A stretch of DNA of 64,000 nucleotides, from NCBI GenBank assembly GCA_030248295.1, contig JASANH010000908.1, positions 124,001-188,000 of the forward strand, given 5' to 3'. The notes under the pieces were generated by a model. That model was not told where the DNA came from and did no database searches. It saw nothing but the letters and a program-made list of their open reading frames with translations. Numbering within the stretch: position 1 is the stretch's first letter; each line of letters begins with the position of its first letter. The position numbers were made by a program, and so were the translations under genes. Below are positions 1 to 64,000 of this stretch, in pieces. Origin of the DNA: Mesodorylaimus sp. YZB2_4 (lineage: Eukaryota; Nematoda; Enoplea; Dorylaimida; Dorylaimidae).

Positions 1-882
1 TGACCGTGTTTCGGCTGGGGCCAAGTACGGTATCGGGTCGTATGCTGTGGTTATGACTCAGAATTCCCGTAATTCATTTGCGCAAGCTACCATATCCAAA
101 AAGGCTGTGGTTTTATATCTGTCTGTAGCTCTACCAAAACTTGGGTTTTTTTACCAAATCCTTGACTCCATTGCAAATCCACAAACACTCAAATGCTCCT
201 TTCCTCTCGAATCCTTGCACTGGATGGGATTGTCATAGTTTTGCATTCTTTATCTTCTGTACAAAAAATCATAACATGGTCCTCTCAACAGTCGTACCTA
301 CGTACGCAAGTGGTGCCCTACGCTGAAGGGAAACTTTTCGAGGGGACCCAGACTCCCCAAACAGGTATTCCACTGTGGAATCCAGGTGGATTCCATGTCA
401 AAAAGCAGCGGATCCACCAAAAATCCATGGTGGAAAACAAATGTTTCCACGTGGATCCACTGTAAAAAAACAACGAGAAATTCCAATTGGGTTATTGTGG
501 AAATTTCTGCACCTACCCTCTCCGCTGCACTTCTGTGCCCTTGCCTTTTGTCGTTCTGGACCATCAACTCATCAATATATTGTTTTATAGACCAACCAAA
601 AAAGATTCGAAACGAAATTCAATTCTTAGATTTGCTGTTACGGCTGGATCTGTACATTGGATGTAGTGGGTACATTCAAACTGAAAAATGCGATCTTTTA
701 TGGATGGGGCCTTGCGTCTTCTATATGACAATCATGGTCAGTATGCTCAAAAGAGCGAACTTTTTGCTCTCTCAGGGAAAATGTGAGTAAGGCTGGAAAT
801 ATTGTATGCCTACTCGGTTAGGTTCACTGTAACGTCCCACCTCGAAGGTACGCAACCCATCTTTTCCCTTTCTTTATTCATA
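1..882. other. Intergenic, no gene recognised
   Basis: Open frames here are short and show no family signature. The stretch around 370-465 holds repeated forms of TGGAATCCA/GGATTCCATG and GTGGATCCA, which look like remains of a small dispersed repeat. I see no coding signal. Confidence 0.5.
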
Positions 883-1024
883 AAGCTGGACGTATAGTTC
901 GATGCGCTGCGTCAAATAAGCGTGCGATGCGACACTTTTGGGTCAACTGACAATGTGAAAAGATGTTTAAAACGTCGCATCGCAAGCTTATTTGACGCAC
1001 CGCATCGAGCTACACGTCCAGCTT
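883..1024. repeat. Short palindromic MITE, family A copy 1
   Basis: An imperfect palindrome of 142 bases. It begins AAGCTGGACGTATAGTTCGA and ends with the inverted form TCGAGCTACACGTCCAGCTT. The inner arms carry GCGTCAAATAAGCGTGCGATG and its complement, around a non-palindromic core near ACTTTTGGGTCAACTGACAA. The same arms and core recur at 35998-36140 and 57301-57424, so this is a dispersed family, probably a hairpin-forming non-autonomous DNA transposon. There is no coding capacity. The target-site duplication is not clear. Confidence 0.75.
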
Positions 1025-1454
1025 AAGAGCAAGAGGGGAGAGACGGTCCAAGGAGACAACCCGAATGGTGAACTCCAATCCAAGCGCGGACCTGTCCTTA
1101 TATAGACAGTCACTCTAGACACAAACACACTAATTATCCGAGCCATTCCTACCAAGTAAACACAAACTAAGGACATCCAGACCACTAATTACAGCACGAC
1201 ACATTCATTCCTGTCTTCATCCGTCCGTCCTGGCGCCAGTCGCCAGCTGGGACAAGCCAGGTCCACATTCTAATCACACCAAACTCCATATCTACGCCAT
1301 TCTTGTGCGAATCGGGTCACCTAGGGTATTGGTACATGCAGTAATAATCTGCCCTAGTTCAAACAAAGAGGGAATCTTGTCGATTCAGACCATTCCTTAT
1401 CTGCAGAATTTCTCAAGATAAGCTCATAAAGGACATCCTACACTGTACAACATT

Positions 1455-2219
1455 TTATTTCTAAAAAAATCTGTTATCAGACAACAAAAAGGTTAGCCCA
1501 GCCACCCTACTCTAACCAAATGCGAGGCAAACGGGGTTGGCTGGGCTCCCTCGGCGACACATGCTTAAGTGGGTTATACTTATGTGGACGTGATATATCT
1601 TTTATGTTGCCTTCAGGGCGAGGCTCACAATCGTTTTTCCACACTCACCCACAACGTATGTCTCTGTGATGTACTTGGTACCTCGTGGAGTCGTGGGGTC
1701 GACTCCCTGTGGGATTTTATTCTGTTTTTCACCAAAGGCTAGTACCCACATGAATACACTTATTCGTATTTTGCAGTAAGTACAGAAGTTTGGAGTTTTG
1801 GAATACGATCATCTTCTGTTACCTCGAACTCACTTGGGGAACAGTGAGGACTTGCTGCATTAAGGTTGCATCTGCCGTGACAGCATGAGGACTGCATGTG
1901 TAGCACCTACTCAGTGACAATACATACGTGTAGAACAGGAAATTCAGCTTCTGTGGAGCCAGCATGCTAATAGCTTTGGGCAGCACTAGAACGACCATCG
2001 GCCCTTGTGTTTCCATCTCTCTATTCCCTGAATGAAGTGGCTAAGGTAGGGGACGCCCTGTTACACTTTTTTAGTGACAGTAGCAATTCTATTTGATCAC
2101 AATTTTCCTACAAACGCCGCCGAGGGAGCCCAGCCAACCCCGTTTGCCTCGCATTTGGTTGTAGTAGGGTGGCTGGGCTAACCTTTTTGTTGTCTGATTA
2201 CAGATTTTTTTAGAAATAA
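1455..2219. mobile_element. Non-autonomous element with about 100-bp inverted ends
   Basis: The first and last roughly 100 bases are near-perfect inverted copies. The left arm (1455-1556) carries GGTTAGCCCAGCCACCCTAC and ends GGGCTCCCTCGGCG. The right arm (about 2118-2219) starts CGCCGAGGGAGCCCAGCC. About 560 bases between the arms have no recognisable coding sequence. The long inverted ends and missing transposase fit a MITE or foldback element. A target duplication could not be fixed, so superfamily is left open. Confidence 0.75.
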
Positions 2220-4085
2220 TAGTACTTTTTCGCACCTACATTTGGGCTAGGAATTCAGAATAGATGAAAGAAATTTGTCGTCTGGTCCCTCCTGAGCTGA
2301 CGCAAATTTCGTACAAAGAAGGCTCGCACGTAATGCTCTGTCACTGTAGCCTACCGCGCATAAGTTCCAGAGTGGCTGGGCTAAACAGCAAACTAATGCG
2401 GCTGTTGATAGGCGAGGGGTTTTCACACTCCATTGCCGTTTGTACTGTTGCCGTAATTTGCTGGTTGTGCCAGCAAAAAAAAGTAACATTCGAGTTATTT
2501 TCTGGTGGCAAACGGGCTCAATTTCCGCAACAAATATTCTTCACTTCAGATCGCGAGTGAATTTTTCAAAAACTGGGCTTAGAAATCAAAACAATAAAAA
2601 ACAACCCAACTACTAATCCACCAAACAAAAGCAAAAAATGCAACCAATCTGAACAGAAAAGAAGACTCGTCTCGTCCAGTACTTAATTTAAACGAAGGGT
2701 AACTACGGCTAACGGAAACAGCGCGCGCCGCACGGATAATAAAAATATTCCGCCTGCTGGTTGTACGCCTTAAAATTCTTTGGAATTCTAAAGTTTTTGG
2801 AGCTCAAAAAATTAATTAGCTCGAAACTTGAAATCACACCCTCAAAAGAATACTTCGCGCCATGAGAGCTTTCAGAAAAACCAACTCTTTTGTCCGTAGC
2901 TTTAGTGGTTATTGCTGTAGACAGGACTTAAGTACTTCGTCGTCGTCGTCGTCGTCGTCTTCCGTCGTCATCTCTGAAACAGCAAAACGTGCATTTTGGA
3001 TCTCGAGAACGGCTGAGCCGTTTCCAACAAAATTTTGCACGATTATTAGCCATGGCAAACATAGCTAATCCCCAAAATTTTGTGCATTTTTGTTGATTTG
3101 TTGTCGAGTTATGAGCGATCAAAGTTGTCCGCTTAACATTGCGCATCTGTGTGGCTAGGCTAAACAGGCAGCTACCGCGCCTGTTGATACAAGATACTAT
3201 GCATCTCAACAATATAGTACTTCGTACCTTTTCGAAAAAGGACCAAGACAGATACTGCATCTCAACAATATAGTACTTCGTTCTTCATACTTCATACTTT
3301 GTTTATACTCAAACACCACAGGCGCACTTGAAAAAAATAAAACACAGAATTACAAAAAGCGAGGCACGTAATTTAAAAAACCAGCCCCGATAAACCTTTT
3401 CGAAAAAGGACCCAGACAGATAGCGCCACTACCTCAGACAACTGATTCCACTGCTTAACGATCGCAACCTATTTAACAGTGAGGACCAACCAGCCCTGTG
3501 CAGACCATCAGTATAGGACAAAGCAAAATCGTTCAAGTACAGCCTCATCGTCAGGGCATATACTGTAAATGTGCACGTTCAAGATTAGATATATATCCCC
3601 TTTCAGGTGGGTGCCCACGCGACACAGCCAATGCAAGAATAGGACGAATACTACGTCTGATACGACGTCTGATCGTGAGTGCCCCGATCATAACATTACA
3701 TACAGTTCGATGTGATGCATCAAATCAGCACAAGCCTATTATCTCTATCGGAAATTGGCGGCATATGCATTTATTTAAAAAAAGACTGAGTTACGTCTAA
3801 AATCACGAGAGAAGCAATGGCCCCATCAGCAACACACTTAAGTCTAGCAGGAGCAGAAAATACTGGTTCTACAAAACTGATCGTGAGAGCCAAATGAAAA
3901 ACAAACCTCACAACCCAAATCAGTAAACATGTGTAAAACTAGTTCTCTCAAATAGGATTATACTAATGGAACACACCCTTCGCTCGACACGAGCCGGGCA
4001 CTAATGTTAATCGTAAGTATGCTAGGTAAAGAAATGAGGGCTGTAGTATATCGTATACGGGTACTGTTTTTCAGGATGAATTTCA
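2220..4085. other. Intergenic with microsatellite and short direct repeats
   Basis: A (CGT)n tract of about 22 bases lies at 2938-2959. The phrase GCATCTCAACAATATAGTAC occurs twice, near 3200 and 3252. The phrase CCTTTTCGAAAAAGGACC also occurs twice, near 3227 and 3398. Around 3710 a fragment TTCGATGTGATGCATCAAAT resembles an arm of MITE family A. No gene recognised. Confidence 0.5.
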
Positions 4086-4687
4086 CTATTTCAAGGGCAA
4101 GTGACGCTGGACTGATTCCAAGAAATCGTGTTTAATGGCGGCCCAAGCTGCCTGCTCTTCAGTGCTGGCAGGGCCCGTCATTTTCTCCAAGTATCCAGCA
4201 AAAACACCAAAAAACGCCTAAAAGAAACAAGGGCTTTTAAGATGGGAAACTTACATATTGTTGATCCATCCATGCTTACTTCATAATGTGCGAATTCCAT
4301 TCCTTTGAATCGCCTGTGTTTGTCCACCAGGTCACGCACATAAGCATCGAAGACCATGTGGTTGTGCCACACTTCCACCAGCACGTTGATGGACATCAGC
4401 AGGCGTTGACCCTGTTTCTGAAAACGTTCGCTGGCAGGGACGTCCTTGGGCTCGATATTCTCTGCGCCTTTGAAAAACGTGCGCAACTGTGGTGCAACAG
4501 TGAACATGCTGCAACGAATTTGTGATTTTCATGGCTCAGTAAGACCAGGATAGTTCAATCAGCATATGCAACGGCTTGGTGGCAAATACAATCAAAGCAC
4601 TTACTGGCAGTAGAATGCAACGGCGTTATCTGGGGTGATAGGGACCTTTGTTAGCTGCTTCTTCAATGTAACTTGATTTTCTCCCAT
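4086..4687 (-). CDS. Globin, GLB-1-like single-domain
   Basis: Modelled exons (complement): 4605-4687, 4280-4508, 4086-4217, giving 147 aa with all phases agreeing (2, then 0). The order matches invertebrate intracellular globins of the C. elegans GLB-1 type. It runs VAFYCHMFTVAPQLRTFFKG (B-C region), then SERFQKQGQRLL (E helix), VRDLVDKHRRFK with the proximal (F8) His, and FFGVFAGYLEKMTG with EEQAAWAAIKHDF (G-H helices). The E7 position appears to be Gln, as in some nematode globins; that alignment is my inference. The role is haem-based oxygen binding in the cytoplasm. The start at 4687 (MGENQ) gives a normal globin length. An acceptor (TTTTCAG) just upstream suggests a 5'UTR intron or an additional short first exon, so the N-terminus is the least certain part. 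Nothing looks broken. Confidence 0.9.
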
Positions 4688-5994
4688 TTTCGAAGCTGAA
4701 AACAGCAGCAACAAAGTAGGCGCAGTTGCAAGGGAAAAAATAAAATTAAGGGCTTCCTTCGACGCCACAGGCATACCTTTTTCAGATTTTTCACAAGTTC
4801 TGCCTTTAAAATGCCAAGTTCTGTCGAGCACCGCCTCACAGCTTTACTGTAAAATAGGAATGACCACTAACATCAGCATTCAAGGTGAGCTTCACACTTT
4901 TATGCTGTTAACAAAACTAAAGAACGAAGGCGAATTGGCTCAACTTGTTTAGTGACGCGTTCCCAGACTGCCAAGTCACGCCTACTGTATTTTTCAGTCA
5001 ATCTAAACATGATAAAAATCTTTTCAGCTAGAGCCAAATGGACTCCCAGCCCAGTCAGTGGCATGAGTATGACATACTCGTACGTGCAGCAGTATGCAGC
5101 ATGTACTTTGTGTTTGCACAGGGTAACAGTGGCCTTCTTGCTAACAATAAGTGTATGATGTTGACTTGCCGCAAAGAGACGAAGCATTGCAGGACCACAA
5201 TCAAGCAACGCATTTTGATCGCCTAGAAAGTGTGCATGACAAAGAGATGAAAGGGAGAACAGGAGGTTACCACTTGTAGCAGACTCGAAAAAAGAAATGC
5301 AACGTGAAAACGATGATTAGGGTCATTTAATGATGTGTTCAGTCGAATGGAAGGGAGGAATGCATAGCCGGAAGGAAGGCTGACAAACATGCACTATAGG
5401 GACGGTGACCAAAGAGTGCCATCACGACTGCTTTGTTGTTGAAAAAAAGTCACAGCCAGCTGAATGGTGGATGTGATTCAATAAGACTTGGCCTCACACA
5501 TTCCAATTAGTTGGGCGTGGACGGTGGGAGAAGGAGGGCAATAAGATCTATGGAGAAAAAAACGCGGCGATGGACTACCTATAATTCTATGCTGTGGTGG
5601 TGCCTGGTGAGTGTTGGTGTGGTAGTCTGGAAATATTCCTGTCGAGTTCGGAGACTACATTCGATTAGTTAATTTTGCGATTCGTTCTCAACCGTGAAAA
5701 GGGGAGATAAGGTCGGGTCGATTGGAAATGTGGACGACAAAATATTCGCGAAAGTTCTACTGTTGGACTCGAGGGTCGTAATGCGCAGTCGTACTGTAGA
5801 TGATCGATCAGTTTCCAAAAAAGTTTCACCTACAGTATCTTGAAAAAAGTTGTCTTGGTGTTGCTGAGTCCAGTGTGCTCAGAGCATTTGAAGAACTCAT
5901 ATAGCGAAGGCCAAGCAATAAATTTGCGTCATGAGAAGCAGTCGAACTACGGCCGCCAGGAAAGCCCGAGTCTTGCAGTGTAGGATAGGCGAAT
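4688..5994. other. Intergenic, upstream of the globin
   Basis: No open frame with family features. The globin's 5'UTR and promoter should lie in the first few hundred bases, since the gene points left. No clear motif was identified. Confidence 0.4.
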
Positions 5995-6374
5995 CGAACA
6001 AGAAAAATTACCCAACCATTGAGTCAAATTTGACAAAACCAAGACATGTACTTTTACACATGTGCAAAAGAAATCTGTTTGAAAAATATCGGACGCGTCT
6101 GGCCAACTGGTCAGCAGTGATCAGCGTCTAAAGTCCTGAGATTTTTTGAATTTTTGTGTGATTAAAAACCAGAGTGTTAAGAAAAATACCCAGGGCTTCT
6201 TCCAAACTCGGCTTTCGGGAAAAATTCAAAAAAATCCTGACTAATGTAAAAAATCAAGGAGTTTGGTCGCTGACCACTGACCAGTTGGCCAGACCCGTCT
6301 GATATTTTTCAAGGAGCTTTCTTTTGCATTTAGGAACAAATTACTCTTGGTTTTGAGGATGTTCCTTTGTAAGA
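5995..6374. repeat. Foldback MITE family B, copy 1
   Basis: The left half (from AACAAGAAAAATTACCCAACC) is an imperfect inverted copy of the right half (ending GGATGTTCCTTTGTAAG). The best matched segment is GCGTCTGGCCAACTGGTCAG on the left, against CTGACCAGTTGGCCAGAC on the right. The centre has AGGGCTTCTTCCAAACTCGG. A fuller copy lies at 48453-48888 and a half copy at 38966-39200. No coding content. Confidence 0.7.
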
Positions 6375-6849
6375 TGGTGCTTTCTTTCACTGGCTGACAA
6401 TAATTTGGCGATAACGCGCTTAAGGCTTCATTTTCTTCCTTCTTGAAAATGCATAAAACTTCTAAAACTTCAAAGCGATTAAAAGGAAAAACAAAACTTC
6501 AAAATTGTGCGACAGAAAGTATTTGAATTTGTGCGCAAGTTAAATGTGGTTTCGCAAGTATGAAAAGCGGACAAGGAACGTGAGATGTAGAAGTGCGCAA
6601 ACATTTTTCTGCTTGCTAATTTATTTTGTATTTCCTCCAAAGAGCACAATATTTTCGATAACGAAATAAAGTGAAAATGCCACTCTATATCAAAGCATTG
6701 CAGTTTCATTCTGCCCCTTGTACTCTACCTGGAACATGGGAGTGAAATGGACGGCCGCGGTCGCACTAGGGCAGAGAGTAGTCCTGAACCTATTTTTCGT
6801 TTGTTTCTTGCGATCGCACTAGAGGTGGAAAACAAATCTGAGTTCTGGT

Positions 6850-7040
6850 GCGACCTGCCCTCTTTTTTGGGACCGGGGTCGTGCTCGAGGCGGGTAAAGC
6901 GTCTGCCTCCCACGCTGGGTGCACATTTACAGGGGAGGGTTCGACTCCGCCTAGGTACAAAATGATTGTCGTTTACTGTGTTCCTCAGCCCTCGAGTGCG
7001 CTGCATAGTGCTTGGCTATGGATAAAGTATGACATGACCC
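6850..7040 (+). repeat. tRNA-derived SINE-like sequence
   Basis: A perfect RNA polymerase III B box, GGTTCGACTCC, lies at about 6938-6948. It follows AGGCGGGTAAAGCGTCTGCCTCC, which resembles the A-box side of a tRNA. The downstream part does not fold as a tRNA acceptor stem, so this is a SINE or tRNA pseudogene rather than a working tRNA gene. Confidence 0.55.
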
Positions 7041-7434
7041 TAGTCCCCGCTCCGAGAAATTCTCAAGCGAGAATTATTATTTGTTCTAATGGATCTGGTA
7101 GACTTATTTTCAAACAATTCTCTGGCAGAAACAGCACAAAATCTCGAGATCGTGCCATGCTCAGGGATCGAATCGTATCCTATCCGATCCAAAGGATGAC
7201 CATCCGAAACTTCTGATCGGGTTTTGATCTGAAGTTTCGGGTAGTCATTTTTTCTTAGCCTGTGGTGTCCGCAATAACTAACTGCACGCAAACAGCTAAC
7301 CATTGGGCAATTTGTCTTCGACCACTCTGTAATGTGATGTGATCAGTATTCGCGTCGATGCTATTTTTTGCTTATAAGATTCTTGCAAGTTAGTTACTCA
7401 TTTTTCTTAGGGACCAGAGAAAACGTGACTCAGA

Positions 7435-7640
7435 CTTTGAACATAGTTGCTGTCAGACGAAGGTTTCTAGGCGGAAAACAATCAGAAATCCCCATTTTTA
7501 TAAAAAAAATTCAAAGTTAAGACAATAGTATCATTTATGGGAAGCATGGATCTGCATACTTTGGTTTATCAGATTGTTAAGAAGGTCCATGATGAGCAGT
7601 TTGCCTAATGGCGCCCCGATAATGAAAATGATCATCATGA
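7435..7640. repeat. Dispersed repeat shared with 39230-39440
   Basis: Shared blocks in the same order as at 39.2-39.4 kb: TCAGACGA, a TTTTTAT-rich block, AGCATGGATCT, TTTATCAG/CATCAG plus TTGT, and TCCATGATGAGCAG. In both places it lies downstream of a foldback family B copy. No coding content. Confidence 0.45.
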
Positions 7641-8069
7641 AAGCAGCCTTTGAGAAATGGTGACGCGTTTGTGATTGGAAAAGGGAAATTACAGTTATTT
7701 CACATGATAGCTTAACTGAAACTCGATTCGGCCATGCGCCATCATGATCTAGAGATATTGCGACATCTTCTGTTTCTGAGCAGATTTACGTGAGGCTTCG
7801 CTGAAAGAGTCCTCGAAGCAACAGATTCCTGCATAAAATTTGTATGCAAACAAGTAGTCTGATGGTTTATGGAAAAGAAAACTCGTGCGGATGATGCGGA
7901 AGATTCTTGGCGGTACCCAAATCATTGGTAGATTTCACGTGAATTTTCCCTATTTTCCATCATAATGCAAACGTGAGAGCTGCAAGCCGAATTCACGGTA
8001 AGGATGGACCATAAGTTTTTTTTTTCTGGTAAATTAAGAGCGGGTTTCTGAAAGACTCGACCCGGGGTT

Positions 8070-9276
8070 GGGCAGTTGACTTTTTTGGTTCCCCTTTTTT
8101 ATGTGCTCAGTCGAAAGTACTCACAAAACTGATTGTCTTGGCCAAAGTAAATTTTTTTTAATGGCTATACATGGAAATATAGCACATTATAGGTAAAAAA
8201 AAAGGTCACTTTTGGTAAAAAAATCATAACTTGTTAATTTTTGGGCCTAGAACATTTTTAAAAATACAGAAACGACCGCTACACTCTAAGAAATCCGAAT
8301 CTTTTTTTTTATGTTAGCCTGGCTGTAACCGTTCATTAGATATTCAACAAAAACCGTCAGTGATCAGCCGTGATTAGTCACATAATCGATTATGGGCAAA
8401 TTATTAAAGCACTCCAACCCTTTTTCTTTCAATGAAATAGTAGCCTGGGGCCACTACATCACAAAACAGTTCGAAATTTCGCCCTACGACCATAGATTAT
8501 TGTGCACATGTGGGTTAAGTGAACCCCATTTTGGCAATCTTTGCCGAAACTGATCAATAATTTTAGCTGCTGATCAGGTGCGCTGATCAGTAATAGCCTA
8601 TACTGTAGCCTCTGGAAAGAGCTTTCGAATGGATTTTCTGCGTCAAAATTTATTGAATTTTGCCCAAGCTATTGAAGGCACTCAGGCACTTTGCACTGCA
8701 CTGCAGGCACTCCTTCTGAATTTGAGTTCTCTTCAATATCTCTGGTAAAATTCAACGAGTTCTGACGCTCAAAAACTTTTTGAAAGCTCTTTTCATGAGC
8801 TACAGGATAGGCTATTACTGATCAGTGCATCTGATTAACAGCTAAAATTATTGATCAGTTTTGGCTAAAATTGCCTAAATGGGGTTCAGTTAACCCACAT
8901 GTGCACAATAATCTATGGTCGTAGGGTGAAATTTCGAGCTGTTTTGTGACTTGCCCATAATCGATTATGTGCCTGATAACGGCTAATCTCTGACGGTTTT
9001 TGTTAAATATCCCATGAACAGTTATAGCTAGGCTAATTTGAAAAACAGTTTTAGATTCCTCAGAATGTAGCGGTCATTTTTGTATTTTTAAGATTGTTCT
9101 AGGCCCAAAAGTAAGCAAGTTATGATTTTTGACAAAAAGTGACCACTTTTTACCCGTATAATGTGCTATATTTCCATGTATAGGCATTTAAGAAATTTAC
9201 TTCGGCCAAGACAATCACTTTTGTGAGTACTTTCGATGGAGCACATAAAAAGGGGGTTCAAAACAGTCGACTGGCC
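8070..9276. repeat. Giant imperfect palindrome (foldback element), about 1.2 kb
   Basis: The left arm from about 8070 reads as the reverse complement of the right arm ending about 9276, with the centre near 8680. Matched pairs run the whole length. TCGAAAGTACTCACAAAA (8111) pairs with TTTTGTGAGTACTTTCGA (to 9236). ACATGGAAATATAGCACATTA (near 8170) pairs with TAATGTGCTATATTTCCATGT (near 9170). ACCATAGATTATTGTGCACA (near 8488) pairs with TGTGCACAATAATCTATGGT (near 8902). Arms of roughly 600 bases differ by scattered substitutions and small indels. No transposase is present. It would form a very long hairpin RNA if transcribed. Confidence 0.9.
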
Positions 9277-11625
9277 AAGTATATTCCATATGGGTCACGT
9301 CTCTCAGAATTCATTCCATATTGGTCACGTCACAATTCTAGTGGTACCTGCACGAATCAGCAGAATGATTCTTTATTCTCTAGTGCGACGCACTCTGAAG
9401 AACAATTCTCGAAATCAGATCTGGAGAATAGGTTTGAAATAATTTCCGAGAATGATTGCAAGTGCGACCGCGAGCTCAGGTGGAATCTACTGATCAAATT
9501 ATTAGCACAAAAAATTAGGCGATTTCTCATTCTTCATTTTCTATTCTCGTATTGCCTCGATTTATGCACTCGATTTCATATTTTCTCTGGCCGACCTATA
9601 CTCTGTATTTTTCAATTTCCTGGAGCAGCAATCAATACAATTTCTTTATTCTGTATGCAAAAACTGACAATCTTCGTATCGCCTTTCCGCTACCAAACTA
9701 GGCTAATAGTCCTGAAAAGCCTATTTTTGAATGCACGGTAGAAATCCTTTGATTTCAAAATCTGCTTAAAAAAGAAAACGTGTGTGGGCTTTAAAAGAGG
9801 GCAACATTTCTTGCCAAGTAAACTACGGTTCAATTATTACTGAGCCACAAAATTTCTAATCTCATGCATGGAATAGAGCACCAATAAAAACCTTTTCCAA
9901 TGCAATTCTTAGCCAAGAATAAGCATCGGGACGGGAAATTCGTTTCCGATTGCATCGAGACCGGCTGCTACTTGGTTTCTATCGGCTGCAGTTTCCACCC
10001 TAGGACCTTTCATTAAATGCATTTTCAATGCTGATTACTAACCCGGGCGAGCTGCAACGGCTCCATGTGTTTCATACACTTTTTCTGGCTGTCCAGTGAA
10101 ATTAAGCTTGCTCCTCCAATGACTCGGCTGTTAAAAGGTTGTAACGACTCTTGATGCCTGGGGCGAAAAATTGCCGTTGGAATGCTCTTGTTTAACTCGT
10201 TGGCATAACATCGCAATCAAATTTTATTGAACCTGACAACTTTATTCAGAATAGCAGATCTTGCAGAATTGCGTAAGAAACCTAAAAATTACATTAGAAT
10301 CTAGCATATTGCATTAGATTAACCTTTCTGCCCCTGCCCCAAAAACTAAGATTAAAATCAACCTTTGCACCCTGTGTGTACCATAAAACGATATTTCGTG
10401 GGAGAGTCAAGGGCGAACTAAAATTATATCAGATCAACCAGTTCCCTAACGAGCACAGCTACCCGCAATTTTGGACTCTTGTCAGCGAAAAAATGTGCCA
10501 GTTTGTTTGGAATGCTCAAAAAGTGCATAAAAAGTTGTCAAAGTTGGACAAAGTTCAGGGACGGAATGGAAATAAAAACCATGAAAAGGCAGGCGGAAGC
10601 CTTGGATGTCAAGCTGGGATGATGTTGATGGAAACCCTCCTTGTTTCAGTTTCTACGGCTTCAATGCGCACTTAAAGATGTCACTCGGAGAGCCGTATAA
10701 GGTAGACTATGGTCGAAACTAATTTTCTTTGACGACTTTATTCAATCGCTCGTCGACTCAATAATGCATGCATGTACACCCCGTCCTTCAACGTCTTTGC
10801 TTCATCCATTTTGACTACAAGTTGGAATAAGATGCAAGAATTTTGTTGCAGTTTTTCTTTTTTCGCTGTCGACGTGCCTGCTGGGCGAATTATCACATAG
10901 CCATTAGCTACCCTGTTTGCTGGCCTGTCTCCCGCCGGCCCGCCTCCTTGACCAGTCGAGTGGCGGAAGTATAACCCATTTTCACAACTACGTGTTTGCT
11001 AGTTTATCGAAACTTGAAGCTTTGACGTTTGTTGCTCGATGACTTTGAGGGAGTGAGATTTCTTGAAATCAATGATTTTCTCCTTTTAAGCCCTCTTCAT
11101 GCCTGGCCGCGTTCTCTTTAGCTAGGCAGATAAGCGTCCACCACGGCGCCATATTCATTCAACCGAAGCCCACTGGTAGCCAAGCGTTTAACAAAGCTTC
11201 CAAGGATTCGACGGCATTTGGATCGAAATCGAAGAATTCACCAAGGCCCACCAAACCGACCAACTCAAAAATCTTTGAGTTATAAAATTATTATTTTTCT
11301 TCCGTTACTAACCTAATCGACAGAGCGTGAGCGCAAGACGCGTACCGTCAGCGTCCCCTTTACTCTTGCCTAGCTTCGAGCCTAGGACCTGGGTAAAGCG
11401 TCCAAAGTTTCTATTTCTACTTGATTGGCGACGTTTTTGTTTCGCTTTAACTTGGCATCTTAGAATTTTGATGCACGTTTCGCAGTGCATTCTAAGCCCC
11501 GATATAATACCCTTTGAGCAGCTATTATCATCTGATCTTCGAGAATTAAGTCCTTTCTGGACTTTGCACTGCTGTCGGCCAAGTTCGACAGAATCCGATT
11601 TTTTGTCAAGTTTATCATCAAAGCT
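9277..11625. other. Intergenic between foldback and first receptor gene
   Basis: Several frames of 60-170 codons occur but none shows a signal peptide, domain or splice pattern I recognise. The promoter and 5'UTR of the downstream channel subunit should lie just before 11626. Confidence 0.4.
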
Positions 11626-14600
11626 ATGAAGAGGTGGTTTTTCCTTTTCATAATTTTATCTTTTGTGACATCTTGTCATGCTGTCGGATATTCATCCGAT
11701 CATCCAGGTAAGCTGTTTTGAGCAAAGTTGATTGATTACTTCTGGTTTTTTCAACTTATTCGCAAAAAAAATAGGAATTCAGTTTTTGCTTGAACCACCT
11801 TTGACAGTTTTCCTTGTACACTCAGAAATGCGCATGGAAATAGGTCCCAGTCAGCCAACGTATGCTGGCTATCAGAAAAAACTTTTACGCTATCTTTTCA
11901 ACGAGACCGTTTACGACAGACGAGTTAGGCCGGTGCATCATCATCGGACACCGATCAATGTGACCATTCGATTGAACTTGTATCAACTGGTTGATGTGGT
12001 ATGTTAATCGATTTTTCACTTCGATGCCATTAAATTGATAAGTTATTGAGTGAGAAGGCTGAGATTTGAACGTTGTCTACGTGCCTTTTTGCGAAACTGG
12101 TGTGCGTAAATTTAAGTACCTGTCTTTTTAGAGCGAGCGAAGTCAGAATGTCGTACTGTAAGTTTTACAGCTTGTACAGTATTGCCGTTGCATGAAATTA
12201 GGCGACCTTTTTTGCAGATATTGTTGGATGACTCAAATGTGGCGTGATCAATTGTTAATGTGGGACCCGAGAGACTTTGGTAATCTGACTATGCTGGTGG
12301 TACCCTATTCGGAGATATGGTTACCTGATACTTATTTATATAACAAGTAAGCGAGGGCGGACTCGAGTTTTCCCGTTTCTGACGTGACCCGAGGCCATAT
12401 CAATAAAAAGAAAAAAGCCGTAACCGACATGTTTTTGCTTACTTCGTGTCTTTAATCAATCTTAGATCGGTTCGATATTTTTAGTTCAGCCTGTCGGTTT
12501 TTAATAGGCTTGGCATAGCTCCTCTTTTCTGTCATAATGAGCACATGACCCTTTACTCGTATGAATGAACGTATGACGAATTGTTCAGCCTAGGTTAGGG
12601 TTCAATATCCCATGTGTCAATCACAGTATGCTTATATTCTGCGATTCGCAAATCAGGCTCTTTTCTGAATGCATGACCGCACAAGAAATTTTTCTTGATA
12701 GGTGCTTGGAAAATTAGTTTGTTAAAAGCGGAACCGATTTTCACTTGGCTAACACCCCTAAGTCATCGATTTCTATGCGAATATGTCGCACTGCGAGTAG
12801 GCGGCTGTGACAAAGATGCTGTCGAGAAATGGAAATGTTTCGATTCATACCGTGAGACCACCGGGCGCGATTTTCAAAATGCAAAAGTCTTGGAGAGGGC
12901 TCAAGGTCCTGTGAAGCAAAACAAGAGCAGATGCAAAGAATACCTACGTGGCTGGGAAGCCGTGCTTCAGAAAATGTAGCAAGCGAAAAGTCGGAGGGGA
13001 AAGCTCATTGAAGTTGCATAGTTCGCGAAAGGGAGTAAGGACAGCGTTCTGATTAGCAGTTTAGCAGCATGTGCTAGGATTTTTACTGTACTATAAGTAG
13101 GTTATGGGCTGCCTTACAGGCTTATCGATGGGCACACCAGTTTGTTCCCAGTTTTAGTTTGCTTCAAACTGGCCACATGCCCCTCAAGATTCTCGGCCAT
13201 GGTTCTGTGGTGACAATGATACTATCCCGCACATGGCACAGCCATTCTAGATCGCAATACTGTGGCTTTTTCCCTGCAATCCACATTGCTGTTATCGAAT
13301 TATATGGTCCCTCTCCTTTCTAGTCTTCAAATGGTCCGAGAGGACTCTGAACGGTGGATAAACGCAATTCTGGAGATGGATCCGAACAGAACAGACGACG
13401 TTGCCGTTACTTTCAGATACCCAGCCATTTACAAATTCACGTGCAATATGAACGTGCGTTACTTTCCCTTTGATAAGCAACTGTGTAAGTAGCTGGCCAT
13501 AACTATCGACCACTTCCTGTAAACAGTAAGCGACCTAATCCAACCTGCCTCGCTCGTCACTTTGCGCATGTAAACATGGAGAAGCCTTGTAGAACATGAA
13601 AATGAGGTATCTCGGCTTCATGCTTACAACCTAGCCAATGGTGACCTTCCTTCCTAGGTACAATGGTGTTTGGTAGTTGGACATACGATGCTATCGGCAT
13701 TGATTTTTTCCCTGAAAAAGAGAATGTGGCACGCGAAGATTTTTCTGAAAATGAAGAATGGACAGTCCTCAGTTTTCGAACATCACAAGCCCATGTGAAA
13801 TACGCCTGCTGCCCAGAACCATTTTCACTCATGTCCGTCTATTTGGTCATTCAACGAAAACCATTGCACTATTTAGTCAATTTGGTAGGTGTGCACAGAC
13901 TTGGTGCATCCATCCGACGCACGCAATGCAATCCTAATTGTTTCAGATCGTGCCCACTCTAATTGTCAGTCTGATCTCGAATATCGGCTTCTTTACGGCT
14001 TCGACAACGACAGGCGAGAGAACAGAGAAAGTCAGCTTAGGTATTTCTACTCTTCTAGCCTTCGCCATTTTACTGTTGATGGTCTCGGATCAAATGCCAA
14101 TTACGTCATCGTCAGTGCCCCTCGTTGGTAAGCTCGTTTTACTCTCCCCCCCCCCCCCTCCCCTTTGTACGAGCCGCTTTTACCACTCAAAGTGCTATTG
14201 CACGGGGCTGTCTGCGCATGTAATTTGTAGCTTTTTCTTGTTCCTTGACGTTTTTCCTCCTGACTAAAGAGGTCCCACAAGGGTTTTACCACTCTTGGAA
14301 GGAAACGGAAATGACTAGAAGCCAGACAGGCCCGAGGGATGTTTCTTTGGTGATATTCTGTGCAAAATGAGAATTTCCAATTTGAAAAGGTAGGCTTATT
14401 ATGCAGGGCAAGGGTATGCGCAGACACGATGGTTGGTTGGTTGCATTGCATGAGAAAGTATGCCAATATTTTAAACATAGATTTATCAGAAGCGTTTTTT
14501 AGGCTGGTTTCTGCTGGGCATTATGTTACAAACTGCCGTGGCCACATTGGCTAGTTCCATAATTCTAGTGATTGAGAAACGGGGTCAATATCATCGTCGG

Positions 14601-15669
14601 GTACCACCATTTTTTCGACGTCTATTCTTTCGTATTATCGCGCCAATTGTCGGGTGCGAAATGGACTTTGAAAAAACGGCCATGCACATCAGTAGGAGTT
14701 CATCGTTTATGGATGTAAGTTTATTAATGATGTGCTGTCTGTCATTTCAAAGGTAAAGAAGCTGGAGAAAACTAAACTGCTTGCATCAGATAACGCAAAT
14801 ACATTCTGTAAAATTTTCCAACGAGCTAGAATTCAGTAGGACTTCTTTTTTTGGTGGCACACACGATGTATGACACACCGTATGTGAGTGGTACTTATGG
14901 GCCCTCACTGTCAGATCTACGCACCCACACCAGAGTGTCTCTACCCACCTTCAGTGTAAGAATCTCAGAAATGACAGAGAACGTACCCGCCTGTCAGAAA
15001 AACAGTGTTAGCGAAGCAAGTCCGCTCAGAAAACGGTTGCTGGTAGTGATGAGATCTTCATTCAGGGCCCTCACTTCCCCACCACTTTTTTCTATAGAAG
15101 AGCTTACGATAAGCTGAATAACTGCGCTAACACCACCACGGCCGCTGAGACCAGGTGGGCCTGACATGTTGAAGTCAATCACTGCTGATTGCTGATGGCT
15201 TTCAACATATGCTCAGCATTTAGGAGTCAAAAGCTTGCAGTACCGGTACATGTCAAACAAACCCAAGCAGCCATGTTTTCCTTGCCAAGAACTTCCACCT
15301 ATTTTTCAGCGCAATGATGGTGAGCTAGTGACAACATTCTTTGAAAATTCAGTCAACACAATCAAGACATCAGTTACAGCCAACGACATGAGACAACAAG
15401 AGAATGGGAACGCAGCTCAAACAAGTCCCCCAGTCGAATGTTCGCCATTGTTATTCAATGCCGAAGTGCGTCGTGTCAATCAGAAAATACAAGATTTGAA
15501 TACGCAACTGAAAAGGAAGCAGAGTTATCGAGATGAATTAGCTCGATTCGAATGGGAATGGCTGGCCGCTATTTTGGACCGAATATGCTTAGTATTAGCT
15601 ATCGCATCGGTGCTGTGCTTAGGTGGTGGGGTTATTCTTATTGGGTATATGAAAGCTGAGGGATTATAA
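11626..15669 (+). CDS. Nicotinic-type cation channel subunit, copy 1
   Basis: Modelled exons: 11626-11707, 11826-11998, 12132-12157, 12218-12346, 13324-13484, 13658-13884, 13947-14127, 14503-14714, 15310-15669. All phases agree, giving 516 aa. This is a Cys-loop receptor subunit of the plasma membrane that opens a cation pore on acetylcholine or a related ligand. Visible landmarks: signal peptide (residues 1-20); loop A WLPDTYLYN; the 15-residue Cys-loop CNMNVRYFPFDKQLC; loop B GSWTYDA; the vicinal cysteines YACCPEP that mark an alpha-type subunit; M2 EKVSLGISTLLAFAILLLMV with Glu at -1' and Leu at 9'. The Pro-Ala insert of anion channels is absent. A short M3-M4 loop and M4 in exon 9 complete it. 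The loop C Tyr after CC is Phe here. Exons 3 and 4 are split by a 60-base intron that the neighbouring paralogue lacks. Intact. Confidence 0.93.
14147..14160. repeat. C-run and CT-rich tract in intron 7 of subunit 1
   Basis: An uninterrupted run of cytosines within CTCTCCCC...CCTCCCC just after the exon 7 donor. It is a simple repeat with no sign of function beyond possible polypyrimidine character. Confidence 0.5.
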
Positions 15670-16913
15670 ATGCATTTACCAGATTATTACAGGACCTTAT
15701 ACGAGTTAGGCCGAAACTATGATATTTTTGAAATGAAATTCACCGTATATAGTCAATGTGTGTCCAGGAACATGTGCTCGATTGCATAGAAGATTATATG
15801 TTCGCCCCGTGGGCAGCTTGATATTTTATGACAGGAGTTGGTCTTGTAAAGCATTACACATAGTCAGTGTCAGCGCTCTCATTACCAGATCTTGTTTTTC
15901 ACTCACTTAAACCTGCCCTCGTGCTCGTATCACCTCGATAAAGCTTAGACAAGCAATCATGGACCGGATGTATCGTACATCCGTGCAGAGCAATGAAAGT
16001 AGTGAAATCATATTGACTGCGCGGTAGACCGGACATGCCATTTCCTCGCCGCGATGTGCGTGATTTTGAAGACGGCCAGATTTTCTTTGCTTCTGTGTTT
16101 CTAGAGAGGGTTAATAAGATTCTACGGCGCGCGAAGACGGGAAGCGACGAGCGAGCACTGGCATATGCATCCATGCTTCAATTGCTGATGGTGTCTCTGA
16201 TTAGGTTCTCGAGTAGCCATCTGCACCTTCGCCCCCCTCCCCCCCACATGAAACGGGAGGCTCTCATCGTCAGAGACATACTTCGAATTATGTTGGCGGA
16301 AGGATTGGTCAGTCAACACCGTGGTCTTTGAGGTGGATAAAGGAATAATCATCTTTAGAATTCTCAAACTCCCTGACCTACTTTCGTTTTAATTGCCAAT
16401 ACTGAAACCCAATTGGATTCGGGAACTTTATGGATTTTTGAGTACCTCGAAGAATTCTAATGGGAGTACTCATCTCCTTTGCTTAATGATGAAACAGATC
16501 GAAGCGGTCGAGCCGTCAGGGCAGTCTTCCAACGCCTCCATGTCTATGTGGCCATGTAATTGTGACTTTCTGTACGAAGGATGATAGGTGTCAACCTTGA
16601 GACAATGCCTTTAGCTGACGGGTTTTTATAAAAATTTATTCAATGACCAAAATCTACATTAGCTGTGATCTGAAGAGAGTGTTCTTTCTTAGAAATTAGG
16701 GGGGGGGGGGGGGGGGGTTGGGGTTCGCTGTTGCCGTTCAAGCTAGACGTGGAGTGATTATGATTCTCATCTCATCAAATATTTTTACATTTTCGCAATG
16801 ACTGGTATAAAATTAACGAAAATTTCATAAGCTTATCAGTGATAACCGCATTGCAACTGCTTTATTTCGCAAAGAATTACAAGTCCGCTCCAGTTTCAGG
16901 CACCTGATCCGAT
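15670..16913. other. Intergenic between the two receptor subunits, with poly-G
   Basis: No gene recognised. Around 16699-16717 is an uninterrupted G run. The 3'UTR of subunit 1 and the promoter of subunit 2 must share these 1.2 kb. Confidence 0.45.
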
Positions 16914-19240
16914 ATGACGAACTTTTTCCCCGTGGTTGTTATGCTGGCTATTCTTGGTAGGCCAACCCACTGAATTCTACCTCCGCATTTATATGTTCTT
17001 TTTGTTTTAGCTAGCCGCTGCATCGTTTGTCTTGAAACACCCACCCGAGAGACGACTGGTCAGCAACGACTTATGCGCCGGTTATTTTCTGGTCTACAAT
17101 ACGATAAACGCGCTCGACCAGTGGTCAACTTTACAGTCCCTGTCCATGTGACCATTCGCTTGAACCTTTATCAGCTGGTCGAGGTGGTACGTGATCCTGC
17201 ACTCAGTGTCTCTTCATAAGTACGATGGGGAATTTTGTAGGAAGAACGTAGTCAGCACGTGATTCTATACGCATGGGTGACCCAGATGTGGGATGACGCC
17301 ATGCTGGCATGGTCACCTCAAGATTTTGACGGAGTCACCTCAATCGTGGTTCCCTTTAATGATATATGGCTTCCGGATACATATCTTTACAACAGGTACC
17401 CATGCTTATGTTTTGGCTGTCTTTATGCTGACGTTTCAGTATGTTGTGGTGTCAAACATGTACTAGGCTTCTAATTTCTTTTTTCTATCGATGCATACCA
17501 GTATGACAGCACAATTTCTAGCTAATCTAGCCCTTCTTATTTCTTTTTTCTATCGATGCATACCAGTATGACAGCACAATTTCTAGCTAATCTAGCCAAT
17601 CTAACCTATCGGGTTCATTGCAGCCTAAAAATGTCCCGTCAGGACTCGGAACGTTGGATCAGTGCAATTTTGGAAGTGGATAATACGACTTCGAATGACC
17701 ATTCGCGAGTCATCTTTCGATATCCGGCCCTGTATAAATTCATGTGCAGTATGGACGTGACCTATTTCCCATTCGATACTCAACATTGTCGAATGATATT
17801 TGGAAGTTGGACATTCGATTCCAGCGGCATAATTTTTGTACCTGAAAGTGAAAAAGTGGCTCAAGAAGATTATCAAGAAAATGAAGAATGGACTGTTGTC
17901 AAATTGACATCGAGAAATCATTCAGAAATGTATGCATGTTGTCCGCATCCCTTCTCCTTTATTCATGTGGACTTGGTGCTTAAAAGGCGTCCGCTGCATT
18001 ATTTGGTCAATCTATTTGTTCCCATCCTTATCGTATCGGCCATAGCTAATGTTGGATTTTTCGCTCCGTCCTCCACCGACGGCACGAGGGAACAAAAAGT
18101 GGGATTGGGCATGTCTACACTGTTAGCATTATCGATTATTTTGATGATGGTATCTGATCAAATGCCAACTACATCCACCTCTGTACCTCTGGTAAGAAGA
18201 CCCCGGGGCAGTGGTGACTTGGTTCTCGAGCAACGTGGTATGCAGTCATAACCCAACCCCAAGCCCAAGCGTACCCCAAAGCTACAATACTGATCGTACC
18301 TATATGAGTTTACTGTAGAGACCCCTGTATAAGACTCCCTCATTCATCTCCTATTTTCTTGTACCCTGTGCAAGACACGATAAGTAACTTAAGTGTACTA
18401 AATGAAGGCATATGCATTTTGCCACACACATACTATTTTCATACAATGAGTGAACAAAAGCTCCCAATCGAACCACTCAGTGACCATCAATGCTTGGGTC
18501 TACGAAAACATAACAAACAGTTTTTGTGTCAGTGCAGTGGCGGCTAAGCGACTATACTTGGCAACTTGAAGTGATCAGTGAATCTTGTCACTGAATCTTT
18601 CTTTCTTTGTGGCATTCACTTCACTAATTTCAGGTTGGTCGCTTTTTCGTCGGAATCATGATCGAGACAGCTCTGGCCTTGCTGGCCACAACTGGCATTC
18701 TACTCATTCATCAGCGAGGTTTGTACGGGCATCGCGTTCCTGCTTGGATACGACTGGTCATGTTCCAGTGTGTGGCACGTGTGCTAGGAGTGGAAAGAAG
18801 GAAGCCGAGGACGGAGTTATACGCACAGCGTTTTCCGACTAGCCAAGACCAGGTAAGGTCACCATCGTCTCATTCCGTGCATGTCTTATTGCTTGCATCC
18901 TGTCAATATTCGCGTGCCATGCATTTTTTAGTGCGCTGAAGAAAATGCCTGGACGACTTTTTCGCATTCGGAAAACGGAGGGAACAGCTCTGAATTAGAA
19001 ACGAAATGCGTCAAGGCACCAGCAGTACTCGATCGCTTGCGCGAGCAAGTGTCCGATTTGCGGCTGTTGATGACACGCAAGTACAGACATAGGTTCGCAG
19101 ATGATCCTGACAAGTTGGACTGGGAATGGCTGGCTTCCATTTTGGATCGTATCTTTCTATTGCTATCACTGTTTTCGGTGATTATGTTATGCGGATTGAT
19201 AATTTTCTTGGGAGCCATGCAACACATGTTTAGTACTTGA
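16914..19240 (+). CDS. Nicotinic-type cation channel subunit, copy 2
   Basis: Modelled exons: 16914-16956, 17011-17186, 17241-17395, 17624-18191, 18634-18852, 18932-19240. All phases agree, giving 489 aa. It is a tandem paralogue of the preceding gene, sharing several exon boundaries. Landmarks: short signal peptide; loop A WLPDTYLYN; Cys-loop CSMDVTYFPFDTQHC; loop B GSWTFDS; alpha-type YACCPHP; M1 from PLHYLVNLFVPILIV; M2 KVGLGMSTLLALSIILMM; M4 from LDWEWLASILDRIFLLL. The residue just before the M2 Lys is Gln, where nicotinic subunits normally carry Glu (the intermediate ring). The Glu sits one place further out. That may alter conductance or selectivity, or the subunit may act only in heteromers with copy 1; both are inference. 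Exon 4 fuses regions that copy 1 divides over several exons. Confidence 0.93.
17475..17590. repeat. Intronic tandem duplication of about 55-60 bases
   Basis: The segment TTTCTTTTTTCTATCGATGC...AGCTAATCTAGCC occurs twice in a row inside intron 3 of channel subunit 2. The copies are almost identical, so the duplication is recent. It does not touch an exon. Confidence 0.85.
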
Positions 19241-19815
19241 GCGTCCTACAGTATGTTGTAGCGGTTTGCTGTGAGCTATCAATATGCCATAGAATGTTCT
19301 TGTAGATTATGCGCCGAACTTCAAGCACAAGAATCTGCATTACAGACTCAAATCTCTTGCTGGGTTTTGCTCTCGCCTGGCGCAGACGTCGAGTGGGTAG
19401 CCATCAATTGAAAGACACGATGATGCTCAGTAGCAAGAGAAAATTGCGGCTGCAGAAAGCCTGCGCGGATCTGGGTCCTGTTGCAAAAACGTCAAAAATC
19501 AAAGCGAGCCCTAAAACACGTACCCCGATACAGACAAATGCAGTTTAGATAATTTTAGTTCCTCCACTCGAGAATTCACACATTGCATGTCATTATGAAT
19601 TATCTCTTGTATTTTAATGCAACACATCAACAAGACCGTAGATAACAGATTAAACTATTTAAAGCGCAAGGCTCAAAGCTCAAAATTCTGACTCACCAAG
19701 CTCAACAGCAAGATATTACAAGTATGACAAGTAATCTAACGAAAACTTAATATGACAAGGAAAACCACATAACAGGTCAAAGTTAAAACAGCCAACAAGT
19801 GGACGCCTCCCTTCA
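19241..19815. other. Convergent intergenic spacer
   Basis: The space between the end of channel subunit 2 (+) and the end of the HECT gene (-). It should hold both 3'UTRs. No other coding signal was seen. Confidence 0.4.
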
Positions 19816-22075
19816 TCAATACTTGTTATAACTCTGGTAACCCTCCCTCACCTCATTCAAAACGTGCAACACGAAACATTTAGCGCTGTCTCCAGACTTA
19901 AACCAATGCTTGCTCACGTCAACCGACTTCGAGCTCATGTGGGCCTTAAAATCGCATGTGTTCAATATTTTAAAAGTGATCGTCGAATCCAAAGGCACAT
20001 TCGTGCAACCAGTTAATAACTGAACAAACTTGGAGATGGACTGCTTTGAACTCGGATCTGAAAGAGTAACACGTTGCTGAAAAGCACCTGAATTTCAGCG
20101 CACGAAACGGATTGCAGGAGCACGTCTACAGTGCATTTTATCTCTATGAAAACCCCAAGAGCCTCTGCCCGAAAGGGAGCCAAGCTCCTAGGTCCCATAC
20201 ACCCCCTCCTCACCGTCGTCCAGTTGTTCGATAACTTCGATAACACTCCTTAATAGTGCTTCTTGATAGTGTTCATAACCTTCGTCGGCCTCAGTGGTAA
20301 CGATTTTCGAGACTTGATCTTTCGTCATTGAGCATTCGTTGATTTTAGGAAAATGAGCACCCGACAATACGTCAGCTGATCGCACCCCCGTACAATTTCA
20401 GAAAAGCTTGGCACTTGCAAATACTTTCGAGCCCGTCAACTAAAATGTCAAGAGGCAAGTTCTACACATTGTGTACAGAGTAGGAATGCTGATGCTAACC
20501 CAGCTGAGCAATTTGAGACGATCTTTTGATCAAGGCATAGTACTGAGCGATTTGGCTAACGACGCTATCGCGTGCCGATTGCTGAATTTTGTAAAACCCA
20601 CGTCGATTTTCCGTTGCAGCCACCCAAGTGTAGCCAGTTTGCACTCCGCTGTCTTCAATAATACCGACCAGTTCGTGATTCTCTGAGGCCATCAATTCGC
20701 CCTCGCCACTGACCAACACCTAAAAAGTTGGGTGCTCCTTAGCATGTATGCAGATTTCGATTCAGACGGAACAGAAAGAGTAAGTGGAACTCAAAGTTAT
20801 TCTTTTATCTCGTTGCAGCAACAAACTCACTTTTCGCAACAGCTGCTGCATCTCGTAAGACGGTAAATCTTCCATTGCTGCATGTAGACGATCTGGTTTG
20901 ATTCCGCTGATGGCGGCGGTCATAATCTCCGCCAAGCCAGCCGTAATGTACTGCCCAGGGCGAGCAATATGACCCATAAATTGCCCGCATCGGAAATATT
21001 CCCGCTCCATTAGAAGATCTGTGGCAGCTGTGACGACAAGGTGGTCATCTTGTCCCTAACGAAATCGCCCTCTTAGCGACAGCAGCGTCACCACAGAAAA
21101 TCTGTAATTCTTACCTTCGAATACAAGGGGCCAAGATTTGCTCACGAATCGCTTGCAGATACGTGTTTCTAGGTCCCTCGCCGATGCCCTCCTCAAATTT
21201 AACGTCCGCTTCTTTATGGAACTCGCCTTTCTTGCATTTCCATTGTCCCAGAATCTGATCGCGAAGACTTGGACCGTCACCATCCTTGTGGCGCCGCAGT
21301 TTAAAATATACTGTCTCCACGTTTTCGCCTCCCTCGCCACTGCGTACGCGGAATGCAAACTGACGATGCAATTCTTTAACCAAGTCATCGCTTCGGCCAC
21401 CGCCAAAGAGCACTGAGAAGGTAGATGGGTGTTAGAAAAGCGGATCTTCTAAAAAAAGTCTCACATGCTCACTTACCCTCCTCCAACCACTCGTTCACTT
21501 TCGCCTTGTCTCCATCGCAAAAATCCATGAGCAACGCAGCCATATCTTCTTCAATGCTGCAAGTTTCGACGATGGCCAATAACCCATCGCTGTTACTGAT
21601 CACCACCTCGCTGCCCATGTTGAAATCGTCGTCAATAAAGATCTGCTCTACTGCACCACCGGTCGATTCGTGAACCCGACTGCTGCTCGTCTCCGTCTCC
21701 ACCTCGCTGGCTAATATCATCACGTTGTCGCTTCGACTCCTCAATGCACTCATCCAAGGCTTCCTCGTCCAGAGATGCTTCCATTCGCCGTTTCGGCTTA
21801 TACGGTTGCAATGAATCGAACTTAAACAGTAAAAGCAATTTTAATATGGTCTCAACAATACAGTAGGGGCTGCAGTCATACTTACAGCGGCATTGTAGTA
21901 ATAGCACGTTGTGAACGTCAAATCCTCCGCTGACGCGTTGCCTCACCTCCGATCCACCCATTCGGCGAAAGATCCTATCTCCGTCGCTGTTTAAAGCCAT
22001 TTTCATCCCTTCGCTGAATGCCAGACTGCAGGCTTCTTTTAGCTGTATCAGCGTGAAATCTCCTTTAATCGTAAC
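19816..22075 (-). CDS. HECT-domain E3 ubiquitin ligase, G2E3-like, with frameshifts
   Basis: Approximate exons (complement): 22075-about 21890, 21820-21477, 21412-21115, 21055-20831, 20719-about 20490, 20439-20214, 20057-19816. The family resemblance is to the HECT proteins of the G2E3 type found in many animals. Features in order: a ubiquitin-like-looking exon (VTIKGDFTLIQLKEACS); a ubiquitin-interacting-motif-like helix LDEEALDECIEESKRQ; HECT N-lobe pieces VKFEEGIGEGPRNTYL and GQDDHLVVTAATDLLMEREYF; GYTWVAATENRRGFY; and the C-lobe SKFVQLLTGCTNVPLDSTI with DSAKCFVLHVL, whose Cys would accept ubiquitin. Three one-base frame breaks occur, near 21700, 21130 and 20387. Two are in homopolymers (CCCC and GGGGG on the coding strand), so sequencing error is as likely as decay. 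The N-terminal start was not found and probably lies further right. Confidence 0.75.
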
Positions 22076-22953
22076 CTAAAGAAATTGGACAATCAAGAGG
22101 CTTCATAATGAAGACGTACAAACAGAGATTCCAGGTCCCACATAATTCATCAATGTTTAAGAAATTTAAGCCTTGGGGCGGGAAATTTGAATTTTGGTGG
22201 GATTTCCATCCTCAAAGATGCAATTTGGCTTCACAATATCTTTAACCACCAGCCATATCAATCGCCTATGGTGAGAAGCAGGCAAGTAACAATACATGGC
22301 CAAGTCCTACCTCCTGCTGTAACCTTAGCCACTCACGAGCTGCCAATTGCGTTTAAAAGCGTAAACTGCTCTTTGATGTCATTGCGGGTATCCCAACAAG
22401 ACAAATCATGATCATGATCAACCAGGTTTACGAATCATGATCTTGATTCGCAATTTAGGCCCAGAATTTTCTTGGGAACTGAAAGCTCTGACCAAGAATC
22501 CATAGCTCCTTGCTCCTCGTCACACACACTACCAACAGGCCCTACGCTCGCCCAAAACTCTTATTGACAGGGAAAACTATATTATTAGCAGGACAAATTT
22601 TCGACATCTGATAATTCAATTATCGGCATACCGATACGTTGATTGGTGGTGGGCACGTAATGCAGCTAAACAGCTGCCACTTACCAAACGCGATAATCCA
22701 TATTCAACTTAAAAATCAAAAGTTTTTTAATGTTTTTTGATTGAATCAAACTTTTTTGAAAAAATCAAAAAATCGTTTTGATTAAATCAAACTTTTTTGA
22801 TTAATTTGCTGTACGCGTCCATTTTGATTTTTCTGTGCGGAAATTTAGGCCATTTTTGCTCTTTTTGACGAGATATAAGTCAAAAATCAAAAAGCAGAGA
22901 TATTTTGAAAAAGGCCTCCTTCGGCCACCGTAAAAAGACAGGCCTCTCTCCTC
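22076..22953. other. AT-rich spacer with TTTGATT-type low complexity
   Basis: From about 22705 to 22890 the sequence cycles through AATCAAA/TTTGATT variants. Around 22405-22450 there are overlapping ATCATGATC palindromes. An unplaced first exon of the HECT gene could lie here, but I could not identify one. Confidence 0.45.
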
Positions 22954-23439
22954 TTGAGTGAGTCGTCGAAGTACTCACATGCATCAATAGCCTGCGATGA
23001 TTGTGACCCGATTCCCATCTACATATTTCCCGTCTTATGCGCTGGTACAATTAAGAGGCACAGAAGCAGGATTTTAAAAGGCGTACTTTTAAAATGCTCT
23101 GCCCAACCAGGAATTGAGCAAGTACAAAAAGATAGGAGCAGAATAACTGGTGTAAATAAGAGATCAGAGCAGGGTTGTGGCATGGTTTCTATGGCAGGTG
23201 CAGATATTGACACAGTTTTGGCATTTGAAGGCCCAAGTGCTAACCAGGAAAAGGAAGGGGCAAATATCGCATTCATAAGGGAACTTGTCAGAAAGGAAAG
23301 CTATCATGGATTTCATTTTACATTTCAAATAAAATCATCAGAGAGGTTAGCGAATGGCGACTTTATATTTCGCTGGCCGGATGAATTTGATGGATGGGTA
23401 ATGCTAAAACAGTGTTGGCGGGGTGCCTCGTGCTATTAG
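22954..23439 (+). CDS. Orphan open frame, 161 codons, unrecognised
   Basis: An uninterrupted 161-codon frame with mixed composition. It has two adjacent cysteine pairs near the N-terminus (CDDC), a basic middle and a C-terminal block rich in aromatic residues. No signal peptide, membrane segment or known motif is visible, and no splice sites clearly continue it. It sits between a low-complexity tract and a SINE. It may be a transposon remnant or a chance frame. No function is proposed. Confidence 0.25.
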   Translation: MSESSKYSHASIACDDCDPIPIYIFPVLCAGTIKRHRSRILKGVLLKCSAQPGIEQVQKDRSRITGVNKRSEQGCGMVSMAGADIDTVLAFEGPSANQEKEGANIAFIRELVRKESYHGFHFTFQIKSSERLANGDFIFRWPDEFDGWVMLKQCWRGASCY

Positions 23440-23637
23440 CTCAACTGACCAGCTTCACTTATTCTTAAAAAGTAATTTAGTGCCCAAAGGCACGTCGAAC
23501 AGAGAGGTCAAGCACCAAAATGTGTAAGTTTTGAGGTTTGTGGTTTCATGTGCGCTTGTTTGGTTGAGCTCTGCATTTGATAAATTTGAATTTAAATGCT
23601 GCCATTTCTAAAATGGCGAGGGAAAAAAAATAGTGGA

Positions 23638-23900
23638 AACCCCGGATGGCTCAGTGGTTCGATTCCCCCATCAGACACAGTGGGAAAAAGGCCAAGTGCG
23701 GCAAGTATTACGTGACCTTCCTATCGGCGCCAAAACGAAAACCATGATGACTGATTCTCTTTGCACTGTTCAATCCCAACGGTCAGCCTGCTTCTAAAGG
23801 AGAAGTAGAAAAAATAATGTGTTGATGGCTTCGCTTATCAAATTATGACTCGGATGAAACCCCCGTGGGAAACTATGGCATGGCAGCACATCGCTCAGAA
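23638..23900 (+). repeat. tRNA-derived SINE, internally shortened
   Basis: An A box TGGCTCAGTGG is followed immediately by a B box GGTTCGATTCC (23647-23666). In a true tRNA these boxes are tens of bases apart, so the region between is deleted. The tail GATGGCTTCGCTTATCAAATTATGACT matches the tail of the SINEs at 33.8 and 60.1 kb. Confidence 0.7.
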
Positions 23901-23936
23901 TATACAATAATGCTGGCCAGTTCATAGCCCCATAGA

Positions 23937-23995
23937 TGACGATGGGAGGAAGTACGGGAAACATATAATGTATCCCGTACTTCCTCCCATCGTCA
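23937..23995. repeat. Perfect 23-bp hairpin
   Basis: TGACGATGGGAGGAAGTACG on the left is repeated as its exact reverse complement CGTACTTCCTCCCATCGTCA on the right, with 23 paired bases and a 13-base loop. There is no mismatch. It is not followed by a T-run that would suggest a Pol III terminator. Confidence 0.85.
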
Positions 23996-24721
23996 CCCTT
24001 TCTTGGCTTACAAAACTGTCCTGGAACGGATAAGAGCTACTTCGATCAATCCACCTTCGGTGCATGGTCATGCGTAAGGGTACACATCGATCGAATGGCG
24101 TGTTTGACGAGGCCGCCTGTAGTCGTGCGGGTACGCAGGGAGGTAGGCGGTTTACTGGCCTAAGAATTAGCCATTCATTTTGAACTTATCAGGTCGGGAA
24201 TGAAGCTGGCTTTAGTGCTTGACCTCACAATCAGTGTTAGATTTGTATGTTATCTTTATAAAGGAAATTTTTGTGTAGGATCATCTGAGGGCCAGATTGC
24301 AGCAATAAAGGCATCGCATGCAAGCACCCTGTGCAAGTCCACCCTGGCCTGCCCAACCCTGTGTACCAATTTATTATCTCTATGCAGGTCAAATATTCTC
24401 GTATTGCGTATGGGACTGACTAACAAGTGAGTGGGTCGAAGGAGTGGCTGTGTGCTCCTCAGCGACAATAAGCTCTGAGCTTGCAAGCGATGTTTGTGCC
24501 GAGACATGTTGAGATTGTAGTTAGAAGATATTCTATGTGCCCGTGAGCAAATGAGTGCTTCTCTCACAAACATCATATCTTTGATTATTCTGCCTCAGAC
24601 TCGGGACGGCACTAGCCTCTCACTTGTCAGCTATCATACATCTTCCGCTGAAGATACTTTTCTGTGTGGAATCAGCTTATATTAGATTTTTTAAAGCCCC
24701 GTTTCTCATTTTAGTACGGCC

Positions 24722-25801
24722 ATGAATTCCCATAACTATAGCACACTCAGTTACAACATCACATCATTGACTTCGTTTACCAAATATTTTATACAATGTT
24801 TGTACGTACTGGCTGGTTCGACGTGCGCTCTTGGTAATCTCCTGGTTATTGTGGTCATTTTTCGAAGCAAGAAATTACATGGAAAAATATTCTTACTTTT
24901 GGTCAGTTTGTCCTTAGCCGATGTTTTTAAAGGTGTGGCTTACATTTTGGCAGGTGCTCAACGGCTTCACCTGCTCATTGGAGGGGGAATGGGAAGTGCG
25001 GCATCGCCATTCGATTGTATGCGTCTCGTTTCGACGACCATGTTTATTTTAGGTCCTCAAGCTATCAATCTAATGACCATTTTTGTCAGTTTCGATCGAT
25101 TTCTTGCTATCGCTTTACCACTGCTCTACTCGACCTTGCGTAAGCGCTATGCCTTGATCGGCATAGGCTCGTGTTGGGGTCTGGTCTTAACATCGTATGT
25201 GGTAGCTTGGATCGATTCGAGTCTCCTATCAAGGGTTCCTAAATTTACAAAATGGTGTGTAGCAGCGTGGTCATTCTCGCCATCCTATAATCGATTCATG
25301 TTTGGTTTCGAGGCAGTGTCCACTTGGATTTGCTTCTTGTTGCTCATAGCCACTATCATCGCGGTACGACATCCGCGATCCAACAATGCGGCCGTCGTTG
25401 GTCGACCATCTTATTATAAACGGCAGTTAAAAGTAGCGAAAATGGTACTGATAAGCTTATCATTCGTTGTGGTTTTGTGGGTACTACCGACTAATATCGT
25501 TTTCGCAATGACTTTGATCGGACGCACCAAGACATTCGATATGCACTTAGCTCCCGCTCTCTGGCTCATGGTAGCCTTTAGTGGATGTACGAACGTGTTT
25601 GTGTACGCCTGGCTGAATAAGCGAATACGAGCAGGTATCAAAGAGTTGGTGATGAAATGTAGTAGAACAGTAGCTTATACAAATATTGAGGATAGGACTA
25701 TTCCACAACTTACGACTCCGCCGCGTGAAATGCAGATTATTAATCCAAGAACAACTCCCATGAGCAATATGCCAAGTAGTAGTAATTATCAGTATTCATG
25801 A
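24722..25801 (+). CDS. Intronless rhodopsin-like 7TM receptor (nematode Srsx-like)
   Basis: A single 359-codon frame. Seven hydrophobic segments are visible. TM1 contains GNLLVIVVIF, with the conserved Asn. TM2 is LLVSLSLADVFKG (SLAD motif). TM3 ends in FVSFDRFLAIALPLLY, where DRF replaces the usual DRY. TM6 is FVVVLWVLPTNIVFA. TM7 is FSGCTNVFVYAWLN, where NVFVY stands for NPxxY. The N-terminus carries NYS and NIT, both N-glycosylation sequons. The tail is rich in Thr, Pro and Ser and ends in SSNYQYS. The combination of SLAD, DRF and N..Y with an intronless frame suggests a chemosensory or orphan peptide-type receptor. The Srsx placement is a tentative inference from general resemblance. The ligand is unknown. 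Confidence 0.85.
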   Translation: MNSHNYSTLSYNITSLTSFTKYFIQCLYVLAGSTCALGNLLVIVVIFRSKKLHGKIFLLLVSLSLADVFKGVAYILAGAQRLHLLIGGGMGSAASPFDCMRLVSTTMFILGPQAINLMTIFVSFDRFLAIALPLLYSTLRKRYALIGIGSCWGLVLTSYVVAWIDSSLLSRVPKFTKWCVAAWSFSPSYNRFMFGFEAVSTWICFLLLIATIIAVRHPRSNNAAVVGRPSYYKRQLKVAKMVLISLSFVVVLWVLPTNIVFAMTLIGRTKTFDMHLAPALWLMVAFSGCTNVFVYAWLNKRIRAGIKELVMKCSRTVAYTNIEDRTIPQLTTPPREMQIINPRTTPMSNMPSSSNYQYS

Positions 25802-27081
25802 GCACGGCTTGATTAGTGCGCTCGAACGAAAACATGACGTCATTTGGCTCAAGACCTTTATTTTACGGGACGGAGCAAGATTATTCAAATTGTCTTGTGC
25901 TCTTATGTATTTTTAGGATTGACATATATGGTTCGAATGCTTTCTTTCGTATTTGTGAATAGGTATCGTTATTCATGTTTTTAATCTTCTCTTACTTGTT
26001 ATCTACTCGAAAAAACAATTCGAGGAATATGCGAAACTGGGTAATCTCCGATCTGAAACCATATTTTACACACAGCTAGATCATGCCACTTTTGCTGGTA
26101 TGGTGAAGGCAAAGGCAAGGTGAGAGATTGGGTGGACTGGGTGGAACATGCACGCAGACTGTACCAGTATCCTACAGCGTAACCATTTGTGAAAGAAAAT
26201 CTGGAAGAAAGACGTCTTTGATAATAAATGCCATGGTAGTATGGCTGCCTAGTATGTTGGCTAGGCTATACTGCTCTATTATTGCTCTACAAATGGATTC
26301 TCTGTGTTCTCCTGTGTCTACTCGTATTCTATGTAGACAATCCTCAACCTTGCCTGTATCGTACTGGCAGTCGCAGTCTTGCCTTGTTCGGGCTGTGCAA
26401 AATATGGTTTTGGATAAGTGCGCAGTTTAGCAGCCCTTAAATTGTTTTAAATTGAGATTTCTTCGTTATTCTTCTTCTTGCACTGCTTGTAGCGAGTAAA
26501 GGGGATGATGCACTAAACTGAAATATCTGCGGAGTACTTGAATGTATGTTTTGAAATCGACAGGTTGGTTGTACATTCTGACAATGACAAGTCTACTTCT
26601 GAGAAAAGCGACCTTTTCTTAATATGAGGTCTTATTTCAAAAACCTTGCGCCAATCGAATTAGTGGTTTGAATTACGAGTTTTTGAAACTTCCCGCGCAG
26701 TAGTATATCATTACCAGCTAGTACATAACTTATCTTTTCGTTAGCTTTATCTTGTCGCTGGAAATTACCATCAACATTCAGGTTTCTTCCAAAACATTGT
26801 ATCACATGCCACTCTCCCCATTTAAACGAGTTACGACGCGTGACTAAGATAAAAAGCGCTTCAAGACACCAGGAGGGACGATGCAAAGGTCATGCTAATC
26901 AATCAGCCAAAAAAACATGACTGAACAAAGTGTCGGACAGCGATCATGACAAACGCACGGCTGGTCCATCACGGCTTCAGTCGTGTGTCACAATTGAACT
27001 ATCCCCATGACATGGCACGAAAACGCTAAACAAGAAGCTCTCGAATGGAAACAGTCATGAAAAGACGTCCAGCACGCTTAC
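25802..27081. other. Spacer between 7TM gene and DEG/ENaC fragment
   Basis: No gene recognised. The rest of the DEG/ENaC gene (cysteine-rich ectodomain and second membrane segment with its GxS filter) would be expected here on the minus strand. I searched by eye and did not find it. Confidence 0.45.
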
Positions 27082-28166
27082 TGCACACAGATCTGTGGAA
27101 GCGTAATTGGTGACGTCCCCCAACGGAATGCCACATACTGACAGCAGTTCTTGCAGTCGTGCAGGGATTGTGTGAAGTTGACTTTTTCGAATTGGATTTC
27201 GATTGCAGATAGTGACAGCTGGAAATTTTAGGGCGTCTCGTCTGACCTGAAAATGGGATCATCAATATTGAGAACACTGATAAAAATTGCATCGGGTGGA
27301 TTGACTAATCATTAGCTGACTGTCGATCTTATTTGATTGATCTAACTTCCTAATCGCTATCTGTGATACACAGTGTGATCTTTAGGCAAAATATCTGAGT
27401 TCTTCTGCTCATTTGATCACCATGATCGAATGAGCAGAAGATCGAAGTGATCGAATCACTAATCGAATTATTATCTATCACAAATCTGATCGCTGAATGA
27501 AAATTGCGTGATCCAATGATTGATAAAAGGTGATCATCAATCATCGATCACTGATCGACTGATGAGTGATCATCAATCATCGATCACTGATCGATCACTG
27601 ATCGATGATTGATGGTCACTCGATTACTTCACGATGATTTGTGTGTCCCTTCACCCTCGAGTGCGCACAAGGGGTTGGTGATGTGGTAAGACATAAACAT
27701 GAACATTTATGCTAACAGATTGATCATAATCTTATCGATGCTCGATAATCCTGCAATCAATACGCAGATCAATCATCCGCAACTTAGCAAAGTTGAAGAT
27801 CGAAGCCTCACCTACCATAGTTTGGATGTGTACAGGTCCACTTAGGAAATGGCTTATCGAATAATATGAGTATAACAAACAGCAAAAAATACTGCCTGCT
27901 ATAATTCCAGCCCATGCGGCTCTCAATCGAGACGACTTGGCCGTGCGAAAATGACGAACTCCATGCATGGACGTGAAATCAGCAAATCGAGCGAGCTTAC
28001 GTTTGAGAGATCCTTCTGGATAATTTATTACGCCTGGCTTCGCCTAAAAAATAATGGAAGTCAGCATGTTATTAGAACAGACACTGACACTCACATGGTA
28101 TCGAAATATTCTCCCAACTGCGTAATATTCTTCGGGTTCTTGAAACGTCATCGCGATTGTCTTCAT
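27082..28166 (-). CDS. DEG/ENaC channel, 5' part only
   Basis: Exons (complement): 28095-28166, 27816-28043, 27082-27246. They join in phase 0 throughout and encode 155 aa from the Met at 28166. The family forms amiloride-type sodium channels of neurons, muscle and epithelia. Visible marks: the cytoplasmic ADFTSMHGVRHF segment with the family's His-Gly gating motif; TM1 AAWAGIIAGSIFCCLLYSYY; then LKFPAVTICNRNPIRKSQL, the hallmark beginning of the ectodomain. A good donor (GTAAGC) follows the last exon, yet no downstream exon could be recognised before the 7TM gene, which is on the other strand. So either the remaining exons are strongly diverged or the locus is a truncated copy. Intron 2 is 569 bases and contains the GATC-rich patch. 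Confidence 0.82.
27324..27605. repeat. GATC-dense palindromic patch in DEG/ENaC intron 2
   Basis: I count 17 GATC sites in about 280 bases, around one per 16 bases, many as TGATCA or ATCGAT. It includes a hairpin CTTCTGCTCATTTGATCA / TGATCGAATGAGCAGAAG near 27400-27440. GTGATCATCAATCATCGATC is duplicated near 27530 and 27567. Confidence 0.85.
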
Positions 28167-28728
28167 TTTTAGTGGAAAAGCGAACAAGCACGACCAAAGG
28201 TTGCTTCTACAAATTCTGTGCCCCATCCTGTTTTGCAAAATCAACAGGCAGAGATTGTGAGGGAATGGTTTGCGATCAATGCGTGATTGGTGGCGTGCGC
28301 TAGGCAACAAAAAGGAATCGGCATATTGGCAAATGGCATGGAGAATTCGAGATAGGTTTTGTCGCTTAGGAAGGCTCGAATATGTCCAGAGCAAGCATTC
28401 CGAGGGGACTGTACCATTAAAATTTTTCTGCCACGTTTACCAGCAAAAGAAGCGGATTCCCATGTCTGACATCGGGTAAGGAAAGTGTACACGACTCGAG
28501 CCGGGACCTGACATTCAGAACCCGAACCCGACCCGACCCGAGATATATATCTGCCAGACCCGATGCGACTTTTTCTGACTCATTTTTTCTGTCGGTTTTC
28601 ATCAAATATTTATTTCTCATGCTGAATATATATCTTCTGTATTCCCATGTTAATTTAGGCTTTTTTATCTAATCGTAAGTTACGAGCAAAACATTGGCTG
28701 AAAACAGTTTCAGAGACCAGTCTACGTA
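28167..28728. other. Upstream of DEG/ENaC, with ACCCG-type repeats
   Basis: Around 28495-28555 is a run of CCCGAACCCGACCCGACCCG units. A related inverted block lies at about 30020-30085 on the far side of the mariner element. The mariner may therefore have landed inside an older element. No gene recognised. Confidence 0.4.
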
Positions 28729-29964
28729 CAGCAGGGGCTCAAAAAGTTCGTAGCCTGAGTACCTTCCGAATGAGTTTTAGCGGTGAAACTTGCACGGTGC
28801 ACTGCCACTATCCCACTAGAGCCCTCCAAAAATTCACGCTGATCCATTCACGCGTTCTTGAAATATGGTCATCAATGTGGAGGGTGTTTCAGAGAAATTA
28901 CCAATTTGACAAATTTTAAGCATCGGTCTATCATCAAGTTTTTAACAAAAGAAGGCTTGAAACCAACAGAAATTTACGATCGAATGGTCTTAGAGTATGG
29001 CAATAGTGGTCAGCTATGCTCAAACCTGGGGGAGAATCGATTAAAGATGGCGCAAGATCTGGACGACCAGCCGAGGCGACATCGGACAACAAATGTGTTG
29101 TTGCGGCAAAGATTGTGAAAGAAGACCTTTGAATAAACACTGTCTAGATAGAGGAGGAAGTGCATTTCAGTGGGTAGCGTCGAAACAATTTCACACGAGA
29201 AATTGAACTTATCCATGGCCTGCGCGAGATGCGGGCCAAAAGACCCTTGCAAATGAGCAGACAGCTGTCAGACTTCAAACGTCAAAGGAGCTTTTGGCAA
29301 TGACCGCGGCTGATTCAGATGGTTTTTATGAAAAATGGTTACAAGCGATGAAGCCTGGATCCATCACTTCGATTAGAGGCAAAACACGAATCGATACAGC
29401 GGCTGCCAAAAGGTGCACAGCTGCCAAAAAATTCATGGCACCAACTTTTTGGGATATTGCAATGGAATGTTTGTGATTGATTATATGCCAGTCAAGACCA
29501 CAATCACTGGGCAATATTTTGCTGATGTTATCCACCGATTGCGTGGAGCGATCAAATCGAAACGGCTTGTGATTATTAAAAAGCAGGTTCTGCTCCTGAG
29601 TGACAATGAGCCAGTCCACGAAGCGCGCGTTGATCAGGCTGCCATCGATGAACGGGGATTCAAACAAACTACTCATCCACCATACAGTCAAGACCTGGCA
29701 CCCAGCGATTACTACCTATACAGAAAACCCAAAAAAGTTTATGGAGGGAAAGACTTTTGAGCGATGAGACAGTGAAATCAGCGACAAAAGAGTTCGTTGA
29801 GGGGTGTGAGAAATCCTTCTTTTTACAGGTATGCATGCGTTTCACCTGTTTAAACAAGTGCATCGGTCTCAGGGGAGGCTGCACATGTCGAAGAAGAATA
29901 AGTGGGGCACTGTACCGTCCTAATTAAAATTTGGTCAGGCTACGAGCTTTTTGAACTGCCCTCG
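28729..29964 (+). mobile_element. Mariner element with inverted ends and TA duplication, dead
   Basis: Flanked by TA on both sides (28727-28728 and 29965-29966). The ends CAGCAGGGGCTCAAAAAG and, inverted, CGAGGGCAGTTCAAAAAG continue into CGTAGCCTGA. Length is 1236 bases, typical of mariner. Transposase pieces lie in more than one frame. The N-terminal helix-turn-helix is IIKFLTKEGLKPTEIYDRMV (about 28930-28993). The catalytic part carries LSDNEPVH and PPYSQDLAPSDYY, whose two Asp are separated by 34 residues (the D34D spacing). Frameshifts and stops separate the pieces, so this copy cannot make transposase. Confidence 0.93.
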
Positions 29965-29966
29965 TA

Positions 29967-31200
29967 TAACTAAAAATTTTGATGCATCTGTGTGTGTTAT
30001 AAAAGCCATGTTTTTCTGGGTTCGAAAATCCAAACCCGACCCAACCCGACGCGAACCAGACTTTTCGGGTTTGGGTACCTGATGTTGGACCTGGGCAGAT
30101 TCCTTTTTTGAATTCGTTTAGATTTTTGAAATACTGAATATTTTTGCAGGCGGACGCTGAACAAGGCATGACTGAACGCCAGGAAAATGACGATGATGAT
30201 GACGACAGCATATACTTTTGATATAAGAACATCTGATAAAACCATATAGCGCTAATAAAAAAAGATGCAAAAGAGCGACAAAAATGCCTGACTTTAACTT
30301 GCTATCAGCTAATGAAGATAACATGGTAAAGCTGATATGAGATCAACTGACGATGAGCGCAACCTGGTTCTGTGAGCAAGCAGCAAAATCGCTGTAGCTG
30401 GAGTGTGTTGTCAAAAAACCCCTGTGCTGTGCCAGCTGCTCCATATCCTATAACTCTAAGCTGCGATTCGAAAATGGTTCAAATTGTATGCGCTTAGGAA
30501 TAGAGGATGTCAATATCTTTTTAGACGTAGGAATTAAAAACGGCTGCATGTCATCTCCTTATCATGCTTATAATGCGCTCACTCAAGCGCCGGAAGATCA
30601 GAGTCCCAAAGACAGACTCTGACTCTGACTGGAAGAAGTCTCTCGAATACACCTGCGGCTGAAACATCAAGCAGAAGGGTTGATGTCTAGCGGCCAGGGG
30701 AGAGTATCGATCTCCTGTCCGCCAGAAATTTTGGTTACAATAATGGCCGCACTGATCAGACTGAGACGATCTCCACACAAAGCTTCCAGGATTTATCGAT
30801 GCAGTAATTTCCGCAGAAAATATGCGTACCGTATTAGGCCCAAAGATTTTCTAAATGGTGGGAGGCTGGTGCCTAAATCTGTATCGTTCAGGGATGGACT
30901 CGAAAATGTGCATAGAATAGCTTTCTGTGCATTTACAGTATGAATAAAATTTTTTGCTTCGTCTCACCAAAAAACAGGATGACGACGAGATGAGTCGATC
31001 TGAAAATGAGATTAACAAAAGCGCATGGCTGTAAAATGATTGATGTAGCCATCAGGCCACATTAGGATCCTGAGAATCTTACAGGATCATCAATCGTACA
31101 CGGAATTATTTTCCATTTGTTAGACCTGGTTCCATTAGACTGCCTTTGTCTTAGAAAGCGGAGTCTAGTCAGCCGGGTTTCATTTGTGTTTTCCTTCGAC
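29967..31200. other. Intergenic with repeat fragments
   Basis: Contains the right-hand CCCGACCCAACCCG block near 30030. A segment near 30640-30720 (GCTGAAACATCAAGCAGAAG...) resembles 53290-53350, so another dispersed repeat is likely. No gene recognised. Confidence 0.4.
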
Positions 31201-32890
31201 ATGCTAAGCCGGATTATGAGTTTTCAGGCATTTACGGTCTCTTTCATTTTCTGCTTTGGAATTTTTGATGTTAGTCTAGCATCACTAGGATGCACGTCCA
31301 ACACCAAGCTGTCGAATGCAAGTAAGTCGGCATTGTTTTCAAATGGCGTGCTAAATATGTAATCTTTGCTTTATTCGCCGTACTGTAGTGTGTAGCGAAT
31401 GGGAGAGCGATATTCAGCGGGCCTGCACGTATAGCAATTACTTCAATGGAGTCAATGATGGCGGGAGGTGTTTCTTCGTGATTCCTGCATTCGCGGCTGA
31501 TGGATTCAAGCAAATACAAACCCATAGCTGGGACCAAAGCTGGGCTACCTGCGGACTTTTGAAAGCCAGTCTGGCGCAGATTCACTCACAGACGGAATAC
31601 GAGAGGATCGTTGAATATTTGCAGGCTCAGGTGAAGGCCGAGGCTGCACAGTTTGGGTGTCTATTCCGTGGGATAGATTGGATCGGAGGTTTTAGGTTCA
31701 TTTTTTGACATAATGCATCGTCATGCTGGCAAAATGAGAAAAGCACCGATAAAAAGGTCTCTGAAACTTTTGCAGCCACCTTTTAGACCTGGACAGCCAG
31801 CGAAGTGTATTTCTCTATTGCACTTCGTCAAGACAGCAACTCGTCGAATGCAATAACCGATGCTTATTGGCTCGACCATAGCAATACACCAAATCGCAAA
31901 ATACCCGCCCATCAAACTTACATCAGGACACATGGAACCAACAACTTCAAAATAAACCAGGCACCGCGCTGCTTCTTCGTGGCACGAATCGGTGGGAGCT
32001 GGAAAATTGCTGAGCAGGATTGTCAGAATCATACAATGCGTTCATTCGCTCTTTGCGAACTTCGAAGTAAGAATGGTTAGAGAATAGGAGTAGTTTGGCG
32101 CAGATTATAGGGAATACAGATAGATAACACCTGCTATCTACTCCTTATCAAAATGTACGCGCTATTACTAGGTGCGAATATTTGCGCTATACAGTATACC
32201 GTATGTTGACCCTGGGCATCAGGACGGACCTCTGAATATGTAGGATGGTACTTGCGGTTTCATTTCATCCGTGCACCTATCAGTGCACTGGTTTAGAGAA
32301 CTGGGACTTAATTGGAGATTCTGCGACATGCCAAGGATTTCAAACTCAAATTTCAGCCATTGACATAAGAAGTTAAGCCTACATAGGTGAGGCTATTAAA
32401 AATGCAGAAGCAAATTGAGACAACATTGTAGCCCAAATTTCCTACTCATAGTGCCTGCGCAACGATGCTATCTGGCCCGAAAAAATCGCGGTCCCGCTAG
32501 TAGATCACTTCCAGTCCAATTAGCAAGTTTACGCATAGCGAACACTGTGTACCCACTGACATCGCAGGCTAGTTGATGCTTCTCCCAGGTCGGAGTCAAA
32601 ACTACACCAGGACCAACGTATGCTTATCGGAAGTACCGATCGAAACAATAAGTGCCGTCAATCCGGGTCAGTGTGCCGAGGCGTGCTCAGAGACGCTGTG
32701 GTGCCACAGTTTCAATTTCGTTGTCGACAAGAAAGAAAAAGGAAAATTTCAGTGTGAACTTTTTCCGTGGTCTGTCCACGATACGTGCGAGTCTTGCCCC
32801 AAGCAAACTAAGGCCGGCAAAACGTGCATTCATTACAATTATGCTCAGTTACAGGCAGCGGATGCTGATAATGTGACGACCGGATATTGA
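31201..32890 (+). CDS. Secreted C-type lectin-like plus PAN domain protein
   Basis: Approximate exons: 31201 (or Met 31216)-31321, 31389-about 31688, 31787-about 32071, 32589-32890. Exon 1 encodes a signal peptide (hydrophobic FTVSFIFCFGIF, then SLASLGC). Exons 2 and 3 encode a C-type lectin-like domain: GGRCFFVIPAF, WDQSWATCGLLKASLAQIHS, RGIDWIGG, then APRCFFVARIGGSWKIAEQD and MRSFALCEL at the end. The calcium and sugar motif EPN/QPD with WND is not evident, so lectin activity is doubtful. Exon 4 is a PAN/Apple-like module with regularly spaced Cys (QCAEACSETLWCHSFNF, FQCELFPW). Exon 4 joins exon 3 in phase. Exons 2 and 3 do not join cleanly (phase 1 into phase 0), so a one-base error, an unseen splice site or decay must be assumed. 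The likely site is secreted or cuticle-facing. Confidence 0.78.
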
Positions 32891-33482
32891 TTGATGAAAA
32901 GGATCGCTTTCATGGGAAAGAGTAAACTAAACTGCGGAACGGTGTCTCTGCTTGTCCTCATTTCTTAGTCATCTTTTCTTCAACCGCGCATTTTTTTTCG
33001 CTATCTACCTACAGTGTTATTTATTTTGTTGAGCCAGTCCGTCAGCACCATTCGCTGTTTTGCTTTACCAAATGTCAAGAGGCACTCAAGAAGACACAAA
33101 ACTGGTGACTGCAACTGGCTGCTATACTGATCGCAATATCAGTTCACAAAGTGCACCGGCTTGGAGCAAGCGAGCCTCAGGGATCTGTTGTAGTGACTTA
33201 TTGTATGGGTGACAGACATAGTCGCAAGAACTGCGCCGCGGAAACTAGGGCGGGCTGTGATACGAGTGGGTGTACATGAATAAGCATGAACAGAAGTTTC
33301 TTTGGTGCTGGCCACTGCCAGCAAGAACCTTGCTTTCAGTATAAGCCTTCCACAAGCATAAATCTGCCTGCTCAAGGCCAGTTGTTTCAAGTGTGGGTTT
33401 ATCGATTAACTCTAGCCGTGTCAACCTCCGTTTTCTAAGCTGACTCAATTCTGGCAGCGCTTTGCGATTAGGAACACGATGG
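32891..33482. other. Spacer after lectin-PAN gene
   Basis: Presumed 3'UTR of the lectin-PAN gene followed by unremarkable sequence. No gene recognised. Confidence 0.4.
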
Positions 33483-33870
33483 GACCGAGCCGCGGTGGCT
33501 AACGATCAGTTGGTAGGCGTCCCTCAATCGCTTGGGCCAGCAACCCTGATTGGGAGGTCGTAGTTCTGTCCCGGTTGAGGATGGCAGCTTCCGGTCCAGT
33601 CTTCGACCAGACCGTCGCTAGCTGCGCACCCACAGCCGTCAAGTGGCGGACGCAAGGAGTAGAGAGTCGGGAAACTGGTTCTGGAACACGAGTCGGGAAG
33701 GTCCCTCTCTTCTCGCCTAGTATCATCCTGGGATCCTGGGCCCAAGATGCCCTCGTGTGGAGGTGCTCCTAATGAAGACGTATGAGCAAACATGCCGCGA
33801 GAGTTGATCGCTTCATGGCCTCGCTTATCATGACTCCTAGCCGCTATAGACACCACGACCCAACCCACTA
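33483..33870 (+). repeat. tRNA-derived SINE, family 1
   Basis: The head CGCGGTGGCTAACGATCAGT with TTGGTAGGCG resembles a tRNA A box. The body has CAAGTGGCGGACGCAAGGAG and ACACGAGTCGGGAAGGTCCC. The tail has CCCTCGTGTGGAGGTGCTCC and CTCGCTTATCATGACTCC. The body and tail recur at 59.4-59.7 and 60.1 kb. Confidence 0.8.
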
Positions 33871-34584
33871 AAATTTAAAAGAACATGCTGGGTCTCCAGC
33901 ATTTTATCATTTTCTATTTCCATTCTCTTGCTGTCAAACGCCTGTGATGCCTGATTTCCCATTTCGTTTTTTCTTCATGGCGGGAACAATAAGTCTTGAA
34001 CCATGATTATAATTTTCATCCTCTTTCCCATATCTCTTCACGTACTCTGACCCCTTTCCGTGTCCGAAGAAAGCAACTACCAAGAGCAACGACATGTGAG
34101 GCCGAACCGGTCCGCTATGCACGGTCAGTCCAGTCTGATCCTGCCTCACGGGCCGAACCGAAAGAAGTGGAACCAAAATTTCGATTCGGTGCATCGAATC
34201 AAAATTCATGAGCTCGGTTCCATAGCACACCAAGCAGCTGGTGCGCAATCGTTGAGCAATGGATATAATTTTTGAATATGCGCAGGGACTGACAGTATTT
34301 TAGCCGACCGAACCCAAGGGTGGTCCACTTGCCTACATTGGGCTTGCGTTACTGCAACTGGCAGAGTGTGGGAGAATCAGAGTTGTCTTACATAGAGCCA
34401 TGCCTGGCCTAGTTGGGACCGAGGCCGAACCACAGAAAGCACGCAGTAGCATAGGCTACCCCACACCCCTTTTGTAGTTTTCCTATTTTTCCATCCCACT
34501 TTTTCACAAAATGGTTTACCTCGACTGCCTAATTTTTGCACTCAAAACAAATGGTACTTCCAACCCATGTTGTTATACAGTAAG
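33871..34584. other. Intergenic, repeat-like
   Basis: CGAACCGGTCCG, GGCCGAACCGAAAG and related CCGAAC motifs between 34090 and 34320, and again at 35280-35320 (ACCGAACCGAACCGAACCG), suggest degraded ends of a DNA transposon. No gene recognised. Confidence 0.35.
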
Positions 34585-34750
34585 CAGGCCAGCAGTCATG
34601 GCATGACGCGAGGTCGTGAGGTGCCCAGCGCACATGGCAGCTTTCCTTGGACTCAGGCATCTATACCGAGAGCGAGATTCAGCCTCCCAGGCCCAGAAGG
34701 GTTTCCAAATGGCGTTCGAGGTCGATGGTGGCGGTGAGTCAGCTGCGGCC
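34585..34750 (-). repeat. SINE tail fragment, reverse orientation
   Basis: CAGCAGTCATGGCATGACGCGAGGTCGTGAGG is the reverse complement of the SINE tail seen at 62.8 kb. The head is missing. Confidence 0.45.
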
Positions 34751-35507
34751 TTCCTATATGCCTTAGCACAGGGGTATATACTGATAAATTGGGGTTTATT
34801 GGACCCCGCACAGAAAAGATGCACAGGAGCAGGCAGAAAAAAATGAAAGTGAAAAAAACCAGCCGCTAAAAGTCTAGCGATTTTGTGACAATTGTGTTCG
34901 AATAATATGCCCAGGGCCAGTTAAACTTTGATTGGGTCTGATGTGAGAGCCGGCGCCCAGAGCCTTTCCCACGCAGCAGCAAAACATTAGACTGCTTAGT
35001 CATACCCTTGCCAGCCTAGTGAGAATGAATGAAGTGTGCTTGCGCGAGAAAGCATACGAGCATTTTTATCAGAACTCATATACCCGTAATTCTCTGTTCT
35101 TTTCTGATACAAGAAACAGTACGATGTCATGATTCAGCTTCGAATGTGGCTTGCTTTCATTTTCCATGATGGTGATTCGAATAGCAGCATACTTTGTGCA
35201 GGTAAAGTATCACAGATGATGGTCAAATTTAAGGGTCCATTGTATAGGAAAAACTAGAGTGCTCAGCCCGAAAAATTGAACCCACACCCGAAACCGAACC
35301 GAACCGAACCGTATAGAGCCGATGCCCCTTACTAAGCGAGAGGGCTGCAAATTACTGAGCTATTAAGTCATAGCTCGAGTTTCCTTGTTGAGTGTGACAT
35401 CGTTAGTTTGTAGGCCGAGTTACATATTTGCACTGGCTTCTTCGTATCAGCAACTATTTTCTATCTTTAGTTTCTTCTCCTTTGTAGGGCATTATACTTA
35501 ATCCATC

Positions 35508-35990
35508 GTGGCCGCAGCACTAATCGACCTGGCCGCTTCTATCGGCGTGATAATGTCTTCTATTTTCGGATGTTACAGCTTACTATTAGTCCTATTGCTG
35601 TTTTTGCGAAATAAAGAGCTGCGCCCAAGGTACATGCGCTTTATCGTGAATCAAACTGTGCTTGATTTCGTTTATAGTTCAAACATGAGCACTCTGCTAC
35701 CTACTGCTATTCTAATAAGAGGAATGGCTTCTGATCTTTGCTTAGTTGCTGGTGCATTTCAGATGATTGCTGGATCTAACGTGGTGTTTGCTGATGCTTT
35801 CTTAGCTTCTCTCTGTTTTTTGCCAAACTTTGCACAAGAAAGTGTATGAATCGGAATATTGGTCTGATGTGTCTTGGAGTTTGGATATTGCGTATAATAA
35901 ACATCGTTTCGCATCTTTTTATTGGCTCTCTTGGACGTGTGAATGATTTATTTGCGCTGTCCGATTCTCATTTCAAAAATATGCTTTAAT
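35508..35990 (+). pseudogene. Fragment of a second 7TM receptor
   Basis: The first 113 codons hold three hydrophobic segments: IGVIMSSIFGCYSLLLVLLL; then after the basic loop RNKELRPRYMRF a second, VLDFVYSSNMSTLLPTAILI; then CLVAGAFQMIAGSNVVFADA. After a stop near 35849, another frame continues with IGLMCLGVWILRIINIVSHL, which looks like TM4. The initiator at 35508 is a GTG, so no convincing start exists. The pattern is that of a serpentine receptor gene decaying by frameshift, though an intron at the break cannot be excluded. The subfamily is not determined. Confidence 0.45.
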
Positions 35991-35997
35991 GACAATT

Positions 35998-36140
35998 AAG
36001 CCCAAATTATAGTTCCGTGCGATGCGTCTAATAAGCGTGCGATGCGACACTTTTGGGTCAACTGGCAATGTAAAAGGATGCCTAAAATGTCGCATCGCAA
36101 GCTTATTTAACGCATCGCATCGAACTATACTTCCAGCCTT
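35998..36140. repeat. Short palindromic MITE, family A copy 2
   Basis: The same arms and core as 883-1024: ATAAGCGTGCGATGCGACAC, core TTTTGGGTCAACTGGCAATG, and right arm CGCATCGAACTATACTTCCA. The left outer end is degraded. Confidence 0.75.
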
Positions 36141-36179
36141 ACTGCGTATTTTTCTCGATGTTGCAGTTTGAGCGTGCGA

Positions 36180-36900
36180 CAGCTCCTCTTTGCTCTCGTG
36201 CCGGTGGGTTCGGGCTGATCTTAACGAGACGAGTGGTCCACGTCTTTAATAGCCCAAGTCTGGTAGAGGCTTATTCCTGCAGAGTATCGATCACTAAAAC
36301 CCTGATTCCTCAACAACCCCTCAGGCGTGTTTGCCGCACCTCCCGAGGGTGCCTGCAGCTGTTCTACAGCATCCACTAGCCTGGCTGCTGATTGAATGCA
36401 CCCGGCCCTAAGATGCCTGCGGCGAACAGTTCCAGTGTCGATGGCGCAGTAAAGAGCAAAGTCAATAAAACAGGATCCTTTACGAGCACGATGATGTCTC
36501 ATTGCCCTAGATCCAACCCACAGACAATGCGGCAGACAAACCAAGTACCTGCCTCGGAGTCAACTCCTGGACTTTTCCAGTATTAACCAAAGGAAACGAC
36601 GACCCCAGAGGCCCTTTGAGAGAATGCTAATCAAAGTCCCTGACCGGCATCCGGCTCGGCCCACACTTCTGCCAAACAAGTTGTACAAATACGAAGGGTG
36701 GCTGTCCACAAAATCGGAACAGACAGATCGAGTCGAGAACGAGTCGAGCGAAAACAAGCAAGAAAGAGCCCCGATCGCTCCCGGCAGCCTGCTCTTATAC
36801 TGCCCTGGCCCTTATACCCCCTCCCAACTAACCCTATTGCCCAAGCTACACCTTCACTAAAGAGTTCCAGGCGCCCCCCCCAGCGGCAATGGTCACAACA
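36180..36900. repeat. Dispersed repeat C, copy 1
   Basis: Shares ordered blocks with 46880-48180: CGAGTGGTCCA...TCTTTA/CTATAT...GGTAGA..CTTAT.CCTGCAGA; CACAGACAA..CGG.CAAAC; CGAGTACCTGCC.; CTCC.GTAT.AAC.AAGGAAA; and near the end a GAGTTCCAGGCGCCC-type block with GTCACA. It is probably one transposon family. No coding content. Confidence 0.6.
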
Positions 36901-38220
36901 ATGAGTAGCTTCCTTTTTTGATTTTTTTAATATAAAATTTTTATTCACATTAAAGCTCATCAAAATTGTCAGCTAACGAACTCAGAAGGAGAAAAAATTT
37001 ACAGAACGATCGAGATATGCTAATTTCATTGGCATCTGAACCTTCGCTTCAATTTCAGTCTATCTGCCAGGTACAAATTTCGGTCTATCTGCCAAAAATT
37101 GGGATCAACATGTATTCCTTGTGCGCTGTGAACGACTAGCTTGTTTATTGCTGTAGCTATTTACAATATCACACCGATTATGAATACCATCGTGACTCAC
37201 TGCCGGATCGGATCATTCAATCTGAACTATCGATCAGACATTCTAAACTGAAAGTGTTTGCAATGACATTTGGCAAACAACTAACTACTGCGCATTTTTC
37301 TTCCAACCACTCTAGTGTAATGAATGAGATGAGATCAATATTTCGCATTGATGCTACCTTTTTCTGCTCATAATTAGAATTACAAGTCAGCTCATCATTA
37401 TTATTATTTGAGACCAAAGAAAACATGGATAAATTACAAGGGAACATTGCTAGCCGTTAACCAGAAACACATCGCCTTTTAGGGTACAAGAGGACGCATA
37501 TTCGATTCAGAAACGGTGGTCGTTTTATCATTGGCTCTTCCCCCATCGCAATCCATTTTTCCTCCCCGCTCACTGGCTGCCGTTGTTTATTTCCTGGATC
37601 CGTTGTTCCAACGGTCCACGTGGTGGTGCCTATGATGGAAAGAAAGGCTACCAGTCTCGCGTAGAAGCTGATGAAAATAGCGAAGATCAGTTTTACCTCA
37701 TCGCCTTTGTTAGTCTCCTTGTTGTTGTCCCCGGTTGGAGCATCTCCCGTGGTTGAAGTTGTTGCCACCTGAGGTGCCGCTGATGATCGGTTAATTGTTG
37801 AGGAGGCCACTGATCACTGCGGTGGTGCGAGCGCCATTGTTGCTTGTCGACTTAATGCTTTCGACTGAATTGCTGCTATCGGTGGTTGGCGCAGTTAAGG
37901 TATTACTCGCTGCGCCAGTGACAATCTGAAAAGAACCGTGTTCGTCTCTTGGTTCAGCACAGCTGTCCTTATCTGGTAAGAATGCATATTCCTGATATGA
38001 CTCAAAGAGGCAAAAGTCCACTGCGTAGAAATCCTCTGCAGGAAAATACTCTCCATCCTCTTCTACGGCGGCATGCTGTCCTCCCGAGGAAGTGGCTGAT
38101 GACTGATTATTCTCTGTTCTATGATTACTACGTTCTCGGTTCCCATCTTTTCTGTTACCTGATGATCAGGGTACTGGAGCGGTCCGCTGTGGGTGCTGAC
38201 CTGACCTGTGACCTCTGTGA
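36901..38220. other. Low-information region left of the gag fragment
   Basis: Minus-strand frames at 37457-37810 and 37791-38021 are rich in Thr, Ser and Asn and lie downstream of the gag-like frame. They may be its decayed continuation, but no protease, reverse transcriptase or integrase motif was seen. Confidence 0.35.
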
Positions 38221-38796
38221 TTACTGACCTGATACGAAACCGTGACAGCTTCCTGTCCGTTCAAACGAGCTTTTGCACTGGCGCACGTACAATCGGCAGT
38301 CGGCTCTGATGTGATTCAACGGACCACAATGATGGCTGGCTGTGTTGCCATTTCTCTCGAAAGTCTGTTTCGCAGCCACCAGCGCTCTGCAGGATTCGAC
38401 CGTATGGCCACGAGATCCATCGTATGTGCAAATCAAAAGCGACTGCGGCTGCTGTTGTTGGGGCGACAATGAAGACGTGCTTCCAGCTCGTTGAGCGCTG
38501 GAGTGGCCGCGACCACCACGGCCACCTCGACCGCCACTTCTGAAGCCTCCTCGGCTCCCATAGGCGAGGTTCAAACTGTTCGCAATTTCATTGCTTGTCG
38601 GGTTCGTGACAACCGAACGTTGAATATCTGAATTGGTTAAAGAAAACATGCGTTGATTCATCTTGGCAGTGTTTGCTGTCGCTGCTGCTTCATCTAAACT
38701 CCTTCCCATATTTAGATATGCTGCTTTCCAAAGTTTACAGTTAAAATGACTCTTGTCTGATACTTCCAGACCGCTAACAAATCGTTCTTTTAGCAC
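38221..38796 (-). pseudogene. Gag-like fragment of a retroelement
   Basis: A 191-codon frame. It has a helical N-terminal part (DEAAATANTAKMNQRMFSL), a Gly/Arg-rich stretch (GGFRSGGRGGRGGRGH), a Gln run, then two degenerate zinc-knuckle-like blocks: CTYDGSRGHTVESC and SHHCGPLNHIRADC. Each has lost one Cys of the CCHC pattern (Asp and Ser in place). The layout fits the capsid/nucleocapsid end of an LTR-retrotransposon gag. No pol was found and no LTRs were recognised, so this is a relic. Alternatively, it is an RGG-rich host RNA-binding protein with knuckles, which I consider less likely. Confidence 0.5.
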
Positions 38797-38965
38797 CAGT
38801 GTTCTAGCTGACTCTTGCTCATTTCCGCATGCTTGCTGTACGAGTGATCTTAAGTCGAACTCTTCAAAACCAAAAATTGTAATTTGTTGATTGTTTCTAG
38901 CGGCAAAAGAAAGCTTTCTGCAAGATAACAGGAGTCATGAGAAAGGATCTTGAGCGTAGAGACCA

Positions 38966-39200
38966 CCATGCAGGGCTCTTTCCAAACTCGCTTTTCGGGT
39001 TTTGGGTTTAAGCTTCCAACACTCATCAGGTTTTGGGCAAAAAATCCAGAAGAATTTTAAAAACTCCCGGGAACTCACGCGATAACCACTGCTGACCCAT
39101 TGGACAGACACCCCATATATTTTCAGAGTGCAGTCTCTTGCACCTGTCAACAAATTACAGTTTTTGGTTTTGTTAAGTTCGACGCATCGGCTGGCAAGGT
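38966..39200. repeat. Foldback MITE family B, half copy
   Basis: Begins at the element's centre (CAGGGCTCTTTCCAAACTCG) and runs through GATAACCACTGCTGACCCAT to GTTAAGTTCGACGCATCGGC, matching the right half of the copy at 48453-48888. The left half is missing. Confidence 0.6.
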
Positions 39201-39229
39201 TGCCTTTTCAGATTTTGCAAATGCTTAGA

Positions 39230-39440
39230 GTCAGACGACAGAAATATACATTTCAGTGAGAATTAGAATGGAAAGAAGTGGAAATATCCGTTTTTATGAA
39301 CACAATTTGAAGTTATGGTCACAGTTATTTACTGTAAGAGCAGCATGGATCTTCTTCTTTTTCCTTCATCAGTTTGTAAAGTAGATCCATGATCAGCAGT
39401 GTGGAAAAGCCCTGAGAGAAGTGCTGCTTGTGCCATGGCA
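39230..39440. repeat. Dispersed repeat shared with 7435-7640
   Basis: Same ordered blocks as at 7.4-7.6 kb, including AGCATGGATCTTC, CATCAGTTTGTAAAG and ATCCATGATCAGCAG. No coding content. Confidence 0.45.
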
Positions 39441-40060
39441 CCCATGAAAATATATACTCTATGCTTATCATGGGGAGCAACCTTTCGAAAAAAGTTCATA
39501 CATTGTCGATTGTTAAAAAAATTACTAGCACTTCACATAATCCGATCCGAAATTCTTCCCATATGATCCAATCCGACAAACCCCGTCCAATCCGATCGTG
39601 ATTCGTGACCCTGTTGTAGCTGTGGTTCGGCCAATCAAGGCAGAATTATTGAAGATGATTTTAAATGGTTGCCTCAAAATAATGTGGCGCCGATTACAGA
39701 AAAGAAAAAAAAAGAATGTTGTGGTGGAGTATTTAAAAACAATTTAACCTGTTAACGATAAGCAGTCAGAAAATTTTGATGTTGTAGATTTAATTGAGTC
39801 ACGAATCTGTTTCATCTCATGTCATGTTTTTTCTGTCACTTTCAGGGGCTGTAGAGGATGTAGGCTAAAGAGTCGGATGAACTAAGCTAGCGCTACTGTA
39901 CGAGCGCTAGCTGAGGCGCTACGAGCAGTGGTGGCCCAACGACAATGTAAAGTGGCCACAAAAGCTGGAAAAAACCAAGCCCCGCACTGTTATCAGAGTT
40001 TTTGTCAGCTTACGCTCGCATCTTGATCGCAGATTCCCCGCACTCCGTGCCCCTAGAATC

Positions 40061-40972
40061 ATGTCAATAATTGATAAGTCGACTTCGTTTGGAATAGTCG
40101 TCTTTTTCATTTCCTGGTATCTGATGGCATTGTCTCATCAACAATTGACTTTGAATCGAGAAACTGAAGCCGCAACAGGACATCATCCGTGCATCGAACC
40201 TGAATCCAAGAAACCCAAGTCGAAAATCGAAGCAGAAAAACTACTGAAAAGCGGATTTGAATCCAAGATCAAACATAAATCGGAATCCAAACCGAAATCA
40301 AATCCAGAAAAAGGAACGCTCGAGCCGGAACTAGAAATTGAATCCGAACTAGCAATCGAGCGGGAAGCAAAGAGTGAATCCGATATGGAACTCGGTCTGG
40401 AAACGAAAAAAGAATCGGAATCGAAGATCGAACCAGAACTGACGATTGAACAGGGGTCCGAAGAAACCGAACTAAAAGCGAAAATCGACTCAGACGAATC
40501 GGAGTCCATGATCAAACCAGAACTGGAAATCAAGGTGGAACAAAATATCGAGGAAGAAGCAAAAAGCGAATTGGAACCCAAGATCGAAGTAGAGATGGAA
40601 ACAAAAATCGAACTAGAACCAACTACTGAACCGGCACCCGAAATCAAACCGGAAGCGCACATGAAAATCGAAGAAGAACCCACGATCGAATCGGAACAAC
40701 AAATCGCGCAAGGCCTGGAGCCAAATTCGAAAGTCCAGCCAGAAGTCAAGATCGAACAAGAATCGAAGGTCGTACTGCAAACGAAAACCGAAACACAAGT
40801 AAAGATCGAGTCGGAGTCAAACATCAAACCAGAATCAGAAACAAAACCGGAACTGAAAGTTGAACCAGAACAAATGACTGACCACAAGTCAGCTCCAAAC
40901 GTAGAAAAAGAATCCAAAGTCGAGCCAGAACTCGAAGAAGAACCAGAAGTCGAAACGATACCTGTGATGTAA
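40061..40972 (+). CDS. Secreted or anchored Glu/Lys-rich repeat protein
   Basis: A single 303-codon frame from an ATG in a reasonable context. Residues 9-26 (SFGIVVFFISWYLMALSH) form a signal peptide or signal anchor. After about residue 45 the chain is almost entirely short degenerate units of the type [I/L]-E-P-E-[L/S]-x-[I/K]-E, dominated by Glu with Lys, Ser, Ile and Pro and only occasional aromatic residues. There is no globular domain. Such chains are expected to be disordered and strongly acidic. The repeats look built from a short ancestral GAA-rich unit, and the opposite strand is also open for 244 codons as a by-product. No orthologue is recognised. Neighbours are the PP2C-like cluster to the right, but no functional link is shown. 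Confidence 0.7.
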   Translation: MSIIDKSTSFGIVVFFISWYLMALSHQQLTLNRETEAATGHHPCIEPESKKPKSKIEAEKLLKSGFESKIKHKSESKPKSNPEKGTLEPELEIESELAIEREAKSESDMELGLETKKESESKIEPELTIEQGSEETELKAKIDSDESESMIKPELEIKVEQNIEEEAKSELEPKIEVEMETKIELEPTTEPAPEIKPEAHMKIEEEPTIESEQQIAQGLEPNSKVQPEVKIEQESKVVLQTKTETQVKIESESNIKPESETKPELKVEPEQMTDHKSAPNVEKESKVEPELEEEPEVETIPVM

Positions 40973-41703
40973 ACGAATCAGAATCGGAGAAACGGAATGA
41001 TGCAGTAGATCCGTATGATATAACGTTCATATTGTTTAAACATGGCGCTTTCCTTTTCTTTTTGCTCATCGAAGCGCGCTCTTAAATTAAGCCTAAAATA
41101 AAAAACCAATTTAAAAATGAGTATTGTGTGCTGTACATGCAATATGCGAAATAAAACGCTGTAAACTCGTTAGAATGCAAATTTGTTTTTTTGCAAATTT
41201 TTTATTGTCAAAGATATCTAGAAAATTTCTATCCGAGCGAATCGGCCTTGGATTTTGGTGGCTATCTACTATTTATAAAAAACGAAATTTATCTGCCAAC
41301 ACAGCACACAGCATTGCGTCCGTGATTCCCCTTCGACAAGAGAAGTTTCCACTAATGACCCCAAATGACCATGGCATAAATGTTGGGAAGAACTCTTCGC
41401 TCTAAAAAATGGACTCATTCTGCAAGCTATGCAAACTAGAAAATACGAGCATAGCGTGTTACTTTTTTGCTAAACTTGCTAAATTTGTTTCCAACCACGG
41501 TATCGCGTTGGGACGACTATCTTTTATTCAGGATGACTTTTTACACTAAAAATTCACAGGAAGCTTCATGATTGAAAAACATCACCTATACAGTACATAC
41601 TAGACGCAAATTCCAAGTACGTTGTAAAAAAGAAAGAATAAAACCAGTACAGAATGAAAAGCAAAATCGTAAGTATTGGATGAAAAAGCCTGCGAAAAAT
41701 CAT
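40973..41703. other. Convergent spacer
   Basis: Space between the Glu-rich gene (+) and the PP2C-like gene (-). AAAATAAAAAAC near 41094 could serve the former's polyadenylation. No gene recognised. Confidence 0.4.
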
Positions 41704-43059
41704 TTACAAGTTGACAATCAAGACAGATAAATGATCCTTAAATTGCAATTTGGAAGACACTGTATCTACTAATTGTTTAGCACCAAAATATTTCTTGTGC
41801 TTATTTTGAGCAACGATTTCCAGCGCTTCCTTTCCAGTCAAAACATCCCACACACATCTGGTGGCCATGATAACACTCAAATTCGGATTTTTGGACAAAG
41901 TGATGACAACGAAATTGGGTCCATTCATTACCCATCCTTTATCCTTGAAATTCGCAGCACCGAGCGCACGAAAAACTGGCACAATTCCACCAATCCGCCA
42001 GTTGCCCATGACCCGAGTCAAAGTTCCACCAGCTGCAAGGAGTTGGGTGGCGTTCTGAAACACCCCGTGCGAGTGGATGGAAGAAAACTAGTGAATGGAC
42101 TTACTGTACCTTGCCAGCTTGATGGTCCTGAGTCACGTACCATTGACCACGAGCAAAGAAGGCAGCGCGGCTGTCCCCGAGATTTGAAAGAACGAGATAT
42201 TGGCTCGTACGTACACCTATCAAAACGGTTGATCCACATGCGCTTTGCGGCGAGTTTTCTTTCTCGATTAAGAGTCGATCAAAATTGGCAATCTCTTCTC
42301 TAACTATCTGAAACGATTAAGCATTGTTCACGAAAAAGACGATAAAACGTCGTCAAAGCAGGGCTCACTTTCATTATTTGCGCATCATCCAGCGTGAACT
42401 CCTTGTTCATTCGGTTTAGTATAATCGGAAGCAGATACTTTTCTGCCGCATTGCAAAAAAACTGAAAACGAGCAAAAAGTACACACGCGATCGCGCGGAT
42501 CGATGATCAGATTGATAATGCTTAGACCGAATCGATCAAGCACTTCAAAGAACGAACTTGTTTCATACCGAACAGCCACCAAAACCTTCAAAAAGCCCAA
42601 ACGCCCAAAGCATGTGCGCCCCCGTTCGTCCGTTATCGATTACAGCAAATCGTTGAAAAAATTTTGATCGCCGATTTTTCTCAGCGTAAAACGCGAAACT
42701 GCGATTCTCAAATCCCCAATGAGATTTATTGTTAGCTAAAAGATTTTTTCTTAGGCCGCTGTTTCTAAAACAGAAAATAGGTCTAAGAGCATACTGAAAT
42801 TTTGTAGCGTGCGAAAATTCATTTCAAATGGGTCCGCTAGAAATCAAATAAATTCATGGGCAAGATTTATCAACAAATATAAAAAATTACTTTTAATCGA
42901 TACCACAAACCATGCAAAAGCGACTATCAAAATCACGGAATTGACGCATCCCCAAAAGATCGGTACGTTCGACGACTGCGCAGGCTTGCGTTTTCGATTG
43001 CAGAAAAAATTTTTGCGTTTACAGCGTTTCGATTTCTGCTGCTGATCTTGCTGATCCAT
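41704..43059 (-). CDS. Membrane-anchored PP2C-like protein, copy 1
   Basis: Exons (complement): 42891-43059, 42569-42735, 42369-42461, 42110-42307, 41704-42054. Phases 1, 0, 0, 0 all agree, giving 325 aa. The N-terminus is Lys/Arg-rich, with a single membrane helix at about residues 33-53 (NSVILIVAFAWFVV). A PP2C-fold domain follows: QRFAVIDNG; FGLFEGFGG (the DGHGG metal site has Glu for Asp); CGSTVLIGV; LGDSRAAFF; TQDH; ATRCVWDVL (Arg where ASDGLWD has Asp); and KDHLSVLIV (the final Asp kept, Asn changed). The fold is therefore present, but two metal-binding Asp are replaced, so catalysis is doubtful. By the positive-inside rule the domain would face outside or the lumen (inference). It is head-to-head with copy 2. 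Confidence 0.88.
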
Positions 43060-43256
43060 GCGCACAGATCTCGTCCATGTAACTGATCCAATCGACCAGA
43101 CGCAACATGAGTCCCCTGCCTAGAACTTTACACTGCCGTCTCTTCTGCACAGCATTGGACTGCAAACCAATGGCATTGGTCGGCTTGGACGGAGTCAACT
43201 CACCCTAGAAGTCTGCATTTTCGTTTGCGTCCTCAATATTGATCGTTTGGGCAATC
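43060..43256. promoter_or_regulatory. Shared divergent promoter region
   Basis: Only 197 bases separate the two start codons of the head-to-head PP2C-like genes, so both promoters and 5'UTRs must lie here or within the first exons. No TATA box is evident. The inference is from spacing only. Confidence 0.5.
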
Positions 43257-45076
43257 ATGGCAAAACATACAACAAAGCCTAAGAAAAACCGACGATCAAA
43301 ATTTAGAAAACTTTTTCGCGGATGGTATTGGAAAAGTGCTATTGGCGTCGGTTGCTTGTCCGCTTTCGTGTGGTATTGCTGGATACATATTGACCGTACG
43401 CCAGCTTTAAAAATTCTAGATTTAAAAAAAATTGTAACATCCGCGTTATAGAAATTTGGCCAGGGGCAAAGTTTTCCACTAATTTTCAAGAATTAATGAG
43501 CAAAAGTGGGTTTTATTTTTTCATGGTCGATATAAAAATAAGGCAATTTTTCTAGCCGGTAGCAGTGAGGAATGGGGATTTCAGCGCGGCGGTTTTGCTT
43601 TCTATGCGACGAAAGGAAGGCGCAAAGAAATGCGAGATCGATTTGCTATTTATCATAATGGAGAAACTGGCCACAATGCATTGTCAGTTTTTGGTATTTT
43701 TCGAGGATTCCGTTGTCATGTAAGCGCTAGCTTTTTATCTGCTACGCAGCATTCGGTAATTCAACTCATTCGCAGCAATGAGCCTGTACAATTGCTTGAA
43801 TTCCCTCTACGAGCTTCGCATGAATGATGTCCCTTACCCCAGCGTGAGCGCTCGTTGTACAATTTGTAAGACACCATTTTATTTCATGGATGTTTTTCGT
43901 GGTTTCTGGCTTTAATTTATCGTTTCCTTTTCAAAAAGTAACAGGTGTCGCCATTCTGCAAGAAAAAGCTTCGAAGCGCTGCCACGCGCAAAGATCTTGA
44001 AGTTGAAGTCTATTCATTCAGATATCTAAATTTCGTCTAATTGTCATAAGCGGTTTAAAGCGGGAAGTTCAAACTCTTAGTTGCACGACGTCTGTGAAAT
44101 AGTCCATCACGAGGAAGTCCCACATTGCGCTGGTTAGTTCTCCTGTGTTACTTGGGGTGATCTGGCAGTCAGGGCGTGATGCAAAATACGTAGTCCACTG
44201 GAGTTCAGTTTTTAAGCGTGTCTGCACATCGGATCGATCGATCCTAGCCTCACAGAGATTTAAAATATTATTTAAAAGTATGCTAATAATAAAGTGAATG
44301 CAATTTCTATTGCTTTCTAGAATTATTCAAATGCGGTGGAACGGGTACTGTTTCCGTCCATAGTGGAAACAGTTAAAGGATCATATATGTTTGAAAATCA
44401 CATGAGAAATGTAAGAAACTATTTTTCTGCACATTTCTTGCGTTCATCATTTACTCTTGATTTTTAGTTAATTTACAAAAAGTTTTCCAATTTCGATGAG
44501 GTGCTACTGCGACAAGGAGCCGAGGACAGCTTGTGCGGTGCGATGGTTCTGATCGCTATTCGAGCCAGTGGTCGAATTATGATTGCGAACATGGGCGATA
44601 GTCAGGTCGTTGTCTCAACAGAAAACACGGAAAAATTGTTATTTTCTTCGCCCAACAAAGTGGAGGAGGTAACTAAAGCCTAAAACACCATTTTTTGATC
44701 TTTTTTTAAATTATTGTCACAGGTCACTCGAAAAATCGTGAATGACGGGGGATCAGTATCGAAGGTAAACAATGTTTGGAATATCGAAGGAATTTTTCCA
44801 TCCAGTCGAGGACTCGGAGTGGCGAAATTCAAGACAAAACAATGGATCAAAGGGACACCATTATTTCAAGAAATTGATATGAAGGAAGTTGGTTCGTCTT
44901 CTGTTGCAATGATCAGCACAGGCAGTGTGTTTAGCGTTATAAATATAAGCGATTCGTTTTCGACAATTTTCGAGAATAGGAAGAAAAAATATTTTGGTGC
45001 AAAGCAATTGGTACAGGACGCTAGGCGAAAGAATCCGGTGGACAATTTGTCTGTTATGATAGTCAAATTACTGTGA
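43257..45076 (+). CDS. Membrane-anchored PP2C-like protein, copy 2
   Basis: Exons: 43257-43395, 43556-43719, 44321-44410, 44468-44668, 44723-45076. Phases 1, 0, 0, 0 are identical to the other copies, giving 315 aa. The N-terminus is basic (KKNRRSKFRKLFR), with a membrane helix at about 26-43 (SAIGVGCLSAFVWYCW). PP2C landmarks: RDRFAIYHNGETGH; FGIFRGFRC in place of the FGVFDGHGG metal site; SLCGAMVLIAI; ANMGDSQVVV; WNIEGIFPSSRGLG; STGSVFSVI where ASDGLWDVL is expected; YFGAKQLV; and VDNLSVMIV with Asp and Asn kept. The substitutions at the first and fourth blocks remove metal ligands, more severely than in copy 1. The first donor (GTACGC) is unusual but gives the right phase. Length and layout match the siblings, so the gene is probably functional as a non-catalytic protein. 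Confidence 0.88.
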
Positions 45077-45382
45077 GTCTTTCATGTCGTCTGGGGTAAA
45101 ACGTCATGAAGTGGTCTTTTAATGACAATATCAGTACTAATATCAGAAGAGCGCATTAAAACTTATTATGCGAAATTATCTCAATCTTCTGATGATCGGA
45201 TGATAGACTTCGCTGTTCAGGCGTGTGTGATTATATGACGAGTGTACACGCGGGTAATGTGCGAGATGGCCGCATTTACAGCAGTGTTAATGCGGCTAGT
45301 GTACTGTTGCACTGTTTAGCCACAGCCCTAGCCCCACTGTGGCTACACTGCGTGTAGGCTTGTGACTACGTGGCTTACCTAA

Positions 45383-46448
45383 AGGCTCCTGCATACTAGG
45401 CGCGTGGACGCGTGCGGGCGTGCGAGCGCGCGTGCGTGAACGAAAATTCAGGTATACTTCACGCGTGAAAGCTGGCGTGGGCGCGTGCGTGAAGATGGCG
45501 CGTGCGTGAGAGAATGGGGAGGGGGCGGTCGCGTGAACACGTGACGGCACCTTGCGTGAACGCGTGAAGACTCGTAGCGGATTAGTCTGCTACTGGCGGA
45601 TAGTTTCGCAGTCTCACTCGTGAAATCGAAGCCGTCTTTTGTGATTGCAGCAGATCGATATTTTTAAAATCCTTGAAAATGCCTCAAATTTGTCTCAAAA
45701 AACGTCTAGCGATAATTGCATTGACTTTTTACGCCGCCTGTAAAATCATTAAGAAACGAAAGTCTCGAAAAGGACGTCCATATGTGCGGGCTGTCAATTG
45801 TTCGAGGAAACAAGACGGCGATTTTGTGAGCCTAGTTTTGCCAATGAGACAAATGGATGAGCAGTTCCACTTTGATTATTTTCGAATGAGTGTGGATCGA
45901 TTTAATGACTTGTTGAAACTAGTTGAGAATAGATTATGGCACCAGTTTCTTTTGATCATAAATTGGTCTTTGTGATTCGGATGCGCTTTTTGCCATATTA
46001 AAAGACGGGGTCGAACTGACTCGATCAGACAAAACTTCCATTCCTCGCCACGCTCGGCGGCCACTGAAACAAAATCATTCGATAATAAAGCCACGATATA
46101 CAAGAAGCGAATTTCTCAAACCGTCGTACTTTTCGATAAATGTTAAGAGAATAGATTACGGCGACCTTTTTTCTAGACTTTTTTGGTTTCTTAACAAAAA
46201 ATCCATTAGATTCGAGACTTCACGCGCGTGCGTGATTGATCCAGGAAAAGTCAATTTTGGTCCGCACGCCACGCACCGCGTTCACGCTTAGCGTTCACGC
46301 GACCATCACGCGAGCCCAACTTTTTCGACCAGCCAGCATACTTCGACGCGGCGCGTGGCGTGGCCGCGTGATCACGTGACCGACCGCCACGCGCTCACGC
46401 CAAGCACGCACGCCCGCACGCGTCCACGCGCCTAGTATGCAGGAGCCT
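45383..46448 (+). mobile_element. PIF/Harbinger-type element with 3-bp duplication
   Basis: TAA is duplicated at 45380-45382 and 46449-46451. The ends AGGCTCCTGCATACTAGGCG and, inverted, CGCCTAGTATGCAGGAGCCT are perfect, and continue with CGTGGACGCGTGCGGGCGTG. Subterminal DNA is packed with CGCGTG/CACGCG motifs. An internal frame (45679-45975) encodes RPYVRAVNCSRKQDGDFVSL and FDYFRMSVDRFNDLLKLVEN, like the N-terminal part of HARBI1-family transposases. The catalytic DDE part is absent from the 1066 bases. The element is a deletion derivative. Confidence 0.9.
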
Positions 46449-46654
46449 TAATGCCGCTGTCTTGTCACAAGCCAAAATGTGGGAGTGATATACAGTTGTA
46501 TATCTAGGTTGCTAACTTTTAAAATCTGGCTGAAGTCTAGCTTTAGAGATACTGCACTGTTTCCTTTATCCTTGGACCACTTTATCCTCTCAAGTCTGCG
46601 TAAAGGGTGAGACAAGTGTGACAAAGCTGGCTTTATAGCTGAATTAAACCCCCC

Positions 46655-46696
46655 AAATGTTTGAAATATCGAAGGAATTTCCCCATCCAGTCGAAT
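46655..46696 (+). pseudogene. Captured fragment of PP2C-like copy 2 exon 5
   Basis: AATGTTTGAAATATCGAAGG and the following bases to CCAGTCGA match 44771-44809 in exon 5 of copy 2 at 36 of 39 positions. Neither flank continues the gene. This is a small exon shard within repeat-rich DNA. Confidence 0.75.
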
Positions 46697-46879
46697 TGGC
46701 CCAGAGCAAGAAATAACATGAAACATCATCTTTAGATCGTAAGCCAGGTTAGTCACATCACGTCCGAGTACACTACATTCGGCAGTAGCAGTCGATGACT
46801 CGTCAGCTGGGTTCGACTCCCACACTGCCCGATAAAAAAGCACAAGCTGACTGGGTAAATTCAGTGTATGGTCAAAGTG

Positions 46880-48180
46880 ACGGCTGATCTTATAAGCGAG
46901 TGGTCCAAGGTCTTCTATATCCCAAATTTGGTAGAAAGACTTATCCTGCAGATGTATTGGGACATGGGCTAGTTTCCTTCGGGAGGGGGGGGGTTAGTGC
47001 CCTGGTTCAGGGGGGCTGGTGCGCCTCTCCTAATCGTTAGTCTGGGCCGGCACGACGAGACTGACGCGTGAGCGGGAGATCGAGTCGAGTGCTCGATTTT
47101 AGTATGACCATCAGTAGAGAACTGGTCCAGAGTTCCTGGTCTGAACTTGCTCTGTGAGCACTTAGGGCTCAAATCTGTCAGAACCATTTGAGGGCCGACG
47201 TGTGCGGCTGCTCCCCAAATTGTGAGTCTATACGGCTCTTCCAGAGAGTTGCAAAATAAAGCCCACACGAGGTGCTATAGACTGCGTGGGGTCGTTCCTG
47301 TGACGAGCCAGCCTCTGGTCACCTGGTCCAAGATATGATGCTCACGCTGACCACCAGTTCTACTGTCGAGCACTAGACCAAAGTCAACACCAAAGGATCC
47401 CTCACGAACCATGCAGGAGAGAAGATGTTTTAAAAGTCCTAGATTTTCCCACAGACAAATCCGGACAAACCGAGTACCTGCCCTGGAGTCCCCCTTGACT
47501 CCTCCAGTATGAACTAAGGAAAACGACGACCGCAGATGCGCCTTGAGATTGTGCTGATGAAATCCTTGGCTCGCCATAGGGCAATCTGGGCTGACCAGAG
47601 GATGGCTCAAGCCACAGGAACAGCCGCGCAGTCCACAGACACCTCATGCCGAGTTTATTGCCACTACAAGGACTGTGAGACTAACAATTCGAGGAGCAGC
47701 CGCACTCGCCGGCAGTCAAAGGGGTTCTGACGGGCCTGAGCCTCAAGTGTTCACAGAGCAAGCTCAGAGTAGGGACTCAAGACTAGTTCGCTACCGATGA
47801 CTGCAAACCAAACCCGACACTCGACTTCGATCTCGCACTCAGTCTCGAGCTAGCCGACTTAGAAGAGGCAAAGCAGTTCCCTGAATCAGTGCATCTACAG
47901 TATAGACCAGAGAGCATAGTACATGCCACTACCACTGATCGAGGTCCCTGGCTGCACACCATACCACAGGTCTGCCAAATGGGTTGAGCAAATGCGCAGA
48001 TACGCTCCCCACGAAGATGAAGGAATTAGCTGAAAACTATTCGAACAAGAGAAAGCACTACAGTAATTTAACCCGGGGCCTGTTCTTATGCTGCAATTGT
48101 TCTTACCCACTGAGCCCACTGCCATAGCTACAAGATATCCCCGAGAATTCTAGGTGCCCTCAAGCGGTAAAAGTCACATC
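46880..48180. repeat. Dispersed repeat C, copy 2
   Basis: A longer relative of 36180-36900. It shares CGAGTGGTCCAAGGTCTTC, TTATCCTGCAGATG, CACAGACAAATCCGGACAAA, CGAGTACCTGCC and GAAAACGACGACCGCAG, and ends near GAATTCTAGGTGCCCTCAAG. Several frames of 60-110 codons inside it carry no protein signature. Confidence 0.6.
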
Positions 48181-48390
48181 AAGTCTAACCCAGTCTTGTC
48201 CAGGGAAATCTGGACATCGACACAGAACTACGCAGCTTCCTGGGCATCTGCATGACATGCAAAATACTTGTCCGAGCAGCGGATCTTCAGTGCATACAGA
48301 TCCACAGTAGGCTACAACAGACTGTCTTATTGCAGGCTTCATGTAACACACCTTCTCTTTGGCACGACACAGGTCTCATAAAGTGTCTGG

Positions 48391-48412
48391 TCACCCCCCC
48401 CCCCCCCCCCCC
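48391..48412. repeat. Poly-C run
   Basis: An uninterrupted run of cytosine of around 20 bases. It is a simple repeat close to the left end of foldback family B copy 2. Confidence 0.8.
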
Positions 48413-48452
48413 CGCCTGGCTATCGTTCATTTCAAACAAGAAAGCCCTGACT

Positions 48453-48888
48453 CTGACAAGGGAACATCACCAACCGTCAAGTCGAACTTTGGAAACCGAA
48501 AAATTGTAACATGTTTCTGGGTGCAAAAGAGAGCTCTGCGCAAAATATTAGAGGCGTCTGGCCAACTGGTCAGCAATGGTCTGCGCTTAGGTTACAGTGA
48601 AATTTTCAATGTTGGATTTTTTCTGAAAAAACCCTGAACGAGAGTGCTGGAAGCTTTAAACTCGAAACTACGAGCCCAAAAACCTAGTTTGGAAAGAACT
48701 CTGCATGTTTTCCTAAACGCTGGGTTTCCTAAAAACACAAAAATTCGGGACTTTGGACGCTAACCACTGCTGACCAGTTGACCAGACGCCTCTAATATTT
48801 TGCAGAGCTTTATTTTGCACCCAGGAACATGTTACAATTTTTCGTCTTCTAAAGTTCGACTTAACAGTTGGCGATGTTCCCTTGTGAG
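48453..48888. repeat. Foldback MITE family B, copy 2 (fullest)
   Basis: 436 bases. The left end CTGACAAGGGAACATCACCA pairs with the right end TGGCGATGTTCCCTTGTGAG (approximately). Long matched arms include AAAATTGTAACATGTTTCTG against CAGGAACATGTTACAATTTT, and GGCGTCTGGCCAACTGGTCA against TGACCAGTTGACCAGACGCC. No coding content. Confidence 0.85.
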
Positions 48889-49509
48889 AAGTACGAGTAT
48901 AAATATGCGGATTTGCAGTATGTTCGTCAAAGGTCTGCGGTCACTCTAAATTTTACCCCTCGATTACGGGAAACGTGAAATGACTTCGGACGCTGCCGCA
49001 CAAACGAATTATGTTGTGCACCAAATGACGCCCTGTCGTGCACACACGACGGATCGATACACGTGTTTGCTTCACTGTCGAAACCAGTTCATTTGATGTT
49101 TCACCGCTATTAATAAACGGCGCACAGCCGTTTCTGTGCTGGTCGATGACCCTCGCAGTACAGTACGTATTAATTTCGTGCTGAGCTCTGCATAGAGAGC
49201 GAGGATTTTTTGGAAAGCTGCTTGGCTCACAAGCGGCGTTGAACGAAACAAAATACAATTGTTACCACGTAACATGTGCCGTCAGCACGTTGAATACACT
49301 CCTACTGTATTTCAGAAATAACGTTAGACCCTGCAGGAATCACGGATTTGTCTGCGGCGCAGGAGAAAGCCAGCTGATATATCACATTCCATCACTTCAC
49401 TAAACTGGAAACAATCAGCGCAAGGAATATATTGTCAGTTAGATTATGTATCCCTCCACCAAAACAGATCTGCCACCTAAAGCTATGCAAACCGTACTGG
49501 ACAACGGAA
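48889..49509. other. Spacer before CRAL-TRIO gene end
   Basis: No gene recognised. It should hold the 3'UTR of the CRAL-TRIO gene. Confidence 0.4.
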
Positions 49510-52421
49510 TCAACTATTCAACCCATCAATACAAAACCGTTTATAGGAGGTCAACACGGTACGCAAGGGACTACTGTCGCCATGACTCGGTGTCGATGGT
49601 GCCGAATCGATGAACCCATACGACAGCAGATCCTTGAAATAGTCTTCCGATGCCTTCACTCGGTTGGACCAGTCCTTGGAACAGAACTCGGCGGCACTGC
49701 CTCCGAAATCAGCAGGCAGAGCTTCACTGTCCACGTGCTGTTGTAGTGAGAGGAGACTGGATCCGTGAAAGAACAGCTGCAAAAATGATATTACATAAAC
49801 TGAGAACCATGCATATAAAATTACACACCCTCTGTCTGAACTTTTCAGTCATAAATGGTTTCATCAAAGTCAATACGCCATCGACCAATGGAGACTCATT
49901 GAAAATATGGATAGCTTTCAATCGGCAGGGAAAACAATCTTGAAAACTTGCAAAAGCCTTCTTCACTGACGCTGCTTTGATATGTTGAAACACGTGAGAA
50001 AATGATAATGCACTGGCGTCGATCAGAACAATTACGCCGTTCACCTGTTTTGAAAAATACAAAATTAGTTACTGTGCGATAGATTTTAAAAACAGATTTA
50101 GTTTTAAGAATTTTTTAGTTTTACAATTCAATAATTTAAATTCGCGCGCTAAGCTTCTTATAGAATTATGACGTGACTAGACGTGTTATTTGGGATGGTG
50201 CGAGGATCAATGTGCGGCTATACTATACATATGCATCACATATAGTATAGCCATGAAACAATGGGCAGTTATTTTTTACAGGATGAAGAGGGAAGCCATG
50301 GCTAGTGTGCAAGGTGAAGCGACATAAGCCAGATTACGAATATCGATTTGCAATAAGCAGCTGTTGGAGAGGTGTATCTCGACCTGTTCAAGCTAGCAGC
50401 CGCATCCATGGCGCATTCACGCTCACAAATTCCGTAAGTTTACGCCGCATACGGCTTCCAGACGAAAGTGACTGACTGCAAGACTCGGCTGGTCAGGCAA
50501 AAAATACAAAAATATTTGCTTACCTGTGTTGACTCGTTGCAAATTTCTAATTCTACACTCAATAGTAGGGCTTTCAGAATATCGTCGAAACTACACACCT
50601 CGGGTCTCCAGTTGCCTGAAACCACAGATATATGTACAGGAATAGGTCAATGACGGTACGAGCCGATCTTGTGTTATGTCGATGAAGAGTGATATGAAAT
50701 CAGGACGACTGCGAGCATCAGTAACGCAAAGACACACACCAATTTAGGCGCCCCAATAACGGTCTGAGATAAGGACTAATATAATAGATGTACCTTCCCA
50801 GTCTGCTTGAGGGCGGAAGGGATGAGGGACTATCTTCCCAGTCACAACACCCGCAATCTACCCACAGGAAACGGCACAGCAGCCAGCAGACGGGCTCTAG
50901 CCTGTGTGACTCACTCAGTACAGGTGGTCCGCGTGGAGTAAAGATAGGTTCGGATCACTTTTCGGGGATCAAAATTGTTTTCTTATTTTTGAGCGATTTT
51001 CCGTTTTAAAGTACAATTTTCACACGTACAGCTTTTTTTAAATTACTTTTCCGATTATCAATCATCTATAAACTGAAATTCATCAAAAACGCAGTCTCGA
51101 TACAGGCTCGAACACGGATAAGCCAAGCAGGCTTTCCTACCACCCATAGAATTGCACGAAGAGCTGCTACAGGCTTTGATAAACAGACAGCAGCTTCCAG
51201 CATAGCGTGCTTTTGCCTGTCTATTTATGAGAATTCCAATCGTTAGAACCCCCAAACACGCCAAACCGATGGGGGTGCATATCCCCATTCTTGACCTTAG
51301 AATGGGGAGATGCAACTCGAGATCCGAGGCTGTCCAAAAGCCTGAGGAAACCAGTGTCATATGATGTTTCCCTGATGCGGACAGCGCAGGAGAAGGAAGT
51401 CCAGAGGGAAAACTGGTTTTCTTTCCGGATTTCCAGTTCCTTCCTCCAGTGAATGTGGGCCATTAGGTCAGGTTCGACTTTCAAGGTCCCAGCCAGCTAT
51501 CGGAAAAACGGGCTAAGTGGGTGCTAAAGGAAATAACAAGACTTCCCTCAACGTCAACTTCGCACAACCCTTAGCACTTACAGGCTTTGAAAACGAGGAT
51601 TCTTCTTCCATAATAATCGACAGCATTATCCAAAAATGCTAAAATGTTTTCGTCAAAAACATGGCCGACACTTGATGGAACCAAATTAGAAAAGATATCC
51701 GTCTTGTACGTGTGTCTAGCCGAATAGTAATTTAACAGCAATTTCATTGATCTTTCGTAATCGAATTTACGAGCACGGAGAAATCTAAAGGAAATGCAAT
51801 CTGTTTTTCGAGGCTGACAAAAGATTTTTTGACGCGCACGGGGCCCAAAATCTTAAAAAAGTTGGCGCTTTTGCCGTTTGGTCCCCAGGCAAAGGCTAGT
51901 ACAAGGCTGGCTGAAGCCTGATATTAGCCTAAGCTTAAGTTTTATACCAGACTAAGCCTAAGCCTAGGCCTAGTATCAGTCTAAGCCTAAGTCATATGCC
52001 AGCCTAAGCTAACCCATGTTGGGGACCAAACAGCAAAAGTGCCGAAAAAAGTTACAACGGGATATCCAAAAGAGGGGATCCTAATCAGTTGGCGACATTC
52101 TTTGAAAAATATGAACAAAACAATGAGCAAACCTGAGAAGGAATGATTCTTCTACACAAGGTCGTAGGCCGGGTTGATTCTCCATTTCGGTCACAATCAT
52201 TTGTCGCAACGCCTCGACATCTCGTCTTCGCCATTCCGCCTTCTCGTGAAGTTCCTTGTTCGCTTTCAGCGACAAATCCGAGGTCAATGTTCCCGTCGAC
52301 CCTGATGATGGTGGGGGAGAAAGATTCGAAATCGCATTTTCGGCGCCTAAAAGTTCGATAAAACTGCCATTAAGTTCCGTCAAAAGAAATCGAAAAATGT
52401 ACCTGAAGACACATTTTCCAT
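49510..52421 (-). CDS. CRAL-TRIO lipid-transfer protein (TTPA/clavesin-like)
   Basis: Exons (complement): 52403-52421, 52133-52346, 51582-51784, 50524-50615, 49829-50044, 49510-49776. All phases agree (1, 2, 1, 0, 0), giving 336 aa. The family binds a lipid (tocopherol, retinoid or phosphoinositide) in a closed pocket and moves it between membranes; it is cytosolic. Visible: a Ser-rich N-terminus; CRAL-TRIO N helices DVEALRQMIVTEMENQPGLR and ESFLLRFLRARKFDYERSMK; then the SEC14 domain VDYYGRRILVFKA, FDDILKALLLSVELEICNES, VNGVIVLIDASALSFSHVFQ, DCFPCRLKAIHIFNESPL; LFFHGSSLLSLQQHV with LPADFGG at the end. The tail after residue 300 is diverged. The exon 2 donor (GTTTGC) is non-standard. Intron 2 contains a small element with telomere-like motifs. 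No break seen. Confidence 0.92.
51855..52053. repeat. Small inverted-end element with GCCTAA motifs
   Basis: The ends GTTGGCGCTTTTGCCGTTTG and, inverted, CAAACAGCAAAAGTGCCGAA extend to about 34 paired bases. The interior (51914-52010) contains four exact GCCTAA and two GCCTAG units with related AAGCCTGA and TAAGCTTAAG. It lies within intron 2 of the CRAL-TRIO gene. Confidence 0.75.
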
Positions 52422-52866
52422 TTCAAAAAAATTACTGAAAACAGAAACACCTTCGATTCGGGCTCACTCCTTGCTGCGGACAGCGAACGAGTAAGCAATT
52501 TCAGCCCAGCAGACAACGAGCCCATACATGGCAGAACTCTTTACTATTTATTGGCGGGAAATTTGAATAAAAAACTGCGCCAGTATGCCAAAACCGGCAA
52601 CGAGACCCGACCTTGCGGAGGTGGCAACGTGGAAAATTTGACTTGTCCAATTGACCAATGACGTCGCGCCGATGTTGAGGGGGGTTGTTTTGAAATTCGT
52701 GCGCGGGATATAGAATTTTCAAGTTTTTGAAAACCGTAAAAGGTTATGCTTTGGATGTCCATCGCCGAAATCTGAATTCTCAGGCTCGATCGACCAGCGA
52801 CAGCTCATTCGATGCGCAGTGCTTTCATCCTCGCCAACTGTAGCAGGACCTTGGTTTGAACAACAA

Positions 52867-53954
52867 GGGGTCATTCATAAAGGACGTCCATCCTGGGGGG
52901 GGGGGGGGGGGTCAGCGGAAAGTGTATTGAATTACGTAGATGGGGGAGGGGGAGGCTGACGCCAAGTGGACGTCAACTTCACAAAATTAGTGCGAGATAT
53001 CTCAGAAAATCGGCGTCATGATCATTACTAAATACGAGATATAAAATCACTATTATTCAAATAATCAAACGTCGATCCAAAGACTCTTCGTTTGGTGACT
53101 CAGATCAAGTTCAAGTTCAAGTTTTTCAAAACATTTTTTTATCCTTCAGCTTCTCAGGCGGATAAACGATTTTGGTGGTGCTGGCGGGGTTTTTGTCGCT
53201 GAAATCGGGTGCCTTCAGTGATAAAGCCTAGCAGGCGTAGGAGAAGTCGGCCGGACAAACCCTGACTTATAGAGTTTTGCGACTATATCTACCGCTGAAA
53301 CATCAAACCGACGGGCTGACCCTTCCCAGCAAGGGGGGCTCGATTACTCTCCCCCACTCGCCATGGTCCACTGGCGCCAGAACTTACACTTATTTGTTCC
53401 TTCTCTGTGATGTCAGAGACGATGCTGAGCTGCCAGCATCGACTGATCCGATCCTCAGCGTGTATCCCGATCTCGATGGTGCTGATTCGATTCAAGAAAT
53501 GAGATACTAATATGAAGGGGGAGACGTCTTTGCTACTACGCCCTCACTAGCCTGCATTTCTCGCTGTCACTGTTTCTGACCACTCCAAAAAACTCTGAAG
53601 AACACCACCTCCTAAAGCGGAAGTCAATACCAATGTGGGAGAAAATTTGCGATTTTTCAATGATATGTAGCGTGGTAACAAAGATTATTTACAAGCAGAA
53701 ACAGCGCGAAAAATTTTAGTTGCAATTTCGGCAGATGCGGCAGTCGAATCAGACTGAAGCGTGATCCCCATCATTTTGGTGGATCGGTCGATGCTGGTAG
53801 CAATGCTTTTTTAGAATGAATATTTTCTATGGAGGGGGTCCGCTTGGTGGACGTCCATTTTTAGGGGTCAGGGCAAAATGGACATTAGGTGGATAGGGGG
53901 AGGGGGTTGTCAAAAAACGCGTTTTTTGCTGGACTTTATTTGTGGATGGCCTCC
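52867..53954. mobile_element. G-run element, family D copy 1
   Basis: The outer ends GGGGTCATTCATAAAGGACG and, inverted, GGAGGCCATCCACAAATAAAG are related. Inside each end is a block of G-runs on the same strand: a long poly-G near 52899 with GGGGGAGGGGGAGG, and GGGGGAGGGGG near 53900. The middle (about 53270-53510) resembles 30.6-30.8 kb. No transposase frame. Confidence 0.6.
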
Positions 53955-55019
53955 AAGGAAAAATTTAAGAAGCCATAAAATAATTTTATGCATACCACAA
54001 CAAAACTCATCAGAATCCGAAAAAAACTAAGCTCAAATTTAACGAAACCGAAAATCAGTCAACGGATTTCTTCAAGATATTTATAATCGCTCTTACAGAA
54101 ACATTTGCAGCAATTGTATCAAAATTTGATTACTATGGCGGATAAACTGTTTTAGCACGTTTCATACGAGCTTGTTGCACAAGTTATTCAGCACCAAAAT
54201 ATTCTTCTCGAATATTTTCGACGATACTCAAAATTCCGTTTAGGCTCATAACAATCCACACTCCACTTGTGGCAAATATAAATCCTAACGATCCGTCGGG
54301 AGAGGCATCGAAAAAGGGCCGAGATGGGATTGAGGCGAGCACGGCTCATCGGCAAGACTCTATCAACCCGCCATTTATTCTTGGAGAAAATCACAGGAAT
54401 ACTAGCTGCTTTCATATGCTTCTTCTCCTAAATTACAACAATTCCTTCTTCTGTATTTTCAGAAAATATGCAGCTGATACTGTGTGCTGGTCACTTGTCC
54501 AGGTATTCAATTTATGGTCGAAGATCATAGCTCTACTGTCTCCGAAATTCATAATTACGAAAAAATTTTTGTCCCGACAATCAAGTGAAGCCGTTAAACC
54601 GCATAAACTGTTTGACTTCTTGAATAATTCCTGAATCGAATGACCTCATTTCTTCCAGTATTAGCTGAAGATTGAAGAGGAAAGCAGTGCACTACCATGC
54701 CGCCATACATTTTAAAAAATTTAGCATTTATTTACTCGGGACATTCGATTTGGATTCATATTTCCTGGTGACATGTTGCGTAGGATTTTGTGAAAGAAGA
54801 CTTATCATGGATAGTACAGAGTCATAGCTACAGTATGTTTGCTAATGTGGTTGGTTACGACGTCACATCAGCAAAGACATCAACGAGAATGATATTCTAA
54901 GACCAGTGATTAACGTTACGCAGCCCGGAACGTATGTGGGTATATCGCCTGCAATCACTGACAGTTGATTCTAACTGTGACGATTCCGTATAATGTAGGA
55001 ATCTAGCACCTGGTGAACA

Positions 55020-56110
55020 TGGATTAAGTGTGCCGATTATAAGAACATCGCGCCTGTTATCACGCCGGCCTTGCGAATTTTGATAAATCGATCACTGTCG
55101 GAAGAGTCTTTTCCAGCGATCTGGAAAGGGGCCCAGGTCACGCCAATTCCCAAGCCAGGTAATAAAAGCAGTCTCAAATCGTATCGCCCGATTTCCCTGT
55201 TATCGATACTGTCAAAACTATTGAAGCGCCACCTTGATCAACTGATCCGCCCTTTTTTTGTCATTATCGCTGATCCATGCCGCGCAATTTATCTATGATT
55301 CCCTCAATTCGGAAAATTACAAATTTTTTGTTGGGACTTTCTTGGATTTGGAAAAGGTGTTCGAGCAGGTAGTGCACTCATTATTATTAGAGCGACTTCA
55401 TGGAAATCGCCGTATTCCGACGAAAAACTCATTTGCTGACTTTCGTCTTACCTCCATGGGAGGTCTCAATGAGTGGTGATCGGAGACTGTTCTTCGGGCA
55501 CTGCTCCTGTGTGTTCAGGCGTGCCTCAGGGCAGTGTCCTGGGACCGACACTTTTTGCAGCCTATATCGACTTGCTATTGCAACAGTTTTGTGGTCTATT
55601 CCCATCATCTCTGCTACAAGCCTTCGCTGATGGTACCGCCCTGTTTATCCCAGTTGAACGTCTGAAAGAGGCAAAAAAAACGCAATGCAACCAGTGATCG
55701 ATTTTATCGCGGCCCGGGTGGAAGGTGCCGGCTTGGATTGCATCAGAACCATCTTTATTTTTGCGCGGTCATAGGATCACTTTTTTAACGAGGTAAAACA
55801 TCTTGGTGTTATTTTTTGTCCAGACTTGAAGTTTACTGAGCATGTGGTTGAGATCGTTAAGAAGTCCAATGTGCTTTAAGATCGTCGTCAAGATCATTAA
55901 GAAGTCAAATAGATGCGCTTAGACGTAAACTTGGAAGGCACAAGCATCCTTCAGTTTTGGGATCAGTTTATAATGCCTGTGTCCGTTCTGTTTTGGAATA
56001 CGGCTCTGTATGCTGGGATCCGGTTTTAAAAGCTGATATTTCTAAATTGGAACGGTTGCAGTTTTATGCGCTTAGGCTGTATCTATATGATTTTACGTGC
56101 GCTTAGGAGG
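55020..56110 (+). mobile_element. Non-LTR retrotransposon reverse transcriptase, decayed
   Basis: Pieces in several frames. PAIWKGAQVTPIPKPGNKSS and SYRPISLLSILSKLL are RT blocks 1-2. LIHAAQFIYDSLNSE comes next. Then SGVPQGSVLGPTLFAAYIDL and FADGTALFIPVE appear, where the catalytic block normally reads YADDT-like, so one catalytic Asp is Gly here. Further on, SVYNACVRSVLEYGSVCWDP and LERLQFYALRL are the C-terminal part. The order and motifs fit Jockey/CR1-type LINEs. Frame changes and stops show it is dead. It interrupts the PP2C-like pseudogene. Confidence 0.88.
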
Positions 56111-56157
56111 ATGCTTTAAACAGAGCTAGCTGGTCGTCACTAAGCGATAGTAGAAAG

Positions 56158-56373
56158 CGTCCGCCGCTTGAGGGCACCCAGAGAGTCGCCCAAAGCCAGG
56201 TGTGCAAGGCCAGCGACGGACTTACAAACTGCCGTCGAAGACCAGTTCCCACTCTGCGAACGGCCTCACTATACTGCCGTCCTTAGCCAGAACAGAACTG
56301 CGGCCTAACAGTCGGGGCTACTGGCCCAAGCAATGCGGGACCAACGCCTTAACCAACTGAGCCATCGCGGCTT
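56158..56373 (-). repeat. tRNA-derived SINE head, reverse orientation
   Basis: Read on the minus strand it begins CGCGATGGCTCAGTTGGTTA, a strong tRNA A box (TGGCTCAGTTGG), and continues GGCGTTGGTCCCGCATTGCT. It lies head-to-head with the plus-strand SINE that starts at 56374. Confidence 0.75.
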
Positions 56374-56770
56374 TTCTAGCGGCTGCGGTGGTGCAGCAGT
56401 TTGGCATTCGTCTCTCCGTATCGCTTGGGAGCGAGTGGCTGGGCTCGTCCCGGGTTCGATCCCCGGTGATGGAGGTCGGTTTGCGAAGCATAAACCCTCG
56501 CTGACCTTGCACGCCAGGCCGTGGGTGACTCGCCCGGTACCGCCGAGGTGCTCCGATTGGAGAGACGGAAGCCAGACGAGGAGACAGTCTCGGCTGTCGA
56601 ACATTAATAAGGGTTTAAAGCCGGCCCGCTATCTTCTGAGGAAGTCAGTGTCCTGTCCTGGGCCCTCGTGTGAAGGTGTTCCTAGTGGAGACTCGTAGAG
56701 GAAAGCTGCTGTGTGTGCTGGTCCCCGCATAGCCATGCTTGTAAGGTTTGACTGGTGACTAGTTACGCAA
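56374..56770 (+). repeat. tRNA-derived SINE, family 2
   Basis: TTTCTAGCGGCTGCGGTGGTGCAGCAG forms the A-box side. GGTTCGATCCC (56453-56463) is a perfect B box. The body CCCTCGCTGACCTTGCACGC, with CCGAGGTGCTCCGATTGG and GACAGTCTCGGCTGTCGAAC, recurs at 62.5-62.7 kb and inverted at 61.9-62.1 kb. The tail CCCTCGTGTGAAGGTGTTCC is shared with family 1. Confidence 0.85.
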
Positions 56771-57300
56771 ACCGAGCTTCGGCTCACAAAACTTTCAAAA
56801 AAGGAATCAGTAACGTGGCTGATATGGTAGGAATCTACAACAAATCACGCACATTTTGCCAGTCCCAGTGGGTTGAAAGCGGGCAAGTAAAAATGTGGCC
56901 TTCCACTCGAACTCGTAGCTGTGCGCACAAGCCCCATATAACTACATAGGTATGCAGGAAAAGGTTTATTCGGTGTAAAAGCTTTTTTGAGTTGCCGACT
57001 CAGAAAGAGGATTCAGCGATATCAGTCACCAGAAAGCGAAGACTCGCCGTTGATCTAATGGCGACATCTAATTCACTAACAATCAGCATCGAATGCTTTC
57101 ATTGCCGTCCCGTCATCTTCGCAGAAGAGGTTAAAAATCTTTGGCAGATGGAAAATCAAGTTTCATCGGTCACGGGAATACTGTATAGACACACAGTAAA
57201 GTATAAATACAGTCGAAGGTGCATTCAGTTTAGCGTCGAACGAGCTGACTTCGCTTGTTCTATGTCGAATTTTCTTATTTTCACGACAGCATGATGCGCT

Positions 57301-57424
57301 AAGCTCAAAGTACACAGTTCGGAGCGATGCGACATTTTTGGGTGAACTGACAATGTGTAAAGATGCCTACAAAGTCGCATCGCAAGCTTAGTTGACGCAT
57401 CGCATCGAACTATACTTCCAGCTT
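57301..57424. repeat. Short palindromic MITE, family A copy 3
   Basis: GCGATGCGACATTTTTGGGT, GAACTGACAATGTGTAAAGA and the right arm CGCATCGAACTATACTTCCAGCTT match copies 1 and 2. The left arm has lost about 18 bases. Confidence 0.75.
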
Positions 57425-58380
57425 AATTTTTTCAAAAGTTTATGATTGCACATAAGTGAAAAAAATCGGGACTGAACAAACCGCTTTTGCACATCCCCCC
57501 GGTCAGTCTGTTTGGTCGAAAGTAGAATTCAGGTTTTCTCTTCTCTTGCCCCATGGGCCGTCTACTATCGAGATTGCAATCACCTGATCAGAAATCATTC
57601 GGTTATCAAATCTGCCTGGTCGTGCTTACACGCTCTCTTTACCTCATAGTCCCGTCCGGGCTTTCAAATCACTGTCAGGTAAACTCTAACAGTGCCGTAT
57701 TTGAATCCCCTGAAAAGACCGAATCCCAACAAAAATGAATGACCCGATCTTTGGCTGTGAAACGCAGAAAATCGATCCATCCTTTTCCTGCCTTTATCTT
57801 TAGCACCATAGAAAGTAATTTTTACATGTTTTTCATGTGCGAAGAGAATGCCATTTATTGATTACCTATTTCTTACACCCAGAATTTCACAAACTTACTC
57901 ATAAGTTCAAATTCTTGGAAATTCATTTCAAGTATATCTGCTAAAAAATTTATGAAGTCATAAAAAATTTCTTGACCCGCGAAGTGGAACTTACGCGTAT
58001 CGGTGTAAATCAAAATGAACAAAATAAGGAAAACGCAAAACCCAAGTGTTTTCTTGTATCGCGGTGCACCAGCAATTCTCGAAGCTCCTGGTTTTTCTTC
58101 CATCTTTTTGTAAAAGTTGTTCGCAAACTTATTCTTGAAACAATCACGTACTTGACGCAGTTGAAGGAGACAAGATTGATGAAAGGCGTGCACTGCATGG
58201 CACCCCGACATACACTGTACATTGAAAATTTTGGCATATTTTATTCATTGCCCGTTACAATAGACAGATCACAATTCGAAAACGGAACGTGTAGGCAAGT
58301 TAATACAGTACTATAAAGATCACACGAATCAAACCTCTCAATTTTCCATGAAAAAAAGGCTAGACTTATTGACTCAATGT

Positions 58381-61300
58381 TCAATTCTCCGACAAAAAAT
58401 TTACAATCATAACGCTTATATTATCTTTCGGTTTTTTGAGTAAAGCTTTGCTCACCAATTGTTTCGCGCCGAAAAACGGCTGGTCTTTGTACGCATCTAC
58501 AATAGCTAGAACCTTTTCATTCCTGCTTACAACGTCCCACAAGCCACTCGTAGCCACGAGGACATAATCGAGTGGCTCACTAGTGGTGTTGTGTACGGTA
58601 ATTTGAGGGGTCGCAGTAATCCAGCCACTTTTTTTGAACTGACTGAGCCCGAGTGCACGACTTGTCCGAAATAGTCCTTCAACACGCCAGTGTCCTTTCA
58701 CAAATTTTACTGAACCATTTGCTTGGGTGATGCGGTCACTTTCCTAAACAGCAGTAAATAATTGTGAAAATTTAAATTCGCGCTTTTATACGGGACACCA
58801 CCGCTTATGACAGAACGACATGCGCAGGGGTGGCCCACATTACAGCGTGCGAACAAGATAAAAGCATTGCTCGCAAAAACACCCATCCAACTAAAAACTA
58901 GGTTTCCTCTCCTTTCACGTCACCTTTTTCTCACCACACGTAAGTGAAGAAAACATATAATCTAAAGAAATTTAACTTCAGATGCGGGTCTGGTTCGCGC
59001 ACAAAGTTCAAAATGAAGAGCTCTAAAATACTTTATTTTTGTGTCAGGTGTTTTTCGTGGATGCTGCAGAGGCAACGTCTGGGCACTATGGAACCATCCA
59101 TAAAGGTCGACCGCAGCCTCGGGGGAGGGGGGCTAGCAAAAAGTGGTCAGGTCCGGTCGGGGGGGGGGGGGGGGATAGCGGCCAATGGTCGACCGCAGCA
59201 AAAGTTTAAACCTTTGATGACAAAAGAGCACCTTTTACATTCACTGTTCAAACCTTTAAAACTTTTTGTCTTCTCTTCTCCTTGGTCGTTCATTCTCGAT
59301 AATGCAATTTCGGGTTCATCAGGGATCTTATTCCCAACTGGAATGGCATCCGATCGAAAAGGGAAAAGTTCGGAGGCGGTGGCTCAGCTGGTTGAGGCGT
59401 TGACTCGCCTAGCTGGCCAACAAGTACGGCTGGAAGGCCGAGGTTCTATTCGGACGGTGGACGGCAGTTTAGTAGCTTGTCGCTGGCTTGAGACGCCTGA
59501 CTCAGGGCGACACCCCTGCCACTGTCAAATGGCGGACCCCCAGCCAAGGAGTAGAGAATTGGAAACTGTCCTCGAACACCAGTCGGGAAGGTCCCTAAGC
59601 TAATCGTAAGCCCCTTCTCACCCAGTATGCCCTCGTGTGGAGGTGCTCCCAGTGAAGACACAGGAGCCTGCCGTGAGGGTTGGTCACCTCGAGGGATAGG
59701 TCGGGATCACCTTTCTCCAGGATCGGGATCAGGGCAAGCCCGATCGGGATTGGGATTTTTTGTTTGAGGTCGTTCATTGTTTGCACACGAAGGAGATGAG
59801 TCTATTTTCCTCACTAAACCACACTTTACTCGTCCAGGTCTTTTTAGGGTTTTTTTTCAGGTCGAGCTTAAGTCATTTTACATAAGCTGCAATTGATGAG
59901 TACATTCGCTGTTTCGATGCACGTCCAGCAAGGTCAGCTTGGGCTAACGATAAGTAAAATTAGTGTTGCTATCATTATCGCTTCGAGCCCATGTTGGTGT
60001 TGCCTCTTAATCGCAGATCTGATGGATCAGAGTGTACCCACCGTGCTTCTGCATATCATAATTATATGCAAAATCCCGATGCCTCAATATCAGGGTCGGG
60101 ATCGGGATCGGGATCCCCACCTATCCCTAGTCACCTCACAGCCGCGCTTATCATATCATGACTGCTGGCCAGCTAATATGATTGAAAGTCCCGTGGAGAA
60201 CTGGGCTGGTGCGGCCCAGCCCGCAAAACTTTTTAAAAAACAGGGGAAAAAGTTGTGGGAAAAGTTTATGGAGGCTTCTACAGAATAGAAATCCACTCCA
60301 TAAATCAAAAAAGATCTTTTTTCGAAGGAGATGGCACCTCGTCGAGCTCGAGAAAGCATAAGATGAAACATTTCACAAAACTGCGTTTGGAAGGGGGGTT
60401 ATGGCTGAAGTGGTCGACCATTTTTGAGGGGGGCTCGCGAGAAGTGGTCGGTATTCGGTCAGAGGGAAAGGGGGGTGGGCCAAAATATCGAGATTTTGTG
60501 CGGTCGGCCCTCATGGATGGCCCCTGCGCGCGGATGTATTTTTTGATTTTCATGGATGAGAGGGTATAGGCAGCAAACCTAAACGAGGAATTATAAACTG
60601 TATCTTGTGGACAAAGTCGTCACTCCCACGTTCACCGAAATTCATGTGGCTTCCTGCCGCATCTCACATACAGATTCGATTTTGACTAATTGAACCTTGT
60701 CCAAACGTGAAGTTCTCAAAAAGGGTTCTGGTCAAATCTGTGGCATTAATACCAATCAAAGTGATAAAAGATGCATAAAATATCTTACTTCTTCCGGTTT
60801 ATGCTGAATTGTTCCGGTCATATAATCACCATGCACCAACACAGCACGATTGTCGCCGATGTTGGCGATCACTAAGTTCGTCTTATAATAAATACCAATC
60901 AGAGCCGTTGTCCCGCACATACTTTTAGAAGACATTCGATCCATCATTTTCTTGTCAAAGCCACTTATTGTTTTGGCGATTAGCTAACATTTACAAAACA
61001 ATGAAAATATTTTTATAGAGCCAACAAATCTAAGACTTACATTAGCCAAGATGTAAGGATCGTCGGGTGATTTCTTCGCGACTCGTTTCAAGATTGATGG
61101 TAAAAGTTTAACTTTCGCTTTGTTTGCGTAATCCTAAAATTCAAGTAAAATATCGTAGGAAATCATAAAAATTAACGCAAAGACTATTAGGCCCAGTTTC
61201 AGGCAAACTCTAAGGGGCCGTTCAAAAACGACGTCGTATGCAAATCAGCTATTTTCGACCCCCCCCCCCTCCCCCCCTATCGTATTTTGTCGATTTGAGC

Positions 61301-63605
61301 CTGACCCCCCTTTTCGACGTCGAACAAGCCAATACCCCCGCCCCCCCCCCCCCCAAACTGCAAAGGGGGAGTAAGGACATATTTCAAAAAAATTTCATGA
61401 GTATCGGCGCACTTCACCCTGCCGCTGCTCATAATCACATCACGTACGAATCCGCATGTTCACATACTCCTATCGGTATACATTCCAAGAATGTTTTTCG
61501 GAACGTTTAGAGACATTCAGTAATTAGATTTCAGTAACAATTTGGCAGAGGTAAATTGTGCTGATGGTTTCACAGCTTGACTCCACGCCTTTAATTCCAA
61601 AAGATTGTTTGTCAATTTTTGAAATGCACTAGTCAAAAATCGAATAAGCAATATAAAAGCAAGACGAATAACTCTATATGATAGAGCACATTTTTTAAAT
61701 CAAACTTTAACCTTTTTGCTTTAAAAAATTTTTTGAACTGAAGACCGTTTTTGCCTCAAGCTGGCCAACAGTCAAACCCTCTAAACGAGGCTGTACGGGA
61801 ACCAGCTAACACACCAGCTCCCCTCTGCGCGTCCCCACTAATTGTAAGAACACCTCTACAGAAGGACATCTTCGATTGGACGATGGCGGGCGGGCTTTGA
61901 ACCTTGCCCCTTGTTCAGCAGCTGAGAGTGTCTCCTCGTATGGCTTCTGTCTCTTGACTCTGAGCACCTCTATGTTACTGAGTGAGACCCCACGGCTTGG
62001 CGTGCAAGGTCAGCGAGGGTCGCCAGTGATTGAACCCAGGGTGAGTCCAGCCACGCTACTGACCAATACGGAGAGACAAATGCTGAAACCGCGCCGCACC
62101 AATGCGGCCGCTTCCTATAACGAACTGAGTCTGGCAAATCAACATAATTATAACCAAAACTATCATAGGTGACCCAAAAGTGGCGGACCTGCGCTCATCT
62201 GACCGTAATCAGGCTCTCGCGGGAGAGTTCGAAAGGGACGAAAAACGCTGGAATACCTGGTGCAAAAACGATGTCGTTTTGCCTTTGACCCCCCCCCTCC
62301 CCCTTGTCGTTTTTAGTCGTTTTGGTGCTGACCCCCCTCCCCCCCCCTTGCGTACGACACCGTATTTGAACGGGTTCTAAGGTCGGTTTGCGAGCGCGTC
62401 AGTCCATCCTCCGCCGATACAGAGACCCAAAGCGGCCGCGTGGCGGTGCAGCACTTCGACATTCGTCTACCCATGCTGCTTGGCGGCGAGTGGCCTGGGC
62501 TGGTCGCTGATGCCCCGGTCGCCGGCGGGTTTGCGAACCATGATCCCTCGCTGACGTTGCACGCCAGGTTGTGGGCGCCTCACGACTCACCTGGTACCAT
62601 CGAGGCGCTCTGAGTGAAGAGATGGAAGCCAATCGGAGACAGTCTCGACTGCCCAACACTGACAGAACTCACCTACATTGTCCGAGGAAGTCAGCGTCCA
62701 GTCCAGGATGCTCTCACGGAGGTGCTCCGTGGATAGGTCAGATGTAACCTGCTGCGAGAGCTGGCCACCTTGCGACCTACCTTACCATGCCATGACTGCT
62801 GCCCAGGTACTCGCAAACCGGGTCCCGTGGGGGAGCCGGGGTGGCCCGGGGCCGAACCCACAAAATTTTTTTAAAGCGCGCCAATGCCCAATCCTACTGT
62901 ATTTTTAAACTCAAAAATTTACTTACTGGGCATCCAATTCCTCGAAACAGAGCGAAGGCCAACGACCGATTTTCGTTTGTCCCGTTGCTTAGAAAGGCGA
63001 ACCGATCAAACATTTTATTTTCACCAATTTTTACAGACAGAAAAGAAAAATTGTCGCCTTTGAACGCCCATTGCTTCAAGCTGATGTCTAGAAAATGTAC
63101 TCGTAAAAGTGTTGGAGTGAAAATCAAAAAACTTACTCAATTGCTTCTCCAATTTTTTAAAATTTACTTTGGAAGTCCGATTAGGCGGGTTTCGCGGGGT
63201 CGACTTTGTCTTAGCAATTTTAGAAGAATTCGAACTCGATATATCCGATTTATTTGCACTCGACGTTGACTTGGACGTCTTCGGAAAAGAAACTTTTGGT
63301 TTTGGTTGAGCCAATTTTTTAGGACCACCTGTCGAATCGACGGGATCATCTTTTGGATGAGGCGGATCTTGACTTTTCGACTTTTGACGAGTTGCCCACT
63401 TTGAGCGCTCATATTCTTGTTTGATTCGAGTCCCGGCCATCCACGAGACAAAAATAATGAATATGGATACAATAACAATAAGGTAGATCCGATCGACGCG
63501 ATCGGCTTTCTGTCTCACCAAAATACGGATTTTCTTCATCATACCTTTCGTTTTTCGATCAGTTTTTCGTTTTTGACTTATCTTCCGATTAGTAATTTCG
63601 GCCAT
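58381..63605 (-). CDS. Membrane-anchored PP2C-like protein, copy 3, long linker
   Basis: Exons (complement): 63137-63605, 62927-63087, 61041-61133, 60789-60983, 58381-58743. Phases 1, 0, 0, 0 as in copies 1 and 2, giving 426 aa. The N-terminus is basic, the membrane helix is at about 40-57 (IYLIVIVSIFIIFVSWMAG), and then about 100 residues of Lys/Ser/Pro-rich linker (KPKVSFPKTSKSTSSANKSD) follow. The PP2C domain carries MFDRFAFLSNG; FALFRGIGC in place of the DGHGG metal site; MCGTTALIGI; ANIGDNRAVLV; GHWRVEGLFRTSRALG; VATSGLWDVV (Ser for the Asp of SDGLWD); FFGAKQLVSK; and KDNISVMIV with Asp-Asn kept. The extra linker explains its greater length. Introns 2 and 4 are 1.8 and 2.0 kb and are loaded with transposons. 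All splice sites hold, so the gene is probably expressed but non-catalytic. Confidence 0.9.
59375..60230 (+). repeat. SINE family 1, interrupted by a hAT-type insertion
   Basis: GGCGGTGGCTCAGCTGGTTG is an A-box head, and GAGGTTCTATTCG a weak B box. The body CAAATGGCGGACCCCCAGCC, ACCAGTCGGGAAGGTCCCTA and GCCCTCGTGTGGAGGTGCTCC matches 33.5-33.8 kb. The sequence breaks at 59690 and resumes at 60138 with the normal tail (GCGCTTATCATATCATGACTGC). Confidence 0.82.
59691..60129. mobile_element. hAT-type MITE with 8-bp target duplication
   Basis: GTCACCTC occurs at 59683-59690 and again at 60130-60137, an exact 8-bp duplication inside a SINE whose two halves otherwise join. The ends GAGGGATAGGTCGGGATC and, inverted, TAGGGATAGGTGGGGATC fit the hAT pattern. 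GGGATC/GATCCC units are repeated just inside both ends. The length is 439 bases with no transposase. Confidence 0.9.
61214..62377. mobile_element. G-run element, family D copy 3, in PP2C-like intron 2
   Basis: The outer ends GGGGCCGTTCAAAAACGACG and, inverted, GAACCCGTTCAAATACGGTG match and continue into TCGTATGC and TCGTACGC. C-run blocks on the same strand lie just inside both ends: CCCCCCCCCTCCCCCCC near 61260 with a 14-base C run near 61340, and CCCCCCCTCCCCC near 62290 with CCCCCCTCCCCCCCCC near 62335. A reverse-oriented SINE lies inside. Confidence 0.65.
61860..62110 (-). repeat. tRNA-derived SINE family 2, reverse orientation
   Basis: GGCGTGCAAGGTCAGCGAGG and TGATTGAACCCAGGG are the reverse complements of the body and B-box region of the 56.4 kb SINE. 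The head ends near CCGCGCCGCACCAATGCGGCCGC. Confidence 0.75.
62430..62810 (+). repeat. tRNA-derived SINE, family 2 copy
   Basis: GGCGGTGCAGCACTTCGACA, GTTTGCGAACCATGATCCCTCG, CACGCCAGGTTGTGGGCGCC and GACAGTCTCGACTGCCCAAC follow the 56.4 kb copy in order. The B box is degraded. Confidence 0.8.
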
Positions 63606-64000
63606 TTTATTGTTCTTTGTGAAATCAAAATAGACATTCAGTAGAAGACAACACAAGCAGGCCCACAAGCCTGCCCTGCATCAATCGAGACTGCTTGCTA
63701 TGCCCCCATCGTCTGTACACTTCACACTGCTGCACTGTACACTTTATTTGTGGATGCATGTCCAGTTTCAGTTCTATACTGCAAAACGCTTTGAGCTTAC
63801 TTTACAGTATTTTAAGCCAGCCGACACAAGAAAACAACAAACACAATATCTAAAACATTAAGATTTTGATCTTGTCATAAAAATCCTTCGAATACGAAAA
63901 AGGGTCTCCCCCCCCCCCCCCATCCGTTCCACAAACTGTAGAAAAGTAAAACGATTGACCGTATGTGCATAAACTCGGGATCCGCAAGCAGTGCCAGCTG
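63606..64000. other. Upstream of PP2C-like copy 3, with poly-C
   Basis: Presumed promoter and 5'UTR of the minus-strand PP2C-like gene. A C run lies near 63908-63921. No other feature recognised before the window ends. Confidence 0.4.

Follow-up and report, generated by a model that had tools for sequence, protein, structure and literature searches.

A 64,000-nucleotide stretch of DNA from the dorylaimid nematode Mesodorylaimus sp. YZB2_4, analysed here as a single window, contains a cluster of genes whose products appear to combine one membrane helix with a protein phosphatase 2C (PP2C) fold. The question raised by this locus is what such proteins are related to, and whether they are still enzymes. 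The reading that best accommodates the evidence, with a probability of about 0.65, is that the cluster encodes pseudophosphatases derived from PPM1L (PP2C epsilon), tethered to a membrane and acting by binding, and that this tandem family arose by duplication of one five-exon gene.

Gene structure of the cluster

Gene models rebuilt from the sequence resolve four genes between positions 41704 and 63605, of which A, B and C are complete and D is broken; both the number of genes and, to the nucleotide, the outer limits of the cluster agree with the original prediction. Gene A (43059-41704, minus strand; exons 43059-42891, 42735-42569, 42461-42369, 42307-42110 and 42054-41704) encodes 325 amino acids, with a helix near residues 34-54 followed by the PP2C domain, and gene B (43257-45076, plus strand; exons 43257-43395, 43556-43719, 44321-44410, 44468-44668 and 44723-45076) encodes 315. 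The two genes lie head-to-head as a divergent pair, with 197 bp (43060-43256) from start codon to start codon. Gene C (63605-58381, minus strand; exons 63605-63137, 63087-62927, 61133-61041, 60983-60789 and 58743-58381) encodes 426 amino acids, and differs in that its helix is followed by a Ser/Lys-rich linker of about 100 residues and that its second and fourth introns measure 1793 and 2045 bp. G or C runs can be seen by eye in these long introns, at 59160-59175, 61260-61355 and 62285-62350.

Every intron of the three models is bounded by GT and AG, TTTCAG-like acceptors occur among them, and the models read through without an internal stop codon. The exon-4 donor of gene A is GTACAG; a consensus donor, GTAAGT, lies five bases downstream, but splicing there would throw exon 5 out of frame. 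The three genes have a pairwise identity of 32-33% and follow one exon plan, as had been proposed, consisting of five exons with junction phases 1, 0, 0, 0 at matching places in all three. Junctions 2, 3 and 4 occupy identical alignment columns in each gene, and the first junction is found six residues ahead of a conserved tryptophan (T57/W63 in A, P47/W53 in B, N157/W163 in C), although the aligner places the first junction of C in another column because of the C linker. The accompanying claim that the first intron always follows the helix holds for all copies, with the qualification that in gene C it does so only after the linker, which is part of the same exon. A tandem origin, also proposed earlier, is retained here, whereby a single five-exon gene of the PPM1L lineage would have been duplicated into the present family.

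Gene D lies directly downstream of gene C on the same strand. Its first exon, encoding the helix, is open up to a phase-1 GTAAGT donor (58103-57995, minus strand), and is followed by an exon-2 fragment (FYGAKDKGRKRMDRFSAF...LFRGFK; 57700-57813, minus strand) and by fragments of exons 4 and 5 that carry stops and frameshifts (54151-54645, minus strand); no exon 3 was found for this gene. Between the exon-2 and exon-4 fragments is a broken reverse-transcriptase-like sequence (55017-56106, plus strand), with RVT_1 matches (E = 1e-05 and 0.003) that both fall below the gathering score. A 39-bp scrap of gene B, 92% identical to part of its exon 5, is found at 46656-46694 (plus strand). When the family profile was run against all six frames of the 64 kb, only genes A to D were recovered, the next matches being at chance level (E = 2.8 and 3.3), and tRNA and Rfam scans gave no match.

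The PP2C fold and a probable relationship to PPM1L

Assignment of the proteins to the PP2C family was upheld by a PF00481 search of the models, in which all three complete copies scored above the gathering cut-off of 20.3 bits: 63.4 bits for A (E = 3.3e-17), 64.8 for B (E = 1.3e-17) and 112.3 for C (E = 4.1e-32). A profile built from the family matched 63 different PDB sequences with E values of 0.01 or below, with the top solved structure scoring 64.2 bits, and the best 60 of the 63 are all named phosphatases or HAB1. Among the matches listed are Protein phosphatase 1A, PPM1B, PPM1K, several chains named 'Protein phosphatase 2C', and 4jnd, which we take to be C. elegans FEM-2. A structure predicted for exon 5 of gene C, together with the corresponding exons of A and B, had low confidence (pLDDT 45) and favours neither side. 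Relatives were also sought by tblastn in prokaryote and viral contigs, where 73 and 32 pattern stretches, respectively, yielded none.

The original prediction recognized no described counterpart of a membrane-anchored PP2C protein, a claim that does not survive comparison with PPM1L. PPM1L is described in a review as an ER protein, targeted there by a transmembrane motif at its N-terminus and acting on IRE1 (PMC9107372); it is also stated to dephosphorylate CERT at ER-Golgi contacts (PMC7057175). It has the same domain order as A, B and C, an N-terminal transmembrane segment and then a PP2C domain, and it is also the best-scoring member of a comparison panel of three human paralogues (PPM1L, PPM1A and PPM1K) that were entered as provisional sequences. 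Two of the three were borne out by solved structures: PPM1A is identical to 1a6q at 382 of 382 residues, and PPM1K is identical to 4da1 across the 270 aligned of 282 residues. The letters of PPM1L are unconfirmed, and no PPM1L chain is present among the best 60 of the 63 PDB matches. The family profile scores 150.4 bits against this provisional PPM1L, as compared to 51.6 for PPM1A and 47.1 for PPM1K, and within the panel PPM1L is the best BLAST match of each protein (102 bits versus 45 and 35 for A, 81 versus 32 and 29 for B, and 131 versus 62 and 55 for C). Stretches of the form W-x-F ... RR ... DRF, and FGAK, are common to the provisional PPM1L and the nematode proteins.

From these scores, bearing in mind a provisional yardstick and a panel of three, we infer that the cluster proteins most likely descend from the PPM1L lineage. 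They differ from PPM1L in a more basic N-terminus, a conserved cysteine pair and their tandem arrangement; moreover, PPM1L is catalytically active and its metal centre is complete, whereas A, B and C have lost metal ligands. Descent would thus have retained the PP2C fold and discarded the metal centre.

The membrane anchor and its orientation

The predicted basic N-terminus and single hydrophobic segment are present in A, B and C, although the segment of gene B is weak and is not the top peak of that protein (mean Kyte-Doolittle values are 2.29 in A, 1.49 in B, 2.55 in C and 1.72 in exon 1 of D). It had further been suggested, by the positive-inside rule, that the domain might face outside the cytosol. 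Flank charge, taken as the net charge over 15 residues on the N and C sides of a helix with hand-set limits, is +4/+2 in A, +7/-2 in B and +4/+3 in C, and +2/0 in the provisional PPM1L, which thus shows little bias; in gene D only the N flank (+5) is usable, because the 15 residues on the C side overrun the exon-1 donor. The suggestion is thus strongly favoured in B and moderately in A, but finds little charge bias to support it in C.

These charges, together with the N flank of D, are the starting point for a different view of the family, in which a type II topology places the PP2C-fold domain in the ER lumen or extracellularly, catalysis is unneeded, and the cysteine pair is joined by a disulfide close to the old active site. 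Two cysteines are indeed conserved without exception in A, B and C, and C has no others among its 426 residues; going by PP2C topology, both would presumably lie by the opening of the old active site. The exon-2 fragment of gene D, however, lacks the first of them as judged by eye. Ten NxS/T sites follow the helix of C, a number reached in 3 of 5000 shuffles and in keeping with a luminal domain, but the counts in A and B are ordinary (reached in 563 and 2243 of 5000 shuffles, respectively). Sequon counts were consequently rejected as evidence for a luminal domain, A and B being not above chance.

The relevant parts of IRE1 and CERT are cytosolic. Since PPM1L acts on both proteins (PMC9107372 and PMC7057175), homology predicts a cytosolic domain for its relatives. 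The charge difference, moreover, is moderate in A, and in C it is small. A PPM1L-like ER location with a cytosolic domain has a difficulty of its own, namely that the flanking charges of A and B point the opposite way. Taken together, a type II topology for the family seems rather unlikely. Somewhat less likely still is a fuller scenario in which a PPM1L-type gene was inverted, such that the gain of a basic N-terminus reversed the anchor and moved the domain to the lumen or cell surface, with loss of the metal centre and gain of the cysteine pair. Were inversion true, the cluster would encode PP2C-fold binding proteins of the lumen or extracellular space that had multiplied in tandem within one nematode lineage, and the PP2C fold would have been put to use outside the cytosol.

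Selection or decay

Tethered pseudophosphatases, the reading preferred here, should be distinguished from genes on their way to extinction. Gene D, broken and with reverse-transcriptase-like sequence between its fragments, could be viewed as the end stage of a decay in which A, B and C are also engaged, and the high dN among the copies (0.69-0.75) is compatible with this view. Against it, A, B and C are free of stops and their GT-AG introns stay in frame. Simulated drift almost always introduced stops: when the domain of gene A was allowed to drift by substitution only to 60% identity, the open frame was kept in 1 of 2000 runs. In all three pairs, the second codon position differs least and the third most, and the sole pair for which both rates could be computed, A-B, gives a dN/dS of 0.69/1.67, the other two being saturated. 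The codon pattern and the drift simulation indicate that the copies have probably been under selection for most of their history, and ongoing decay of all three is improbable.

Loss of the metal centre

Positions are given in PP2C alpha numbering and include E37, D38 and D146. The remaining positions considered (D60, H62, D239, D282, N283 and R33) are numbered as in PMC8622459. In the order A, B and C, E37 is replaced by F, R and F, D60 by E, R and R, H62 by F, F and I, and D239 by R, G and S. Together the four replaced residues presumably touch all three metal sites. By contrast, D146 and D282 are kept in all three proteins, R33 in A and B (E in C), D38 in B and C (Q in A), and N283 in B and C (H in A). 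The changes at D60 and D239 are also visible in alignments of the family profile to PDB sequences, and the fragments of gene D, aligned by eye, carry R in place of D60, F in place of H62 and S in place of D239.

Of the metal ligands that mark an active PPM phosphatase, D282 is therefore kept, and E37, D60 and D239 are replaced in every complete copy. Because known PPM phosphatases need two or three metal ions (PMC12002173, in excerpt), enzyme activity of A, B and C is unlikely. The residues at 60, 62 and 239 are lost in all four copies, which suggests that the founder gene was already inactive. It could be argued that the proteins are active phosphatases with an altered metal centre, given that D146 and D282 persist throughout, that R33 and D38 each persist in two of three, and that the glutamate at the D60 position of gene A might still bind metal, but the replacement of E37, D60, H62 and D239 in all three makes this very improbable. 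Ligand loss, which the original prediction missed, shifts the likely function from enzyme to pseudophosphatase, and with the fold kept and the metal centre gone the proteins are most likely pseudophosphatases. Their identity as PPM1L-like pseudophosphatases is highly probable.

A possible binding role and known pseudophosphatases

How an inactive, anchored PP2C domain might function is suggested by pseudophosphatase precedents such as TAB1. The helix would tether a PP2C-shaped binding module to the membrane, and the module might grip the partners or phosphorylated substrates of an active phosphatase, or the phosphatase itself, thereby serving as a scaffold or competitor. This binding or competitor mechanism is drawn by analogy and is tentative.

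TAB1 is without a membrane helix, and EGG-4 and EGG-5 have the tyrosine-phosphatase fold rather than that of PP2C. According to PMC8622459, TAB1 is a PP2C-fold pseudophosphatase in which D60 and D239 are lost, and EGG-4 and EGG-5 of C. elegans are nematode pseudophosphatases; the cluster proteins resemble them in these respects. A closer kinship of the cluster to TAB1 than to PPM1L can hardly be upheld, as TAB1 has Glu for the D282 that A, B and C keep (PMC8622459, in excerpt) and no TAB1-named chain is among the best 60 of the 63 PDB matches, the scoring panel itself having consisted of PPM1L, PPM1A and PPM1K. PHLPP1/2, as described in an excerpt of PMC12002173, similarly combine a PP2C fold with altered metal ligands, but possess a PH domain and leucine-rich repeats; a Pfam search of A, B and C with an E-value limit of 1 matched neither.

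In the literature consulted, only TAB1, PHLPP and fungal Cyr1 are named as pseudophosphatases with a PP2C fold, and among the matches listed from open-licence literature there was no description of membrane-anchored nematode PP2C pseudophosphatases. A PPM1L-derived anchored family, if that is what the cluster encodes, would represent a further path from enzyme to binding module, one in which tandem copies are combined with a contrast of intact and broken genes at one locus.

Neighbouring features

Several other features share the window. Between genes B and D, at about 49500-52420 (minus strand, exons joined by eye), is a gene whose product has a CRAL-TRIO domain (PF00650, E = 1.1e-27). Positions 17526-18251 and 15196-15666 (both plus strand) contain part of a gene for a ligand-gated ion channel, with a Neur_chan_LBD match of E = 7.9e-25, and a second frame whose weak match to the membrane region of the channel (E = 0.0094) is below the gathering score. 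The ORF at 24695-25801 (plus strand) encodes a 7TM receptor with its top match to the Srsx chemoreceptor family (PF10320, E = 1.3e-17), a family that is, to our knowledge, nematode-specific. This receptor match and the TTTCAG-like splice acceptors of the cluster are consistent with a nematode source. A 353-residue frame at 39911-40972 (plus strand) consists of a hydrophobic segment and then Glu/Lys-rich repeats, and matches nothing in Pfam at an E-value limit of 0.01. Finally, two stretches rich in GCGTG/CACGC downstream of gene B, at 45380-45570 and 46220-46450, seem by eye to be mutually inverted, and are possibly the ends of a mobile element.
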